DNA of 64,000 bases. Source: Gemmatimonadota bacterium. GTDB taxonomy: Bacteria; Gemmatimonadota; Gemmatimonadetes; Gemmatimonadales; GWC2-71-9. The translations under genes and the position numbers were made by a program. Shown one piece after another: positions 1 to 64,000 of the stretch. Positions within the stretch are counted from its first letter, which is position 1. Each line of letters starts with the position of its first letter. A model generated the notes under the pieces. The model saw only the letters and a list, made by a program, of their open reading frames with translations. It was not told where the DNA came from and ran no database searches. The DNA is taken from assembly GCA_025357945.1 (NCBI GenBank), contig JANYLJ010000046.1, forward strand, positions 1 through 64,000. The letters run 5' to 3'.

Positions 1-28
1 CCGCCCCAGCTATTTCCCAGGACATTGG

Positions 29-2407
29 CTACATACCGAGAACACGCTCACGAAGCGCATCTCGCAGCAAGTGATGCAACGTCACCATTCCCAATCCCGA
101 TGCTGCCAGGATCGTGATCCAGGAGTCTGCATCAAGCGACACCATGCCCAATACGTCGCGCAGCGGCGGCCAATACACCGCCGCACCATGCAACAGCGGC
201 GCGCTGACCAGCAATCCCGATACTGCCAGCCGCTGCGCGGGTGACGCGGTTGGCCCACGCTCGTCGGCAGTCAATCGGAACAGCACGTACAAGCCCATCA
301 GCACGATTACCGTTACAGCCGCCGTACTGTCGTACTGCTCCGCCCGGTCCTGAAACAGGAAGAAATTGGCGTACACGAGTAGCGAAAAGAATGCGGTGCA
401 CAGGCCGGCCAGGAGTGCAAATTTCAGCGGGTCACGGAGAAAGTTATCCGTCGATTGTTTGCCCACGGCCGGCGCGAGCAGTGTCAGCACGGTGGCCGGC
501 ATACCGATGGTGAGCACATCGATCCACGTAATGTCGCGCGGGCTCAACGGAAAGCTCAGTCCGACGAAGCCGACAAAGCCGACAAAGAACAGGCTGTAAA
601 CATTCTTCGTGAGAAACAACTGCATGATCCGCCGGATGCTATGGATGATCCGGTCCCCCTCTTGCGACAGCGCTGGCAAGTGAGCGAACGAATCTTTCAG
701 CAACACGATATCCGAGACATCGCGCGCCGCCGCCGCACCCGAGTTCATGGCGACCCCGATGTCGGCCTGTTTCAACGCCAACACGTCGTTGACGCCATCA
801 CCCACCATACCGACAAACTTGCCTGACTGCTGCAGGCATTTGACGATTTGCTGTTTTTGCTGCGGTACGAGCCGGCCAAAAAATTGACCGTCCTGAACCG
901 CTTTCGCGAATTCAGTCGGCGCCAAAGCCGCGAGCTCCGGACCGCTGATGGTTGATCCGTGGGGGGTTATGCCCGCTTGGCGGGCCACCGCCGAGACGGT
1001 CTCAGGGTTATCGCCCGATAGTATTTTCAGAGTCACGTCGCGCGCTTCGTAAAAGCGGATCGCGCTGTCGACATCCTGGCGCAGTTCATCGCGCAACACC
1101 ACGAAGCCCAACAGCAGCAGATCGGTCCGCTGCGGTAGCGCCTGCGCCGAGCGGGCAAGCAGCATCACTCGCAGGCCTCGCTGCCTGAAGTCCGCCAGCT
1201 GCACGGCTTGTGCGGCTGTCAGCCTGTCTTCAGCCAGCGCCTCGGGCGCCCCGAGCCACAACGATACTTCGTCGCCACGACCGCCGACTCGCACGGCACT
1301 GGTCTTGTGCTCGGTGCTGAAAGGCAACTCGTCGATCAGCGTACTGGCGAGGACGGGGACCGCCGTTGCGATCGCCTCGGTGGTCTGGTTGTGCGAGCTT
1401 ACTGCGCCGAGGAATAGCCCCAGATAGCGAGCGAACTCGTCGTGACTCAGCGCGAAGGGTACGATCGCTTCGAATTGCAAGCGATTGGTGCCGAGGGTGC
1501 CCGTTTTGTCCAGGCACAGCACCGTGACGTGACCTAACGACTCGACCGCGCCGAGCTTTTGCACCAGGACCTGATTTCTGGCCGCACGCAGCGCGCCCAT
1601 CGCGAATGCCAGCGTGGCGATCAGGACCAGCCCCTCCGGCACCAGGGCCTTGATCACGGTGACCAGCGACAGGGTGGTTTCCTTCAACGGCAAGTGCTTG
1701 ACGTAGGCCGCCATGAGCAACAAAGCGACGAACAGTATCAAGATCGCGGTCAGCGTCTTGACGAGGGTATTGATGCTCTTCTGCGTGGGTGTCAGCTGGA
1801 TCTTGTATGTTTTGGCTTGCGCGGTCATCGTGTTGACGCTGGATGCTGCGCCGACACGGCTCGCCACATAGTATCCCGCCCCGCTGACACAATAGCTGCC
1901 GGAAAGCACGGTATCACGCGTGCGTTTCGCTACCGCAGTTGCTTCCCCTGTCAGCAACGATTCGTCCATGACGACCGCCGCAGACGCCGCGAGTACGCCA
2001 TCGGCGACGACTTGATCACCGGGCGCCAGGCGCACCAAGTCGTCCTGGACGACGTCGTCGCTGGCGATGTCCTGGTCGTGGCCGTCGCGGCGAACCGTGA
2101 CGGCATGGCGCTGCAACAGCGAGAGGCGGTCCAGCGCCCACTTCGCCCGGAATTCGCTGATTCCTCCGACCAGCATGTTCGCGAGTGTGACGATGGACAC
2201 GAACACGGCATCGCTATTGGCACCAACCGCCAGTAGCGCCACAACAGACGTCAGCAGAATGCCGTTGAATACCGTGACAATATTGTTGCGCAAGATGCCC
2301 GAGACCGTGCGCGTCGTGAAATGCTCTACCAGATTGACTTGGCCTTGTCGTCGCCGTTCGTTTACCTCGGTCTGGGTCAGGCCGACCGCTTCAGGTGGCG
2401 ACAACAT
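29..2407 (-). CDS. P-type (E1-E2) cation-transporting ATPase, CtpE-like
   Basis: A 792-residue P-type ATPase that should move a cation across the inner membrane using ATP. Visible motifs are the actuator loop TGE (residues 153-155), the membrane motif PEGL (257-260), the phosphorylation site DKTGT (D300-T304) and the hinge GDGVND in the C-terminal third, followed by several hydrophobic C-terminal helices. PEGL followed by LVQKLGAVESLG resembles mycobacterial CtpE, linked to calcium uptake; the ion is therefore an inference. No N-terminal metal-binding domain is seen. An upstream GAAGG supports the ATG at 2407. The gene stands alone on the minus strand and looks richer in A/T than its neighbours, with runs such as aaaaaattg. 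Family certain, substrate uncertain. Confidence 0.9.
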   Translation of the reverse strand: MLSPPEAVGLTQTEVNERRRQGQVNLVEHFTTRTVSGILRNNIVTVFNGILLTSVVALLAVGANSDAVFVSIVTLANMLVGGISEFRAKWALDRLSLLQRHAVTVRRDGHDQDIASDDVVQDDLVRLAPGDQVVADGVLAASAAVVMDESLLTGEATAVAKRTRDTVLSGSYCVSGAGYYVASRVGAASSVNTMTAQAKTYKIQLTPTQKSINTLVKTLTAILILFVALLLMAAYVKHLPLKETTLSLVTVIKALVPEGLVLIATLAFAMGALRAARNQVLVQKLGAVESLGHVTVLCLDKTGTLGTNRLQFEAIVPFALSHDEFARYLGLFLGAVSSHNQTTEAIATAVPVLASTLIDELPFSTEHKTSAVRVGGRGDEVSLWLGAPEALAEDRLTAAQAVQLADFRQRGLRVMLLARSAQALPQRTDLLLLGFVVLRDELRQDVDSAIRFYEARDVTLKILSGDNPETVSAVARQAGITPHGSTISGPELAALAPTEFAKAVQDGQFFGRLVPQQKQQIVKCLQQSGKFVGMVGDGVNDVLALKQADIGVAMNSGAAAARDVSDIVLLKDSFAHLPALSQEGDRIIHSIRRIMQLFLTKNVYSLFFVGFVGFVGLSFPLSPRDITWIDVLTIGMPATVLTLLAPAVGKQSTDNFLRDPLKFALLAGLCTAFFSLLVYANFFLFQDRAEQYDSTAAVTVIVLMGLYVLFRLTADERGPTASPAQRLAVSGLLVSAPLLHGAAVYWPPLRDVLGMVSLDADSWITILAASGLGMVTLHHLLRDALRERVLGM

Positions 2408-2667
2408 CGGATCAGCCTTCGTGTGATATGTGAAAACAAAGCGTTGCGCCGCACGGTGGCGGCTGCAGATAATCAGAATGTATTCGCTAAAGCCGACGAA
2501 CCAGGCACCTTACAATCGGAAGAAGAAGTGAAGATCCGCTCGTCATCGTTTGCACCTCGACGGACCCCCAAAAAATGGTGACCAATTCTCGATTGAAGCT
2601 GCCCGCCTGGTCCCGCGAAAGACCCTTTGCGTTTCGGGCGGCGCGCGCGCCGGCGCTTGGGGAGCCA
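2408..2667. other. Intergenic region upstream of the P-type ATPase gene
   Basis: About 260 nt between the stop of the kinase gene and the start of the ATPase gene, both on the minus strand. The 80 nt next to the ATPase start are A/T-rich compared with the surroundings and probably hold its promoter, but I cannot pick a confident -35/-10 pair. No convincing gene or terminator hairpin is seen; short reading frames here look random. Confidence 0.4.
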
Positions 2668-4887
2668 TCAGGCAAGGTGCATCCTGTGCAGCAGCGCCTG
2701 GAAGCGAGGGTGCGAGCGCAGGGGCGCAAACAGGAACGAACCCCGGATGCCGTACACCGCGCCCGCGCGCTGCTCGTACGCTCGCTCCAGGCAATCCATG
2801 GCGCGCTCCTGTTGCCCGAGACCGGTATGCAAGTACGCCATGTGGTAGGGCGAGACATATCGCCGCCGTGACTGCTCCTCGAGTTCTCGCAGTATTTCCC
2901 GCGCTCGGTCGACGTTGCCCGCGAGCGCGTAGGCCTGCCCGAGCTGTGCCAGCCAGAGGGTGTCACCCGGTGAGAGCGCCACCGCCCGTTCCAACGCCAC
3001 CAGGCCTTCGTCAAACCTGCCCTTCCCGAACAACGACCAGCCGAGGGTGGAATGCCCGCGTGCATAGTCGTGATCGAGCGCGATCGCATGGCTGGCGGCC
3101 TCCAAGGCCTCGTCGTACCGCCCAGCCCGCAGGAGTGCGGTGGCGAGATCTGACTGATGAGCCAGCGGATCAAGCTCCCGGGCGCGCTGTTGCAATGCGA
3201 TGGCCTCGTCGAACCGTTCCAGCGCCGAGCACAGGCGTCCGTACAGGTCATACGTATCTGCGCTGCTCGGGTTCAGCTCGAGGGCTCGCTTGAACTCCGC
3301 CTCGGCGCCGGTCCAGTCGAAGTCGTACACGAACTTGCCATGGGCCACCGTGCAATGCGCTTCGCCAAGTTCCGGGTCGAGCTCGAGCGCGCGCGCTGCG
3401 GCTGCCTTGGCCCGCGGATAAGCTTCATCGGGACTCAGCGCGCCGGTTTCTCCGAGTTCCGTGAAGGCCAGGGCCACGCTGGCGTACGCCAGGGCATACC
3501 GTGGATCCCGCTCGATGGCTTTCTCGAAAAACCCGATCGCCTGGCGCAACCCTTCTTCGGTGTACTTGATCAAACAGTGTCGGCCCTGCAGATAGAGTTG
3601 ATACGCCCGCACATCGCTGGTCGGCTCCCTGCCAATGCGGGCTCGCTCATCGGGAGACAATTCGGCTTTGAGGGCCGTGGCGATGTGCAGCGCCACCTCC
3701 ATCTGGATGGTGAAGATGTCGGTGAGCTGTCGGTCATACGTCTCGGCCCAGAGATACTCGTCCGTTCCGCCGTCGACGAGTTGGGCCACGATCCGGACGC
3801 GATCACCGGCGCGGCGCACGCTGCCTTCAACCAGCGTCGCCACCTGGAGTTGGACGGCGATTTCCCGAAGACCCTGCTGCCGTCCTTTGAACGGCATCAC
3901 CGACGTCCGCGAGATGACGTGCAGCGCCCGGATCTTGGAGAGCTGAGCGATGACATCCTCCGTGATCCCGTCGGCGAAGTGTTCGTTTTCCGGGTCGGCG
4001 CTCAGGTTCAGAAATGGCAGGACCGCGATGGATCGTGCCCTTGGCTGGTCGGTGGCCGGCTTCCTGAGGGCGTCGGCGAATGTATTCATCGTGGTGAAGC
4101 GGTCCGCCGGCGCCGTGGCGAGGGCACGCCGGATCGCGCCCTCCACGAACTCCGGTACGGATTCACGCACCGCCCGAAGCGAAGGGATCGGATCCCTGAG
4201 CTGCCTCGCCAGGATCGCCCGCGGATTCGGCCCCGTGTACGGCGGCTCACCAGCCAACATCTCGTACAATACGATCGCCAGACTATACAGGTCGCTCCGC
4301 CCATCGAGCTGCGTCTCGGCCATTGTCTGCTCGGGGCTCATGTACGGCGGTGTCCCGAGGGCCATCCCCACTTCGGTGATCCGGGGGCCGCCGGCGGCGC
4401 TAACGGCGCGAGCGATCCCGAAGTCCATGACGAGGGCGTGCCCGCCGGCAAGCAGGACGTTCTCCGGCTTCAGGTCGCGGTGAACGACGCCGAGCCTGTG
4501 GGCGTACGCCAGGGCGTCGGCGATCTCGCGAGTAAGCTGGAGTGCCTCGTCGACAGGGAGCTGGCGGTCACGCGTGAGGCGGTCGCGGAGCGATTCACCC
4601 GCGACGAAGGGCATCACGTAGAACAACAGGCCGTCGGCTTCGCCGCTGTCGAACAGCGGTACGAGATTGGGATGCTGGAGGTTCGCCGTGACCTTTATCT
4701 CGGCCAGGAACCGCTCGGCGCCGAGCGCGGCGGCCAGCTCGGGCCGAACGACTTTGATCGCAACTTGACGGCCCAACCGGAGATCCCGGGCAAGGTATAC
4801 GGTAGCCATCCCGCCGCGACCCAGCTCGCGCTCGATGGCATAGCGGTCGCCGAGGGCGTTCTGGAGGCGAACGAGCAGGTCGGTCAT
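2668..4887 (-). CDS. Ser/Thr protein kinase with TolB-like and TPR domains
   Basis: A 739-residue Hanks-type kinase fused to a sensor-like C-terminal half. The kinase core (about 15-275) has the glycine loop GRGGMATV (23-30), catalytic lysine K45, HRDLKPEN (136-143) and DFG (155-157), so it should be active. Residues about 285-400 match the module starting AVLPFxNLS and ADGITED that often joins kinases or adenylate cyclases to TPR arrays. From about 430 to the end there are multiple TPR helices. I see no transmembrane segment, so it is probably cytosolic. The sequence gggagggag just before ATG 4887 is a strong Shine-Dalgarno. The substrate is unknown. This architecture is common in Gemmatimonadota and Acidobacteriota. 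Confidence 0.92.
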   Translation of the reverse strand: MTDLLVRLQNALGDRYAIERELGRGGMATVYLARDLRLGRQVAIKVVRPELAAALGAERFLAEIKVTANLQHPNLVPLFDSGEADGLLFYVMPFVAGESLRDRLTRDRQLPVDEALQLTREIADALAYAHRLGVVHRDLKPENVLLAGGHALVMDFGIARAVSAAGGPRITEVGMALGTPPYMSPEQTMAETQLDGRSDLYSLAIVLYEMLAGEPPYTGPNPRAILARQLRDPIPSLRAVRESVPEFVEGAIRRALATAPADRFTTMNTFADALRKPATDQPRARSIAVLPFLNLSADPENEHFADGITEDVIAQLSKIRALHVISRTSVMPFKGRQQGLREIAVQLQVATLVEGSVRRAGDRVRIVAQLVDGGTDEYLWAETYDRQLTDIFTIQMEVALHIATALKAELSPDERARIGREPTSDVRAYQLYLQGRHCLIKYTEEGLRQAIGFFEKAIERDPRYALAYASVALAFTELGETGALSPDEAYPRAKAAAARALELDPELGEAHCTVAHGKFVYDFDWTGAEAEFKRALELNPSSADTYDLYGRLCSALERFDEAIALQQRARELDPLAHQSDLATALLRAGRYDEALEAASHAIALDHDYARGHSTLGWSLFGKGRFDEGLVALERAVALSPGDTLWLAQLGQAYALAGNVDRAREILRELEEQSRRRYVSPYHMAYLHTGLGQQERAMDCLERAYEQRAGAVYGIRGSFLFAPLRSHPRFQALLHRMHLA

Positions 4888-5064
4888 CTCCCTCCCAATC
4901 GTGTAGCAACGGAGGTAAAGGTACCGTATGCGGCAGCGAGTGTACCAGCTACGTCTGAGGGGAGAAGCCTGCGTGGGTGCGCTCGCCTGGGGCGCAACTC
5001 CTCGCAGGCCCGTTTGTCCGGAGTGATTGCGTCCTCTTCAATACGCTGGATCCGGGCGGCGCGG

Positions 5065-6279
5065 TCACGCCATTTCCTCGAAGGCGTGCCGAATCTGCGT
5101 CACGGCCCATGCCAGATCGTCACGGTCGATCACCAGCGGCGGAGCTAACCGTACCACGCGATCATGCGTCTCCTTGCAGAGAAGCCCGTGATGCATGAGC
5201 GCCTCGCAGAACGGGCGCGCGGCAACGGTCAACTCGATGCCCACGAGAAGTCCGCGGCCACGAATCTCCCGGATCCTCGAGTGGCGGATCGTCCGTAATT
5301 GTTCGAGGAACCAGCCACCGAGCTCCGCCGAGCGCTCCGCAAGTTGCTCTTCCTCAATCACCGCCAGCGCGGCCCGGGCGATGGCGCAGCCGAGTGGATT
5401 CCCGCCGTACGTGCTGCCGTGGCTGCCCGGATCGAAGACATCCATCACCTCTTGCCGGGTGACAAATGCCGAAACAGGATAGCACCCGCCAGAGAGTGCC
5501 TTGCCGAGGATATAGGCATCTGGCTTGACCGATTCGTGATCGCAGGCGAATCGTCTGCCCGTGCGGCCCAGGCCGGTCTGGATCTCGTCCGCCAACAGGA
5601 GAATACCGTTGCGGCGGCAGACTGCGGCGACGTCCGCCAGGTATCCCGCTGGCGGAATGAGAATGCCTGCTTCGCACTGAATCGGCTCGAGGAGAACCGC
5701 GCAGCTGTTGGGCGTGATCGCGGCCTCGATCGCTCCGGCGTCGGCGAAGGGCACGGTGACGAATCCCGGCGTGAATGGTCCGAATCCGTCGCGATAGCTC
5801 GGTTCGGAGGAGAAGCCGATGATGGTCGTCGTGCGGCCGTGGAAGTTGTTCTCGCAAACGATGATCTCGGCGCAGCCTTCGGGAATCCCCTTGACGCGAT
5901 ACCCCCATCGCCGTGCGGCCTTGATCGCGGTCTCGACCGCTTCGGCCCCGGTGTTCATCGGGAGTACGGCGTCCATTCCGCAAAACCGCGCAAGCTCCTG
6001 GCAGAAGAGCGGCAGCTGCTCGTTGCGAAAGGCGCGGGATGTGAGCGTGACCCGCGACGCCTGCTCGTGCATCGCAGCCAGAATGCGCGGATGGCAGTGC
6101 CCCTGATTGACTGCCGAGTACGCGCTGAGGCAGTCCAGATACCGGGTTCCGTTGACGTCGTAAAGCCAGGGGCCCTTACCTCGTTCCACCACGACGTCCA
6201 GCGGATGGTAGTTATGCGCGCCCCATTCATTCTCGAGCGCAACGAGCGCCTCGGCGTCGCCTCTGATACGTGCTGTCAT
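5065..6279 (-). CDS. rocD: Ornithine--oxo-acid aminotransferase
   Basis: A 404-residue class III PLP-dependent aminotransferase, predicted to convert ornithine and 2-oxoglutarate to glutamate semialdehyde and glutamate in arginine/ornithine catabolism. Ornithine-transaminase hallmarks include YSAVNQGHCHP (54-64) and NTGAEAVETA (109-118). The PLP-binding aspartate lies in LLADEIQTG (D231) and the Schiff-base lysine in LGKALSGG (K260). Length is normal for the family. It is transcribed leftward with a 177-nt gap to the kinase gene and no arginine genes nearby. A TATGAT box on the minus strand near 6355 could be its -10. Alternative: acetylornithine or 4-aminobutyrate transaminase, less likely given the motifs. 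Confidence 0.92.
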   Translation of the reverse strand: MTARIRGDAEALVALENEWGAHNYHPLDVVVERGKGPWLYDVNGTRYLDCLSAYSAVNQGHCHPRILAAMHEQASRVTLTSRAFRNEQLPLFCQELARFCGMDAVLPMNTGAEAVETAIKAARRWGYRVKGIPEGCAEIIVCENNFHGRTTTIIGFSSEPSYRDGFGPFTPGFVTVPFADAGAIEAAITPNSCAVLLEPIQCEAGILIPPAGYLADVAAVCRRNGILLLADEIQTGLGRTGRRFACDHESVKPDAYILGKALSGGCYPVSAFVTRQEVMDVFDPGSHGSTYGGNPLGCAIARAALAVIEEEQLAERSAELGGWFLEQLRTIRHSRIREIRGRGLLVGIELTVAARPFCEALMHHGLLCKETHDRVVRLAPPLVIDRDDLAWAVTQIRHAFEEMA

Positions 6280-6358
6280 GTGCCCTGACTCGTTTCCATC
6301 GTCGGTGAGCGTGTTGCCGTACTGTCCGCGGCCAGGTAGCCGGGGACGTAATCATAAA

Positions 6359-6388
6359 CTGCAGTCCAGCATGATAAGCTGGCTGCAG
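6359..6388 (-). terminator. Bulged inverted repeat ahead of rocD
   Basis: ctgcag and ccagc (6359-6370, one bulged base) pair with gctgg and ctgcag (6378-6388) around a 7-nt loop. On the minus strand it is followed by tttatgatt. It could be a second terminator for the lipoprotein gene or an operator near the rocD -10. Sequence alone does not decide. Confidence 0.35.
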
Positions 6389-6425
6389 ACGGTTCTGCGG
6401 CGGCGACTCGCCGCGTGCGGAAACG

Positions 6426-6461
6426 GTGAAGGGCGCTGAACCGAAGCCCAGCGCCCTTCAC
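6426..6461 (-). terminator. 13-bp perfect hairpin downstream of the lipoprotein gene
   Basis: GTGAAGGGCGCTG (6426-6438) pairs perfectly with CAGCGCCCTTCAC (6449-6461) around a 10-nt loop. On the minus strand it starts about 30 nt after the lipoprotein stop and is followed by cgttt, a short T-run. A factor-independent terminator is likely, though the T-tract is weak. Confidence 0.6.
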
Positions 6462-6490
6462 GTCACGCGATTCGACGCGTACTGCCGGGC

Positions 6491-7255
6491 TCAGTCCTTC
6501 CGGCCGTTTTGGTCCTCGTCCTCGAAGGCGTGGAAGGAGCGGCGGATGTTTTGCTCCACCTGTTGACGCCCCTGTTGCGTGAGCGCGGCGGGACTCAGCA
6601 GCGCCGTGCCACCCGCATCGAGGAACCATCCGCGAACGTCGAGCAACAGCGTGAGGCTCGTCGTCCCGCCGATCTTCACCTCCATGGGGGTATCAAATTC
6701 CACCTCGACCTCATTCGTGATGTCGGTGGTGAAGGTGAACGGCACCCCGTTGAAGGTTCCGGTCATCCTGATGCTCACCCCCAGGAAGCCGGGATTGGCT
6801 GCCAGGAACGCCGCGTCCGATGTGTTATTCGTCGGCTTGTGTATCTGAAGCTCGATCTCCTTGTACATTCCCGCCGGAAGATCGATGGAGAACGAAGTCT
6901 GGGCTCCGTCCACCAGAGGTGGCACGAGGAGGAGTGGGCCAAGTTTCAAATTCGGACACTCTGGCGCATCGCCCTTGTCGCCGTCACCCGCCTCGGAGAG
7001 ATCGGGGGTCGGGCAGGCACCGTCGACGCGCTTCAACTTGATCCGCCGCGCAACCAACTGCACCTGGGAAATCACGATCACATTGCCGCCGCGGGTGATC
7101 GACACGTCGGCGGACGCCAGCGGGCTTGCGGAGGCCCCAGTACCATTTGATGCGAGTTGGAACGCGAGACGTCCAGTGTCGCCCGGAGCCGTCGAGCAGG
7201 CCGTTCCAGCGAGAACAACGAACATGGCAGTTAGCCCAAGTGACGCCCTGTGCAT
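6491..7255 (-). CDS. Predicted lipoprotein of unknown function
   Basis: A 254-residue exported protein. I start it at ATG 7255 because aaaggag lies 6 nt upstream and the resulting N-terminus (MHRASLGLTAMFVVLAGTAC) is a clean signal peptide ending in cysteine; the longer frame to 7408 would bury this. The lipobox (AGTAC) is non-canonical at -3. The mature part is mainly beta-like, with a central stretch rich in C, P and D (CPTPD, APECPN) and a hydrophobic strand SLTLLLDVRGWF. It ends in an acidic tail, FEDEDQNGRKD. The layout resembles DUF4382-type carbohydrate-binding-like lipoproteins, but I do not recognise a family with confidence. It is divergent from the acyltransferase gene. Confidence 0.75.
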   Translation of the reverse strand: MHRASLGLTAMFVVLAGTACSTAPGDTGRLAFQLASNGTGASASPLASADVSITRGGNVIVISQVQLVARRIKLKRVDGACPTPDLSEAGDGDKGDAPECPNLKLGPLLLVPPLVDGAQTSFSIDLPAGMYKEIELQIHKPTNNTSDAAFLAANPGFLGVSIRMTGTFNGVPFTFTTDITNEVEVEFDTPMEVKIGGTTSLTLLLDVRGWFLDAGGTALLSPAALTQQGRQQVEQNIRRSFHAFEDEDQNGRKD

Positions 7256-7339
7256 AGGAACTCCTTTGCGGGTATGCGTGCTCCTGAAGGGTGGTGACGC
7301 TCCGGGCCCCACCCGCAACACACCCCGGCCGCTATCCTT

Positions 7340-7361
7340 CGGCGGTGCGCCGGCACCGCCG
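7340..7361. promoter_or_regulatory. Palindrome in the divergent intergenic region, 5' of the acyltransferase gene
   Basis: cggcggtgc (7340-7348) and gcaccgccg (7353-7361) form a perfect 9-bp inverted repeat with a 4-nt centre. It lies between a possible -10 (tatcct, 7333-7338) and the Shine-Dalgarno ggaggag of the acyltransferase. It may be an operator, or a 5'-UTR hairpin if transcription starts upstream. Confidence 0.35.
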
Positions 7362-7382
7362 ACCCTTTCCTGAGGAGGAGCG

Positions 7383-8318
7383 ATGGCAACGCTGTATCTC
7401 CTCCTCATGCGGGGCTTCGGCTGGATCTACTACTTCGCGCCACGGTGGCTGCGAAGGATCATGGCCAGCACGCTCGGCGGATTCGCACGACTCGTCGGCT
7501 ACCGCGCCGCCGTAATCCGCCAGAATCTCCGCTTCGCTTTCCCGGGTGACGCGCCGGAGCCGGTGCACCAACGCACCGAACTCATCAAGCAGTTCTACCA
7601 GCACTTCGGCCGTCTCGGCTTCGAGATCCTGATGCTCTTCGGTCCGATGCGGCGGTACGCCGAGGCGCAGGGGAAGTGCGGCGGGATCGAGCACTGGGAA
7701 CGGGCGAAGGCTGCGGGACGCGGCGTGATTCTCCTCACGAGTCACACCGGCAGTTGGGAAGTGGCAGCGGCGATGGGCGCCCTGGTAGAACAGGCGGACG
7801 TACTTCTCGTCAGCCGACATTTCAAGCCGGAATGGCTGCACGCCGCGATTGAGAGGTGGCGCAAGCGATGCGGCGTGGATGCGACGTACGAACCGCGCAC
7901 GCTACGCGACATCCTCGCGCGGCTGAAACGGAACGGTACCGTAGCGATCGTGCTCGACCAGTACACGCCACCGCCGGTAGGCGTGCGGGTGCCGTTCTTC
8001 GGGCTTCCGGTCGGCACCAACATCGCGATCGCCGTGCTGGCGAAGCGCACCGGCGCCCGGGTGCTGCCGTTCAAGAACTTCCGCTTGCCGGATGGCCGCG
8101 TGGTGGTGGAAATCGGATCACCAGTTCCCTGGCAGGTGCACGACAATCCCGAGGTGGAGCTGGCGATCAACACCGCCGCGTATTCCGCGATGATCGAAAA
8201 CCAGATCCGGGAACATCCGGCCCAATGGCTCTGGAGCCATCGCCGCTTCAAGGGGGATCTCGCGCCGTTGCGCGACGGCGAGTGGGAGCGAGGCCGCCAG
8301 CACCAGGCGCCGGCCTGA
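7383..8318 (+). CDS. Lysophospholipid/lipid A acyltransferase, LpxL/HtrB family
   Basis: A 311-residue membrane-associated acyltransferase of the LpxL/HtrB/MsbB fold, expected to add an acyl chain to a lipid A precursor or a related lipid at the inner membrane. It has a hydrophobic N-terminus (about 3-35) and the catalytic HX4E motif HTGSWE (H121, E126), followed by LVSRH and VAIVLDQ blocks typical of the family. ATG 7383 is preceded by ggaggag at good spacing. The gene stands alone and is divergent from the lipoprotein gene. Its presence supports a diderm cell with LPS or a related glycolipid, but related enzymes also act on other lipids, such as PIM acyltransferase, so the acceptor is not certain. 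Confidence 0.85.
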   Translation: MATLYLLLMRGFGWIYYFAPRWLRRIMASTLGGFARLVGYRAAVIRQNLRFAFPGDAPEPVHQRTELIKQFYQHFGRLGFEILMLFGPMRRYAEAQGKCGGIEHWERAKAAGRGVILLTSHTGSWEVAAAMGALVEQADVLLVSRHFKPEWLHAAIERWRKRCGVDATYEPRTLRDILARLKRNGTVAIVLDQYTPPPVGVRVPFFGLPVGTNIAIAVLAKRTGARVLPFKNFRLPDGRVVVEIGSPVPWQVHDNPEVELAINTAAYSAMIENQIREHPAQWLWSHRRFKGDLAPLRDGEWERGRQHQAPA

Positions 8319-8577
8319 TCCCGAGCCTGGGTTCGGTACGCCGGCCCGAAAAAGCCCAAAGTGATGTACCGCGCCCTGTAGCGCGGCTGCGCGATCCCCG
8401 GCTCGGCCGGGCGTGGTAGCGATCCAACAGGCCGTGCTGAACCGGGTGTCGCTCGGCCTAAGTCCTGCTGATCCACGACTTACGACGTGCAACTTCACTC
8501 CCGAGCGTCCAGGGTATCCACGGCCCTCAAGCAGCCACCTGCGTTGGATCGATCCTTGCGTGCCAGTGCATATACCC
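8319..8577. other. Intergenic region with hairpins and a split palindrome
   Basis: About 259 nt between the acyltransferase and the sigma factor gene. Hairpin ccgcgc/gcgcgg (8369-8386) and cccggc/gccggg (about 8397-8411) follow each other without a T-run and may end the upstream transcript. TAAGTC (8458-8463) and GACTTA (8476-8481) form a split inverted repeat that could be an operator. I looked for a riboswitch pattern and saw none. Confidence 0.35.
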
Positions 8578-9348
8578 ATGCCACCGACCACGCCGCAGAC
8601 CCAAACCACGACCGACGCCCTCTGGCGCCGCTGGCGCGACCAGGGCGATGTCGACGCGCGCCGGGAATTGCTCGGTCGCTACCTCGGACTGGTCCACCAC
8701 GCCGCGCGCGAAGTGGCCCCTCGGGTGCGCGACGCCGTGTCGCTCGACGAGCTGGTGTCTGCCGGTTCACTCGGCCTCATGCAAGCCATGAAAGGGTTCG
8801 ACATCGATCGCGGTCTCGCCTTCTCGACCTTCGCGATGCGTCGCATTCGCGGCGCGATCCTCGATGAGTTGCGCGCTCGCGATCCGCTCTCCCGCGCCGA
8901 CCGGGCGCATGTCCGTCGGCTCGACAGTGCAGTGGCTGCACTGGAGCAGCGCGATGGTCGGGCCCCGACACCCGCCGAAGTGGCCGAGCATCTCGGCGTC
9001 GACGACGCGACGCTGCACCGCTGGCGGGAGCGGACCGCGCACGCCGGGCCGGTGTCGCTCGAGAGTGAACCGAACGGCCGCCTGCTTTCTGACCAGATTG
9101 GCGATGACGGTGGCGAAGCGATCCACATGGCGCTGGAACATTCGGAGCGACGCGGCGCGATCGAAGCGGCGCTCAACTCCCTCCCCGCGCGGGAGCGCCT
9201 GGTGGTGGCGCGGTCATACTTCGAAGAGCGTCCGCTGCGCGAGATCGCGGCCGAACTTGGCGTCACGGAATCGCGGGTGTGCCAACTGCGAGCCCAGGCA
9301 CTGGCGCGGCTCAAGAAGGTGCCGCTGCTGGAGTATGCCAACGAGTAG
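8578..9348 (+). CDS. RNA polymerase sigma factor, FliA/WhiG (sigma-28-like) family
   Basis: A 256-residue group 3 sigma factor. Region 2 shows SLDELVSAGSLGLMQA, then FDIDRGLAFSTFAMRRIRGA and ILDELRARD, which is the FliA/WhiG signature. Region 3 follows (PTPAEVAEHLGV) and region 4 has the helix-turn-helix LREIAAELGVTESRVCQLR. I start it at ATG 8578; the frame is open 55 codons further but upstream codons look non-coding. No Shine-Dalgarno precedes ATG, and tatacc lies directly in front, so the start is not settled. It would direct RNA polymerase to motility/chemotaxis-type promoters, which may link it to the che genes at 27 kb. No anti-sigma gene (flgM) is adjacent. Confidence 0.88.
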   Translation: MPPTTPQTQTTTDALWRRWRDQGDVDARRELLGRYLGLVHHAAREVAPRVRDAVSLDELVSAGSLGLMQAMKGFDIDRGLAFSTFAMRRIRGAILDELRARDPLSRADRAHVRRLDSAVAALEQRDGRAPTPAEVAEHLGVDDATLHRWRERTAHAGPVSLESEPNGRLLSDQIGDDGGEAIHMALEHSERRGAIEAALNSLPARERLVVARSYFEERPLREIAAELGVTESRVCQLRAQALARLKKVPLLEYANE

Positions 9349-9408
9349 GCCGCTCTCCTCTCACCCCCCTAAGCCCAACCCCCGCCACATTTTGATCCGC
9401 CGTTGATC

Positions 9409-9457
9409 GTTCTCCCTTAGATTCCCGCGTCGTCCCAGGATCGCCGTTCGGGAGAAC
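9409..9457 (+). promoter_or_regulatory. Promoter region of the fumarylacetoacetase operon with inverted and direct repeats
   Basis: gttctccc (9409-9416) and gggagaac (9450-9457) form an 8-bp inverted repeat around a -10-like tagatt (9418-9423). The right arm covers the Shine-Dalgarno gggag of ATG 9463. Just upstream ttgatc is directly repeated 11 nt apart (9392-9397 and 9403-9408). This layout suggests an operator or an RNA fold masking the ribosome binding site. The promoter assignment is tentative. Confidence 0.4.
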
Positions 9458-9462
9458 ATTCG

Positions 9463-10344
9463 ATGCGCGCCGCCTTTGCGGAAATCGTTGACTACGCCGG
9501 ACTTTTCCCCCCCGCCTCGTGCGCCATGGCCGATGCGGCGCGCCAGTACGACGTCTACCGTCGGTCCGCCGATCGGTGGCTGCTCGGCCGGTTCGTCGTC
9601 GCGGCCACGCGTCTCCAGGAGCTCGGGCTTGCCATCGAAACGGGCGGCATCAGCATCGACGCCGGCGACCCGTGGCGCCTCTCGGTCGTGATGGGCGCTC
9701 ATGTGCCGGCCGAGCTGGCGCGGATCGCCGCGTTTCAGGCGGCCTGGGAGCCGCGGGGCGTGCTTGCCGATTCGATCGAATACAAGGTGTCGTCGGTGGG
9801 TCAGGTACGGACGCTCGGCGAGCAGATTCCTCACGGGTTCCGTCGCTATTTCGAAGTGCCCCTGACCGGGCCGTACCGGGAGCTCGTCGGCGCGATCGGG
9901 CAGGTGGGCGCGCTCGCCAAGGTGCGCACCGGCGGCACGACAGCCGACCTCTTTCCCGCCGCCGTTGACCTGACCACCTTCCTGCTCGCCGTGGTGAAGC
10001 ATGACGTGCCGTTCAAGGCCACCGCGGGATTGCATCATCCCTTTCGCGGCAATTACCCGCTCACCTACGCGCCCGACGCCGAACGTCAACTGATGTACGG
10101 ATTCGTGAACCTGCTCGTCGCGACGACGGAGCTGCTGCGCGGCGGCGAAGGGGAAACGGCGCAAGCGATTCTTGAGGAGAACGACCGCACGGCGTTCGTT
10201 CGCGACGACGACGGCTACACGTGGCGGGGTGTGCGCTATGGCACCGTCGATCTCGCGGCGGCACACCGTCGCTTCTTTCTCGGCTTCGGGTCGTGTTCGT
10301 TTCGCGAGCCGATTGACGAGCTTGGCTTGGGGTGGGCGGTATGA
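9463..10344 (+). CDS. Conserved-looking protein of unknown function, coupled to fahA
   Basis: A 293-residue cytosolic protein I cannot assign. It begins with MRAAFAEIVDYAGLFPPA, and has the strongly patterned blocks EVPL (131-134), AKVRTGG (152-158), FKATAGLHHP (184-193) and MYGFVNLL (211-218). Short strands ending in K, R and H suggest an aldolase-like beta/alpha barrel with a charged active site; that is inference. gggag lies 8 nt upstream of ATG. It overlaps the fumarylacetoacetase gene by ATGA, so the two are probably co-translated and may act in the same aromatic amino acid degradation route. No signal peptide or membrane segment. Confidence 0.8.
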   Translation: MRAAFAEIVDYAGLFPPASCAMADAARQYDVYRRSADRWLLGRFVVAATRLQELGLAIETGGISIDAGDPWRLSVVMGAHVPAELARIAAFQAAWEPRGVLADSIEYKVSSVGQVRTLGEQIPHGFRRYFEVPLTGPYRELVGAIGQVGALAKVRTGGTTADLFPAAVDLTTFLLAVVKHDVPFKATAGLHHPFRGNYPLTYAPDAERQLMYGFVNLLVATTELLRGGEGETAQAILEENDRTAFVRDDDGYTWRGVRYGTVDLAAAHRRFFLGFGSCSFREPIDELGLGWAV

Positions 10345-11633
10345 CGGCACTCGACCGGTCGCACGATCCCGCGCGCACGAGCTGGGTCACGAGCGCGCAG
10401 GGCCATCGCGATTTTCCAATTCAGAACCTGCCCTTCGCCCGGGTGGCGCAAGGCAACACGCCTGGCGCGATCGCGGTCGCGATCGGGGATGAGGCGCTGC
10501 TGCTTCCGCCCGCCTTCGCAGCCGGGTGGGGGAACGAGTTGCCACCGGGTGCCCGAAGCGTCGGACTTTCGGCGCTCAACATCTTTGCCGGCCGGCCGCC
10601 GGCCGAGTGGCGCGCCGTTCGGTTGGCGCTGAGCGACGCCCTGAGTGACCCGGCATGGCAAGAACGCCTCCGCGGGGCGCTCGTTCCGCAGGCGGCGCTC
10701 GAGTATCTCGTTCCGTTCCAGATCTATGATTACACCGACTTCTATGCGTCGATCTACCACGCCACCAATGTTGGTTCGATGTTCCGGCCGGACAACCCGC
10801 TGCTGCCGAACTACAAGTGGCTGCCGATCGGCTACCACGGCCGCGCGTCGTCGATCGTGATCTCGGGGACGCCGGTGCGGCGGCCGCGCGGTCAGATCTC
10901 GCCACCGGCAGCGTCGGTGCCGAGTTATGAAATCTCGCGGTCGCTCGACTACGAGCTCGAGCTCGGCCTGTTCCTCGGCGGCCGCAACGCCCTCGGCTCG
11001 CCGGTGCCGGCGAGCGAGGCGGCCGCGCGCATTTTCGGCTTCTGCTTGCTGAACGACTGGTCCGCGCGGGACATCCAGTCGTGGGAGTACCAACCGCTCG
11101 GGCCGTTCCTCGCCAAGAATTTCGCGACCACCATTTCGCCGTGGGTCATCACGTCCGACGCACTGCTCCCATTCCGCGTCCCGATGCCGCCGCGCGGGGT
11201 CAGCGATCCGGCTCCGCTCGAATACCTCCGGGTGCCCGACGATCGGACGATCGCCGTCGAGCTGGTGGTGGAGCTGCGCACTGCTGCGATGCGCGAGCGC
11301 GCCGAGCCGGGGTTCACGGTCAGTCGGGTGCAGTTCGACCAGGCGATGTACTGGAGCCCGGCGCAATTGGTGACGCACCACGCGAGCAACGGCTGCAACC
11401 TCTATATGGGCGACCTCCTTGGCACCGGGACGGTGTCGGGACCGACGCCGGAGTCGCGCGGCTGCCTGCTCGAGCGGACCTGGCGCGGCACCGAACCGCT
11501 CGCCCTCCCGGGCGGCGAGGTGCGCCGGTTCCTCGAGGACGGCGATGAGGTCGTGTTCCGCGGCACGTGCCGGGCGCCCGCCGCCGTTGCGATCGGGTTT
11601 GGCGAGTGTCGCGGGGTGGTCGTTCCGGCATGA
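10341..11633 (+). CDS. fahA: Fumarylacetoacetase
   Basis: A 430-residue enzyme that hydrolyses 4-fumarylacetoacetate to fumarate and acetoacetate, the last step of tyrosine/homogentisate degradation. The N-terminal SH3-like domain is followed by the FAH catalytic fold. Diagnostic motifs are DYTDFYASIYHATNVG (130-145; catalytic histidine H140 and metal-binding aspartates), YHGRASSI, LNDWSARDIQSWEY and SNGCNLYMGDL. I take ATG 10341, which overlaps the upstream stop as ATGA; a GTG three codons earlier is possible. The downstream gene overlaps by ATGA. No other homogentisate-pathway gene is in view, so the upstream steps must be encoded elsewhere. Confidence 0.95.
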   Translation: MTALDRSHDPARTSWVTSAQGHRDFPIQNLPFARVAQGNTPGAIAVAIGDEALLLPPAFAAGWGNELPPGARSVGLSALNIFAGRPPAEWRAVRLALSDALSDPAWQERLRGALVPQAALEYLVPFQIYDYTDFYASIYHATNVGSMFRPDNPLLPNYKWLPIGYHGRASSIVISGTPVRRPRGQISPPAASVPSYEISRSLDYELELGLFLGGRNALGSPVPASEAAARIFGFCLLNDWSARDIQSWEYQPLGPFLAKNFATTISPWVITSDALLPFRVPMPPRGVSDPAPLEYLRVPDDRTIAVELVVELRTAAMRERAEPGFTVSRVQFDQAMYWSPAQLVTHHASNGCNLYMGDLLGTGTVSGPTPESRGCLLERTWRGTEPLALPGGEVRRFLEDGDEVVFRGTCRAPAAVAIGFGECRGVVVPA

Positions 11634-12154
11634 CCGACGTGGCGAACGTGGTGGTGACCTACCTGGAGCTCCGCGCGTCGGCGGATGCCGCTGCCCGGAC
11701 GCGCGAAACGACTGCCGCGCCGTTCATGTTGCATCGCGAATGCGCGCCAACGGCTGCCAGCGTGGCCGCCGCGCTGTACGCCCAAGTCGGCGCCCCGTGG
11801 CACTGGACGGACCGGCTGCCATGGGCCGCGGCGGATTGGCAGCGGGCGATCAATCGTGACGACGTGGAGCTGTGGGTCGCCCGCATTGCCGACGCGATCG
11901 TCGGCTATTTTGAGTTGCAGCTGGAACGTGACGCCGTCGAACTCCGCTACTTCGGACTCCTGCCGGAATTCACCGGTTGCGGACTCGGCGCTCGCCTGTT
12001 GTCGGCGGCCGTCGAGCGCGCTTGGGCGCTCGGGAAGGATCGCATGACGGTGAACACCTGCACCCTCGATCACCCGGCCGCGCTCGCCGGTTATCTCAAG
12101 CGGGGATTCACGGTGTTGCGCACCGAGGCCCGTGGGCAGGGGTTCACCGCGTGA
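11630..12154 (+). CDS. GNAT-family N-acetyltransferase
   Basis: A 174-residue member of the GNAT superfamily, expected to move an acetyl group from acetyl-CoA to an amine. The acetyl-CoA-binding motif A is seen as LLPEFTGCGLGARLL and motif B as NTCTLDHPAALAGYLKRGF. The N-terminal part (YLELRASADAA, then WHWTDRLPW) may bind substrate; the substrate cannot be read from sequence. ATG 11630 overlaps the fahA stop (ATGA) and its own stop overlaps pdxH (GTGA), so it belongs to a four-gene coupled unit. Confidence 0.88.
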   Translation: MTDVANVVVTYLELRASADAAARTRETTAAPFMLHRECAPTAASVAAALYAQVGAPWHWTDRLPWAAADWQRAINRDDVELWVARIADAIVGYFELQLERDAVELRYFGLLPEFTGCGLGARLLSAAVERAWALGKDRMTVNTCTLDHPAALAGYLKRGFTVLRTEARGQGFTA

Positions 12155-12789
12155 ACCTCGCGGACATGCGGCGCGAGTACTCGCGCGCGGCCTTCGACGA
12201 GGCGAACACGAGCGACGACCCGCTCGAGCAGTTTCAGCGCTGGTTTTCCGATGCGGTGCGTGCCGAGCTGCCCGAGCCGAACGCGATGACCCTTGCGACG
12301 GCCGACGCGGCGGGTCGGCCGAGTGCGCGCATCGTTCTGCTCAAGGGGACCGAGCCGGGTGGTTTCGTGTTCTACACCGACTTTCGCTCGCGCAAGGGCG
12401 CCGAGCTCGACGCCAATCCGCAGGCGGCGCTCGTCTTTCACTGGATCGAACTGGAACGACAGGTGCGCGTGGTCGGCCGGGTCGAACGTCTCGACGCCCC
12501 CACGTCGTGGGCCTACTATCGCACGCGCCCGGAGGGCTCGCGCATCGGCGCCTGGGCCTCGCAGCAGAGTGCCGTGCTCGCCGACCGTGCCGTGCTCGAT
12601 CGGGAAGTTGCCCGCGTGGCGGCAGAATACGCCGGCCGCGAGATCCCGCTCCCACCGTACTGGGGCGGTTTCCGTGTCGTGCCGGACGAGGTGGAATTCT
12701 GGCAAGGCCGACCGAGTCGCCTGCACGACCGCATCCAGTACACCCGAACTTCGGACCAGCAATGGCATCGCGTTCGCCTGTCGCCGTAA
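12151..12789 (+). CDS. pdxH: Pyridoxamine/pyridoxine 5'-phosphate oxidase
   Basis: A 212-residue FMN enzyme that oxidises PNP or PMP to pyridoxal 5'-phosphate. It begins MNLADMRREYSRAAFDEA, typical of PdxH. FMN/PLP-binding blocks are visible: SARIVLLKG, FVFYTDFRSRKGAEL, and the C-terminal FWQGRPSRLHDRIQY with WHRVRLSP at the end. Length matches the family. The start is GTG 12151, overlapping the GNAT stop; an in-frame ATG upstream belongs to the GNAT-shadow frame. It ends the fahA operon. PLP made here would serve the aminotransferase and YggS encoded nearby, but no special link is shown. Confidence 0.95.
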   Translation: MNLADMRREYSRAAFDEANTSDDPLEQFQRWFSDAVRAELPEPNAMTLATADAAGRPSARIVLLKGTEPGGFVFYTDFRSRKGAELDANPQAALVFHWIELERQVRVVGRVERLDAPTSWAYYRTRPEGSRIGAWASQQSAVLADRAVLDREVARVAAEYAGREIPLPPYWGGFRVVPDEVEFWQGRPSRLHDRIQYTRTSDQQWHRVRLSP

Positions 12790-12894
12790 TCACCGCTGCA
12801 GTGCTGGCCGGTGTACCGCTCGCGGCGCCGCGGCGCGACGCGACAAGGTTCGATCTCGATCTCACGCGGAGCAGGCGCGGAGCGGGGACTCGCA

Positions 12895-13812
12895 ATGCCG
12901 GCGAGTAGTCGCGAACACGAACTGGCGCGCGGCGTCCGGATCGCCGGCCTCGGTCTGTTCGTCAACGCCGCGTTGGCGCTGATCAAGGGCATGGCCGGGA
13001 TCCTCGGGCATTCGTACGCGCTCGTCGCCGATGCGGCCGAGTCGGTCGCCGACATCGGCGGGTCCGTCGTGGTGTGGGGCGGACTGCGCGTGGCGTCGCG
13101 GTCGCCGGACTACGACCATCCCTACGGCCACGGCAAGGCCGAACCGCTGGCGACGGCCGCCGTCGGGATCATCCTCTGTGTCGCCGCACTCGGCATCCTG
13201 GTCGAGGCGATCCGGGCGATGGTGTCGCCCCATGGCGCACCGGCGCCGTTCACCCTGGCCGTACTGGTGCTGGTCATCGTCGTCAAAGCGACCCTTTTTC
13301 GCACCGTGCTCCGGGTGGCCGGCGACGTGGGCAGCCGCGCGCTTGCGGCCGACGCCTGGCATCATCGTACCGATCTGATCACCTCATCGGCGGCGTTCAT
13401 CGGAATTTCCGCGGCGCTGATTGGCGGGCCAGGTTGGGAGTGGTGTGATGGCGCGGCCGGTTCGGTGGCGTCGATCATCGTGTTCCTGAACGGACTGCAC
13501 ATCCTGCGGCCGGCGCTGCACGAACTCATGGATGGCGCGCCGGACATCGAACTGCTCAATCTGGTCGCGGCGGCGGCGCGTTCGGTCGCCGGCGTGCGTC
13601 TCATCGAGCAGCTCAAGGCGCGGCGACTCGGCAACCACTACCTGGTCGACCTCCACGCGCAGGCCGACCCCGCAATGTCGCTCGATGACGCCCACGTGTT
13701 GAGCGGCTGCATCAAGACCGCAATCCGCGAGGCGGTCCCGTCGGTGCAGAACGTGCTCGTCCACATGGAGCCGTTCCGTACGGCTCCAGTCGATCGCGCC
13801 AGCCAACGGTGA
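12895..13812 (+). CDS. Cation diffusion facilitator (CDF) metal transporter
   Basis: A 305-residue proton-coupled metal exporter of the FieF/MamB-like CDF family. Six transmembrane helices are expected in residues 12-210. The intramembrane metal site looks like E49xxxD53 in TM2 (FieF has DxxxD) and H156xxxD160 in TM5 (DAWHHRTD). The loop motif DYDHPYGHGKAEPLA is typical of the family. The C-terminal cytosolic ferredoxin-like domain (about 215-295) has H residues for metal sensing (YLVDLHAQAD, LVHMEPF). ATG 12895 is chosen because the longer frame adds an R/S-rich non-family stretch. It overlaps tilS. The metal (Fe, Zn or Mn) cannot be stated. Confidence 0.9.
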   Translation: MPASSREHELARGVRIAGLGLFVNAALALIKGMAGILGHSYALVADAAESVADIGGSVVVWGGLRVASRSPDYDHPYGHGKAEPLATAAVGIILCVAALGILVEAIRAMVSPHGAPAPFTLAVLVLVIVVKATLFRTVLRVAGDVGSRALAADAWHHRTDLITSSAAFIGISAALIGGPGWEWCDGAAGSVASIIVFLNGLHILRPALHELMDGAPDIELLNLVAAAARSVAGVRLIEQLKARRLGNHYLVDLHAQADPAMSLDDAHVLSGCIKTAIREAVPSVQNVLVHMEPFRTAPVDRASQR

Positions 13813-15146
13813 CGATGTCGCCGAGCAATGTTCCGCTCGAGCAACGTGTCGCCGGCCAACTGCAGCGAGTGGTGCCGCCGGGCACGACGTGCCTGGTGGC
13901 GGTGTCGGGCGGTCCGGATTCACTCGCGCTGCTCGATCTCCTGCATCTCGGCGCCGCCGATCACGGTTGCTGCCTGATCGTCGGTCACGTCGATCACGGT
14001 ATTCATCCGGACAGCATCGGGGTCGCGGAGCACGTCGCGGCCGCTGCGGCGTCGCGAAACCTGCCGTTTCACGCCCGGACATTGGCTCTCGGCGTCCGCA
14101 CCAGCGAGACCCGTGCGCGCGTCGCGCGCCGGGCGGCGCTCAGCGAACTCGCGGCTGAGGCGGGGGCGTCGGCGATCGTGCTGGCGCATCATGCCGACGA
14201 CCAAGCCGAAACCGTGTTGTTGCGGCTGCTCCGGGGCAGCGGGCCCGCCGGGCTGGCGGGGATGGCCTCGCGATACGGGCCCTGGGTCCGGCCGCTGCTC
14301 GGGGTTCGCCAAAGCGAGCTCGTTGCGCACTTGGCATCGCGCGGCCTGACCGCCTGGATCGATCCGGCCAACAGCGACCCGCGGCACCTGCGTTCGTGGC
14401 TGCGGGTTGCCGTGCTTCCTGTGCTTGGTGACCGGCTTCCTGACGTGGTGGAACGGCTCAATCAGGCGGCCGCCCAAGCGGCGGCGGCTCGGCGCGCGTG
14501 GTGCCAGGTGCCGGAGCTGCTACCTGGGCTCGACGTCAAGAGCGTGGTTTGTGGCATTTCCGTTGCTGCACCTGTACTGCTAGGGTATCGTTCAACGCTG
14601 AGGCACGCCGTTTTGGCGGCACTTGGCCGGCGCCTCGGCGTCCTGCTCGGGGAGCGACGCCTGGCGGCGCTGGATCGGCTGCTCGAGGGCCATTCTGGCG
14701 GTGCGGTTACGCTGGCGGCCGCCTTTCGGGCGGAACTCGCCTTCGGTCGGCTGACGTTGTATCGACCGGACGAGGCGGCGCTGGCGCTCGTGCCCCTGAG
14801 TTGTGGTGGCACCGCGAGGCTTGGGAGCGCGGCGTTGGCGGTCGTGACCGAGCGCGCTGGCACGACGGTTCGTGGCGGGTGGATGACGGCGCTCGTTCCG
14901 GGACACTATGCTGCCCGGACGTGGCGTTCCGGCGATCGCATTCGTCCCATTGGTGGCGCGGGGTCGCGCTCGGTCGCTGTGCTGTTCCGCGAAGCGCGAG
15001 TTGGTCCGGCGCGACGACGGACGTGGCCGGTCGTGGTGACCGGCGATGATGCAACTATCGTGTGGGTTCCGGGCATCTGTCGGGCAGATGTCGCAGTGCC
15101 TGCGGAAGGGGACGAGGCCTGGCGTGTTGACTGTGCTATCGCCTGA
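13809..15146 (+). CDS. tilS: tRNA(Ile)-lysidine synthase
   Basis: A 445-residue ATP pyrophosphatase that converts C34 of the AUA-reading tRNA-Ile to lysidine. The PP-loop SGGPDS (33-38) lies after a short N-terminus, with the VGHVDHGIHPDS and LAHHADDQAETVLLRLLRGSG blocks of the family. The C-terminal TilS_C-type domain is present around ARTWRSGDRIRPIG. The GTG at 13809 overlaps the CDF stop; ATG 13815 is an equally good start. It is followed by hpt and ftsH, a neighbourhood (tilS-hpt-ftsH) conserved in many bacteria. Confidence 0.93.
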   Translation: MTMSPSNVPLEQRVAGQLQRVVPPGTTCLVAVSGGPDSLALLDLLHLGAADHGCCLIVGHVDHGIHPDSIGVAEHVAAAAASRNLPFHARTLALGVRTSETRARVARRAALSELAAEAGASAIVLAHHADDQAETVLLRLLRGSGPAGLAGMASRYGPWVRPLLGVRQSELVAHLASRGLTAWIDPANSDPRHLRSWLRVAVLPVLGDRLPDVVERLNQAAAQAAAARRAWCQVPELLPGLDVKSVVCGISVAAPVLLGYRSTLRHAVLAALGRRLGVLLGERRLAALDRLLEGHSGGAVTLAAAFRAELAFGRLTLYRPDEAALALVPLSCGGTARLGSAALAVVTERAGTTVRGGWMTALVPGHYAARTWRSGDRIRPIGGAGSRSVAVLFREARVGPARRRTWPVVVTGDDATIVWVPGICRADVAVPAEGDEAWRVDCAIA

Positions 15147-15147
15147 A

Positions 15148-15680
15148 ATGAAGCGCCGGGCTGGTGGCCGGGACATTCGCATCGTGTTCGACGAAGCGAC
15201 GATCGCGGCACGGGTGCGCGCGCTCGGGCACGAGATCACGGCGGCCTATCCCACCGGCGAGCTCCTGGTGCTCGGCTTGTTGAAGGGGAGTTTCATCTTC
15301 CTCAGCGACCTGGTGCGGCAGATCGACCGTCCGCTTCACCTCGACTTTCTCGTGGCGAGTTCATACGGGGCCGGGACGGTGTCGAGCGGCACCATGCGGC
15401 TGCTGTACGATCCGGAAACGCCGTTGGAAGGGAAGCACCTGTTGATCGTGGAAGACATTATCGACAGCGGCCGGACGATGCAGAAGATGCTGTCGTTGCT
15501 CGCGGTGCGCCGGCCGGCATCGCTGGCGGTGTGTGCGTTGTTGGACAAGCAGTTGCTCCAGGTACCCATCCCGGAAGTGCGCTGGGTGGGATTTCCCGCG
15601 CCTCCCGCGTTCCTGGTCGGTTACGGCCTCGATCACGCGGAAGACTATCGACACCTCCCGTTTATCGGTGATTTGAACTG

Positions 15681-15681
<1 letters not shown>
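15148..15681 (+). CDS. hpt: Hypoxanthine phosphoribosyltransferase
   Basis: A 177-residue purine salvage enzyme making IMP/GMP from hypoxanthine/guanine and PRPP. The PRPP-binding motif is LLIVEDIIDSGRTM, the early loop is GLLKGSFIFLSDL, and the purine-side region is near FPAPPAFLVGYGLDHAEDYR. ATG 15148 starts one nucleotide after the tilS stop and gives the usual family length; the longer open frame upstream is a tilS shadow. Its stop overlaps the ftsH start (TGATG). Confidence 0.94.
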
Positions 15682-17662
<1,981 letters not shown>

Positions 17663-17666
<4 letters not shown>

Positions 17667-18835
17667 TCGTCACCCCGCTGTCGGGCCGCCCAGCCGCGGT
17701 CCGCGACGCCCTCCTGTCCCACGGATGGGAGGGCGATCTCGCGCGCCTCACCGTGGGTGGACTTGATGGTGCGGCGTTTCATGTCACCGGAATAGACGCC
17801 CACGTAGTCGAAACGATGGTGCCGCTCGCCGCGCGCCTCGGCCTCGAGCTGGTTACCGGCGAGCACTGGCTGATCCTCATCGGCGGGCGTTCCCGACTCG
17901 GCGCATTCGCACGACCGTGGCTGCAACCCGAGGCGGTGCAGGAACTCGCCACGGCGATCGGCATGGCATTACCGCCGGAGGGCGAACAGATCTGGCGGCA
18001 TGCGCGCGGTACCCTCGGCGTGGGGCGAGCGGTGATCGTTGGTGTGATCAACGTCACGCCGGATTCATTTGCGGACGGCGGCAAGCTCTTGTCGGTCGAC
18101 GCCGCGCTGCGCCACGCGGACGCACTGCTCGAGGGTGGCGCGACCGTACTCGATGTGGGCGGCGAGTCGACGCGGCCCGGCGCGAGCGCGGTGCCGGCCG
18201 ACGTCGAGTGTGGGCGAATCGTTCCCGTGCTCGAGGCGCTGGCGCGCCGCCACGCGAACGTGCCGCTCTCGGTCGACACGGTGCACGCCATGACGGCGAC
18301 GGCCGCGATCGCGGCGGGCGCCTGCATCGTCAACGACGTCACCGCCGGGCGCCACGATCGATCCCTGTTGCAGGTGGTGGTGGAGCATGGTGCGGGGGTC
18401 GTCCTGTCGCACTCGCGCGGACCGTTGGGGCGGCTCGCATCGTACGACGCTGTCGACTACGGCGGCGACGTGACGGGAAGCGTCGTGCGCGAATTGCATG
18501 ACGCCATGGGCGCCGCCCTCGCCGTTGGCGTGCCTGCGGCTGCCATTGTCCTCGACCCCGGGTTCGGGTTCAGCAAGACGCCGCCGCAGAGCCTCGCCGT
18601 GCTCAACCAACTCGACGCGGTGGTGGCGCTCGGCCGGCCGGTACTGGTGGGCGTCTCCCGCAAGCGGTTCCTGGGCGAAGCCACCGGGCGACCGGTCGAC
18701 GATCGCGATCGCGCCACCGCGGCGGCGTGTGCGCTCGCGTTCGAACGCGGCGCCCGACTCTTCCGTGTCCACGATGCAGCGGCCGTGCGGGACGCCCTCG
18801 CCGTCGCCGAGGCGGTCACCGGGCCGGCCGCGTGA
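17663..18835 (+). CDS. folP: Dihydropteroate synthase with an N-terminal extension
   Basis: A 390-residue protein whose C-terminal 270 residues are a normal dihydropteroate synthase, joining p-aminobenzoate to dihydropterin pyrophosphate in folate synthesis. Motifs are GVINVTPDSF (127-136), DVGGESTRPGAS, and the late GVSRKRFLG. The first about 115 residues are extra compared with E. coli FolP and contain MVPLAARLGLELVTGEHWL and LILIGGRSRLGAFARPW; I do not recognise this domain. Start GTG 17663 overlaps the ftsH stop; no later start fits better because the extension is well structured in codon use. Confidence 0.93.
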
Positions 18836-21168
18836 GGGCCACCAGACCGCCAGTGCGCGCGGCCGTGTTCGCGGCGCTGGCGGTCCTGATCGGCTATGTC
18901 GTGACGCTCGCGCCCACGGTCACCTTCTGGGACGCTGGCGAATTCCTCACCGCGTCACGAATCCTCGGGATCCCCCATCCACCCGGCACACCGCTCTTCG
19001 TGCTGATCGCCAACGTGTGGGGGCGGCTGCTGCCGTTCGGAGCCTGGGCCTGGCGCATCAACTTGCTGAGCGCCGTGTGCGGCGCGGCCGCTGCCGGTTT
19101 CTGGTTCCTGGTCGGGCATGACGTGATCGCGCGCCTCCACCCCGACATCGACGAAGACTCGCGCACTGCCCTCGCAACGCTCGGCGGTATCGCCGCCGCC
19201 TTGCTAGCCTCGTTCTCCTTCACGATGTGGCAGAGCGCCACCGAGGCCGAGGTGTATGCGAGCGCCATGCTGACGATCGCCATGGTCGCCTGGATCGCCA
19301 CCCGCTGGCGGGAGCGCCGGTCGGATGTCGTTGGTTCGCGGCTGTTGCTGATCGCGCTCTACCTCGGCGCGCTGTCGGTCGGCAACCACATCATGGCGCT
19401 GTTGGTCGGCCCCGCGTTGGTCGTTTCGCTCGTTGTCGAAGCGCGTCGCTCGCCATTGCGGGACGATCGCGAGCAACGGCGCGAGTGGGCACGAATCCGG
19501 GTGGTGGCTGCCGCGTGGGTGCTGTTGATCGGGATCGGCCTCGGCAGCACCGCCATTCTACTGCTCGGTGCGTTGCTGGTGGTGGTGTCCGCTGCGGGCG
19601 CACGACGGACGCAGCAGGCCGGGTTTGCGATCCTCGCGATCATCGTGGTCGGTGTCGGCGTTTCGACGCTGGCCTTCTTGCTCCTGCGGGCACAGCAGCA
19701 CCCGTGGCTCAACTCGGGCAATCCGTCCAGCTGGCAGGGTGTGCTCGATGTCGTGCGCCGGGTCCAGTATCCGGTGCGGACGCCGTTCGACGACCCGACG
19801 GTGATGCACGGACCGGGCAATCCGGGACGCACGCTCACCTTGATCGGGTACCAGATCGCGAACTATGCGCAGTACTTCGACTGGCAGTGGGCGAGTGCGT
19901 TCGGCGACCTCGCACTCACGTCGACCGGGCGGCTCGCGGTGACCCTGGCGATGGCCACGCTGGGGGTCCGCGGAGCGTTCGCGCAGCGGCGCGCCGATCC
20001 CACGTCGTTCGGGTTCGTCGGCACCTTGTTCCTCATGACCGGACCGGCGCTGGTCCTGTACCTGAACTTCAGGCCCGGTCCGTCGATCGGCTGGGATCGG
20101 TGGTCCAGTCTTGCTGACCACGAGGTGCGTGACCGCGACTATTTCTTCGTGGCAAGCTTTGTCGCGTGGGGCATCTGGGTCGCGATTGCGCTCGCCGACA
20201 TTGCCCGCCGCTGGATCCCCCGGGTCAGGCTTCGGTGGCGTCCGGCGATGTCGGGCGTGTTCGCGGTGGCGCTTATTCCGGTGGTCTTCAATTTCCGCGC
20301 GGCGACGCGACGCCAGACGCCGGAGGTGACGCTGGCGCGTGATTTTGCGCATGCGCTCCTGCAATCGGTGCCGGCCAACACCATACTGTTCACCAACGGC
20401 GACAACGATACCTTCCCGCTCTGGTACGCGCAGCAGGTGGAAGGGTTCCGGCCAGACGTCACTGTGATCTGTCTCGCGCTCGCGCAGACGCCGTGGTACA
20501 TCAAGGAGATGCGTCGGCAGGCGCACGTGGCCGCCACTCCGGCGATGCTCGCACCGCCGTGGCGCGACGGGCCGATCACGCCGGTCACGCGGCCGCTGCA
20601 CAATATCGATCCGGAGCGGATCGATACCTTCCGACCGTTTCGTGCGCCCCGTGAACTGACGTTCAGTCTCGGCGGTCATGGCGTCGCTCGAGTGGTGCCG
20701 GGCGCGGTGGTGAACCCCGCCGACGTGATGGTGATCGAAGTACTGCGCATGAACGCGGGCCACCGGCCGGTGGCCTGGTCGATCAGCGCGGCCGACAAAC
20801 TCTTCGGCCTCGGCCCCGAGCTGGTACAGCAGGGGATGGCACTGGTGTTGCCGGTGGTAGCGCTGGACCGGGCGCGGCTGATCGGCGGTGCCGCCGCAGG
20901 ACCAAGCGGCTCCTGGCTCGACCTCGCCACCACGCGCCGTCTGATCGACGAGACGTGGTGGTTCGGTCGGCTCGAAACCGAAGGGTCGGCGCGACTCGAC
21001 GCCAACATGCGGGTGGTGGCAGGTACCATCGCCGCGCCAATCACCCAGGCCGGGATTGCGCTGGCGATGCGTGGTGATACCGCAGCGGCAGTCGCCATGC
21101 TGCGCCGCGCGGTACGTCTGGCGGACGATTCCCTGGCCGGGGCGACGTTGCGGCGACTGGGGCGGTAA
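18832..21168 (+). CDS. DUF2723 polytopic membrane protein (glycosyltransferase-like)
   Basis: A 778-residue protein with about ten to twelve hydrophobic helices in the first 500 residues and a soluble C-terminal part. The opening TFWDAGEFLTASRILGIPHP and GTPLFVLIANVWGRLLP is the hallmark of DUF2723, a family related to protein O-mannosyltransferase-type GT-C enzymes; the acidic DAGE loop would be the catalytic loop. FFVASFVAWGIWV and LFTNGDNDTFPLWYAQ are also typical. The last 45 residues look like one TPR pair. GTG 18832 overlaps folP. The sugar donor and acceptor are unknown. Confidence 0.85.
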   Translation: MRATRPPVRAAVFAALAVLIGYVVTLAPTVTFWDAGEFLTASRILGIPHPPGTPLFVLIANVWGRLLPFGAWAWRINLLSAVCGAAAAGFWFLVGHDVIARLHPDIDEDSRTALATLGGIAAALLASFSFTMWQSATEAEVYASAMLTIAMVAWIATRWRERRSDVVGSRLLLIALYLGALSVGNHIMALLVGPALVVSLVVEARRSPLRDDREQRREWARIRVVAAAWVLLIGIGLGSTAILLLGALLVVVSAAGARRTQQAGFAILAIIVVGVGVSTLAFLLLRAQQHPWLNSGNPSSWQGVLDVVRRVQYPVRTPFDDPTVMHGPGNPGRTLTLIGYQIANYAQYFDWQWASAFGDLALTSTGRLAVTLAMATLGVRGAFAQRRADPTSFGFVGTLFLMTGPALVLYLNFRPGPSIGWDRWSSLADHEVRDRDYFFVASFVAWGIWVAIALADIARRWIPRVRLRWRPAMSGVFAVALIPVVFNFRAATRRQTPEVTLARDFAHALLQSVPANTILFTNGDNDTFPLWYAQQVEGFRPDVTVICLALAQTPWYIKEMRRQAHVAATPAMLAPPWRDGPITPVTRPLHNIDPERIDTFRPFRAPRELTFSLGGHGVARVVPGAVVNPADVMVIEVLRMNAGHRPVAWSISAADKLFGLGPELVQQGMALVLPVVALDRARLIGGAAAGPSGSWLDLATTRRLIDETWWFGRLETEGSARLDANMRVVAGTIAAPITQAGIALAMRGDTAAAVAMLRRAVRLADDSLAGATLRRLGR

Positions 21169-21173
21169 GCCCG

Positions 21174-21267
21174 GAGCCGGGAGCCATGAGCCGCAACCGC
21201 TGGACTCGGCGCCGAACGCCGAGCACCCTCGCCGAGCGTACTGGCCGGGCCTCCCGGCTCACGGCTC
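21174..21267. repeat. Inverted pair of 7-nt-period repeats
   Basis: On the plus strand three heptads follow each other: gagccgg, gagccat, gagccgc (21174-21194). After a 52-nt spacer the complement appears: gggcctc, ccggctc, acggctc (21247-21267), which on the minus strand reads gagccgt, gagccgg, gaggccc. The arms point towards each other. It sits in the 131-nt gap between the DUF2723 gene and yggS. A structurally similar pair lies at 34913-35016. Confidence 0.6.
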
Positions 21268-21285
21268 GCGGTGCCGCCACCCCGC

Positions 21286-21299
21286 TATATTTCAGGGTT
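21286..21299 (+). promoter_or_regulatory. Possible leaderless promoter of yggS
   Basis: tatatt (21286-21291) lies 8 nt before ATG 21300, the distance expected between a -10 box and a transcription start at or next to the start codon. No convincing -35 is seen 17 nt upstream. A weak aggg (21294-21297) is too close to be a normal Shine-Dalgarno. Confidence 0.4.
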
Positions 21300-21983
21300 A
21301 TGTCGGATCCGGAACTTTCAGGCACGCTGGCCGAGATTCGGTCGGTTATCGCTGCGCGGCAGCGTGCCGGGGGCTGGTCTCACCCGGTGCGCATCGTGGC
21401 GGTCACCAAGGGCCATGGTGCCGAAGCGGTGCGAGCCGCGGCGGCAGCCGGTCTCGACGCGGTCGGCGAGAACCGGGTCCAGGAAGCCTTGGGAAAGCAG
21501 GAAGCGTGCGCCGACCTGGCGGTCGAGTGGCACCTGATCGGCACGCTGCAGCGAAACAAGGCGCGCCACGTCGTGGGCCGGTTCGCGTTGATCCATTCGA
21601 TCGACCGCCTCGACCTGGCCGAAGAGCTGGATCGCCGTATTGGGGATGCACCGCGCCAAGGGGTACTGGTGCAGGTGAACTGTTCTGACGAACCGCAGAA
21701 AGGCGGAGTGGAACCTGAACAGCTCGAACCGTTGCTTGCCGGAATGCGCCCGCTCCAGCGACTCGACGTGCGCGGCCTGATGACCATGGCCGCGTTCACG
21801 GACCGCGAGGTCGAACAGCGGCGTGCGTTCGCACGGCTGCACGACCTTCGCGAACGCCTGCAGTCGGTCGGCTATCCGTTGCCGGAACTTTCGATGGGAA
21901 TGTCGGGTGACTTTGGCGTGGCCGTCGAAGCGGGCGCCACGATCGTCCGCCTCGGTACCGTCCTGTTCGGGGCGCGCGAATGA
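21300..21983 (+). CDS. PLP homeostasis protein, YggS/PLPBP family
   Basis: A 227-residue single-domain PLP-binding protein with an alanine-racemase-like barrel, thought to buffer pyridoxal phosphate. The PLP lysine is K37 in VAVTKGH. Family blocks ENRVQEALGKQEA, WHLIGTLQRNKARHV, VQVNCSDEPQKGG, RGLMTMA and LSMGMSGDFGVAVEAGAT are all present. ATG 21300 is chosen because the longer frame runs through the repeat element upstream. The stop overlaps ileS (ATGA), so it heads the ileS-lspA-rluD-che run. Confidence 0.93.
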   Translation: MSDPELSGTLAEIRSVIAARQRAGGWSHPVRIVAVTKGHGAEAVRAAAAAGLDAVGENRVQEALGKQEACADLAVEWHLIGTLQRNKARHVVGRFALIHSIDRLDLAEELDRRIGDAPRQGVLVQVNCSDEPQKGGVEPEQLEPLLAGMRPLQRLDVRGLMTMAAFTDREVEQRRAFARLHDLRERLQSVGYPLPELSMGMSGDFGVAVEAGATIVRLGTVLFGARE

Positions 21984-24900
21984 CGCCGCGCCCCAGCTGG
22001 CCCGACGCCGGGGCCGACGCACTTGAGCGCGAGTTGCTGCAGCGCTGGCAGCGCGAGGGGCTGTTCCACCGGGTGCAACAGGCGACGGCGAACGGCGCGC
22101 CATGGGTGTTCTTCGAGGGACCGCCAACTGCGAATGGTCGTCCCGGCATTCATCACGTGTTCTCCCGCACGATCAAGGACATGATCTGCCGCTACCACGT
22201 GATGCTCGGTCAGCGGGTGACCCGCATCGCCGGATGGGATACCCACGGCCTGCCGGTGGAACTGGAGGTCGAGAAGCAGCTCGGATTCAAGGGGAAGAAA
22301 GACATCGAGGCGTTCGGCGTCGCGGAGTTCAATCGCCGCTGCCTCGAGAGCGTGTTTACCTACCGCGACGAATGGGTCGATCTGTCCAATCGGATCGGCT
22401 ACTGGCTCGACTACGACAAGGCCTACGTCACCTGCACCCGCGAATATGTCGAATCGGTGTGGTGGCTGCTCAAACAGCTGCACGACAAGCGGCTGCTTTA
22501 TCGCGGCCATCGGGTGCTGCCGTATTGTCCCCGCTGCGGCACGACGCTCTCCAGTCATGAACTGGCGCTTGGGTACGCTGAGGTTCGTGACAAGTCGGTG
22601 TACGTCACGTTTCCGGTGGCGGACGATTCACGGCGCGAACTGGTGATCTGGACCACCACGCCGTGGACATTGCCGAGCAACGTCGCGGTGGCTGTGCACC
22701 CGGATCTGGAGTATGGCGAGTTCGAGAGCCCGCACTTCGCCGACCGCGTCTTCGTGCTCGCGGCCTCACGCGCGGAGGCAGCGACGAAGCTGCTCGGCGA
22801 GGGGACCGTGATCCGGCGCACGGTGTGGGGCCGCGATCTTGTCGGGCTTCGCTATCGGCGTCCGCTGGACGTGGTGCCGCTCGCCGCGACGGGCGCGCAT
22901 TCGATCGTCGTGCCCGGCGACTTCGTCACCGCGACCGATGGCTCTGGCCTGGTGCACATGGCGCCGGCGTTCGGTTCGGACGACTATGTCGCGGGGCAGG
23001 CCCATGGGCTCGCGCTGCTTCGTCCGGTGGCAGCCGACGGGACGTTCGAGGGCACCAGCTGGCCGGAGCTCGAAGGCTTGCTGGTCACCGCCGACGCCAC
23101 GAACGAGCTGATCATCCGAAAGCTCAAGGAGCTCGGGCGGCACCTGAAGACCGACCAGCACACGCACAGCTATCCGCACTGCTGGCGCTGCCAGAGCAAG
23201 TTGATCTACGTCGCCCGGGATTCGTGGTTCGTGCGCACGTCGGCGATCAAGGACCGGATGACCGAGCTCAACGCGGGCATCGCCTGGCAGCCGCCCGAGA
23301 CCGGGAGCGGTCGCTTTGGTGAGTGGCTTGACAACAACGTGGACTGGGCATTGTCGCGCGAGCGGTACTGGGGCACGCCGCTCCCGATCTGGGTCAACGA
23401 CCGCGACGCGTCGCAGATCGTGGTCATCGGATCATACGAAGAGTTGCGGGCGGCATCGGGATTCGTGCCGGAGCAGGATCTCGATGTCCATAAGCCGTGG
23501 GTGGACGAGGTCACCTGGACGGCAGCGGACGGCGGCACCATGCGTCGGGTGACGGAGGTGATCGATACCTGGTTCGATTCGGGGGCAATGCCCTACGCCC
23601 AGTGGCACTATCCGTTCGAGCATCAGGCGGAGTTCGCGGCGCACTTCCCGGCAGATTTCATCTGCGAGGGGATCGACCAGACACGCGGGTGGTTCTACTC
23701 GCTGCTCGCGATTGCCACCGCGGTGTTCGACCAGGCACCGTATCGCCACGTGATTGTCAACGAACTGGTGCTCGACGCCCAGGGACAGAAGATGTCCAAG
23801 AGCAAGGGGAACGTCGTCAACCCGTGGGACGTGATCGAGCAATACGGCGCCGATACGGCGCGACTGTACCTGGTGTTGTCGAGCCAGGTGTGGCAGCCCA
23901 AGCGCTTTGACAAAGCACAGCTGGCGGAGACCGCCGGCCGATTCCTCAACACGCTGCGAAACACGTATCAATTCTTCGCGTTGTATGCGGGACCTGGTGG
24001 TGGTGCACCGGCCGTCGCCGAGCGCACACTGGCCGACCGGTGGATCCTTGGGCGCCTCGACGCGACGGTGACCGCTGTGCGCACGGCGTTCGACGACTAC
24101 GATGTCACCACGGCGCTGCGGGCGATCGCCGAGTTCGTGGATGTGGACCTGTCGAACTGGTATGTCCGGCTCAACCGCGGCCGGTTCTGGGCGCCCGATG
24201 GCGAGGCGGACGCAGCGGCCGTCGCCACGCTGGAAGAAGTCCTGATCGGTACCGCGCGCCTGCTCGCGCCGGCGGCACCGTTCGCGAGCGACTGGCTGCA
24301 CCGGGCACTGACCAACGAGTCGGTCCATCTCGCCCCGTTCCCGGTGGACCACGGCCGGCTGGACCCGGATCTCGATCGGGCGATGGACGCGATTCGCCGC
24401 CTCTCCTCGCTCGGCCGCGCCGCCCGCGAGACAGCGAGCCTGCGCGTTCGCCAGCCGCTGGCGACGATCAAGGTGGCGGTGCCGCCGGGAGTGCATGGCC
24501 CGGCCTTCGATTCGCTCCTCGCGTTGCTGCGCGATGAAACGAACGTCAAGCAGGTTGAAGTGGTCGCTTCGGATGCCGACCTCGTGCGACTCCGCGGCAA
24601 GCCGAACTTCCGGACGCTCGGCAAGCGCTTCGGCGCCAATGTGAAGGCGATCGCCGCGTACGCCGCCGCCCTCGATCCGGCGGCGCTGCAGCAGCTTGAA
24701 CAGGGACAGGCGCACACGGGCTCGCTTGCGGGAGAGGCGATCATCCTGCATCCCGAGGACGTCGTCGTCGAGCGGGAAGTGGTGACCGATTGGCCCCTGG
24801 CGAGCGAAGGACCGTTTGTGGTGGCGCTCGACCCGCGTGTCACGCCCGAACTGGCCGGCGAGGGAATCGCCCGGGAACTCGTCAATCGCATCCAGCGACT

Positions 24901-25162
24901 CCGCAAGGACGTCGGTTACGACGTGAGCACGCGGATCGCGCTCTCGGTCGACGGCGACACCGCGTTAGTGGATGCCGCACGACAGCACAATGCGTACATC
25001 GCGCACGAAGCCCTGGTGCGAGAGTTCGTCGCCGGGGCGCAACTGGCAACCTTCGACCGGCTCGAGCCGGTCACGATCGACGGGCACGCCGCGACACTCG
25101 CGGTGCGGCGGCTCGGGGACGGCCGGACCCTTTCCGGCCCAGCACATCTGGACGCACCGTGA
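21980..25162 (+). CDS. ileS: Isoleucyl-tRNA synthetase, type 2-like, with GXHH motif
   Basis: A 1060-residue class I synthetase charging tRNA-Ile. It resembles the type 2 (eukaryote-like) group: GWDTHGLPVELEVEK and the CP1 editing domain with AGWDTHG context, WWLLKQL and CPRCGTTLSSHE. The first signature is not HXGH: after PPTANGRP the residues are G56-I57-H58-H59, i.e. GXHH. The second, KMSKS, is K604-S608 and is normal. The C-terminal tRNA-binding and degenerate GTPase-like-free tail follows. ATG 21980 overlaps yggS by ATGA; the stop overlaps the DksA-like gene by GTGA. The altered motif is discussed in the findings. Confidence 0.96.
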   Translation: MTPRPSWPDAGADALERELLQRWQREGLFHRVQQATANGAPWVFFEGPPTANGRPGIHHVFSRTIKDMICRYHVMLGQRVTRIAGWDTHGLPVELEVEKQLGFKGKKDIEAFGVAEFNRRCLESVFTYRDEWVDLSNRIGYWLDYDKAYVTCTREYVESVWWLLKQLHDKRLLYRGHRVLPYCPRCGTTLSSHELALGYAEVRDKSVYVTFPVADDSRRELVIWTTTPWTLPSNVAVAVHPDLEYGEFESPHFADRVFVLAASRAEAATKLLGEGTVIRRTVWGRDLVGLRYRRPLDVVPLAATGAHSIVVPGDFVTATDGSGLVHMAPAFGSDDYVAGQAHGLALLRPVAADGTFEGTSWPELEGLLVTADATNELIIRKLKELGRHLKTDQHTHSYPHCWRCQSKLIYVARDSWFVRTSAIKDRMTELNAGIAWQPPETGSGRFGEWLDNNVDWALSRERYWGTPLPIWVNDRDASQIVVIGSYEELRAASGFVPEQDLDVHKPWVDEVTWTAADGGTMRRVTEVIDTWFDSGAMPYAQWHYPFEHQAEFAAHFPADFICEGIDQTRGWFYSLLAIATAVFDQAPYRHVIVNELVLDAQGQKMSKSKGNVVNPWDVIEQYGADTARLYLVLSSQVWQPKRFDKAQLAETAGRFLNTLRNTYQFFALYAGPGGGAPAVAERTLADRWILGRLDATVTAVRTAFDDYDVTTALRAIAEFVDVDLSNWYVRLNRGRFWAPDGEADAAAVATLEEVLIGTARLLAPAAPFASDWLHRALTNESVHLAPFPVDHGRLDPDLDRAMDAIRRLSSLGRAARETASLRVRQPLATIKVAVPPGVHGPAFDSLLALLRDETNVKQVEVVASDADLVRLRGKPNFRTLGKRFGANVKAIAAYAAALDPAALQQLEQGQAHTGSLAGEAIILHPEDVVVEREVVTDWPLASEGPFVVALDPRVTPELAGEGIARELVNRIQRLRKDVGYDVSTRIALSVDGDTALVDAARQHNAYIAHEALVREFVAGAQLATFDRLEPVTIDGHAATLAVRRLGDGRTLSGPAHLDAP

Positions 25163-25542
25163 CCAAGACCCAGCTGAAGCACCTGGAAAAGCGCCTGCTC
25201 GAGGAGCGTGCCCGCGTGATGAAGGAACTCGGCACCTACGATGAGTCGTTCAACTCGACGCTGCAGGGCGCCGACGGCGATCTCTCCTCATACTCGTTTC
25301 ACATGGCCGATCAGGGGACCGACGCGATGGAGCGGGAGAAGCAATTCCTGTTTGCCTCGCAAGAGGGTCGCTACCTGTGGCACATCAACGAGGCGCTGCG
25401 CCGGAGGTACAGCGAGCCGGACAAGTTCGGCCACTGTCACCAGTGCGGCGTGGAGATCGATTTTGCGCGGCTCGACGCCTTGCCCCACGCGCGGCTCTGT
25501 ATTTCGTGCAAGGAAAAGGAAGAGGATGCCAAGCGCCGGTGA
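25159..25542 (+). CDS. DksA/TraR-family C4 zinc-finger protein
   Basis: A 127-residue protein: an N-terminal coiled-coil (LKHLEKRLLEERARVMKEL), a middle segment DLSSYSFHMADQGTDAMERE typical of the short DksA/TraR/YocK-like group, and a C4 zinc finger (C93xxC96, C114xxC117). Members bind RNA polymerase through the secondary channel and tune transcription with or without ppGpp. The start is GTG 25159, overlapping the ileS stop. It overlaps lspA by 17 nt. The classical DksA tip (DxxDxA) is not clearly present, so calling it DksA itself would be too strong. Confidence 0.87.
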   Translation: MTKTQLKHLEKRLLEERARVMKELGTYDESFNSTLQGADGDLSSYSFHMADQGTDAMEREKQFLFASQEGRYLWHINEALRRRYSEPDKFGHCHQCGVEIDFARLDALPHARLCISCKEKEEDAKRR

Positions 25543-26032
25543 GGCCACGCGGCCGTTCTGGGCGGCGATGGCGTTGATCGTCCTGCTCGATCGCGTCACC
25601 AAGGTGATGGCCGGGCGGCTGCTCGGTGGTGGCGGCGTGCCGGTGGCGGGGACCGTGATCCAGTTCCGGCTGGTGCATAACCAGGGTGCGGCCTTTGGCC
25701 TGGAGCTCGGCGTCTGGCAGCGGTGGATTTTCCTGACGATCGCGATCATCGCGATCTTCTGGCTCGCGGCGGCCTCGCGCCAGGCATTGGCGAGTGACCG
25801 GTTGCGCCAGTTCGCCGTCGCGTTTGTCGCTGGCGGCGCCGCCGGTAACGCGGTCGATCGGCTGCTCTCGGCGCGCGGTGTCGTAGACTTCATCGATGTG
25901 GGTGTCGGGGCGTTGCGCTGGCCGACGTTCAACGTTGCCGACATCGCGGTCACCTGCGGTGCCGTGGCGCTGGCGATTTCGCTCTGGCGTGAAGATGCGC
26001 GCCGCGCTCCTGCCCCCGCATCCCCTGCCTGA
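25526..26032 (+). CDS. lspA: Lipoprotein signal peptidase (signal peptidase II)
   Basis: A 168-residue inner membrane aspartyl protease that removes signal peptides from prolipoproteins. Four hydrophobic helices are seen. The catalytic aspartates are in GNAVDR (D111) and FNVADI (D139), with VHNQGAAFG as the conserved third motif. ATG 25526 lies inside the end of the preceding gene and overlaps it by 17 nt. It is followed by rluD, the usual lspA-rluD order. Confidence 0.95.
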   Translation: MPSAGEATRPFWAAMALIVLLDRVTKVMAGRLLGGGGVPVAGTVIQFRLVHNQGAAFGLELGVWQRWIFLTIAIIAIFWLAAASRQALASDRLRQFAVAFVAGGAAGNAVDRLLSARGVVDFIDVGVGALRWPTFNVADIAVTCGAVALAISLWREDARRAPAPASPA

Positions 26033-27047
26033 GCCGGCGGATGGCGCGGTGGCGTTTTCCGTCGTGAGTCCGCTCACCGAGCGACTCGACCGGTTCCTCG
26101 CTGACCAGCTGGGTATTTCGCGAACCCAGTCGGCCCGCCTCGTCGCCCACGGTTGCGTGATCGTCGCGGGCGTACCGGTCCGCTCATCGCGCACCCTGGT
26201 GCGCGGCGATGTGGTGGTGCTGATGCCGTCGGAGCGCGAGCCGCCGCGGCAGTTCACGCCGAGCGGAATCACCTTGACGGTGGTGTACGAGGATGACGAC
26301 CTGGCCGTGATCGACAAGCCGGCGGGACTCGTGGTGCATCCGGCGCCGGGGCACTGGGACGACACGCTGGTGAATGCCCTGGTCGCGCGCGGCACCACGC
26401 TCGCCGGTGGGGCGGAGGGACGACCCGGGATCGTGCACCGGCTCGATCGGGACACCTCGGGGCTCATCATTGTCGCCAAGACCGAACTGGCACACCGAAA
26501 GCTCGCCGCGATGATCGCGGCCCATCGCGTGACGCGCGTCTACGCGGCGCTGGTCTGGGGCCACCTGGATCACGATCCCCACATTATCGAGGCGCCGATC
26601 GGCCGGCACCTCAGCGACCGGAAGCGGATGGCGATACTTCCAGCAGGGCGGCGGGCCCGGACCGATGCCTTCGTGGTCGCCCGGCTCGGGTCGATGGACG
26701 TTGTGCGCCTCGAGTTGCACACCGGGCGGACCCATCAGATCCGCGTCCACCTCGAGTCGATTGGCCATCCGGTGGTGGGCGATTCCGTCTACGCCGCCGG
26801 GGGCTGGCAGCGGATTGGCGGGCCGGGGCGGGCCGAGGCGCGACGCCTCGAGGGGCTGGCACCCCGCCAGGCCCTGCACGCCGCACTTCTGGCGTTCCGC
26901 CACCCGGTGAGCGGAACGCCGCTCCGACTGGTATCGCCGTGGCCGGCTGACCTCTGGCCACTCCTGGACGCCGCTGCCGGCGTCGGCTCGCTGCCGGACC
27001 GCCAGGGGGCGCTCGCTGCCATGGGATTCTTCGGCGCCGATGCCTGA
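25995..27047 (+). CDS. rluD: 23S rRNA pseudouridine synthase, RluD/RluA family
   Basis: A 350-residue RluA-family pseudouridine synthase with an N-terminal S4 RNA-binding domain (ERLDRFLADQLGISRTQSAR) and the catalytic motif HRLDRDTSG with D151. The other family blocks VVYEDDDLAVIDKPAGLVVHP and HTGRTHQIRVHLESIGHPV are present. I take ATG 25995, which overlaps lspA by 38 nt; a shorter start inside is possible. The insertion RIGGPGRAEARRLEG before RQALHA is usual. It overlaps cheW by 8 nt. Confidence 0.93.
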   Translation: MRAALLPPHPLPEPADGAVAFSVVSPLTERLDRFLADQLGISRTQSARLVAHGCVIVAGVPVRSSRTLVRGDVVVLMPSEREPPRQFTPSGITLTVVYEDDDLAVIDKPAGLVVHPAPGHWDDTLVNALVARGTTLAGGAEGRPGIVHRLDRDTSGLIIVAKTELAHRKLAAMIAAHRVTRVYAALVWGHLDHDPHIIEAPIGRHLSDRKRMAILPAGRRARTDAFVVARLGSMDVVRLELHTGRTHQIRVHLESIGHPVVGDSVYAAGGWQRIGGPGRAEARRLEGLAPRQALHAALLAFRHPVSGTPLRLVSPWPADLWPLLDAAAGVGSLPDRQGALAAMGFFGADA

Positions 27048-27402
27048 GGCGGCGCCGGGGAGCGGTGGGCTGGTCGTCCAGGTGGCGGGCGTCCGTCGGT
27101 TCATCCCGGTCGCCTCGGTGCTGGAAGTGCTGCGGGAGGCCCGGATCATCCGGGTCCCCGGCGGGGTGCCGGCGGTGCGGGGGATGGTTAACCACCGCGG
27201 CCGGATCATCCCCGTGGCGGACGCGGTCCGCTCGCTTGGCCTGAGCGGCGAGTCGGGCACCGGGGGCGAAGTGGTCGTGGTGGAGTGGCAGCAACGGCGG
27301 TTCGGGGTGGCGGTTGATGCCGTTGTGGAGTTGAATAGCGAGGCGCGCACGGGCCTTGCAGAGATCGACTTGGCGCAGATCGCAGCCGCGATCTTCGCCT
27401 GA
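27040..27402 (+). CDS. cheW: CheW-like adaptor protein
   Basis: A 120-residue single CheW domain, short for the family (about 150). It begins SGGLVVQVAGVRRFIPVASV and has the SH3-like pattern RVPGGVPAVRGMVNHRGRIIPVADA, the typical interaction region with CheA. It ends without the usual C-terminal helix. ATG 27040 overlaps the rluD stop by 8 nt, so it is translationally coupled to a housekeeping gene. It heads the chemosensory run and is followed 20 nt later by cheY. Possible job: linking CheA to an unseen receptor. Confidence 0.88.
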   Translation: MPEAAPGSGGLVVQVAGVRRFIPVASVLEVLREARIIRVPGGVPAVRGMVNHRGRIIPVADAVRSLGLSGESGTGGEVVVVEWQQRRFGVAVDAVVELNSEARTGLAEIDLAQIAAAIFA

Positions 27403-27422
27403 GTCTCACGCCGGAGGACGTA

Positions 27423-27788
27423 GTGGCCCAACGGATCCTGATTTGTGACGACGCGATCTTCATGCGCACGATGATCGCGGATATTCTGAGCGGCGCCGGC
27501 TACGAAATCGCCGGTGAGGCCGCGAGTGGTCTCCAGGCGGTGGAGCGGTACAAGACGGTCAAGCCGGACCTGGTCACCATGGACATCGTGATGCCCGACA
27601 TGGGCGGCATTGACGCTGTCAAGGCGATTATTGCGCTGGATCCGAACGCGAAAATCCTGATGTGCAGCGCGATGGGCCAGCAGGCATTGGTGGTCGAGGC
27701 GATCCAGTCCGGCGCCAAGGACTTCGTCGTCAAGCCGTTTCAGCCGGCACGGGTTCTCGAAGCCGTGCAACGTGTCCTGGGTGGATGA
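27423..27788 (+). CDS. cheY: CheY-like response regulator
   Basis: A 121-residue single receiver domain. The acidic pair D9/D10, phospho-acceptor D54 (VTMDIVMPD), switch residue S81 (ILMCSAMGQQ) and conserved K103 (VVKPF) are all in place, and the last helix is normal. There is no output domain. The style (VTMDIVMPDMGGIDAVKAI) is that of CheY of the Bacillus/Thermotoga type, which often pairs with CheC. The start is GTG 27423 with ggagg upstream. It overlaps cheA (ATGA). Confidence 0.94.
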   Translation: MAQRILICDDAIFMRTMIADILSGAGYEIAGEAASGLQAVERYKTVKPDLVTMDIVMPDMGGIDAVKAIIALDPNAKILMCSAMGQQALVVEAIQSGAKDFVVKPFQPARVLEAVQRVLGG

Positions 27789-29293
27789 CGGACGCCCGGC
27801 GCGCGCGCTACGTCGCCCTCTTCGCCTCTGAAGCACGCCCGCTGCTGACGGGCGCCCGCCGCGCGCTGTCGCAGTGGCAGGACGATCCCACTCAGCCGGA
27901 CGGCGCGGAGGAAATCTTCCGGGCGCTCCACACCATCAAGGGGATGGCCGCCTCGCTTGAGTTCACGGCCGCGGCCGATCTCGCCCACGCGACGGAAACG
28001 ACGCTCAGCACGGTGCGCCGCGGCGATCAGGTGGCCACCGCCGCGTGGCTGCGCGCCTTCGAGGTCGCGCTGGACGACATCTCGGCGGCCTGCGAGCGGG
28101 CGATCGCCGATGCCGGTGGAGCACTCACCCCGGCGGACCAGCACGCGGTGCCACAGGGGCCGCGCATTGTGCGGGTCGACCTGGACCGGCTCGATGCGCT
28201 GCTGAGCGATCTCGGGTCGCTGATCACCGCCCGCCAGGAACTCGAGCGACGCGCAGCGGCCGACCGGTTCTCGCCCACGGCGCGCGCGGCGCTGCAGATG
28301 TCACATCGCCTCGACACGCTGCAGGACCGGATTCTTGACGTGCGCCTCGCGCCGTTGTCCGAGGTATTCGAGCGCATTCCACCGATGGTGCGCGACCTCG
28401 GCCGCGCCCTCGGCAAGGACGTCGCCGTCGACGTGACCGGCAACCCGCTCGAAGTCGATCGGGCCATCCTCGATCAGCTGGCGGAGCCATTGCTCCACCT
28501 GTTGCGGAACGCGGTGGACCACGGCATCGAATTCGCCGATGTCCGCCGCGCGGCTGGCAAGCGACCCGGCGGGCGCATTGCGGTCGCGGCGCGCCAGGAC
28601 GGCGAGGCCGTCATCATCGAAATCACCGATGACGGTCGCGGCATCGATCGCGACGTCGTGGCGCGACGCGCGCGCGAGATGGGGATCCTCGAAGACGACG
28701 CGACGCTCACCGACGACGGCCTGTTGGCGGTGCTCGAGCGGCCTGGCTTCAGCATGGCCGACACCGTGACGGACGTCTCGGGTCGCGGCGTCGGGCTGGA
28801 CGTGGTGGTCGCCCGGATGCGCGACATCGGCGCGTCGCTCTCGCTCACGACGGTACTCGGTCGGGGCACCGTGTTTTCCCTCAAGCTCCCGACGCGGCTC
28901 GGCATCGTGCGCGCGCTGGTGACGGGGATTGGGGACGAGCGCTACGTGATGCCGTTGACCCACGTGATCGAACTGGTCGCCTGGCAGCCCGATCTTGTCG
29001 GGCAGCAGGACGGCCGGGCGGTGCTCTTCGTGCGCGGTGAAGCGCTGCCAATCGTCGACCTCCGGCGGCTGCTTCTTTATCGCGGCGCCGAGCCGCCGGC
29101 GCGTCGCCCAGCGGTCGTCTTCGAAGCAAACGGGCAGCGGGTGGCGCTGCTGACTGACTCCGTGCACGGTCAGGTCGACGCGGTCATCCAGCCGATCGAG
29201 CGGCCGGCGGGTTTGGCCCGCTGGATCACTGGCGCGACCGTGCTGGACGATGGTCGACCAGCCTTGTTGATGGACCTGGCGAGTGTGGTGTGA
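27785..29293 (+). CDS. cheA: Chemotaxis-type histidine kinase CheA lacking a P2 domain
   Basis: A 502-residue hybrid-free CheA. The HPt domain carries H49 in RALHTIKGMAA, the P3 dimerisation helices span about 128-200, and the ATPase domain has N box LRNAVDHGIE (about 240-249), DDGRGID (282-288) and SGRGVGLDVV. A CheW-like P5 domain ends the protein. Between HPt (ends about 115) and P3 there are only about 15 residues, so the usual CheY-binding P2 domain is missing. It is encoded directly after cheY (ATGA) and should phosphorylate it. Start at ATG 27785 because upstream codons are a cheY shadow. Confidence 0.95.
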   Translation: MTDARRARYVALFASEARPLLTGARRALSQWQDDPTQPDGAEEIFRALHTIKGMAASLEFTAAADLAHATETTLSTVRRGDQVATAAWLRAFEVALDDISAACERAIADAGGALTPADQHAVPQGPRIVRVDLDRLDALLSDLGSLITARQELERRAAADRFSPTARAALQMSHRLDTLQDRILDVRLAPLSEVFERIPPMVRDLGRALGKDVAVDVTGNPLEVDRAILDQLAEPLLHLLRNAVDHGIEFADVRRAAGKRPGGRIAVAARQDGEAVIIEITDDGRGIDRDVVARRAREMGILEDDATLTDDGLLAVLERPGFSMADTVTDVSGRGVGLDVVVARMRDIGASLSLTTVLGRGTVFSLKLPTRLGIVRALVTGIGDERYVMPLTHVIELVAWQPDLVGQQDGRAVLFVRGEALPIVDLRRLLLYRGAEPPARRPAVVFEANGQRVALLTDSVHGQVDAVIQPIERPAGLARWITGATVLDDGRPALLMDLASVV

Positions 29294-29317
29294 GGATGGC
29301 CAACCAAGGAGCGGAAA

Positions 29318-29938
29318 ATGCGATCGACCACTGACCTCGATACCCTCCGGCGCGACGCTCTCGGCGAAGTCGCCACGATCGGTGCCGGGCACGCCGCGAC
29401 GGCCTTGTCGCAGCTCACCGATCGCCGGATCATGATTTCGGTGCCGCACGTGCGGCAGATGGCGTACGCCGAGGTGCCGGAGATGGTCGCGGTGTTCGGC
29501 GACCACATTGCCGTGGTCGCGATGCGCATGCTGGGCGACCTCACTGGGCGCGCGCTGCTCGCCTTTGGCGAAGTTGACGCCGGTCGTCTCTGTGACCTGA
29601 TCCTGCGGCGTCCGGCCGGCCCGCCGCGCATCCTCGGCGAACTCGAGCAGTCGGGGCTCAAGGAAGTCGGCAACATCGTCTGTTCGGCGTACCTGACGGC
29701 GCTGAGCAACTTCATGGGGATGATGCTGCTCCCCTCGGTGCCGTCGCTGACGATCGGCCCCACCGCACAGGCGATCACCGCGACGGTGGATCCCCGGGAG
29801 GCAGAGAGCGACCTGGTGTTCTGCGTCGATACGGCGTTCACCGCCGAAGGGACCGACGACCCGCTCACCGGTGCGTTCCTGCTGATGCCCGACAAGGCAT
29901 CGGTGCGCGCGATTCTCGAGGCGATGCGGCTCGACTGA
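29318..29938 (+). CDS. cheC: CheC-family CheY-P phosphatase
   Basis: A 206-residue CheC/CheX/FliY-family protein that dephosphorylates CheY-P. The family has two D/SxxxExxN sites. The second is intact: S112, E116, N119 in QSGLKEVGNIVCSAYL. The first keeps D13 and E17 but has T20 instead of N (DALGEVATIGAG). aaggag precedes ATG 29318 by 5-6 nt, one of the clearest ribosome sites in this run. In Bacillus CheC is activated with CheD, which is not present here. Confidence 0.9.
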   Translation: MRSTTDLDTLRRDALGEVATIGAGHAATALSQLTDRRIMISVPHVRQMAYAEVPEMVAVFGDHIAVVAMRMLGDLTGRALLAFGEVDAGRLCDLILRRPAGPPRILGELEQSGLKEVGNIVCSAYLTALSNFMGMMLLPSVPSLTIGPTAQAITATVDPREAESDLVFCVDTAFTAEGTDDPLTGAFLLMPDKASVRAILEAMRLD

Positions 29939-29939
29939 C

Positions 29940-31079
29940 ATGCCGGCCGCCCGCCTTCGCGACGCCCAGATCGTCGCTGCCCTCAGGCGCAGGCTCGGCC
30001 CGGCCGACCCAACCACGCTCAGCAACTTCGCCTGGTTCGCCGCCCGCCGCGGTGAGCAACCCGCGGCACTCGAGGCGGCCCGCGCGGCTGCCGCGATGCC
30101 GAACGCACCGCGCGCCGCGTGGCGCGCGCTCGAACGTCTCGCCGCCGGGCACAGCGACGGGATGCTGCTCGCCGATACCGGCCCCGAGAACCGGGAACCC
30201 TCCCCGGCGGGAAACCCGCTCGCGGCCGCGGTCGCGGCGCATCGCCAGCTGGAATTCGCCGTGGCCGAGGCGTGTTACCGCACGGCGCTGCAGCACCCGC
30301 CGCTGGCGAGCGCGGCCTGGAACGGGCTCGGCGTGCTCCACGAACAGCGCCGCGAGCGCGCGGCGGCGGACGCGGCCTGGCAACAGGCGGTCGCGGCCGG
30401 GAACGTGGCGGCGATGCACAACCAGGCGCTCGCCATGCTGCGCCGGGGCTTCGCGCATCGTGCCCGGGTGATGCTTGCGCCGGCTCTCGAACACGCCGAG
30501 GCGCCACTGTCACTCCGATTCCTGGGCGGGTACGCCGCGCTGAGCGACCAGGATCCCGCGGCGGCGATGCCGCTGATCACTGCCGTCCTTGCGGATGACC
30601 CGGAATCGGCGCGGGCGCACTTCACCCTCGGCCTGATCCATGAGCGACTGGGCCGCCACGCTGATGCGCTCGCCGCTATCCGTCGGGCGCTGCTGCTGTC
30701 GCCCTGGTACCTCCCGCAGGTCTGGCTGGTGGAACCGGCCGCCGACGCGCCGTCGATCGAACTTCCGGTCGACAACGGCGAGCCGGGTGCGGTGGCGCAC
30801 ACCGACGACGTGTTGCTCTCGCTGGGGCGTTCACTGTTGCAGACTGCGCATCTCGGCGAGGCCCTTGCCGTGTTCGATCAGGTGTTGGTGCATCAGCCGT
30901 CGCAAGCGGCCGCGTTGTTCCACCGCGGCGTCGTGCTCGCCAAGCTTCGGCGGTACGAGGAAGCGCTCGAGGACTGGGAAGTCGTCGGTCGCACCGACCC
31001 GGCCAGCGAACTCGCTGATGCCGGCCGTCGCCACGCGCGGTCGGCCCGCCAGCTCGCGTCGCTCTTCGCCGGACAGTAG
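29940..31079 (+). CDS. TPR-repeat protein
   Basis: A 379-residue soluble protein made almost only of TPR-like helical pairs, e.g. AAWNGLGVLHEQRRERAAADAAW, ARAHFTLGLIHERLGRHADA and AALFHRGVVLAKLRRYEEALEDW (residue blocks shortened). No signal peptide or catalytic motif. ATG 29940 starts 1 nt after the cheC stop. Such proteins act as scaffolds. In this operon it may bind CheC, the Roadblock proteins or the AAA+ protein. Confidence 0.82.
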   Translation: MPAARLRDAQIVAALRRRLGPADPTTLSNFAWFAARRGEQPAALEAARAAAAMPNAPRAAWRALERLAAGHSDGMLLADTGPENREPSPAGNPLAAAVAAHRQLEFAVAEACYRTALQHPPLASAAWNGLGVLHEQRRERAAADAAWQQAVAAGNVAAMHNQALAMLRRGFAHRARVMLAPALEHAEAPLSLRFLGGYAALSDQDPAAAMPLITAVLADDPESARAHFTLGLIHERLGRHADALAAIRRALLLSPWYLPQVWLVEPAADAPSIELPVDNGEPGAVAHTDDVLLSLGRSLLQTAHLGEALAVFDQVLVHQPSQAAALFHRGVVLAKLRRYEEALEDWEVVGRTDPASELADAGRRHARSARQLASLFAGQ

Positions 31080-32006
31080 ATGCACGGACCACTGAGTGAG
31101 ATCGGGTTGATCGAGGTGCTGCAACTGCTCGAGCGGGGCGGCCAGAGCGGCGTGCTGCGGATCACTGGCGTGAATCCGGCGGACGCGTGTCGGCTGCGCA
31201 TCACCGATGGCGAGATTGTTGCGCTGGAGCCGGCGGCCGACGACGCCGCGACGCGGCGGGCGCTGTTGACCCGCCACCTCGTCACCGACGCCGAGGCCGT
31301 TGACGACCCGGGTGTGCTGCGCCGGCCTCAGGCCCGGGAGGTGCGGGCGCAACTCGCCGCGCAGGCTCTCGCCGCGATGCTGCACTGGCGGCAGGGGCGC
31401 TTCGACTTTGAAACGACCGCGCCGGCACCGGGTCCGTTGTCACTCTCTCCCGACGCCCTGGTGTTCGACCTGGTCGCGTCGGAGACCCGCCGGGTGGATC
31501 TTGCACCGCTGATGGACGACTTCCACGCGGTTCCGGATTTTGCGGCGAACGACGTGCTCGCCGTTGGTGCGGTGCCGCTGCTGACGCCGCTCGACTGGCG
31601 GCTGCTGGACCAGGTGGACGGCGTCCGCGATGTCACGGCGCTCGCCGTCGCCATCGACGAGCCACTCGAGGAGGTCGCCGGGAGCATCCAGGCCCTGCAG
31701 GCTGCCCTTATACTTGGGCTCCGGCGACCGGTCGCCGACGCGAGCATGGTGGCGCACACGGCGATCGAGGCCGGGCGTTACGAAGAGGCGGCGACGCTGC
31801 TCCGCGCCCGGGTCGTCGACCATCCGGAAGACACCGAGGCCTGGCGATCCCTCGGCCTGGCCGAGGTCGGTGCCGGCCGTTTCGAGCGCGCCATCGACGC
31901 GTGGCAGAGTTGGCACGCCAATGATCCCGATCGCGCCGACGACGCCGTCGCGCTGATGCAGGCCGCTCGTACCATGGTGGAGGCTCTCCGCGACGCCCGT
32001 GACTGA
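31080..32006 (+). CDS. PATAN (DUF4388)-like N-domain plus TPR protein
   Basis: A 308-residue protein. The N-terminus HGPLSEIGLIEVLQLLERGG and the following SGVLRITG, LRITDGEIVALEP and HWRQGRFDFE give the PATAN/DUF4388 pattern, a domain found first in the cyanobacterial regulator PatA and common next to chemosensory and MglA-type genes. Residues about 160-215 look like a winged-helix repeat (LLDQVDGVRDVTALAVAI). The last 90 residues are TPR pairs. The start follows directly on the previous stop (tagATG). It overlaps the next gene by 8 nt. Confidence 0.78.
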   Translation: MHGPLSEIGLIEVLQLLERGGQSGVLRITGVNPADACRLRITDGEIVALEPAADDAATRRALLTRHLVTDAEAVDDPGVLRRPQAREVRAQLAAQALAAMLHWRQGRFDFETTAPAPGPLSLSPDALVFDLVASETRRVDLAPLMDDFHAVPDFAANDVLAVGAVPLLTPLDWRLLDQVDGVRDVTALAVAIDEPLEEVAGSIQALQAALILGLRRPVADASMVAHTAIEAGRYEEAATLLRARVVDHPEDTEAWRSLGLAEVGAGRFERAIDAWQSWHANDPDRADDAVALMQAARTMVEALRDARD

Positions 32007-32757
32007 CGTTCCCTTCGCTGGCGCATCGGCGGCTCCGCTCCAGGGCATGGCCTTCCTCGAACTTGGCGAGCGGTTGCGGCAGCGCGGCCAACTCGCCGCC
32101 GCAGCGACCGTGGCACTCGCCGGCCTCGGCCACTATCCGGCGGTCGCGGACGCGCACGACCTGCTCGCCCGCATTCGCGCCGACCAGGGCAACGATGCCG
32201 GGGCGATCGCGGCGTGGCACGCGACGCTCGAATGCGATACCGGTCACCTCGGCGCCCGCAAGGGGCTTGCGTTCATCGCCTTCCGGTCGGGTGAGTTTGC
32301 GCTGGCCGAGCGCTACCTCGAGGCGGCAGCCATGGGGGCGCCCCACGATGCCACCATCCTCGCGGCGCTTGACCGGGTCCGGTCGCTGCCGCGCGGGTCG
32401 ACCGAGGACGCCGTGCGCCTCGCGGATCCCGCGAGCGGCGTGTTGCTGTTCGACATGCAGGGGATGCGGCTCGCCGGCACCGTGGCTGATTCAGGCGATG
32501 TGTCGGTGGCCGATGCCGTGTCGGCCGACGCCGCCGGCCTGGCGCGCGAAGCGACGCGCGCCGCGCGACTGCTCGGTCTTGGCGCGGTGCGGCACATCGT
32601 GCTCGAAACCGCCGATGCGCGGATCGCGGTGATCCCGGTGCGCCATGACGCCGCGCTCCTGTTGCACCGCAGCGCCAGCACGCCACTCGGCCGGCTGCTG
32701 GCGCTGGGCGGGCGCGCCGCGCACGCCGCGCGCGAGTGGCTGGAGCGGATGCAATGA
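31999..32757 (+). CDS. TPR protein with a C-terminal Roadblock/LC7 domain
   Basis: A 252-residue protein. Residues 15-130 are TPR pairs (ELGERLRQRGQLAAAATVAL, EFALAERYLEAAAM). The C-terminal about 115 residues look like a Roadblock/LC7 domain of the MglB type: GVLLFDMQGMRLAGTV, helix with ALAREATRAARLLGLG-like pattern, strand HIVLETADARIAVIPV and a final helix. Roadblock domains dimerise and act on small GTPases. The GTG 31999 start overlaps the preceding gene. Confidence 0.72.
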   Translation: MTDVPFAGASAAPLQGMAFLELGERLRQRGQLAAAATVALAGLGHYPAVADAHDLLARIRADQGNDAGAIAAWHATLECDTGHLGARKGLAFIAFRSGEFALAERYLEAAAMGAPHDATILAALDRVRSLPRGSTEDAVRLADPASGVLLFDMQGMRLAGTVADSGDVSVADAVSADAAGLAREATRAARLLGLGAVRHIVLETADARIAVIPVRHDAALLLHRSASTPLGRLLALGGRAAHAAREWLERMQ

Positions 32758-33107
32758 GCATCGCCGGGTGGCAGGACGCGCTGCGCGAAGTAACCGGTGT
32801 CGCCGGCGTTCGTGGCGCGCTGATCATCTCCGCCGAGGACGGACTCGTCATCGCCGAGACCGCCATGGACGACCTGGCGACGGCCGACGTGGCCGCGCTC
32901 TCGGCCGCGTTGGTGTCGCGCGCCCGGCGTTGTACCGCCGCGTTGCATGCGACCCCACCGGAGAGTGTCCACCTCGTGGGCGAACGCGGGGCGGTGCTGG
33001 CCGTTGCCGGCCCCGCGCCGCTCTGGCTGGTGGCCGTCGCGCGCGACGACGCCGAACTCGGGCGGTTGCGGCTCGTTCTGCGTGACGCTGCCGGTGCGTT
33101 GCACTGA
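32754..33107 (+). CDS. Roadblock/LC7 (MglB-like) protein
   Basis: A 117-residue single Roadblock domain: helix WQDALREVTGVAGVRGALII, strand SAEDGLVIAET, helix TADVAALSAALVSRARR, strand ESVHLVGERGAVLAVAG and ending LRLVLRDAAGALH. It fits MglB-type GTPase activating or regulating proteins. ATG 32754 overlaps the preceding gene (ATGA) and its stop overlaps the next (TGATG). Confidence 0.78.
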   Translation: MSIAGWQDALREVTGVAGVRGALIISAEDGLVIAETAMDDLATADVAALSAALVSRARRCTAALHATPPESVHLVGERGAVLAVAGPAPLWLVAVARDDAELGRLRLVLRDAAGALH

Positions 33108-33574
33108 TGCGCGTCCTCGAGCCGTGGGTTGCTGACCCACTCACGGAGTTTCTTCGCGAATCCGGCGCGCGGCTCGCCCTGGTGATGACCAGTTCGGGGC
33201 AGGTGATCGCGCAGGACGGGTTCACGCGGTCACTGGACGTGATGTCCGCGGCCGCGCTCGGCGCCGGCATCCTGGCGACCACACAGGAATTGGCCACGAT
33301 CCTCGATGCGCCGCGCGGCTTTGGCGCGATCGTGCACCAGGGCGAGCGGCAGGGGGTCTGGCTGGCCGGCTTCGATACGCCGCGTGGCCGATGGATTGGC
33401 CTCGTCGTGTTCGGCCATGAGTCATCCGTCGGATTGGTCCGCTTGTTCTTCGCCCGATTTGCGCAGCAGGTCGCCGCGGCAGCACCGGTCGTGACGCCGG
33501 TGCGCGAGGTCCTGGCCGAGGGCTTCGAGCGCGAGCTCGACGATTCCCTGCGTGCCCTGTTCGGGACCCGGTAG
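33107..33574 (+). CDS. Roadblock/LC7 (MglB-like) protein
   Basis: A 155-residue Roadblock-like protein: RLALVMTSSGQVIAQDGF, the helix SAAALGAGILATTQELATI, strands FGAIVHQGERQGVWLAGF and WIGLVVFGHES, then the last helix VGLVRLFFARFAQQVAAAA and a tail GFERELDDSLRALFG. This is the clearest MglB look-alike of the three. It ends 2 nt before the GTPase gene, the position expected of the cognate GAP. Confidence 0.8.
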   Translation: MRVLEPWVADPLTEFLRESGARLALVMTSSGQVIAQDGFTRSLDVMSAAALGAGILATTQELATILDAPRGFGAIVHQGERQGVWLAGFDTPRGRWIGLVVFGHESSVGLVRLFFARFAQQVAAAAPVVTPVREVLAEGFERELDDSLRALFGTR

Positions 33575-33576
33575 CG

Positions 33577-34182
33577 ATGCCGCACATCGACGCCGAGCGA
33601 CGCGAACTGATGCTGACCCTGGCGGTGTATGGTGCGCCGAAGGTCGGCAAGACCACGATTCTCCATTGCATCCAGGATCGCGTCACGCCCGAACGGCGCG
33701 GCAATATCAACCCGTTTGGCACCGATGCCGGCGTGGCGCGGTTGCTTGACTGGTTGCCGCTCGAACTCGGCAGGATCAGCGGGTGGCAGACGCGCGTGCA
33801 CCTGTACGCCATCCCCGATCAGCGGCATGCCGACGCCACGCGGCGGGTGATCCTCGGCGACGCCGACGGCATCCTGTTCGCGGCCGACGCGCAAGCGGGG
33901 CGGCTCGCGGACAATCTCACCGCGCTGCGAAGCCTGCGGGACAATCTGGATGATCGTGATGGCCATGCCCGCGACGTCCCGATGGTGCTGCTCTACACCA
34001 AGCACGACCTCCCGGCGGAGCTGCTGCTCACGCGCAGCGCGCTGAATCAGGAACTCAATGCGCGGGCCGCCCCGGACTTTGTCTGCAGCGCGCTGCGTGG
34101 TGAAGGGGTGCTCGAAGCGTTGCATAGTGTCATCGCGATCGTGATGCGGCAGTTCGCCCCAACCCGCCGGAACGGCGCGTGA
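33577..34182 (+). CDS. MglA-like small GTPase
   Basis: A 201-residue Ras-like GTPase of the MglA family. P-loop GAPKVGKTT (19-27), the MglA signature LDWLPLELGRISGW (57-70), strand VHLYAIPDQ (74-82) and TKHD (141-144) for guanine recognition. In MglA the region corresponding to AIPDQ is TVPGQ, so the catalytic glutamine (Q82) is kept but the preceding glycine is D81. MglA sets cell polarity for gliding and type IV pili with MglB as GAP; here three Roadblock genes precede it. ATG 33577 lies 2 nt after the previous stop. Confidence 0.88.
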   Translation: MPHIDAERRELMLTLAVYGAPKVGKTTILHCIQDRVTPERRGNINPFGTDAGVARLLDWLPLELGRISGWQTRVHLYAIPDQRHADATRRVILGDADGILFAADAQAGRLADNLTALRSLRDNLDDRDGHARDVPMVLLYTKHDLPAELLLTRSALNQELNARAAPDFVCSALRGEGVLEALHSVIAIVMRQFAPTRRNGA

Positions 34183-34189
34183 GTCGGCG

Positions 34190-36193
34190 ATGTTGAACCC
34201 GCACGCCCGATTCGCGTCGTTCGTCGTCGGTTCGTCGAACCGCCTCGCGGCCACGGCGGCCAAGGCGGTGGCCGAAGCCCCCGGCGCGGCGTACAACCCG
34301 CTCTTCTTCTATGCCCGCCCCGGTCTGGGCAAGACCCATCTCCTCACGGCGATTGGCCACGAAGCCCTCGTGATCGACCCGTCGCGCGTCGTGGAGTATG
34401 TCACCGCCGACGATTTTGTCGAGGCCTACCACACCGCGCTCGCCGCTGGTCAGGCCGACGCGTACCGGCGCCGGTTCACCGAAGCCCACCTGGTGCTGGT
34501 CGATGACGCGCAGTTGCTCGCCGATCAGCGCGAATTGCAGTCGGAATTGCTGCGATTGATCGACGTATTGATGGCTGCCGATCGACAGATCGTGCTCGCC
34601 GGTGATCGCCCGCCGGAAGAGATCCAGTCGCTGGACGAGCGATTGATCCGGCGGTTCGCGGGTGGCCTGGTCATCGACATCGGCGCGCCCGACTACGAGA
34701 CGCGCCTGGCGATCCTGTCACGCCGCGTCGTCGAGCGGCAGGTCGCCTTCGGGCCCGACGTGCTGGCCGCCGTGGCGGAGTTGCCGATCGGCACGGTACG
34801 CGAGCTGCTCGGCGCGCTCAACCGCTTGATCGCGCAACAGGCGGTGGCGGTCGGGCCGGTGAGCGTGGACGAGGCGCGCAAGGTGTTGGCGACGCTCGGG
34901 CATGCCAGGGCGGCTGGGCGCTCGGGGCGCGGGGCTGATGGTAGCGGCGCAACCATCGGCGTGGTCAGCCAGAGCTCCACTCCCATCGCATCAGCCCCCA
35001 GCTCCGCGTCCCCAGCTGGTCTGGACGAGTTCTCTACTTTTCTCGCCGATGTGTCAACGGCGGTATCGCAGCAGGTGGATCGCTGGCGTCAGCGGGTCAC
35101 GGAAGCCGCACTTCGCTATAGCGGCGAAGGCTTTCACACGACCCGGCTGGACTCCCTGCTGGCGCAGGAGATCGCGGTCGACCCCGCCGCAGCGCTGGCA
35201 ACATTCGAGGCCGACATCGACGTGCTGCGTCGACTGCAGCGTGAACTGAGCGACATCGCACCATCGCTCCTGGTCGACACGGCGCTGCATGATCCCGATC
35301 GCGTGGCGGAGGCGGAGGTGCTCGTCACCGACGCCCGCGAGGCGGGCGCGCCACTGCCCGGACCGTCGCCGCGGTACACGCTCGCGCACTTCGCCGAGGG
35401 CACCTCGACGCGCCCCGTCGTGGCAGCGATTCGCGTCGTCGCCGCGGCGCCAGGGCAGCGCTACAATCCGCTGGTCATCGTTGGCAAGGCGGGCCTGGGG
35501 AAAACTCATCTGCTGCATGCGCTCGGACATCTGCTCAAGAGCAGCGGCGTGGCTCGCGTGGTGGTGTTCGACGGCAAGGAGTTTGTGGACGGCCTCGTGG
35601 CGGCCCTCGGCGACGGGACAATTACGCGCTGGCGGCAACAACTCCGTCGAGCGGATGCGTTCCTCCTTGACGACGTCGGCGCACTCGCGGGCAAGGAGCG
35701 GAGCCAGGAAGAGTTGTACCTGCTCTACAACCTGCTGCTCGAATCGGGGCGCCAGATGGCGTTCACGGCGACGGCCGCGCCGACGCAGCTCGATGGCTTC
35801 GAACCGCGTCTGGCGACGCGCCTGGCTGGCGGCCTGGTGCTCGAACTCGGGCCCCCCGATCGCGAGGCAAGAACGCGCGAGGTGGAGCGCCTGCTCGGAC
35901 CCGGGCCCGCCGATCCGGAGCTGGTGGAGTATCTCGCTGCCCGTCCGGCTGCTTCGCTCCGTGAGGTGCAGCAGCTGGTGCCGCGGCTGTTGAGCGCGGC
36001 GGAAGGGCGTGACACGGCGCTGTCGGTAGACGTCGCACGGGTGATACTTGAAGGGACGATCGCGCCAGTGGTGCGGCCGCCCCGTCGCGGCAGCGGCCTG
36101 CTGGCACCGGGGGCCGGCGCGATTCGCTCGCGCGAGAAGATGATCGAGACCTGGCCCGACATCGCCGAGCGCCTGCTCGAGGACTGGAACTGA
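34190..36193 (+). CDS. Tandem DnaA-like AAA+ ATPase without DNA-binding domain
   Basis: A 667-residue protein of two AAA+ modules of the DnaA/Hda class. Module 1 (about 5-235) begins FVVGSSNRLAATAAKAVAEA and has NPLFFYARPGLGKTHLL (Walker A 45-50), Walker B LVLVDDAQLL (D105, D106) and an RLIRRFAGGLVIDI box like DnaA's Arg-finger region. Module 2 (about 395-640) repeats it: YNPLVIVGKAGLGKTHLLHA (Walker A 435-440), FLLDDVGALAGK (D494, D495), and RLATRLAGGLVLELG. Residues about 240-280 are a low-complexity linker and 285-385 are helical. The last part ends without the DnaA domain IV DNA-binding helix-turn-helix, so it does not look like an initiator. ATG 34190 is 7 nt after the GTPase stop. Confidence 0.86.
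   Translation: MLNPHARFASFVVGSSNRLAATAAKAVAEAPGAAYNPLFFYARPGLGKTHLLTAIGHEALVIDPSRVVEYVTADDFVEAYHTALAAGQADAYRRRFTEAHLVLVDDAQLLADQRELQSELLRLIDVLMAADRQIVLAGDRPPEEIQSLDERLIRRFAGGLVIDIGAPDYETRLAILSRRVVERQVAFGPDVLAAVAELPIGTVRELLGALNRLIAQQAVAVGPVSVDEARKVLATLGHARAAGRSGRGADGSGATIGVVSQSSTPIASAPSSASPAGLDEFSTFLADVSTAVSQQVDRWRQRVTEAALRYSGEGFHTTRLDSLLAQEIAVDPAAALATFEADIDVLRRLQRELSDIAPSLLVDTALHDPDRVAEAEVLVTDAREAGAPLPGPSPRYTLAHFAEGTSTRPVVAAIRVVAAAPGQRYNPLVIVGKAGLGKTHLLHALGHLLKSSGVARVVVFDGKEFVDGLVAALGDGTITRWRQQLRRADAFLLDDVGALAGKERSQEELYLLYNLLLESGRQMAFTATAAPTQLDGFEPRLATRLAGGLVLELGPPDREARTREVERLLGPGPADPELVEYLAARPAASLREVQQLVPRLLSAAEGRDTALSVDVARVILEGTIAPVVRPPRRGSGLLAPGAGAIRSREKMIETWPDIAERLLEDWN
34913..35016. repeat. 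Inverted pair of 7-nt-period repeats in the AAA+ linker
   Basis: Plus strand: gctgggc, gctcggg, gcgcggg, gctgatg (34913-34940). After 48 nt the complement: catcagc, ccccagc, tccgcgt, ccccagc (34989-35016), i.e. gctgggg, acgcgga, gctgggg, gctgatg on the minus strand. Both arms end inward in gctgatg. It lies wholly in the codons for the linker between the two DnaA-like modules. Compare 21174-21267. Confidence 0.65.
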
Positions 36194-37815
36194 TGGCGAT
36201 CAAGGGGTCACTCAAGGAAGCATCGCTGGCCGACGTGGTACAGCTGTTGTTCCTGGGACGCCGAACGGGCTGCCTGTCGGTCGCCAGTGATCGCAACTTC
36301 GGTTCGATCTGGTTCGACGAAGGGTGGATCACGTTCGCCGGCATGGTGTCCCGTACCGATCGACTCGGTGAGCGGCTGGTGGCGGCAGGGAAGATCTCGG
36401 TCGAACAGCTCGAGGAAGCGATCGCGTCGCAGGTGGCGATGCCGGGCCGCCGCATCGGCGAGATCCTGGTCCACCTCGGACTGATCACGGCTGGCGAGCT
36501 GGCCGACGAGCTGCGTCGCCAGGTCGAAGAGACGGTGTACACGCTGTTCGCCTGGACGAGCGGCACGTTCTCCTTCGAGGTTGCGTCGCCGACCGACGCA
36601 CCAGACGCGAACCTGCGCCTGAATCCGGAGGGGCTGCTGCTGGAGGGCGCGCGGCGGGTCGACGAGTGGAGCGTGATCGCCAAGAAGATTACGACGGTCG
36701 ATGCGGTCTACGCCTTCGAAGGGGAGCCACGAAGCGCCGCCGACAACAATGCGCATCTCGTCGAGTCCGAACGCCGGGTGCTGCCACTGATCAACGGACT
36801 TAACACCGTCCGCGAGATCGTGGACGGCACTGGACTGAGCGAGTTCGAGGTGTGCCGCGTGCTCTACGGCCTGCTCTCTGCCGGTCGGCTCCGCCGTGTT
36901 GCGACCGCGCCGCCGCCCGCGCCGCGCGAGGATGCTTCGCGCGTCGACGAGCATCGCAATCTCGGCGTCGCCTTTTACCGCACGGGCATGCTGGCTGAGG
37001 CGGAACGCGAGTTTCGTCGCGTCGGGGAGCTGCGGCCCATGGACGGTGTCGCCCCGTTTCATCTCGGCCTGATCGCGTTGCGCCAGGCGCGCTGGAGCGA
37101 CGCGGTCGAGCACTTCGAGCGCGCCGTCGAGCGGGATGGCGCGCGCGTGGCGGTGTTGCACAACCTCGCGCTCGCGCTCGAGGCGGCCGGCCGCCTCGAC
37201 GACGCCGACGCAGCACTGACCAACGCGGTGCAGGCGAACAACCACGACGCCAGGCTGTGGACGGCGTGGGGACTGCTCGCGTTGCGACGCAACGAATCGG
37301 CGCTGGCGCTCGAGCGCTTTGCGCGGGCCCGCGACCTGCTCGGGACCACCACGCCGCCGGCGCGCTGGTTCTGGGGCTGCGGCTGGGCCCAGGGATTGTC
37401 CGAAGCCTGGCCGGATGCGCTGGGCACCGTGCGGGAAGGGGTGGCCGCGTTCCCGGATCACCCCGTCCTGCGGACGACGCTCGGCGTGTTGCTCGAAGGG
37501 ACTGGCGAAGTCGGCGAGGCCGAGGCGCACCTGCGCCACGCCCTCGGCGAAGACCCCACCATTCCACAGATCTCGAAGAACCTCGGCGACCTGCTCTATC
37601 GTGCCGGCCGCTGGGATGAAGCCGAAGAGTCGTACGAACGGGCGGCCAAGATCGCACCAGCTCTCGGTGACGACATCTACTTCAAGCTTGGCAACCTGGC
37701 CTGCCGGCGTGGCGACCTTGCCGCTGCCCGGCAGCGCTGGGAACAGGCCATTCGCCTCAACCCCGAACATGCGCTGGCGCGCGCCAACCTCGCCGGATCG
37801 GGCGTGGCCGCGTGA
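36193..37815 (+). CDS. PATAN (DUF4388) domain and TPR protein
   Basis: A 540-residue protein. The first about 135 residues are a textbook DUF4388/PATAN domain: GSLKEASLADVVQLLFLG, TGCLSV, IWFDEGWITFAG, a helical insertion LGERLVAAGKISVEQLEEAI typical of MshEN-like elements, and LFAWTSGTFSFEV. Residues about 190-240 look like a winged-helix segment (LINGLNTVREIVDGTGLSE). From about 250 to 535 there are eight or so TPR pairs. No transmembrane segment. It overlaps the AAA+ stop by TGATG. Confidence 0.87.
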   Translation: MAIKGSLKEASLADVVQLLFLGRRTGCLSVASDRNFGSIWFDEGWITFAGMVSRTDRLGERLVAAGKISVEQLEEAIASQVAMPGRRIGEILVHLGLITAGELADELRRQVEETVYTLFAWTSGTFSFEVASPTDAPDANLRLNPEGLLLEGARRVDEWSVIAKKITTVDAVYAFEGEPRSAADNNAHLVESERRVLPLINGLNTVREIVDGTGLSEFEVCRVLYGLLSAGRLRRVATAPPPAPREDASRVDEHRNLGVAFYRTGMLAEAEREFRRVGELRPMDGVAPFHLGLIALRQARWSDAVEHFERAVERDGARVAVLHNLALALEAAGRLDDADAALTNAVQANNHDARLWTAWGLLALRRNESALALERFARARDLLGTTTPPARWFWGCGWAQGLSEAWPDALGTVREGVAAFPDHPVLRTTLGVLLEGTGEVGEAEAHLRHALGEDPTIPQISKNLGDLLYRAGRWDEAEESYERAAKIAPALGDDIYFKLGNLACRRGDLAAARQRWEQAIRLNPEHALARANLAGSGVAA

Positions 37816-38648
37816 GCGACGACAGCGTGGCGTCGCTCCGCGCGGAGTTCGAGCGGCTCGAGACGGCACTCCAGGGCCAGGTTGCGGCGGGTGAGCGTAC
37901 CGCGCTCAAGTCGGCGATCGTGGCACTCTTTAAACGGACCGAGACGCGCATCGCGGAAATGACCGCGTTCAAGGAGCGGATCCGCGACCTCGTGGAGGGC
38001 TTCAAGGCATTGCCACAGGCCGCCGCCGTTTCGACCCGCCACGATCATCTCGGCGCGTCGACCCATATCGAGCGCGGGTGGAGCGCCCTCGCGGCGGGCG
38101 ATTGGGCCGTCGCCGAGGCGCAATTGCGCCAGGCGGTGTCGCTCGATGCCACCAGCACGACGGCGCCGGCGCTGCTCAGCTGGGCGCTGATGTACCAAAA
38201 CCGGAACGACGAGGCGCTCCAGCTTTGCCTCCAGGTGCTCCTCGGCGAGCCGGAAAATGGGTTGGCCCGGGTGGCCATCGGGGCGATCTGTCTCCGCAAG
38301 GGTATCGTGGGTGAGGCGATCGAACATCTGTCTCGGGCTGCCGCACGTACGGCAGATGGGCGCGCCGCACTCTACGCAAATTTCTGGCTCGGCGTCGCCT
38401 ACCTGGAGCGCGACATGCAAAGCGACGCGGTGGAGTTCCTGCGACGCGCCGTGACGCAGGGCCCCAATCTCGCCGAAGGGTGGGCGGAACTCGGCCGCGC
38501 ACTCTGGCTGCGCGGGCAGCATGTCGAAGCGCGCGAGGCATGGACGCTCGGGGCGGGGATCCGGCATTCGCCGCACGCCGGACGCTGCCGCGCGTTGCTC
38601 GACACGGTTGCCGGGGGAGGAGTACCGCCACGTTCGCCGTTCGCCTGA
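37812..38648 (+). CDS. Coiled-coil and TPR protein
   Basis: A 278-residue protein. The N-terminal 70 residues form a probable coiled coil (LRAEFERLETALQGQVAAG, ETRIAEMTAFKERIRDLVE), the rest is TPR pairs such as HIERGWSALAAGDWAVAEAQ and LYANFWLGVAYLERDMQSDA. GTG 37812 overlaps the previous stop (GTGA). No export signal. Function unknown; position suggests a scaffold partner of the PATAN-TPR and AAA+ proteins. Confidence 0.78.
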   Translation: MSDDSVASLRAEFERLETALQGQVAAGERTALKSAIVALFKRTETRIAEMTAFKERIRDLVEGFKALPQAAAVSTRHDHLGASTHIERGWSALAAGDWAVAEAQLRQAVSLDATSTTAPALLSWALMYQNRNDEALQLCLQVLLGEPENGLARVAIGAICLRKGIVGEAIEHLSRAAARTADGRAALYANFWLGVAYLERDMQSDAVEFLRRAVTQGPNLAEGWAELGRALWLRGQHVEAREAWTLGAGIRHSPHAGRCRALLDTVAGGGVPPRSPFA

Positions 38649-39559
38649 TCGCGTTGCTGGTGCAGATCGGGAACACTCCGGTGCCGGAGCGACGGATCGA
38701 CGTCGGCGATATCACGGTCTACGCCGATCCGGCGCACGCGGCGTTGGCGACAGGGCTCGCCGAGGCGGCGTCGGTGCCGCATGACTGGCTGGGACTCGGA
38801 CGACTCGATCCCGGGCGGTTGCTGCTGATCGTGGCGAACGACCGCGCCGACTTTGCCCGCTGGTCGCGGGGCCGGCTGCCGAGTTGGGGGGCCGGGGCGG
38901 CGTTTCCTGGCAGTCGGGTAGTGATTATCCGGCTCGATGCCGGGGACCCCTACCAGACGCTGCGACACGAACTGGCGCACGTCGCGTTGCACCGGAAGGT
39001 GCCAGGACGCGTGCCGCTCTGGTTCGACGAAGGTTACGCCGTGCTGGCGGCCGCGGAGTACGGTCGCTTCGCTGCGCTACGACTCAACCTCGCCGTGGCG
39101 ACCGGAACGATCCCGGAACTCCGGGCGCTGGATGGCGCGTTAAGGGGGAGTGACGGTGACGCGGAAACGGCATATGCGCTCGCGGGATCGGCGGTTGCGG
39201 AGTTGGCCCGTCGGAGTCGCAACGGCGACCTGGGCGAGTTGCTGCGACCGCTGGAAGCAGGGGTTCCCTTCGACGCTGCCGTAGCCTCAGCCACCGGGTT
39301 CACGATCGATCGGTTCGAGGAGGTCTGGACCCGATCGGTCCGGCAGCACTACAACTGGCTGGTCTGGTTGGCCACGGGGGGTATGTGGCTGATCGTGACG
39401 ATGGCACTGATGTGGGCGGCGGCGTCCCGGAAGCGTCGCGAGGCGCCGCGTCGAGCGGCCCTCGACGTGGGTTGGCCGCAACCGCCGGAAGATGACGGAA
39501 CGATTACGATTCAAGAAGTTGAGCCACATCAACTTGACCCGTTGGACCCAAGGAGCTAG
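38630..39559 (+). CDS. MA-type metallopeptidase with C-terminal membrane anchor; start uncertain
   Basis: A zinc metallopeptidase-like protein of about 300 residues. The active site is HELAHVAL (H codon at 38966) with the downstream glutamate in WFDEGYAVLAA, the pattern of the peptidase MA family. A transmembrane helix WLVWLATGGMWLIVTMALM lies near the C-terminus, followed by a basic then acidic cytosolic tail. The start is unclear: gggggaggag (38613-38622) is a perfect Shine-Dalgarno, but the codon at proper spacing is ACG 38630, which would give FAVRLIALLVQIGNTP, a signal-peptide-like start. Standard alternatives are CTG 38645, TTG 38654 or GTG 38660. It overlaps the preceding gene and ends the chemosensory run. 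Confidence 0.75.
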   Translation, partial: TFAVRLIALLVQIGNTPVPERRIDVGDITVYADPAHAALATGLAEAASVPHDWLGLGRLDPGRLLLIVANDRADFARWSRGRLPSWGAGAAFPGSRVVIIRLDAGDPYQTLRHELAHVALHRKVPGRVPLWFDEGYAVLAAAEYGRFAALRLNLAVATGTIPELRALDGALRGSDGDAETAYALAGSAVAELARRSRNGDLGELLRPLEAGVPFDAAVASATGFTIDRFEEVWTRSVRQHYNWLVWLATGGMWLIVTMALMWAAASRKRREAPRRAALDVGWPQPPEDDGTITIQEVEPHQLDPLDPRS

Positions 39560-39562
39560 CCT
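39534..39562 (+). promoter_or_regulatory. Sigma-70-type promoter, probably leaderless
   Basis: TTGACC (39534-39539), a 17-nt spacer, and TAGCCT (39557-39562). ATG of the small membrane protein is at 39571, 8 nt after the -10, so transcription would start at or next to the start codon. The aaggag at 39550-39555 is too far from ATG for a ribosome site. It lies in the last codons of the peptidase gene. Confidence 0.6.
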
Positions 39563-39570
39563 GCCACCCT

Positions 39571-39762
39571 ATGCCAGCTACAGCTCCGAGCGGGGACCGT
39601 CCGGCGACCCTCTTCCCACGTCGCAACATGATACTGTTTGCGGCCGCCTTGGTGAGCGTCGTCATTGGCTACGCAGTGCTCAAGAGTGGTTCTCCGGAGC
39701 CCGCATCCGTCTTATTGGTGGTAGGGTACTGTGTGCTGTTGCCGCTGGCGCTCATTGCCTGA
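39571..39762 (+). CDS. Small two-helix membrane protein
   Basis: 63 residues with two hydrophobic helices: MILFAAALVSVVIGYAVLKS (20-39) and SVLLVVGYCVLLPLALIA (46-63). The pattern RRNMILFAAALVSVVIGYAVL followed by a short loop resembles DUF3098-type proteins of Bacteroidota, but similarity cannot be proven from so little. A good promoter (39534-39562) with ATG at the expected transcription start supports it. An internal ATG at codon 20 is possible. Confidence 0.6.
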   Translation: MPATAPSGDRPATLFPRRNMILFAAALVSVVIGYAVLKSGSPEPASVLLVVGYCVLLPLALIA

Positions 39763-39767
39763 GGTCC

Positions 39768-39841
39768 GGGCGAATAACTCAGTTGGTTAGAGTGCCTGCC
39801 TTACACGCAGGATGTCGGGGGTTCGAGTCCCTCTTCGCCCA
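39768..39841 (+). tRNA. tRNA-Val (anticodon UAC)
   Basis: 74 nt with acceptor GGGCGAA/TTCGCCC and discriminator A. The anticodon stem is CCTGC/GCAGG with loop CTTACAC; anticodon TAC at 39802-39804. The T-arm is GGGGGTTCGAGTCCCTC-like with TTCGAGT. The 3' CCA is not encoded (next bases tgg). It reads GUA and, by wobble, other valine codons. Confidence 0.96.
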
Positions 39842-39916
39842 TGGTTGGCGTTTGGGGTTTCCGTTATCGACGACGGCCTCGCGAGTCGGCCGGCTATCAA
39901 TCCGGGGGTTCTAAGG

Positions 39917-41674
39917 ATGTTGCAACAGGCAATTTCGGTGTTGATCCTTTCGGCGGCGGCGGCCGTTTCGCCGGTCTCGGCGCAGGGCGTTCGCGGCACG
40001 ATTTCGGGCAACGCCCCATACGTCGCGCCCGCGACGCGTGTCCTCGTTGCGACGCCATACCCGAGCAGCGGTGCCGACTCCACCAGCGCCGTGATCATCG
40101 GGAGCGCCGTTCGCGACAAACTTGCCAGCAAGATCGGCGGCGACGACTGGTTGGTGATCACGCGCCGGGAGATGAACACGAACTTTCAGACCTGGGGCTA
40201 CAGCCCGGACCAGCTGTTCTCGCCGGAGTCGGCGCGCCAGGTGGCGTCGGCAATGTTGGCGCGCGTGTTCGTGATGACCACGACGTCCAAGGGGCCGGGC
40301 GGCCTTTTCACGGCGTCGATCCGGGTGACCGGGATCGCCGACGACGCCGGCCAGGTTGTCCAGGCAACACAGCTGGCAGGTCAGACGGCGGCGGACTTCG
40401 GCAGCAGGATCGCCGAACAGGTGACGATCATCTTCAAGGCGTATCCCGACGCGAAGAACTGCAAGGACAATCTTGCGGCCAACAAGTCGAAGGCCGCTGA
40501 TGGCGCGAACAAGGCGCTCAGGGTTGTGCCGAATTACGGCTTCGCCGAGTACTGCCTCGGCCTGATCGAGCAGGCGAAGGACTCCGTCGGTTCCGAAGCG
40601 ACCAGGCACTTCAAGAATGCGATCATCGGTGACCCGTTCTCGCTCAAGGCGTTCAACCAGCTTGCGATCATCCACCAGAAGAAGCACGACTCGACCGCCG
40701 TCGTGGCCGATTACCAGCAGATGATCACCATTGCGCCGACGAATCGGCTGCTGGCCGAAGAGGCGGTCAAGATCTTCAAGCAGTACAATCGGCCGGACGC
40801 CGCCGAGCAGGTTGTGGTGGCGCAGATGAAGCTCGATCCCACATCGCCGGATTGGCCGGACCTGTTGGGCAACGCGTGCGCGGCGAGCGCCGCGGGCGAG
40901 CCCGATTCGGCGAAGGCGAGGGTCAAGTTCGCATGCGCGTACACGGCGTTCGTCCAGGAATACACGCTCGACGCTACGCGCGCGGACACCAACTTCTTCC
41001 CGAAGATCGTTTACGTGGCCGGCAATAGCGCCGACTCGTTGCTTTGGGCCAAGCGATGGGCGGCCAAGTACCCGAGCTCGACCGATCCATACAAGCTCGA
41101 GCTGTCGATCTACTCGGATGCCGGCCAGGTCGATTCGGCGCTCACGATCGTCGACGTGTTGAACAGGATCGATCCGACGGATTCACGGCCGGCGCTGGCG
41201 ATCGAGATCGCGCTGCTGAAGGCGAATCGTGTGGACGAGGCCATCAAGCTGGGCGCGTTCTTCCAGAAGAACGGCGATGAGACCAGCAAGAACCAGTATG
41301 CGGGGTTGTTGGTCTCGTTCGCCGATTCCGCAACCAAGCGCACACCGTCGGACGACTCGACGGCGGTGCATCTCGGCCAGGCGGTGGTCGCGTTCAACCC
41401 GCCGAACAAGCTGTACTTCGAGTTCGGCCACTATTTCATTGTTCGCGGTCTTCAGAACGGTTTGGTGGTCATGTCCGCCGCCGCCCGTGCCGACAAGTCG
41501 TGCACCACGGTCAAGCGCTACTCGGCGTTCCTGGACATGCTCGAACCGTCGCTCGTCGTCATATCAGCCAGCTCGAACAGCGGCATCGCCCAGTATGGCG
41601 CGGGGATCATGACGTCGGTCCGGTCCGAACGCAAGGCGATCCCCCAGCTCCAAGGCGTCTTCTGCAAGCCATGA
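39917..41674 (+). CDS. Exported TPR protein of unknown function
   Basis: A 585-residue protein with signal peptide MLQQAISVLILSAAAAVSPV and likely cleavage at SAQ/GV, so periplasmic or outer-membrane side. The first 130 residues after that (RVLVATPY, VIIGSAVRDKLASKIGGDDW, ARQVASAMLARVFVM) resemble a TolB/FlgO-type domain; the rest is TPR pairs. ATG 39917 is chosen because it begins the signal peptide; the open frame before it runs back into the tRNA. The region looks less GC-rich than the enzyme genes. It lies between tRNA-Val and tRNA-Asp. Confidence 0.8.
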   Translation: MLQQAISVLILSAAAAVSPVSAQGVRGTISGNAPYVAPATRVLVATPYPSSGADSTSAVIIGSAVRDKLASKIGGDDWLVITRREMNTNFQTWGYSPDQLFSPESARQVASAMLARVFVMTTTSKGPGGLFTASIRVTGIADDAGQVVQATQLAGQTAADFGSRIAEQVTIIFKAYPDAKNCKDNLAANKSKAADGANKALRVVPNYGFAEYCLGLIEQAKDSVGSEATRHFKNAIIGDPFSLKAFNQLAIIHQKKHDSTAVVADYQQMITIAPTNRLLAEEAVKIFKQYNRPDAAEQVVVAQMKLDPTSPDWPDLLGNACAASAAGEPDSAKARVKFACAYTAFVQEYTLDATRADTNFFPKIVYVAGNSADSLLWAKRWAAKYPSSTDPYKLELSIYSDAGQVDSALTIVDVLNRIDPTDSRPALAIEIALLKANRVDEAIKLGAFFQKNGDETSKNQYAGLLVSFADSATKRTPSDDSTAVHLGQAVVAFNPPNKLYFEFGHYFIVRGLQNGLVVMSAAARADKSCTTVKRYSAFLDMLEPSLVVISASSNSGIAQYGAGIMTSVRSERKAIPQLQGVFCKP

Positions 41675-41723
41675 CCCCTGCCACCAGCGCCCGGACGCGA
41701 TTAGCTTCGCGTCCGGTCGTTGA

Positions 41724-41797
41724 GGGGCTGTAGCTCAGCTGGTTAGAGTGCCGCACTGTCACTGCGGAGGTCGCGGGTTCGAGCCCCGTCAGCCCCG
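41724..41797 (+). tRNA. tRNA-Asp (anticodon GUC)
   Basis: 74 nt: acceptor GGGGCTG/CAGCCCC, discriminator G, D-arm GCTCAGCTGGTTAGAGT, anticodon stem CCGCA/TGCGG with loop CTGTCAC (anticodon GTC, 41758-41760), T-arm GCGGGTTCGAGCCCCGT. CCA not encoded. Followed at once by a terminator-like hairpin. Confidence 0.96.
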
Positions 41798-41801
41798 TGT
41801 C

Positions 41802-41836
41802 CACCCCGTCCGATTCCGGATGGGGTGATCTGTTTT
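41802..41836 (+). terminator. Terminator between tRNA-Asp and the dcw cluster
   Basis: An 11-bp hairpin (41802-41812 with 41817-41827, one G-T pair, 4-nt loop) followed by atctgtttt. It should end the tRNA-Asp transcript, and so separate it from rsmH, whose ATG is only 10 nt further. Confidence 0.65.
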
Positions 41837-41846
41837 CCGGGACCCC

Positions 41847-42761
41847 ATGACCAACGCCGTCCTGCACCAGCCCGTTCTCCTGGCGCCGATCGTCGAGCGG
41901 GCGCTGGGCGCCACGCGGGTGGTGGACGCCACCTTGGGAGATGGCGGCCACGCGGCGGGATTCCTGGCCCAGGGCGCGACGGTGCTCGGGATCGACCGCG
42001 ATCCTGATGCGATCGCCACCGCCCGGGCAAGGCTTGGCGAGGTCGGCGTCCGCTATCTCCAATCGGCGTACGCCGCCGACGCGGCGGTTACCGCGATCGT
42101 CAACTTCCGCCCCGAGTTCATCCTGCTCGACCTCGGTGTGTCGTCACGTCAACTCGACCAGGCCGACCGCGGGTTCACCTTCCGGCCCGGCGCGCCGCTC
42201 GACATGCGCATGGGCCCCGACGCCCCGACGGCGGCGGAGTGGTTGGCGAGCGTGGACGAAGAGGAGCTGACCGACGTGCTGCGCCACTACGCCGACGAGC
42301 CGCGAGCGGTGCGAATGGCGCGCGAATTCCTTCGGCGTCGCGAGAACGCACCATTTATCATGAGCGACGACGTGGTCAACGCCGTCCGGGCGGTACTCGG
42401 TCCGCGCAGCGGTCCGGGCGACTTCGCGCGAATCTTCCAGGCGCTCCGCATCGCGGTGAACGACGAACTGGGTGGCCTCGAACGGGCACTCCCGCTCTTC
42501 CGCACGGCGCTGGGCGATCGCGGAACCCTGGCGGTGATCAGTTATCATTCGGGCGAGGATCGACTGGTGAAAGGCGCGTTCCGTGCCTGGGCGCACGGGT
42601 GCATCTGCCCGCCGGGTTTGCCGCAGTGTATCTGCGGCAAGGAACCGCTCGGAACGGCCGAACCTCGCCGGGCGATCATCCCGCTCGCGGCGGAGATTGC
42701 CGGCAATCCGCGCGCACGCAGTGCCAAGCTCCGCTTCTTCCGAGTCCACCATGCGGGTTAG
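41847..42761 (+). CDS. rsmH: 16S rRNA m4C1402 methyltransferase RsmH (MraW)
   Basis: A 304-residue SAM-dependent methyltransferase, first gene of this division and cell wall cluster. Family blocks: LHQPVLLAPIVERAL, VVDATLGDGGHAAGFL (SAM), FILLDLGVSSRQLDQADRGF, DMRMG, IFQALRIAVNDELGGLERAL and ISYHSGEDRLVKGAF. It ends with CICPPGLPQCICG. The usual mraZ gene is missing upstream. ATG 41847; it overlaps ftsL by 11 nt. Confidence 0.96.
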   Translation: MTNAVLHQPVLLAPIVERALGATRVVDATLGDGGHAAGFLAQGATVLGIDRDPDAIATARARLGEVGVRYLQSAYAADAAVTAIVNFRPEFILLDLGVSSRQLDQADRGFTFRPGAPLDMRMGPDAPTAAEWLASVDEEELTDVLRHYADEPRAVRMAREFLRRRENAPFIMSDDVVNAVRAVLGPRSGPGDFARIFQALRIAVNDELGGLERALPLFRTALGDRGTLAVISYHSGEDRLVKGAFRAWAHGCICPPGLPQCICGKEPLGTAEPRRAIIPLAAEIAGNPRARSAKLRFFRVHHAG

Positions 42762-43032
42762 GGGTCGCTACCTCGTGATTGCCTGGACGGCAGTGTTCCT
42801 CGCTGCCGTCGGCGCAATCGTGTTCCGCACCCGGGCTGGTTTCCGGATGCAGGAGCGCGTCACCGCGCTCAACGACAGTATTCAGGCGGTCGCGGGAATC
42901 CGCGGCGACGTGGAAGCGAAGGTCGCCGCGCTGAAGAGCCTGCCGGTGCTGGCGCCCAAGGCGGCGGCGCTCGGATTGCGCTTCGCCTCCGATACCGAGT
43001 TCCACCTGCTCGCCGTTCCCGTCGCGCACTGA
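42751..43032 (+). CDS. ftsL: FtsL-like cell division protein
   Basis: A 93-residue protein: short basic N-terminus (MRVRGRYLV), one transmembrane helix (about 8-25), then a helix FRMQERVTALNDSIQAVAG that could form the FtsL/B coiled coil. Identity rests on size, layout and position between rsmH and ftsI; FtsL sequence is poorly conserved. ATG 42751 overlaps rsmH. Its stop directly abuts the ftsI start. Confidence 0.78.
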   Translation: MRVRGRYLVIAWTAVFLAAVGAIVFRTRAGFRMQERVTALNDSIQAVAGIRGDVEAKVAALKSLPVLAPKAAALGLRFASDTEFHLLAVPVAH

Positions 43033-44982
43033 ATGGCCAAACCCGCCGCACGCATCGTCTTCCTTGAGGCCGTGCTGCTCGTCGCGGCGGCGGCGGTGCT
43101 CGCGCGCAGCTTCTGGCTGCAGGTCGTGCATCACCAGGTCTGGGTTGCCAAGGCGGCGAACCGGCGTGAGCGCGACAGCGAACTCCCCGCTCGCCGCGGC
43201 CGGATCTATGATCGGAACGGCCAGCCGCTGGCGGTGAGCCAGGGGCAGTACCGCGTCAAGGTGTCGCTCAACCAGGTCAAGGACACGGCCGCGTTGCGGG
43301 CGCGGCTGGTCGCACTCCTCGGCGTACCAAAGCCGAAGGTCGCCGAGCAGTTCCGCGGCGACTACCCCTATTTCCACGGGCCGTTCGGCGCGGAACAGGT
43401 GGCGACGCTGCGAGGTCTCCACGGCGTCCATCTCGAGGTGCTCTTCAACCGCGAGTACCCGATGCAGTCGCTCGCCGATCGGATCCTCGGCCGCCTCAAT
43501 CAGCAAGGGGATTCCGGGATCGAAGGGATGGAGAAGGCGCTCGACACGCTGCTGCAGGGGCAGCCGGGCCGGCGGCACTATCTCGTCGACGCCAAGGGCA
43601 GGCGCCTCCCGGCACCGGGACCACCGCTGACGGAGCCCGTGGCGGGGCAGGACGTAAAACTCACCCTCGATAACAACTTGCAGGGAATCGCCGAGGCGGC
43701 GCTTCGGCACGGTATCGAGACCAACCATGCCCTCGGTGGCGACATCGTGATCCTCGACGTGCATAGCGGCGAACTGCTCGCGGTCGCGTCGTGGCGCCCG
43801 GACGGGTCCACCCACGCGATGGTGACGACCTCGTCGGCGATCGTCGAGCCGAACGAGCCCGGATCCACGTCCAAGTTATTCACGGTCGCCGCCCTGCTCC
43901 GCAGTGGCGCCGACACGACGCCCGTGAGCGGTGAGGGCGGCCGGTGGATGATGACGGTCGGTCGCGGCGCACCGCGCAAGATCGAGGATGTCCACCCGCT
44001 GCACGGCATGGTCACGGTCGGCGAAACGGTGAAGTATTCGAGCAACATCGCGATCTCGAAATTTTCGCTGAACCTGTCGCCTGAGCAGCAGTACGAGACG
44101 ATTCGCGACTTCGGCTTTGGTACCGCACCGGGTCTCGGTTTTCCCGGCGAGGCACCGGGGAAGTTGCGCCGCCCCGCGTTATGGGAAAATCGCCTCCTGT
44201 CGCAGCCGTCGCTCGGTCAGGGTTACGAGTGGGAAGCAAGCGCGGTGCAGCTCGCCGTTGGCTACGCGGCGATCGCCAACAATGGCGTGCTGATGGCGCC
44301 CACGTTGCTGCGGGAAGTGCGTAACGAACACGGTGTCGTGACGTGGCAACACCACCCGGACACTGTGCGCCGTGCGGTGCCGGACTCGATCGCGAAACAC
44401 CTGTTCGAGTATCTCCGGATGACCGAAGGCGACGGCGGCACCGGTTCCAAGGCGCAGCTCGATCGCTTTCCGGTGCCCGGCAAGACTGGCACGGCGAAGG
44501 TCACGACGGGCGGGTATCGCGCCTCGTACGTCGGGATCTTCCCGGCAGACAACCCGCAAGCGGTGGTGTACGTCATGATCGACCGTCCGCACAACGGCAA
44601 GATCTATGGCGGCGACGTGGCAGCGCCGATCGTGAGGCAGGTGCTGCAACAGGCGCTCCTTGCGCCCACGAGTCCCCTCGATCGGCGATGGCTCATGGAG
44701 GCGGTACCGGCGGTGCCAGCTGCCGCGCCAGCCGGGGCGCCGGTGCTGGCGGCCGTCAAGCGGGTCGCCTTTCCGGTGATACGGTCGACGAAAACGTTCG
44801 CGCCGGTGGCGGTTCCGGTGGTCGCTGGCCAGATGGTTCGGGAAGCCGTGGTGGCGTTGCAGCGGGCGGGATTCCAGGTTCGCCTGGTGGGGCACGCGCG
44901 CGTGCGCAGCACCGCACCGTCTGCCGGCGACTCCCTCTCGCACGGCGCCGTCGTCACGATCTACGCGGACTCGATGCCATGA
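43033..44982 (+). CDS. ftsI: Division transpeptidase FtsI (PBP3) with C-terminal PASTA domain
   Basis: A 649-residue class B penicillin-binding protein that crosslinks septal peptidoglycan. An N-terminal membrane helix (about 8-27) is followed by a PBP dimerisation domain. The catalytic triad motifs are STSK (S278-K281), SSN (336-338) and KTGT (484-487). A PASTA-like domain ends it (VPVVAGQMVREAVVALQRAG, about 595-645). PASTA-bearing FtsI/SpoVD is more usual in Gram-positive bacteria. ATG is right after the ftsL stop and the gene overlaps murE. Confidence 0.95.
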   Translation: MAKPAARIVFLEAVLLVAAAAVLARSFWLQVVHHQVWVAKAANRRERDSELPARRGRIYDRNGQPLAVSQGQYRVKVSLNQVKDTAALRARLVALLGVPKPKVAEQFRGDYPYFHGPFGAEQVATLRGLHGVHLEVLFNREYPMQSLADRILGRLNQQGDSGIEGMEKALDTLLQGQPGRRHYLVDAKGRRLPAPGPPLTEPVAGQDVKLTLDNNLQGIAEAALRHGIETNHALGGDIVILDVHSGELLAVASWRPDGSTHAMVTTSSAIVEPNEPGSTSKLFTVAALLRSGADTTPVSGEGGRWMMTVGRGAPRKIEDVHPLHGMVTVGETVKYSSNIAISKFSLNLSPEQQYETIRDFGFGTAPGLGFPGEAPGKLRRPALWENRLLSQPSLGQGYEWEASAVQLAVGYAAIANNGVLMAPTLLREVRNEHGVVTWQHHPDTVRRAVPDSIAKHLFEYLRMTEGDGGTGSKAQLDRFPVPGKTGTAKVTTGGYRASYVGIFPADNPQAVVYVMIDRPHNGKIYGGDVAAPIVRQVLQQALLAPTSPLDRRWLMEAVPAVPAAAPAGAPVLAAVKRVAFPVIRSTKTFAPVAVPVVAGQMVREAVVALQRAGFQVRLVGHARVRSTAPSAGDSLSHGAVVTIYADSMP

Positions 44983-46427
44983 AGCTGCAATTCCTGGTCG
45001 CGGCACTGCGGCGGCAGGACCTGATCGCGAGTGCACCGAGCGCCGACGTCGAGATTGAACGCGTCGACGTCGACTCGCGCACGGTGACGCCGGGGGCGCT
45101 GTTCATGGCGCTCCGCGGTTCCGTCGTGGACGGCCACTCGTTCATTCCCCAGGCACTCGCCAACGGCGCGTCGGCGCTGGTGGCCGAGCAGCCGGTGGAT
45201 GCCTCGGTGCCCGCGGTGATCGTGCGCGATGGCCGCCGAGCGGCACAGGTGATCGCGGAGACGTGGTACGATCGACCGGCGCGGAAGATGCAGCTCGTTG
45301 GTATCACCGGGACCAATGGCAAGACCACGACCACCGCGATGGTGCGTCACCTGCTCAACCGTGACGGTGATGCGGGGAGCATCGGCACCCTCGGAGCATT
45401 CGACGCAGCCGGTGAGCGAGTGGAGTCGTCGGCCGGATCGTTGACGACGCCCGGTCCACTCGACCTGCAGGCCACCTTCCGGGCGCTGTTCGACCGCGGC
45501 GTGCGGCACGTGGCGATGGAGACCTCGTCGCACGCGCTCGATCAGGGGCGACTCGAAGGACTTACCTTCGCCGCCGGGATCTTCACCAATCTGACGCGCG
45601 AGCATCTCGACTATCACCTCACGATGGAGCAGTACCTCGCCGCCAAGCTCCGGCTGGCGGAACTCGTTGCGAGCGACGGTGTCCTTTCGGTCAACGCGGA
45701 TGATCCCGCGTGGCAGGCGCTTCGGCGTGACCGGCGGACCCTGGCGTGGGGTCTTGCTCCCGACGCCGATGTCAGCGTCGCGGATCCGGTCTACCGGTCC
45801 GCCGGCACGCGCTTCACCCTCGGCGGGCGGTTCGGCACCCGTGACGTGTCGATCCCGTTTCTCGGCGAATTCAACGTCGCCAACGCGGTCGGTGCGGCGA
45901 CGGTGGCGCTCGGGTCAGGCGAACCGATCGACGACGTGGTCGAGCGACTCGCGACCGCACCGCAGGTGCCAGGTCGCCTGGAGCGCCTGGCGGATACGCC
46001 GTTCACGGTGTTGCGCGACTATGCCCACACGCCCGATGCCTACGAGCGCGTCTTCTCGATGTTGCGACCACTGGTGCCGGGGCGCCTCTTCATCCTGTTC
46101 GGGTGCGGCGGTGAGCGCGACAAGGGGAAGCGGCCGATCATGGGACGGATCGCCGCGGAGCATGCGGACCGGGTGGTCGTCACGTCGGACAACCCGCGGC
46201 GCGAAGATCCCGAGCAGATCATCAACGACATCGTCGCGGCGATGCCGGCTGGGTCGTATGACCGGATCCTCGACCGCGAAGAAGCGATCGCGCACGCGCT
46301 CCAGATGGCGCGTCCCGGCGACATGGTCCTCCTCGTCGGGAAGGGACATGAAACCTACCAGGTGGAGGGCACTACGTACCGTCACTTTGACGAACGCGAC
46401 ATTGTCGCGTCGTTGCTGCCGTCATGA
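44979..46427 (+). CDS. murE: UDP-MurNAc-L-Ala-D-Glu:meso-DAP ligase
   Basis: A 482-residue Mur ligase adding the third residue of the stem peptide. ATP site GITGTNGKTTT, substrate region SLTTPGPLDLQATF and METSSHALDQGRL, and the DNPR motif (VVTSDNPRREDP), which marks meso-diaminopimelate specificity; lysine-specific enzymes have a different sequence there. The start is ATG 44979, overlapping ftsI; a much longer open frame upstream is an ftsI shadow. Confidence 0.96.
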   Translation: MKLQFLVAALRRQDLIASAPSADVEIERVDVDSRTVTPGALFMALRGSVVDGHSFIPQALANGASALVAEQPVDASVPAVIVRDGRRAAQVIAETWYDRPARKMQLVGITGTNGKTTTTAMVRHLLNRDGDAGSIGTLGAFDAAGERVESSAGSLTTPGPLDLQATFRALFDRGVRHVAMETSSHALDQGRLEGLTFAAGIFTNLTREHLDYHLTMEQYLAAKLRLAELVASDGVLSVNADDPAWQALRRDRRTLAWGLAPDADVSVADPVYRSAGTRFTLGGRFGTRDVSIPFLGEFNVANAVGAATVALGSGEPIDDVVERLATAPQVPGRLERLADTPFTVLRDYAHTPDAYERVFSMLRPLVPGRLFILFGCGGERDKGKRPIMGRIAAEHADRVVVTSDNPRREDPEQIINDIVAAMPAGSYDRILDREEAIAHALQMARPGDMVLLVGKGHETYQVEGTTYRHFDERDIVASLLPS

Positions 46428-47776
46428 CGGCGATCTTCCCCGACGACTGGGTGCGCCGCGCCCTCGGCGTGGCTGGTTCGGCCGCCGTCGGTTACGACGC
46501 GGTCGTCACCGACACGCGCACGCTCGCGCCCGGGTCGCTCTTTGTCGCACTCGCCGGCAAGCGGTTCGACGCGCATGACTTCCTGGCCGCGGCGCGCGAT
46601 GCCGGCGCCAGTGGTGCGGTGGTTCGCCGCGGCACGCCACCGGTGAGTGGGTTGGTGCTCTATGAAGTGGCTGACACCCTCTGCGCCCTCGGCGACCTGG
46701 CGGCGGCGCATCGCGACCGGTTCGCCGGCCCAGTGGTCGGGATCACCGGGCAGAATGGCAAGACGTCCACCAAGGAGATGGTGGCGGCAGCACTCGGGAC
46801 GAGATGGCGGGTACACAAGACACGGGCGAACGACAACAACCTCGTTGGCGTCCCAATGACGATCCTGCAGGCGCCGGTCGGGACGGAAGCGCTGGTGGTG
46901 GAGGCTGGGGCGAATCTTCCCGGCGAGATCGCGCGATATCGCGAGATCATCCGCCCCGACATCGCCGTGGTGCTCAACGCCGGCTCGGGCCACCTCGAAG
47001 GGTTCGGATCGGTCGCAGGCGTGATCCGCGAGAAGCTCTCCCTCGCCAAGGACGCCCCGTTGGCGATCGTGGGCACCGAGCCTGCCGAGCTGGCCCGGGG
47101 CGCCCGCACGCTCGCCCGACGTGTGGTGACGGCCGGGCTTCGCGACGCGGACCTGGTTCCCGCGTCCGTAACCACGGACGCGGATGGCCGTCCCGTCGTG
47201 TCGATCGATGGTCGTCGCTTCACGCTCGCCGCGCGCGGGACGCACCAAGCCGGCAACGCGATGTTCGCGTGGGCGATCGCGCGCGATCTCAAGCTCGACC
47301 TCGATGCGGTCGCTGGTGCCCTTGAGCGATTCACCGTTCCGGGTGGTCGGGGCGAGCTGACGCAACACGGCGGCCTCACGATCGTCAACGACAGCTATAA
47401 CGCGAACCCGCAGTCGTTCGCGACGGCGATCGCGCTGGCGCAGGCGCTTCGGCCCGGCCGGCGACTGGTGTTCGTGGCGGGGACCATGCGCGAACTTGGG
47501 CTCCACGCCGACCGGCTGCATCGCGAGGTGGCCGGGTGGCTGGCCGCAATGGAACCGGAGTTGCTGGCGCTCGTTGGCGACTTTGTGCCGGCGTTCGCCG
47601 GGTATCGCGATCGGTACGCCGGGCACCTGGTTGAAGCGCCGGACGCCGAGGCGCTCGCCCCGTTGTTGGCCAGCCGACTGGCTGGCGACGAACTGGTGGT
47701 GCTCAAGGGTTCACGGGGAGTGACGCTCGAACGTATTCTTCCCGCCGTTCTCGCCCGCGCCGTCCCAACGACCTGA
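46424..47776 (+). CDS. murF: UDP-MurNAc-tripeptide:D-Ala-D-Ala ligase
   Basis: A 450-residue Mur ligase that adds D-Ala-D-Ala. N-terminal domain VVTDTRTLAPGSLFVAL, the ATP site GITGQNGKTSTKEMV, central block LVVEAGANLPGEI, and C-terminal NDSYNANPQSFATAI, all typical. Overlaps murE (ATGA); mraY begins 7 nt later. Confidence 0.95.
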   Translation: MTAIFPDDWVRRALGVAGSAAVGYDAVVTDTRTLAPGSLFVALAGKRFDAHDFLAAARDAGASGAVVRRGTPPVSGLVLYEVADTLCALGDLAAAHRDRFAGPVVGITGQNGKTSTKEMVAAALGTRWRVHKTRANDNNLVGVPMTILQAPVGTEALVVEAGANLPGEIARYREIIRPDIAVVLNAGSGHLEGFGSVAGVIREKLSLAKDAPLAIVGTEPAELARGARTLARRVVTAGLRDADLVPASVTTDADGRPVVSIDGRRFTLAARGTHQAGNAMFAWAIARDLKLDLDAVAGALERFTVPGGRGELTQHGGLTIVNDSYNANPQSFATAIALAQALRPGRRLVFVAGTMRELGLHADRLHREVAGWLAAMEPELLALVGDFVPAFAGYRDRYAGHLVEAPDAEALAPLLASRLAGDELVVLKGSRGVTLERILPAVLARAVPTT

Positions 47777-47782
47777 GGTCGG

Positions 47783-48910
47783 ATGTTCTATCACCTGCTC
47801 GCTCCGCTTGGGAAGGCGCACCTCTTCTTCAACCTTTTCACGTACATCTCGTTCCGTGCGGCGGGAGCGATGGTCACGGCGCTGTTGATCGCGTTCGCCG
47901 TGGGACCGTGGATCATTGGGCAGCTGCGGGCGCACAAGGTCGGGCAGGTGATCCGGGTCGAGGGGCCGGCAAGCCACCAGGCGAAACGCGGCACGCCGAC
48001 CATGGGCGGGCTGATCATCATCGCCGCGACGGTGATCCCGACGTTGCTTTGGGCGCCGCTCAACAACCGCTTCATCGTCGTCACGGTCATCGCGATGCTC
48101 TGGACCGGCGCGATCGGGTTCGTGGACGACTACCTCAAGGTGGTCGAGGGACGGTCGCGCGGACTGGTTGCCAAGTGGAAGCTGGCGGCACAGATCAGCT
48201 TCGGCGTGACGCTCGGCGTGATGCTGTTGCTCTGGCCGGTGGTATCGCCGGCGACGATACCCGCCGCCGCCACGACGGTACCGTTCTTCAAGTACCTCGT
48301 GGTCGTCTTCGTTCCGCCGGTGTATGTGCTCTTCGTCACCGGCGTTGTGACCGGGTTTTCGAACGCCGTCAACCTGACCGACGGCCTCGACGGGCTGGCG
48401 ACCGGACTCTCCCTCATCGCCGCGGCGGCGTTTGCGTTCTTTGCGTACGTCCTCGGCCGGGTCGACGCGACCGGGTACCTGAACCTCTTCTACCTGCCGG
48501 GCTCGGGTGAGTTGGCGGTGTTCTGCGCGGCGCTGGTGGGTGGCTGCCTCGGCTTCCTCTGGTTCAACGCGCATCCAGCGCAGGTGTTCATGGGCGACAC
48601 CGGCAGCCTGGCGCTCGGCGGGGCATTCGCCACCGTGGCGATCCTGCTCAAGTCGGAGTTTCTGCTGGTGATTATCGGCGGCGTATTTGTGGCCGAAGCC
48701 GTGTCGGTGATGATCCAGATCGGGGCGTACCGGTACTTCAAGCGAACGCGCGGTCGGGAGTACGCCGATTCGCACCGGGTGTTCCGGATGGCGCCCTTGC
48801 ACCATCACTTCGAGAAGCTCGGTTGGCACGAGATCACTGTGGTCGTGCGGTTCTGGATCCTGGGGATCTTTTGCGCGCTCGTCGCGCTGGCCACCCTCAA
48901 GCTGCGATGA
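47783..48910 (+). CDS. mraY: Phospho-MurNAc-pentapeptide transferase
   Basis: A 375-residue integral membrane enzyme that makes lipid I. About ten transmembrane helices. Conserved acidic loops are [20 protein letters not shown] and [11 protein letters not shown], with [12 protein letters not shown] near the end. ATG 47783 follows murF by 6 nt; the stop overlaps murD (ATGA). Confidence 0.96.
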
Positions 48911-50274
48911 ACCGGCTCGACGACTGGCGGGCATCCGGGCGTGAAGTGAGCGTGGCCGGCTTGGCGCGGAGCGGCACGGCAGCGGCCCGTTTGCTCCGCG
49001 CGCGCGGCATCCCCGTGTACGTGTCCGACGCGGGAATCAGCGACGTGCTCCTCGCGGCGGCCGAGGCGCTCCGCGCCGAGCCGGGACCGAATGTGATGGT
49101 GGACGTCGGTGGTCACGATCTGGCACGGGTGGTCACGAGCGCTGCGCTGATTCTTTCGCCGGGGATTCCGCCCGACGCGGCCGTTGTTCGTGCGGCGGCA
49201 GATGCCGGCGTGTTGATCCTCGCTGAGGCGCAGCTCGGACTCGACGCGATGGCGGAGATCCCGTCGATTGCCGTCACCGGAACGAACGGCAAGACCACGA
49301 CGACCGGCCTGGCGGATCACTTGTTGCGCGCGAGCGGGCGTCGCAGTGTCGCGGCGGGTAATATCGGCAACCCCCTATCGGCCGTCGCGCTGGCGGACCC
49401 TCGCCCGGAATGGCTCGCGGTCGAGTTGTCGTCGTTCCAGTTGCACGACTGCCCCGACCTCGCGCCGACGGTCGGCATCCTGACGAACCTGGCCCCCGAC
49501 CACCTTGATCGCTATCCGACGTTGGCATCCTACTACGCCGACAAGGCGCGGCTGTTTACCAATGCCAGCGCGGCGTCGATCTGGGTGAGCAATCTTGACG
49601 ATTTCGACTCACGAGCGATCGTTGCGAACGTGCCGGGGCGTCATCTGGCGTTTGCCGCCGCCGGGACGCGCGCGGACGCATGGTACGACCGCGGGACCGC
49701 CACACTGATGCTGGCCGGGCAGGCGTTACTTGCCCGTGCCGAGTTGCCGCTACTTGGTGACCACAACGTCGCCAACGCGCTGGCCGCCTCACTGGCGCTC
49801 CACGCCGTCGGCGTCGATCACGCGTCACTGGCGGACGGTCTCGCCACGTTCCGCCCGCTCCGGCACCGGATGGAGCCGGTCCGCGAGGTGGACGGCGTGT
49901 TGTGGATCAACGACTCCAAGGCGACCAACGTGGCGTCCACCCGCGTCGCGATCCAGGCGATGCAGCGGCCGTTCGTGCTGCTGCTTGGCGGGCGGCATAA
50001 GGGCGAGCCGTACGTCGACCTGGTTGGTCCGCTCTGCCAGCACGCGCAGGCGGTGGTGGCGTACGGCGAGGCCGGCGACCTCATCGAGCACGACCTCGGC
50101 CACGCGATCCGCGTCGTGCGCGGCACCACCTTCGAGGACGTGGTCGCGAAGGCACGCGTGTTGGCGAAGCCGGGTGCCGCAGTGTTGTTGTCCCCCGCCT
50201 GTTCGAGCTATGACATGTTCGACAACTACGAGCAGCGCGGTGCCACGTTCCGGGCGCTCGTGGAGGAGATGTGA
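48907..50274 (+). CDS. murD: UDP-MurNAc-L-Ala:D-Glu ligase
   Basis: A 455-residue Mur ligase that adds D-glutamate. Rossmann-like N-terminus (VSVAGLARSGTAAARLL), ATP site AVTGTNGKTTTTGLADHLL, LSSFQLHDC and LAPDHLDRY, and C-terminal WINDSKATNVAST and PACSSYDMFDNYEQRG. ATG 48907 overlaps mraY; upstream open frame is a mraY shadow. The stop overlaps ftsW (GTGA). Confidence 0.96.
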   Translation: MNRLDDWRASGREVSVAGLARSGTAAARLLRARGIPVYVSDAGISDVLLAAAEALRAEPGPNVMVDVGGHDLARVVTSAALILSPGIPPDAAVVRAAADAGVLILAEAQLGLDAMAEIPSIAVTGTNGKTTTTGLADHLLRASGRRSVAAGNIGNPLSAVALADPRPEWLAVELSSFQLHDCPDLAPTVGILTNLAPDHLDRYPTLASYYADKARLFTNASAASIWVSNLDDFDSRAIVANVPGRHLAFAAAGTRADAWYDRGTATLMLAGQALLARAELPLLGDHNVANALAASLALHAVGVDHASLADGLATFRPLRHRMEPVREVDGVLWINDSKATNVASTRVAIQAMQRPFVLLLGGRHKGEPYVDLVGPLCQHAQAVVAYGEAGDLIEHDLGHAIRVVRGTTFEDVVAKARVLAKPGAAVLLSPACSSYDMFDNYEQRGATFRALVEEM

Positions 50275-51428
50275 GCACACCGGCGGTGCGCCACCCCGGC
50301 GAGTTCCGGTGGGAGACCCGGCTGCTTGCGGTGGTGACACTGATGCTCACGGCAATGGGGATCGCGAGCTGCTACGCCTCGGGCGCCTACCTCGCGCCGT
50401 GGTTTAACGAGGCGACCCAACAGGGGATTGCCGCAGTCATTGGTGGCGTGTTGTTCCTCGCCGCGGCCAAGACCGACTACCGCATCTGGCGCAAGATTGC
50501 GCTGCCGATCTTTCTGGCCACCGTCGTCGGGCTCGTCCTCATCGCGTTCGTCGCGGTGTTCTGGAAGGGCAAGCAGGCGAGCGGTTCGCTGCGAGACATC
50601 TTTCCGTACATCAACGGTGCCCATCGCTGGATCAAGGTCGGGGTGCAGTTGCAGGTGTCCGAGGTCGCCCGCTTCACGCTGGCCGTGTGGCTCGCGGCGT
50701 ACGCCGCTGCGCTGGGGACCAAGGTGCGCGATTTCAACGAGGGGTTCCTGCCGCTGATCGGCGTGATCGCGATTGTTTGCGGGCTGGTCGCGACCGAGCC
50801 GAGCGTGACGATGGCCGCGGTGCTCGGCGTGATCGGAATCACGGTGATTTTTACGGCCGGCGCGCGGGTGCCTCATCTTGCGCTCGCGGTGCTGCTTGCG
50901 GCGGTCATGGTGCTACTGGTCCTCAAGTTCGACGCGGTCCGAAGCAAGCGCAACGCGACCTTCAAGGAGCCAGCGCTCGCCTGTGATGTGACGACGCAGG
51001 AGTGTCAGGGTCTGATCGGGTTCGGCCGCGGCGGCGTCAAGGGCGTCGGCTTCGGTAACGGAACCCAGAAGCTGGGACACACTCCCGAGGCGTACTCCGA
51101 CTACCTGCTCTCCGTGATCGGCGAGGAGTGGGGTTTCGTCGGGATCATTTTTGTTGCACTCTGCTTCAGCGTCTTCTGCTGGATGGGCTTCCGCGTTGCG
51201 CGCACGGCGCCGGACCCCTTCGGGACCTATCTCGCCGCGGGGCTGACGGTGTCCGTGGGCGTGACCGCGTTCATGCACGCGGCCGTGGTCACCTGGCTGA
51301 TGCCCTCAACCGGACTGACGCTGCCGTTCATGTCGGTGGGACGGATTTCGCTCGTCCTGTACCTGATTTCGGCCGGCGTCATTGTCTCGATCGGGCGACA
51401 ACGCGGCCGCCCGGCGCGCGCGCGGTGA
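50271..51428 (+). CDS. ftsW: Lipid II-polymerising division protein FtsW
   Basis: A 385-residue SEDS glycosyltransferase with about ten transmembrane helices. Family motifs: GAHRWIKVGVQLQVSEVARF-like block (NGAHRWIKVG), VATEPSVTMAAVL, LGHTPEAYSDYLLSVIGEEWGF-like block (PEAYSDYLLSVIGEEWG), and LPFMSVGRISLV. Start GTG 50271 overlaps murD; stop overlaps murG. Works with FtsI at the septum. Confidence 0.94.
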   Translation: MSTPAVRHPGEFRWETRLLAVVTLMLTAMGIASCYASGAYLAPWFNEATQQGIAAVIGGVLFLAAAKTDYRIWRKIALPIFLATVVGLVLIAFVAVFWKGKQASGSLRDIFPYINGAHRWIKVGVQLQVSEVARFTLAVWLAAYAAALGTKVRDFNEGFLPLIGVIAIVCGLVATEPSVTMAAVLGVIGITVIFTAGARVPHLALAVLLAAVMVLLVLKFDAVRSKRNATFKEPALACDVTTQECQGLIGFGRGGVKGVGFGNGTQKLGHTPEAYSDYLLSVIGEEWGFVGIIFVALCFSVFCWMGFRVARTAPDPFGTYLAAGLTVSVGVTAFMHAAVVTWLMPSTGLTLPFMSVGRISLVLYLISAGVIVSIGRQRGRPARAR

Positions 51429-52525
51429 CGACGATCCTGCTGGCGGGGGGCGGCACCGGCGGTCACCTGATGCCGGCGCTGGCCGTGGCGGAGGCGACCC
51501 GCCAGTTGCACCCCGATTGGCGCTTCGTGTTCGCGGGTGCAATGCGCGGGATCGAGGCCACGGTTCTGCCACAACGCGGCGTGGCGCATCACCTCCTGCC
51601 GCTCGAGCCGCTCTACCGGCGACAGTGGTGGCAGAACATACGCTGGCCGTTGCTGCTGCCGAGGCTCATGCATCGCGTCGATGGCATGCTCGCCCTGGAG
51701 CGACCGGCTGTGGTGATTGGCACGGGTGGTTATGTCAGCGGGCCGGTACTCTGGCGTGCGGCGCGACGCGGCATCCCGACCGGAATTCTCGAACTCGACG
51801 TTCGTCCGGGACTCGCCACGCGCATGCTGATGAAGCGCGCTGGCGAGATCTGGCTGGCGGCACCCGAAACGCTGGCCGCGTTGCCGGCGGCCGTGCGCGA
51901 TCGCGCGATTGTCACCGGTGCGCCCATCGTGGCGCCGGATCCTGAGCGTCGCGCCGCGGCCTTGGCCCGCTTCGGGTTCACGGTGGATCGGCCGGTGCTG
52001 GTGATCACCGGTGGCTCGCAGGGCTCGCTGGCGATCAATCGCGTCGTGGCGACCTGGCTGCGGGGTGGTGGTGCCCGCTCGGTGCAGGTGATCTGGACCA
52101 CCGGGCGCGCGATGCAAGCCGAGTTCGCGCCGCTCCACGACCCGCCACGGGTTCATGTCGTGCCGTTCCTTGATCCGATGGCCGACGCCTGGTCGGTCGC
52201 CGATCTCTGCGTCGCGCGATCGGGAATGATGACGCTCGCTGAACTTTGCGCGTGGGGGATCCCGTCGCTGCTGATTCCGTTGCCGACGGCAGCGGCCGAT
52301 CACCAGACGTACAATGCCCAGGCGCTGGCTCGGGCTGGTGCGGCGGTGGTGCTGGCGCAGAGTGGGCTGGACGCCGCGAGGCTCGGTGATGCACTGCGCG
52401 AGCTGTTGGCTGATGCGCCGCGTCGAGCGGCAATGGCCGCGGCGGCGCGAGCGCGGGGCAAGCCGGGCGCGGCAGCGCTGATCGCGGAACGAGTGGCAAG
52501 GCTGGCGAGTTCGCGGGTTGAGTGA
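51425..52525 (+). CDS. murG: UDP-GlcNAc:lipid I N-acetylglucosaminyltransferase
   Basis: A 366-residue peripheral membrane glycosyltransferase that makes lipid II. GGTGGH (9-14), GTGGYVSGPVLWRAARRGIP and TGGSQGSLAINR identify it. GTG 51425 overlaps ftsW. Next gene is 106 nt away, the largest gap in the cluster, and filled with low-complexity DNA. Confidence 0.95.
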   Translation: MTTILLAGGGTGGHLMPALAVAEATRQLHPDWRFVFAGAMRGIEATVLPQRGVAHHLLPLEPLYRRQWWQNIRWPLLLPRLMHRVDGMLALERPAVVIGTGGYVSGPVLWRAARRGIPTGILELDVRPGLATRMLMKRAGEIWLAAPETLAALPAAVRDRAIVTGAPIVAPDPERRAAALARFGFTVDRPVLVITGGSQGSLAINRVVATWLRGGGARSVQVIWTTGRAMQAEFAPLHDPPRVHVVPFLDPMADAWSVADLCVARSGMMTLAELCAWGIPSLLIPLPTAAADHQTYNAQALARAGAAVVLAQSGLDAARLGDALRELLADAPRRAAMAAAARARGKPGAAALIAERVARLASSRVE

Positions 52526-52581
52526 ACTCGCGGCTTTGGCCGCGCGCTCGACTCGACGCTCGTCTCGCCTCTCTCTCCTCG

Positions 52582-52609
52582 CTCCTCTCTCCTCTCTCCT
52601 CTCTCCTCT
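52582..52609 (+). repeat. Four perfect 7-bp tandem repeats (ctcctct)
   Basis: ctcctct occurs four times without change. Degenerate copies continue upstream to about 52550 (e.g. gtctcgc, ctctctc). It fills most of the murG-murC gap, just before the murC -10-like box. The unit length of 7 is the same as in the repeats at 21174, 34913 and 61109. Confidence 0.85.
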
Positions 52610-52619
52610 CCCGGTTGTG

Positions 52620-52631
52620 TATCTTGCTCCC
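52620..52631 (+). promoter_or_regulatory. Possible leaderless promoter of murC
   Basis: tatctt (52620-52625) lies 6 nt before GTG 52632, with tgtg just upstream as a possible extended -10. No ribosome site is seen. If used, murC-ftsQ-ftsA-ftsZ could be transcribed apart from the upstream dcw genes. Confidence 0.35.
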
Positions 52632-54005
52632 GTGCCCGCACTGTTCGACCCCAATGATCCGCGTCCCGTCCACTTTCTCGGTATCGGCGGTGCCGGGATG
52701 AGCGCACTCGCGCTCGCCGCACGCCGGCGCGGCGTCACTGTGACCGGTTGCGATCTCGACGATACCGCCTTCCTCGACCTTCGTGCGGCCGGTGCCACCG
52801 TGGCTCTCGGATTCGACACGGCTCACGTCGAGGGCGCGCGGGCGGTGGTCGCGACCGCGGCCGCCTCACTCGATCACCCGGAACTCCAAGCTGCCCGCGC
52901 CGCCGGGATTGCCATCGTGTTCCGGAAACAGGCGCTCGCCGAGCTGGTGAACGGGAGCACGCTGGTTGCCATCGCCGGAACGCACGGCAAGACCACCACC
53001 ACCGTGATGACCACGGAAGTGCTGCGCGCGGCCGGGCTGCATCCGACCGGGCTCGCCGGTGGTCGCGTCGCCGCCTGGCACGGCAACGCCATGCTCGACG
53101 GCGATGCGCTCTTCGTGGTGGAGGCCGACGAATACGACCAGGCCTTCCTCACCCTCGAGCCCACGATCGCGGTGGTGAACAATGTCGAGGCTGATCACCT
53201 CGAGTGTTACGGCTCGGTCGATGCGCTTGAGGCCGCCTTCGTCACCTTCGCCAGCCGGGCATCGCGGGCACTGATCGGGACCGCCGACATCGGGAGTGAT
53301 CGCGTCGCCGATGCGCTCGCGAACACCGCGTGGCGTTTCGGCATCGATCGTGCGGACTTCTCGATCACGGTGCGCGAACTGGGACCGGACGGATCGACGG
53401 CGGACGTGGCCCTGCCCGACGGTCGTTCGGTTCGGCTCTGGCTCGGCGTCCCCGGCGTCCACAACCTGCGCAATGCCACCGCCGCCCTGGGCGTCGCCTT
53501 CGCGCTCAACGCCGAAATGGCTGCGGCACTCGACGCGCTTGCGGCGTTTACCGGCGTCGGTCGCCGCTTTGAGCGACACGGCGACGTTGGCGGCATCACG
53601 TTCGTCGACGACTACGCCCACCATCCTACCGAACTCGCCGCGACGCTCGCCGCTGCCCGGCAAGCCTTCCCTGATCGGCGCCTGGTTGCCGTGTTCCAGC
53701 CGCACCTCTACTCTCGCACCCGGGAACATGGCGACACGATGGGGCGGGTCCTCGCCGCCGCCGATGTGGTGGTGGTCACCGACGTGTACGGCGCACGCGA
53801 GCAACCCCAACCCGGCATCACGGGAAAACTGGTGGCCGATGCGGCGGTGAGCGCCGGCGCCTTCGTCCTGTACGAGCCCGGACGCGCCGAACTGGCGGGC
53901 GAGATCGCCGCGGTCCTGCGCGAGGGCGACGTGCTGCTCACGCTCGGCGCCGGCGACATCACCCGCGTGGGTCCCGAAGTCCGTGCCGTGCTGGCGGCGC
54001 GATGA
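52632..54005 (+). CDS. murC: UDP-MurNAc:L-alanine ligase
   Basis: A 457-residue Mur ligase adding the first amino acid. N-terminus VHFLGIGGAGMSALA (13-27), ATP site AIAGTHGKTTTT, central EADEYDQAFL and NVEADHLECYG, then DDYAHHPTELAATLAAAR. I choose GTG 52632; the open frame upstream is the low-complexity repeat and gives a serine/leucine-rich nonsense start. Stop overlaps ftsQ (ATGA). murB and ddl, often found next, are absent. Confidence 0.94.
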   Translation: MPALFDPNDPRPVHFLGIGGAGMSALALAARRRGVTVTGCDLDDTAFLDLRAAGATVALGFDTAHVEGARAVVATAAASLDHPELQAARAAGIAIVFRKQALAELVNGSTLVAIAGTHGKTTTTVMTTEVLRAAGLHPTGLAGGRVAAWHGNAMLDGDALFVVEADEYDQAFLTLEPTIAVVNNVEADHLECYGSVDALEAAFVTFASRASRALIGTADIGSDRVADALANTAWRFGIDRADFSITVRELGPDGSTADVALPDGRSVRLWLGVPGVHNLRNATAALGVAFALNAEMAAALDALAAFTGVGRRFERHGDVGGITFVDDYAHHPTELAATLAAARQAFPDRRLVAVFQPHLYSRTREHGDTMGRVLAAADVVVVTDVYGAREQPQPGITGKLVADAAVSAGAFVLYEPGRAELAGEIAAVLREGDVLLTLGAGDITRVGPEVRAVLAAR

Positions 54006-54682
54006 AGCTTCGTTGGCGCGCGGTACGCGCCGTCATCGCCGGCGTCGCCATCGTCACGATCGTGCTCCTGGCGCCTCGTGTTGGGCACCGCGTGGGCTTC
54101 TTCCGCGTGCGCCAGGTCGAAGTGATCGGCACGCGATACCTTGACGAGGCCGACGTTGTGCGCCGACTCGGCCTGCGTCCCGATGCGAGCACGCTCGACC
54201 GGCTCGCGCCGGTGCGTACCGCGGCGGCGGCGGTGCCCGGTGTGCTGAGCGCCACGGTCGAGCGTCGGCTCCCCGGCACCCTGCGCGTGACGCTGCAGGA
54301 AGCCATTCCGGTCGCCCTCGTGCCGCTGACCGACCGCCTGGCACTGGTGGATTCCGCCGGGCGTGTACTGCCGTTCGATCCGGTGCGTGCGCCGACGAGC
54401 CTGCCGATCGCCGGGCGCGATTCGGTCACACCGATCCTGTTGCGCCGCGTGATGCGGACCGATCCTCTCCTCTATGCCACGATCGCGTCGGCCCATCTTG
54501 ATCGCGGTGACATTGTTCTTGACGTCGGCGCACGCCGTATCCGGCTTCGCCCGGAGGCCGACGACGGGGTGTTGCGCGCCGTGACCGCAGTTGTCAACTA
54601 CTTGAAAACCAATGCGGTGCCGTGGCGCGAGATAGACGCCCGCTACCGTTCGCGCGTGTTCGTACAGAAGGGTGCCACATGA
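54002..54682 (+). CDS. ftsQ: Cell division protein FtsQ (POTRA domain)
   Basis: A 226-residue bitopic protein: short basic N-terminus, transmembrane helix (about 9-26), POTRA domain FRVRQVEVIGTRYLDEADVV and VPGVLSATVERRLPGTLRV (about 33-105), then the FtsQ beta domain. It links FtsL/B to the divisome. Overlaps murC and ftsA (ATGA). Confidence 0.9.
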   Translation: MKLRWRAVRAVIAGVAIVTIVLLAPRVGHRVGFFRVRQVEVIGTRYLDEADVVRRLGLRPDASTLDRLAPVRTAAAAVPGVLSATVERRLPGTLRVTLQEAIPVALVPLTDRLALVDSAGRVLPFDPVRAPTSLPIAGRDSVTPILLRRVMRTDPLLYATIASAHLDRGDIVLDVGARRIRLRPEADDGVLRAVTAVVNYLKTNAVPWREIDARYRSRVFVQKGAT

Positions 54683-55935
54683 GTGTTCCAGTGCAGCGAT
54701 TGGTGGCCGCAGTCGATCTTGGTGGCAGCAAGGTTACCGGGTTGATCGGTGAGGTGACCGGCGACGCGCGTTCATGGGGATTGCGCATTCTCGGCATCGG
54801 AATCGAGGAATCGGCCGGCATTCGTCGCGGTGCGATTCGCGACTTCGAAGAGACGGTTCGGGCGATCACTCGAGCGATGAAGACCGCCGAACAAGTGGCC
54901 GGGCTCGAGGTCGGCACGGTCTACTGCGGCGTGTCGGGCGTGCATATCGCCGAGCGGATTTCGCACGGCGTGGCGAGCATTCCGGGAAGCGAGATTCGCA
55001 CGGTGGACCTGGCGCGCGTCAACGACGTGGCATGCGCGATCTCCTTCGGCCAGGACCAGGAGCTGCTGCACGCAATTCCGCACGACTATCGCGTCGATGG
55101 CCAGTCCGGCTATGCCGACCCGATCGGGATGACCGGCGAACGGGTGGAAGCCGAGGTGTACCTGGTGACGGTGCGATCGAGCGCGATCGCCCACCAGCGC
55201 AAGGCGGTGGAAAAGGCTGGTTGGCATGTCGGGGAATTCGTGCTGGAGCCGCTGGCGGCCTCCCTTGCGGTGCTGACGGCCGAGGAGCGGGAGGCGGGCG
55301 CGGTTCTGGTCGAACTTGGCGCCGGGAGTACCTCTGTCGCCATCTTTCAGGGTGGCAAGCTCCGGCACACGGCCGCCCTGCGGTTCGCCGGGGGGCACGT
55401 AACGTCCGACCTCGTCCATGGCCTGCAGATCACCCAGGCGGAAGCCGAACGGATCAAGGTGGCGTACGGGAGTGCCTACGAGGCGATGGTCCCGGAGGTC
55501 GAGGTGATCGAGTTGCCGGCAGCCGGGGGCCACCCGTCTCGACACACGCCGCGCAAGCTGGTGGCGCACATCATGGGAATGCGTTTTCAGGAAGTCCTCG
55601 AACTGGCGTGCGACGAGGTCACCCGCGCCGGGTGGGGGATGACCGGGTTGCCGGCAGGCGTGGTACTGTCGGGCGGCGGGGCGGCCACGCCGGGGATCGT
55701 GGAGTTGACGCGGGACGTCTTCGCGGCCCGGGTACGGGTGGGGGTGCCGGCGGACGGCCTTCGGGGTTTGGTTGATCGGGTCGCTGCACCGGGACTCGCG
55801 GTCCCTGTGGGGTTGGCCTTGTGGGGAGCGCGGCAGGTTGCCACCGGTTCCGGGTTTGGCGCGGCCGGCAAGTCCTCGCCAGCGGTTGAGCGGGTTCTTG
55901 CGCCAGTGAAGCGTTGGTTACAGGACTTTTTCTGA
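54679..55935 (+). CDS. ftsA: Cell division protein FtsA
   Basis: A 418-residue actin-like protein that tethers FtsZ to the membrane. Phosphate 1 motif AAVDLGGSKVTGLIG, the 1C subdomain region, phosphate 2 motif VLVELGAGSTSVAIF, adenosine motif VVLSGGGAATPGI. The C-terminal RVLAPVKRWLQDFF is the expected amphipathic membrane-targeting helix. ATG 54679 overlaps ftsQ. Confidence 0.95.
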   Translation: MSVPVQRLVAAVDLGGSKVTGLIGEVTGDARSWGLRILGIGIEESAGIRRGAIRDFEETVRAITRAMKTAEQVAGLEVGTVYCGVSGVHIAERISHGVASIPGSEIRTVDLARVNDVACAISFGQDQELLHAIPHDYRVDGQSGYADPIGMTGERVEAEVYLVTVRSSAIAHQRKAVEKAGWHVGEFVLEPLAASLAVLTAEEREAGAVLVELGAGSTSVAIFQGGKLRHTAALRFAGGHVTSDLVHGLQITQAEAERIKVAYGSAYEAMVPEVEVIELPAAGGHPSRHTPRKLVAHIMGMRFQEVLELACDEVTRAGWGMTGLPAGVVLSGGGAATPGIVELTRDVFAARVRVGVPADGLRGLVDRVAAPGLAVPVGLALWGARQVATGSGFGAAGKSSPAVERVLAPVKRWLQDFF

Positions 55936-55957
55936 TCGCCTCTCGGGGAGGCTTGCC

Positions 55958-57127
55958 ATGACGGACATGATTTTCGAACTCGATGAGCAGCCCGGGCAGA
56001 ACGCCCGGATGAAGGTCGTCGGCGTTGGCGGCGGCGGGGGCAACGCCGTCAACCGGATGATCGAGGAAAACCTGGCGGGGGTGCAGTTCATCTCCGTCAA
56101 CACTGACTCGCAGGCGCTTGCGAACTCGCGCTCCGACGTCAAGGTCCAGATCGGGAAGAAGCTGACCCGCGGGCTTGGCGCCGGCGCCCGGCCCGAGATC
56201 GGGCGGCAGGCGATCGAGGAAAATCGCGATGAGGTGCTCGAGCATCTTCAGGGAGCCGACCTCGTGTTCGTCACCTGCGGGATGGGCGGCGGCACCGGGA
56301 CCGGTGCGGCGCCGATCATCGCCCAGATCGCCAAGGACATCGGCGCCCTCACCGTCGGCATCGTGACCAAGCCGTTCCTGTTCGAGGGACGGAAGCGGAT
56401 GAAGCAGGCCGAGATGGGGATTACCGAACTCCGCCGAAATGTCGATACCATGATCGTGGTGCCGAACGAGCGGCTGCTGGCGGTGGTGGGGAAGGGGATC
56501 CCATTCCAGGACGCGCTGAAGAAGGCCGACGAGGTGTTGCTCAACGCGACGCGCGGCATTGCGTCATTGATCACGAGCACCGGAATCATCAACGTGGATT
56601 TCGCTGACGTCCGTACGGTGATGCAGAACGGCGGTGCGGCGTTGATGGGCACCGGGATCGGCCGCGGCGAGAATCGGGCGCTCGAAGCGGCGCAACAGGC
56701 GATTTCGTCACCCCTGCTCGACAACGTCTCGATTCATGGCGCCAGTGGCGTGCTGATCAATATCATCGGTGGCAACGACTTGACCCTGGGCGAAGCGACG
56801 CAGATCAGCGAAATTATCCACGACGCCGTCGGCGACGAGGCGCAGATCATCTTTGGCGCCGGCAACGATCCGCGGATGGAGGGCGAGGTTCGCGTCACCG
56901 TGATCGCGACCGGGTTCGATCGTGCCGTCACTGGCGAGCCGGTCGTGGAGCGGGCGGCGAACCCGCAGGTGCTGCCGTTCACGTCCCGTCGAGCTGCGCC
57001 GCCGCCAGCCACGAAGCCCGCGGTCCCGCCGTTCGTGCGGCCGGCGCCGTCGCAGGCCAACCGTCCGCCGGTCCTGGATGTCTCCGACATGGAAATCCCG
57101 ACCTTTATCCGGCGGCAGATGGATTGA
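55958..57127 (+). CDS. ftsZ: Cell division protein FtsZ
   Basis: A 389-residue tubulin homologue forming the Z ring. GTP-binding VGVGGGGGNAVNRM (about 21-34), signature GGGTGTG (110-116), T7 loop NVDFADV. The C-terminal linker is P/A-rich and ends in EIPTFIRRQ, the usual FtsA/ZapA-binding tail. ggggagg before ATG 55958 is a good ribosome site, expected for this highly expressed gene. Confidence 0.98.
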   Translation: MTDMIFELDEQPGQNARMKVVGVGGGGGNAVNRMIEENLAGVQFISVNTDSQALANSRSDVKVQIGKKLTRGLGAGARPEIGRQAIEENRDEVLEHLQGADLVFVTCGMGGGTGTGAAPIIAQIAKDIGALTVGIVTKPFLFEGRKRMKQAEMGITELRRNVDTMIVVPNERLLAVVGKGIPFQDALKKADEVLLNATRGIASLITSTGIINVDFADVRTVMQNGGAALMGTGIGRGENRALEAAQQAISSPLLDNVSIHGASGVLINIIGGNDLTLGEATQISEIIHDAVGDEAQIIFGAGNDPRMEGEVRVTVIATGFDRAVTGEPVVERAANPQVLPFTSRRAAPPPATKPAVPPFVRPAPSQANRPPVLDVSDMEIPTFIRRQMD

Positions 57128-58395
57128 TGACTCGACGCGCCCTGGTCTTTCCATTTGCAGTTGCGGTGTTGCTTGCGGCGGGGGCGGTTGCCCTCCGCGG
57201 CAACTGGCCGTGGACCAGGCTTTCGGATGTCCCAACGGCGCGCCCGATTCTGGTGACCAGCCCATTCCGCATCGTGCGCGACACGCTGCACGGCGGCGAG
57301 AGCGTGGCGACCCTGCTCCATCGCCAGGGGATCAATGGTCTCGACCTGACGGCGCTCGCGCGCGTGCTACGGCTCGATCCAACCAGGATCCGCGCGGGCC
57401 TGGTGTTCTCGGTGCGTCGCGACGCCACCACCGATGCGGCCACCCACGTCGAGTTCCGACCCAATCCGGACGAGCGGATGCGCTTCGTGCGCACGTCCGC
57501 GGGTGACTGGAGGGCGGAGTCGATTCCGGTCCGCTGGACGACGGACACGATTCGGTGCTCGCTCGAGATTGCCGCCGATCAGCCCAATCTCTATGCGGCG
57601 CTCGATCACGGTGTGTGCGACGGTGCCGTCGGACCCGACGAGCGCCAACGACTGGCGTGGCAACTGTCCGACATCAATGCCTACACCGTGGACTTCTCGC
57701 GCGACCTGCAGGCCGGCGATCGCGTGGTCGCCGTGCTCGAGCGGCTGGTGTCGGAAGACGGTGAAGTGCGCCTGGGGTCGGTGCTCGCGACGAGCGAGGC
57801 GGTTGGCAGGCGGACGTTCAAGACGTTCGGCTATCCCGACGCCAAAGGCGGTCTGGCCTACTACGACCAGAAGGGTGCCGCAGTCAAGCGATCCTTCCTG
57901 ATCTCACCGGTGGACTTCCGTTACATCACGAGCGGTTTCTCATCCGCGCGCTTCCATCCGATCCTCGGCTTCTGGCGCAAGCACGAGGGCGTCGACTACG
58001 CGGCCGGTGCGGGCTCGCCGGTCAAGGCCGCCGGCGAGGGCACGGTCACCGTTGCGGGATGGTCTGGCGGCTACGGCAAGTTGGTCGAGATCCGGCACCG
58101 CAGTGGCATCATCACCCGCTACGGGCACCTGCACGACATTCCCGCGTGGCTGCATCCGGGCGCGCACGTTGCGCAGAGCGAAGTGATCGGTCATGTCGGG
58201 ATGACCGGCCTCGCAACCGGACCGCACTTGCACTACGAATTCCGCGTCGACGGCAAGGCGCGCGATCCGCGTTCGATCAAGTCGGAACCGGGCGCGCCGT
58301 TGGCGACCAGTAAACTCGCCGATTTCGAGCGGCACCGCGCGCTGCTCGCCGAGCTGCTCGCCCGCGGTGCGGCGCCGACACCCATCACCGAATAG
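57127..58395 (+). CDS. M23 (LytM-type) peptidase, probably periplasmic
   Basis: A 422-residue protein with an N-terminal membrane anchor or signal sequence (RALVFPFAVAVLLAAGAVAL), a middle LysM/OapA-like region (LHGGESVATLLHRQGI) and a C-terminal M23 metallopeptidase domain. Zinc-site residues H286, D290 (HEGVDY) and H367, H369 (HLHYEF) are present, so it should be active. It may cut peptidoglycan during division or growth. ATG 57127 overlaps the ftsZ stop (TGATG). Confidence 0.9.
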   Translation: MTRRALVFPFAVAVLLAAGAVALRGNWPWTRLSDVPTARPILVTSPFRIVRDTLHGGESVATLLHRQGINGLDLTALARVLRLDPTRIRAGLVFSVRRDATTDAATHVEFRPNPDERMRFVRTSAGDWRAESIPVRWTTDTIRCSLEIAADQPNLYAALDHGVCDGAVGPDERQRLAWQLSDINAYTVDFSRDLQAGDRVVAVLERLVSEDGEVRLGSVLATSEAVGRRTFKTFGYPDAKGGLAYYDQKGAAVKRSFLISPVDFRYITSGFSSARFHPILGFWRKHEGVDYAAGAGSPVKAAGEGTVTVAGWSGGYGKLVEIRHRSGIITRYGHLHDIPAWLHPGAHVAQSEVIGHVGMTGLATGPHLHYEFRVDGKARDPRSIKSEPGAPLATSKLADFERHRALLAELLARGAAPTPITE

Positions 58396-58410
58396 TTCTT
58401 CATCCGTCCG

Positions 58411-60183
58411 ATGCTTCCGTCCGTGCTCGCCGTGGTGGTGGTGGTGGCGGTGGCGGTGGCCTGGTGGAGTTGGCGGGGTCGACTCGATCAGTACCTGGCG
58501 CGCTGGGCGGCGTTTGCCCGCGTGGTCGCGCTCGCGGCACTTTTCATCCTGCTGCTCGACCCGGGGATCGCCAACCACCGTCGCGACCGGCGTCCGTTGG
58601 TCCTGCTCGACAATTCCATCTCGATGCATGCGGCGGGAGGGCATGCGGCTGAAGCTGCCCGCGTCGCGGCTTCGATCGGCGATACCACGTCGTTCGGTGA
58701 ACTCACCCGCGGCGAACCGGGTGGGCGATCCAACTTGTTGGATGCGCTCACTGGCGCGCTCGCCGGCGGGCGCGCCGTCACCGTGGTGTCCGATGGCGAA
58801 ATTGCCGATGCCAGCGCCATCCCCGCTGATCTCCTGGCGCAGGCCACCGTGCGACTGCTGCCGCGGCCCAAAAGTGCGGACGTCGCGCTGATCGAGGTGC
58901 AGGCACCGCAGCGTCTCGCCGCCGGCGACACGCTCACGATGGATGTGGTGGCGCAGCGAACGCCGGGTGCACCGGACACCGCGAGCGTGGTCGTTCGCGA
59001 CAGCACGTCGGTGTTGCTCCGCGGCGTGCTCAACTTCGGCGCGAGCAGTCGCGCCCGGGTACACCTCGCCGGTCCGTTGCGGCATGGCCTCCAGGGTGAA
59101 CAGTGGCTGCGCGTCGAACGCGTCGGCGCGGCGGACGCCGAGCCCGACGATGACGTGCGCTGGTGGCGACTCATCATCACCGCCACGCCGGGCGTCGTCG
59201 TGATCGCCGAGAATCCGGATTGGGATTCGCGGGCGTTGTACCGGACCCTGCAGGATGTCGTTGAGGTGCCGATCCGCGGCTATGCCCAACTGCAACGTGG
59301 TCAGTGGCGTCGGATGGACGACTTGCGACCGGTCGCTGCGGCCGAAGTCGTCGCCGCGGCGAAGCGCGCCGACGTGCTGGCGGTGCGCGGTGATGTGACG
59401 AGCTGGCGCGGGTTGGGGAAGGCGCGACTGCTCTGGCCGGGTGCCAACCAGACCGGCGACTGGTACGTCAGCGCTGGCGGGGTGTCGCCGATCAATGGGG
59501 CGTTCGCCGGCGTGGAACCGGACTCGCTGCCGCCCGCCGCAGGCGTTCGGCCCCTCGACGGTGAGTTGTCGCACGGTTGGATCGGTGCCACTGCGCGACG
59601 CTCGCGCCGTGGTGCCCCGGTGCCGGTGATCGGTGGCGGGGAAGATCGCGCCGGGCGCACGATCACGATCGGCGTCGATGGCCTCTATCGCTGGGCGTTG
59701 CGCGGTGGCGTTGCGGACCAGGCGTGGCGAACGATGATCGCGAGCGCCGCAGCATGGTTGCTTGCCGCCCCCGAGGGCGATTCGATGCGGGCGCGGCCGG
59801 TGGCACCGGTGACGCAACGCGGTCGGGCGGTGCACTTTGGCTGGACCGGCAGCGGCGCCCCGGTCCCCGTCGCGATCCAGTTACGTGGGCCACGCGGTGA
59901 ACGCCACGATACGCTGCGCTTCGACGGCGCTGGTGACGCGTCGCTCGCGTTGGGCGTCGGACGCTATCGATACGCGCTCGATGCCGGTGGGACCGGGAGT
60001 TTTGCGGTGGAGCCATATTCCGATGAACTGGTCCCGACGGCCGTGACACTGACCGAGCACACCGGCGCCGCCGCGCCTGCCGCGCGTCGCCGGTCGTTGC
60101 GCGAGCTGCTCTGGCTGTTCGGGATCGCGATCGCGGGATTCGGGAGTGAATGGCTGCTGCGGCGAAGGTTGGGACTCAGATGA
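58411..60183 (+). CDS. Membrane protein with VWA-like domain, unknown function
   Basis: A 590-residue protein. Two N-terminal helices (about 2-19, 34-50), a loop DNSISM (67-72) and VVSDGEI suggesting a von Willebrand A/MIDAS fold, a long beta-rich extracytoplasmic part and a C-terminal transmembrane helix (LLWLFGIAIAGFGSEWLL). The layout resembles BatA-type and VWA membrane proteins next to MoxR ATPases, but no MoxR is here. It lies between an M23 peptidase and ftsY. ATG 58411 follows 15 nt after the peptidase stop. Confidence 0.75.
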   Translation: MLPSVLAVVVVVAVAVAWWSWRGRLDQYLARWAAFARVVALAALFILLLDPGIANHRRDRRPLVLLDNSISMHAAGGHAAEAARVAASIGDTTSFGELTRGEPGGRSNLLDALTGALAGGRAVTVVSDGEIADASAIPADLLAQATVRLLPRPKSADVALIEVQAPQRLAAGDTLTMDVVAQRTPGAPDTASVVVRDSTSVLLRGVLNFGASSRARVHLAGPLRHGLQGEQWLRVERVGAADAEPDDDVRWWRLIITATPGVVVIAENPDWDSRALYRTLQDVVEVPIRGYAQLQRGQWRRMDDLRPVAAAEVVAAAKRADVLAVRGDVTSWRGLGKARLLWPGANQTGDWYVSAGGVSPINGAFAGVEPDSLPPAAGVRPLDGELSHGWIGATARRSRRGAPVPVIGGGEDRAGRTITIGVDGLYRWALRGGVADQAWRTMIASAAAWLLAAPEGDSMRARPVAPVTQRGRAVHFGWTGSGAPVPVAIQLRGPRGERHDTLRFDGAGDASLALGVGRYRYALDAGGTGSFAVEPYSDELVPTAVTLTEHTGAAAPAARRRSLRELLWLFGIAIAGFGSEWLLRRRLGLR

Positions 60184-61097
60184 TGGACCGCCTTTCCAAC
60201 GAGAAGCTGTCACTGTGGTCCCGCATCAAGCGCCTCGCCCTTACGGATATCCGGGCGCTCGCCCGCGGGCTCAACGCGGAGGACCTCGAGCAGTTGGAGC
60301 AGCTGCTGATCGAGGCCGACTTCGGTGTGCCGGCAACGCTCGACCTGGTGACGTATCTCGAGGCGCAGGTCCGCCGGGGGAAACTCACGACCGAAGACGA
60401 CCTCCGTGCCGCATTGATCGAGCGGGTTGCCGGTGGCCTCGCCGGGCCGCCAAATCCGGGCAGCATCGCGCCGGCCGCGAGCGGGCCATCGATTGTCCTC
60501 GTGATTGGCGTGAACGGCGCCGGCAAGACTACGTCGGTCGCCAAGTTGGCACATCGACTCCAGCATGAAGGCAAACGGGTGCTTCTCGGCGCCGCCGATA
60601 CCTATCGCGCCGGCGCCGTGGCACAGTTGCAGGTCTGGGCCGAGCGGCTGGGCGTCCCGTGCGTGTCAGGGGTATCGGGAGGCGATCCGGCGGCCGTGGC
60701 GTTTGATGCGGTTGAAGCCGGCAGGTCACGCGGGATGGATGTCGTGCTGATCGACACCGCCGGACGACTGCACACGCAAGAGGGGCTGATGGCGGAACTG
60801 GGGAAGGTCGTCCGGGTGGTCGGCCGGAAGGTGGCCGGTGCGCCGCACGAAGTATTCCTGGTGCTCGATGGCTCCGTCGGCCAGAACGCGGTGCAGCAGG
60901 GCAAGTTGTTCGCCGAAGTCGTCAAGCCCACCGGGTTGATCGTCACCAAGCTGGACGGGACCGCACGCGGCGGCGCGGTGGTCGCGTTGCGTCGTGAGCT
61001 CGATGTGCCGATCCGGTTCCTCGGCACCGGGGAAACGCTTGACGCGCTCGACGTATTCGATGCCCACCGGATGGCGGAGATGCTGGTGAGCGAATGA
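60180..61097 (+). CDS. ftsY: Signal recognition particle receptor FtsY
   Basis: A 305-residue SRP GTPase, lacking the long acidic A domain. N domain (1-85), G1 GVNGAGKTT (110-118), DTYRAGAVAQLQVW, DTAGRLHTQEGLMAEL, TKLDGTARGG and final GTGETLDALDVFD. ATG 60180 overlaps the upstream stop; ATG 60183 is next. Confidence 0.95.
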   Translation: MMDRLSNEKLSLWSRIKRLALTDIRALARGLNAEDLEQLEQLLIEADFGVPATLDLVTYLEAQVRRGKLTTEDDLRAALIERVAGGLAGPPNPGSIAPAASGPSIVLVIGVNGAGKTTSVAKLAHRLQHEGKRVLLGAADTYRAGAVAQLQVWAERLGVPCVSGVSGGDPAAVAFDAVEAGRSRGMDVVLIDTAGRLHTQEGLMAELGKVVRVVGRKVAGAPHEVFLVLDGSVGQNAVQQGKLFAEVVKPTGLIVTKLDGTARGGAVVALRRELDVPIRFLGTGETLDALDVFDAHRMAEMLVSE

Positions 61098-61594
61098 ACG
61101 GGAGAGGAGAGACGAGAGACGAGACACGAGACGCCCCGGCAGCGCCTCATCTCCCGCTGATTGGGGTGCTCGTTGGTATCCTGCTCATCGCCGCAGCCTA
61201 CGCATCGGCCTGGACGCCAGGCGGAGCGCCGGTTTGGGGCGTCTGGTCGATGATCATCGGTTCGGCGACGGTCATCGCCGCCGCGACCGCCGTGGGCGCG
61301 CTGAACTCCGGCGTCCGCCGGCCGCTCGCGATTGTTACGTCGCTGTTCCTGTTCGGTGTCATCGCCGCGGGCTTCGGGGCGCCGCTCTGGCTGCCGATTG
61401 AAGCGGCAGCGAGTCCCCTTGTGCTTGGCCTGCCGCTGCGCGCGGCGATCGAGATCTACGGCGTGGGCCTGGCGCCGATCGTCGTGCTGCCACTGTTGTT
61501 CGCCTTCGAATTCAAGAGCGATGGACTGGATGAAGCATCCTTGGCCGCACTACGTGTAACGTGCGCGGCAGCGCAATCCGCTGCCCCCCGGTGA
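61094..61594 (+). CDS. Small polytopic membrane protein, unknown
   Basis: A 166-residue protein with four hydrophobic helices (about 20-40, 50-68, 78-95, 115-137). The first 15 codons come from a GA-rich 7-nt repeat (GRGETRDETRD) and are probably not functional; an internal start near the first helix is possible. ATG 61094 overlaps the ftsY stop. It overlaps the symporter gene (GTGA). No family recognised. Confidence 0.65.
   Translation: MNGRGETRDETRDAPAAPHLPLIGVLVGILLIAAAYASAWTPGGAPVWGVWSMIIGSATVIAAATAVGALNSGVRRPLAIVTSLFLFGVIAAGFGAPLWLPIEAAASPLVLGLPLRAAIEIYGVGLAPIVVLPLLFAFEFKSDGLDEASLAALRVTCAAAQSAAPR
61109..61133 (+). repeat. 7-nt-period GA-rich repeat in a gene start
   Basis: gagacga (61109-61115), gagacga (61116-61122), gacacga (61123-61129) and gacg. 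It lies in codons 6-14 of the small membrane protein. A 7-nt unit shifts the reading frame with each copy gained or lost. Confidence 0.7.
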
Positions 61595-63075
61595 TCACAT
61601 CGCCAGGTTCCCGACCGCTCATCGTCGCCGTCGCCGTGCTCTACGCCGCGATCTGCGGCGCGATCGCCATCTGGGCCGCGCGCCGCACTCGCACCGCCGA
61701 CGACTTTTTTGTCGCCGGCCGCGGCATCGGGCTCTGGACGATGACACTCGCCGCGATGGCGGCGACGCTGTCCGGCTTCATCTTCATCGGCGGTCCGGGC
61801 TTGCTCTATTCTGCCGGGATCGGGGCGCTCTTCATCTCCCTCTCCGCGTCGATCACCACACCGCTCAGTGCCTGGATGCTGGCGCGGCGAATGCGCCTGC
61901 TTCGCGAGGTGCGGCACGTGGTCACCGTTCCCGATGCTGTTGGCGCCCGCTACCGGTCACCCGCGGCGCAAGGCATCTGTGCCGTTGCGATCCTGATCGC
62001 CACCGTCGGCTACATCGCGACCAACCTGCTCGCGCTCGGACTCGTGCTTCAGGCGATCTTCGCAATCCCGCTCACGGCGGGCGTGCTGATCGGTACTGCG
62101 GTCGTGCTGGCGTACTCCGCCACGGGCGGGATCCTCGCCGGCGTGTACACCGATGTCTTTCAGGGCACCGTCAAGGCGGTCGCGTCGCTGCTGGTGTTCG
62201 CCGCCGTGCTGCGCGGCGGTGGCGGCCTTGCCGGTATTTCGCGGACGATCCTGGCCCACGATCCGGGGTTCCTCGGGCCCTGGGGGAAGCTGACGCCGCT
62301 CGCCGCGTTGTCGTTCTTCCTGGTGTTCGGGCTGGGAACGCTCGGGCAGCCGCAGGTAATCAGCAAGTACTACATGCTCAAGGATCCCCGTCAGTTGCGT
62401 TGGTACCCCTTGCTGATGACCGTCGTGCTGATCGTCACGTTGCTGCTCTTCTTCGGCATCGGCCTCGGCGTCAAGGCGGCGGTCCTCTCCGGCGCGATGC
62501 CCGCGTTGGCGACCCAGGATGACGCCACGCCGGCGTTTCTGTTGCACCAGGCGTCTCCGCTTCTTGCGGCAATTGTTTTCAGCGGCATCGCCGCGGCGAT
62601 CATGGGGACGGTCAACGCGTTTCTCAGCGTCGGGGCCGCCGCGGTAACGCATGATCTTCCGGTCGCGCTCGGACGCAAGGTCGGCAACGAACTCCGGGTC
62701 GGGCGGGTGACGACCGTGGTGATCGCGGTGCTCGCCGCGGTCGTCGCACTCGTCAGCGGCAAGGCGGTGGCGTTCCTCGGCATTTTCGGGTGGGGGCTGT
62801 TTGCCTCGACGCTGGTGCCGTCACTGGCGATCGGACTCAACTGGCCGGGCGCCACGCGGGCGGGCGCGATCGCCTCGATCAGCGTTGGTCTGGTGGTGAC
62901 ACTGGTGTTCGAGACACTCGGCTATTTGAAGGTGTACACGTTCCCGGCGGGTGTCACGGCATCCGGCCTGGCGCTGGTATTGTCGCTGTTGACGTTCTTC
63001 GTGGTGTCGTGGGTGACGCGCGCCCAATCCGCCAGTGAGATCGATGCGGATGTTCGATTGATCATGGAGGCGTGA
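61591..63075 (+). CDS. Sodium:solute symporter (SSS family)
   Basis: A 494-residue transporter with about 13 transmembrane helices. The family signature is seen as DDFFVAGRGIGLWTMTLAAM, ATLSGFIFIGGPGLLY and ATGGILAGVYTDVFQG. It should couple sodium entry to import of an organic solute; substrate unknown. I use GTG 61591, which overlaps the preceding stop; GTG 61561 is 10 codons longer. Confidence 0.88.
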   Translation: MITSPGSRPLIVAVAVLYAAICGAIAIWAARRTRTADDFFVAGRGIGLWTMTLAAMAATLSGFIFIGGPGLLYSAGIGALFISLSASITTPLSAWMLARRMRLLREVRHVVTVPDAVGARYRSPAAQGICAVAILIATVGYIATNLLALGLVLQAIFAIPLTAGVLIGTAVVLAYSATGGILAGVYTDVFQGTVKAVASLLVFAAVLRGGGGLAGISRTILAHDPGFLGPWGKLTPLAALSFFLVFGLGTLGQPQVISKYYMLKDPRQLRWYPLLMTVVLIVTLLLFFGIGLGVKAAVLSGAMPALATQDDATPAFLLHQASPLLAAIVFSGIAAAIMGTVNAFLSVGAAAVTHDLPVALGRKVGNELRVGRVTTVVIAVLAAVVALVSGKAVAFLGIFGWGLFASTLVPSLAIGLNWPGATRAGAIASISVGLVVTLVFETLGYLKVYTFPAGVTASGLALVLSLLTFFVVSWVTRAQSASEIDADVRLIMEA

Positions 63076-63096
63076 GGCGCCTCGCTACCTTTCGTC

Positions 63097-64000
63097 GTGC
63101 CCCAGCTCCGACTAGACACCCCGGTCCAGTTCCTGAAAGGAATCGGTGAGAAACGCGCCGAGTCGTTCGCGCGCCTGGGTGTGGCGTCGGTGCAGGATCT
63201 CCTCTTCCATATTCCGCATCGGTACATCGATGCCTCATCGCTCACGCCGATGGCCAAGGCGCGTGTGGGCGATGATGTGGCCTGCGTCGGAACGGTGGTC
63301 AGCAAAGGCGTACTGCCGACTCGCAAGGGGCTGCGGATTTTCCATGCCGTGCTCCGCGACGCGAGTGGCTTGCTCGAGTGCGCGTGGCCGGGCCAGTCAT
63401 TTCTCGATCGCGTCATCATGCCGGGTCAGATTGTGCTCGTCGCCGGCCCGATCCGGTTCTATCATGGCCGCCAGATGGCGCCGCGCGAGCTGGTCATCCT
63501 CGGTGACGCTGATGATCCGACCGCCTCGGGGCGGATCATCCCGGTCTACCCGGCGACCGAGGGACTCAGTCACAAGCAGATCCGGGCGGTGATCAATCAG
63601 CATCTCGACGCGATGGTCGCGATCGTCCCCGATATCCTGCCGGAGGCGCTGCGCGAACGCTTCAAATTGCCGTCGCTGCGCGATGCACTGCACGCCCTGC
63701 ATCGACCGACGTCGGCGGCGGCGGCAGAGGACGGCCGTCGGCGGCTCGCGATCGATGAGCTGCTCGACCTGCAACTGATGCTGGCGCGCGCGCGGCAGGT
63801 GGCTCGCGAAGGGCAGCGTGGCACCCAGTTCACCGTGCGGAAAACGCTCACCACATCCTTGCGGGAAGCGCTGCCGTGGGAACTGACTTCCGACCAGAAG
63901 CAGGCGATCCGGGAGATCTTCGACGACATGACGAAGGCGGAACGGATGCATCGCTTGCTCATGGGTGACGTGGGTACCGGCAAGACCGTCGTGGCGCTGT
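63097..64000 (+). CDS. recG: ATP-dependent DNA helicase RecG, N-terminal part (cut by window end)
   Basis: The first about 301 codons of RecG, which reverses stalled forks and processes Holliday junctions. N-terminus MPQLRLDTPVQFLKGIGEKR, the wedge domain (RYIDASSLTPM, about 45-150) and, right at the end, Walker A GDVGTGKTVVAL. The start is GTG 63097; there is no ribosome site but tacctt (63086-63091) lies 5 nt upstream as in other leaderless candidates. The rest is beyond the window. Confidence 0.9.
   Translation, partial: MPQLRLDTPVQFLKGIGEKRAESFARLGVASVQDLLFHIPHRYIDASSLTPMAKARVGDDVACVGTVVSKGVLPTRKGLRIFHAVLRDASGLLECAWPGQSFLDRVIMPGQIVLVAGPIRFYHGRQMAPRELVILGDADDPTASGRIIPVYPATEGLSHKQIRAVINQHLDAMVAIVPDILPEALRERFKLPSLRDALHALHRPTSAAAAEDGRRRLAIDELLDLQLMLARARQVAREGQRGTQFTVRKTLTTSLREALPWELTSDQKQAIREIFDDMTKAERMHRLLMGDVGTGKTVVAL

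Follow-up and report, generated by a model that had tools for sequence, protein, structure and literature searches.

AAA+ proteins of the DnaA clade are, to our knowledge, known from DNA replication and the control of this process. In the ATP state DnaA assembles head to tail on origins, and its domain III, represented by the structures 8bv3 and 8btg (B. subtilis) and 2hcb and 3r8f (A. aeolicus), has an AAA+ fold with Walker A and B motifs, a sensor 1 Asp, a box VII arginine finger and a sensor 2 Arg. These elements are also present in a protein encoded in the window examined here (the whole stretch of 64,000 nucleotides from a Gemmatimonadota genome), with the sensor 1 Asp found in its first module (D1). 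Unlike DnaA, this protein carries two modules per chain without domains I and IV, has the D1 residues assigned to ssDNA contact replaced, falls in clades apart from the Gemmatimonadota DnaA and is encoded in a motility-signalling operon. Hda/HdaA is likewise a DnaA-type AAA+ protein without domain IV and its profile is matched by the second module (D2), but the tandem protein has two modules, no clamp-binding motif and no replication context. The Myxococcus MglA/MglB module with SgmX, FrzS, SopA, RomR/RomX and Frz has in common with this locus an MglA GTPase, Roadblock, Che and TPR proteins, whereas no DnaA-type AAA+ adaptor was found described for it in the papers searched. The presence of MglA in Gemmatimonadetes was reported by Wuichet and Sogaard-Andersen (PMC4316618). 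No description of the tandem protein was found in the open-access papers searched, where searches for tandem DnaA, AAA+ proteins with MglA and DnaA lacking domain IV returned nothing relevant.

The gene encoding the tandem protein (34190-36193, forward strand; supported by the ORF, profile matches and a structural model) is uninterrupted from the ATG at 34190 to the TGA ending at 36193 and encodes 667 residues, which match the Pfam profile Bac_DnaA twice (total E 1.8e-87, far past the cut-off). D1, a domain III-type module, spans residues 1-236 (34190-34897), with Walker A GLGKTH at residues 45-50 (34322-34339) and Walker B DD at 105-106 (34502-34507); D2 spans residues 393-622 (35366-36055), with GLGKTH at 435-440 and DD at 494-495. 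The two full Walker A/B sets proposed in the sequence-only reading were thus borne out. The linker and helical region that it placed between the modules is indeed helical, but was refined to a disordered, fast-evolving spacer (residues 237-277, 34898-35020; pLDDT mostly below 50, mean pairwise identity 0.15) followed by a conserved middle domain predicted to fold (residues 278-386, 35021-35347), which occurs once per genome. This domain gave no significant Pfam or PDB match and no second protein carrying it was found in the genome. It includes helix motif 1 (beginning DEFSTFLADVSTAV, residues 279-303, 35024-35098; consensus EFxxFLxD), which persists where all AAA+ domains are lost. The same reading was right that the C-terminus lacks a DNA-binding domain, and missed a conserved tail, RSREKMIETWPDIAERLLEDWN (residues 646-667, 36125-36190; consensus WPD..R.(I/L)EE).

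In PDB sequence searches the best relative of D1 was domain III of B. subtilis DnaA (E 4.8e-49), and D2 weakly matched Hda and helicase loaders. An AlphaFold2 model built on an alignment of 43 homologues reached a mean pLDDT of 87.6, with most of D1 and D2 above 90 and low confidence at residues 240-278 and 627-647; the pTM of 0.49 makes the placement of the domains relative to each other unreliable. Foldseek superposed D1 on B. subtilis DnaA 8bv3 with a TM of 0.94 and 40% identity to domain III.

The search with Bac_DnaA_C, the profile of domain IV, detected no hidden copy of this domain in the tandem protein. Domain I (N-terminal, binding DnaB and other partners) is also absent, the protein starting at the first residue of domain III. 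The genome of the window has exactly one Bac_DnaA_C match, in a normal DnaA of 463 residues on another contig, and among 21 related genomes surveyed the 20 with a match have one copy each. A third DnaA-like match in the genome was set aside as IstB of IS21, named from its sequence and a neighboring transposase-like ORF. In a tree of 151 domains (quick search, SH-aLRT support), D2 (96), the Gemmatimonadota DnaA (100) and D1 together with single-domain forms (100) each formed one clade; the tree separates these clades but does not fix their order. This separation indicates that D1 and D2 have long travelled together and are no recent copies of DnaA, and a recent duplication of the host DnaA was ruled out on this basis.

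The tandem gene lies in a run of genes on the forward strand, from cheW (27040) to a peptidase gene (39559), in which adjacent genes with clearly placed starts are spaced by -22 to +24 bases. Upstream are genes encoding a CheW-like protein (27040-27402), a CheY-like response regulator (27423-27788), a CheA-like kinase (27785-29293, its start set by the ATGA overlap with cheY), a CheC-like phosphatase (29318-29938), a TPR protein (29940-31079), a DUF4388 and TPR protein (31080-32006), a TPR and Roadblock protein (31999-32757), two Roadblock/LC7 proteins (32736-33107 and 33107-33574, the latter, Robl2, matching MglB) and an MglA-family GTPase (33577-34182; E 2.2e-32 against MglA). Downstream follow a DUF4388 protein with TPRs (36193-37815), whose start overlaps the stop of the tandem gene, a TPR protein (37812-38648) and a peptidase MA-like protein of uncertain start (38480-39559). 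Family names come from Pfam/NCBIfam profile matches, except that of cheA, which was named by reading the sequence; the large overlaps listed for cheA and the peptidase gene are an artefact of mechanical ORF starts. The arrangement is kept in loci of many genera and families, and the DUF4388-TPR gene stands directly 3' of the tandem gene in nearly every locus in which the downstream side is present. An MshE-type c-di-GMP motif scored above the cut-off in the DUF4388-TPR protein (36193-37815), suggesting a second-messenger input. About 2 kb downstream of the operon is a division/wall cluster (rsmH, ftsI and murE, named from sequence; 41847-46427), which also follows the operon in several related loci.

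That the tandem gene lies next to a GTPase gene holds in so far as an MglA-family gene adjoins it, though the description needs care since the switch motifs of this GTPase are degenerate in the genus of the window: IPDQ replaces TVPGQ and DRTLFFDF is lost, while most other loci keep both. In this genus the operon GTPase may, judging from these motifs, be a pseudo-GTPase. The genome encodes a second, canonical MglB-MglA pair (locus L141, G000:C73:33038-33496), flanked by ORFs reading as recR and pgsA, as well as T2SSE-family ATPases including the PilT family and, elsewhere, two chemoreceptor-type genes.

Based on a protein search judged from match counts, the tandem protein occurs in about 176 of 298 sampled Gemmatimonadota genomes, and the helical domain alone as query also recovered 176 genomes, partly different ones and nearly all with a single copy. 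The remaining 122 are an upper bound on absence, as they include a locus whose contig ends inside the gene (L154) and a D1-only form (L152). Full-length homologues are found in many families of the phylum; restriction to Gemmatimonadota is provisional since other phyla were covered by one pattern scan only. The tandem protein is ancient and single-copy. With counts compiled by hand from protein and GTPase searches and uncorrected for shared ancestry, an MglA-family GTPase was present in 176/176 genomes with the tandem protein and in 56 of the 122 scored without it, being absent in 66. Within the order, an operon-type GTPase was scored by a strong E-value or a second match, and its presence tracked that of the tandem protein (127/7/14/24, p about 1e-13). 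The tandem gene accompanies genes for an MglA-family GTPase and Roadblock proteins, in the operon or by co-occurrence, as would be expected of a component of an MglA/Roadblock polarity system. PilT-family matches were found in all genomes with the tandem protein; this co-occurrence was discarded as support, true yet uninformative, because almost every genome of the phylum has PilT.

The residues of the ATP site were surveyed in 59 D1 and 59 D2 sequences, using E. coli DnaA numbering and 44 aligned DnaA sequences. D1 keeps Walker A Lys178 (58/59), Walker B Asp235-Asp236 (59/59), sensor 1 Asp269 (58/59), the arginine finger Arg285 (57/59) and sensor 2 Arg334 (59/59), and in the window protein every ATP motif of D1 is intact. 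D2 retains Walker A in 54/59, the second Asp of Walker B in 50/59, Arg285 in 56/59 and Arg334 in 45 of the 47 sequences with letters at that position; sensor 1 Asp269 is kept in only 20/59 and is missing in the window protein, where the other ATP motifs are present. The dN/dS values were 0.05-0.10 for D1, 0.13-0.19 for D2, 0.11-0.17 for the middle domain and 0.08-0.29 for the tail, the last from 22 codons only. By this measure D1, D2 and the middle domain are under purifying selection, and the values of about 0.05-0.19 over D1 and D2, together with homologues in many families, indicate that the architecture is no chance product.

A series of architectures was found in the same gene slot, i.e. 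between the GTPase gene and the DUF4388-TPR gene. The commonest is AAA-helical-AAA-tail. Loci L103-L105 have an AAA-helical-tail form without D2, as does L101 with a divergent D1; a single AAA+ module plus the helical domain, with no match to the tail pattern, was found in L106 and L152; and L100 has the helical domain and tail without AAA+. In nine genomes (genera g31 and g44) the slot is occupied by a microprotein of about 60-75 residues consisting of EFxxF(L/M)x(D/E) and a WP......(I)EE-type tail separated by a short spacer. In four loci of family f5 (L094-L097) no Walker A was matched in D2. The gene there is placed after rluD; the DUF4388-TPR gene follows it where the sequence extends (the contig of L097 ends), and the GTPase is not in the stretch but elsewhere in the genome. 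A six-frame scan found no further gene of the sampled loci that ends in the tail pattern. In one further locus (L160, G084:C278) the GTPase gene is directly followed by the peptidase gene, both the adaptor and the DUF4388-TPR gene being absent. Since motif 1 and the tail survive the loss of AAA+, what stays constant is this pair of motifs and not the ATPase modules. As g31 and g44 are nested in a family in which the remaining genera carry the tandem form, the microprotein more likely arose by loss than by gain, although this is not proven. The loss of AAA+ in some lineages further implies that ATP-driven assembly is not essential to the basic function.

It is well supported that the tandem protein belongs to a non-replicative signalling system. 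We infer, at roughly even confidence, that within this system it is a non-replicative adaptor of the MglA/Roadblock/chemosensory module with ATP-dependent assembly, most likely controlling polar type IV pilus activity. In this role it would connect the chemosensory and GTPase module with type IV pilus effectors of the DUF4388-TPR kind. Motif 1 and the tail would serve as docking elements for neighbor-encoded partners, the likeliest being the DUF4388-TPR protein directly downstream and the MglA-family GTPase. D1 and D2 would bind ATP, and in this state copies might join head to tail via arginine fingers and sensor 2 arginines, gathering many docking motifs at one site until hydrolysis frees them. 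DUF4388 presumably corresponds to PATAN, and the DUF4388-TPR gene is the most constant neighbor of the motif 1/tail gene. In Synechocystis, PATAN domains bind PilB (PMC10519157), and in Myxococcus the TPR protein SgmX, important for polar PilB, binds MglA-GTP (PMC7519303). A more specific and more tentative version is that of a polarity adaptor in which the DnaA-type modules form an optional cassette around two docking motifs, giving DnaA-like, ATP-dependent assemblies that would gather an MglA-family GTPase and its pilus effectors where it is present, and basic bridging by the microprotein where it is absent; this would be a new class of polarity adaptor. The suggestion that the DnaA fold was re-used for remodelling or signalling instead of replication was supported for signalling, given the lack of domain IV, the separate DnaA, the operon, the co-occurrence and the loss of ssDNA residues in D1. 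The remodelling part found no such support: several lineages keep the helix motif and tail although their AAA+ domains have degenerated or disappeared, which points to an adaptor with optional ATPases and not to an obligate remodeller.

An unlikely alternative is an Hda-like role in which the arginine fingers of the AAA+ modules trigger hydrolysis of DnaA-bound ATP, coupling replication to polarity or motility. The matches of D2 to Hda and DnaA profiles and the retention of arginine fingers in both modules are consistent with it, but no Q[LM]x[LM][FLM] clamp motif was found anywhere in the tandem protein, the operon concerns motility signalling and not replication, and the gene slot is kept although its AAA+ domains can vanish; moreover, 122 of the 298 genomes were scored without the tandem protein, although control of DnaA is needed in every one of them.

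Similarly improbable is a double-ring remodelling ATPase that, in the manner of p97/NSF, would dismantle GTPase/Roadblock or pilus-motor complexes. Tandem AAA+ modules with an intact D1 would suit such an enzyme, and p97/Rix7 ranked after DnaA in the Foldseek search. However, these matches reached a TM of only about 0.3 with an rmsd above 12 A, in a model of unsure domain arrangement, and a p97-like overall fold was rejected on these values. The two modules belong to the DnaA type, whose members are known to assemble in helices and not in unfoldase hexamers. In addition, sensor 1 is commonly lost from D2, and several lineages have lost D2 or both domains altogether.

The adaptor reading was also weighed against a DNA-tethered polarity or nucleoid factor, in which D2 would bind ssDNA via retained residues of the DnaA H/B motifs; this is very unlikely. 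We take positions 211 and 245 of DnaA to contact ssDNA. D2 keeps I/V211 in 55/59, K243 in 45/59 and R245 in 56/59, whereas D1 has His in place of Val/Ile211 in 45/59 and the opposite charge at Arg245, with Glu in 56/59, a residue not listed there among the 44 aligned DnaA sequences. The putative ssDNA-binding residues are, as far as the alignment tells, lost in D1 and retained in D2. Domain IV is absent, the net charge of the protein is negative and several lineages lack D2, all of which argue against tethering. An additional initiator of replication, serving the chromosome or an element, is strongly disfavoured and barely conceivable: the tandem protein scores above the cut-off of the DnaA equivalog model TIGR00362 (NCBIfam), but only because its two domains sum, it has neither domain I nor domain IV, a normal DnaA is encoded elsewhere and the operon is one of signalling.

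Given its TIGR00362 score, automatic annotation may label the tandem protein DnaA. In the architecture series, which runs from 667 residues down to about 60-75 in the microprotein, the docking part is set apart from the ATPase part, making each role directly testable. A protein widespread in one phylum, with two DnaA-type modules and encoded among Ras-like GTPase and chemosensory genes, would demonstrate recruitment of this fold to cell signalling.
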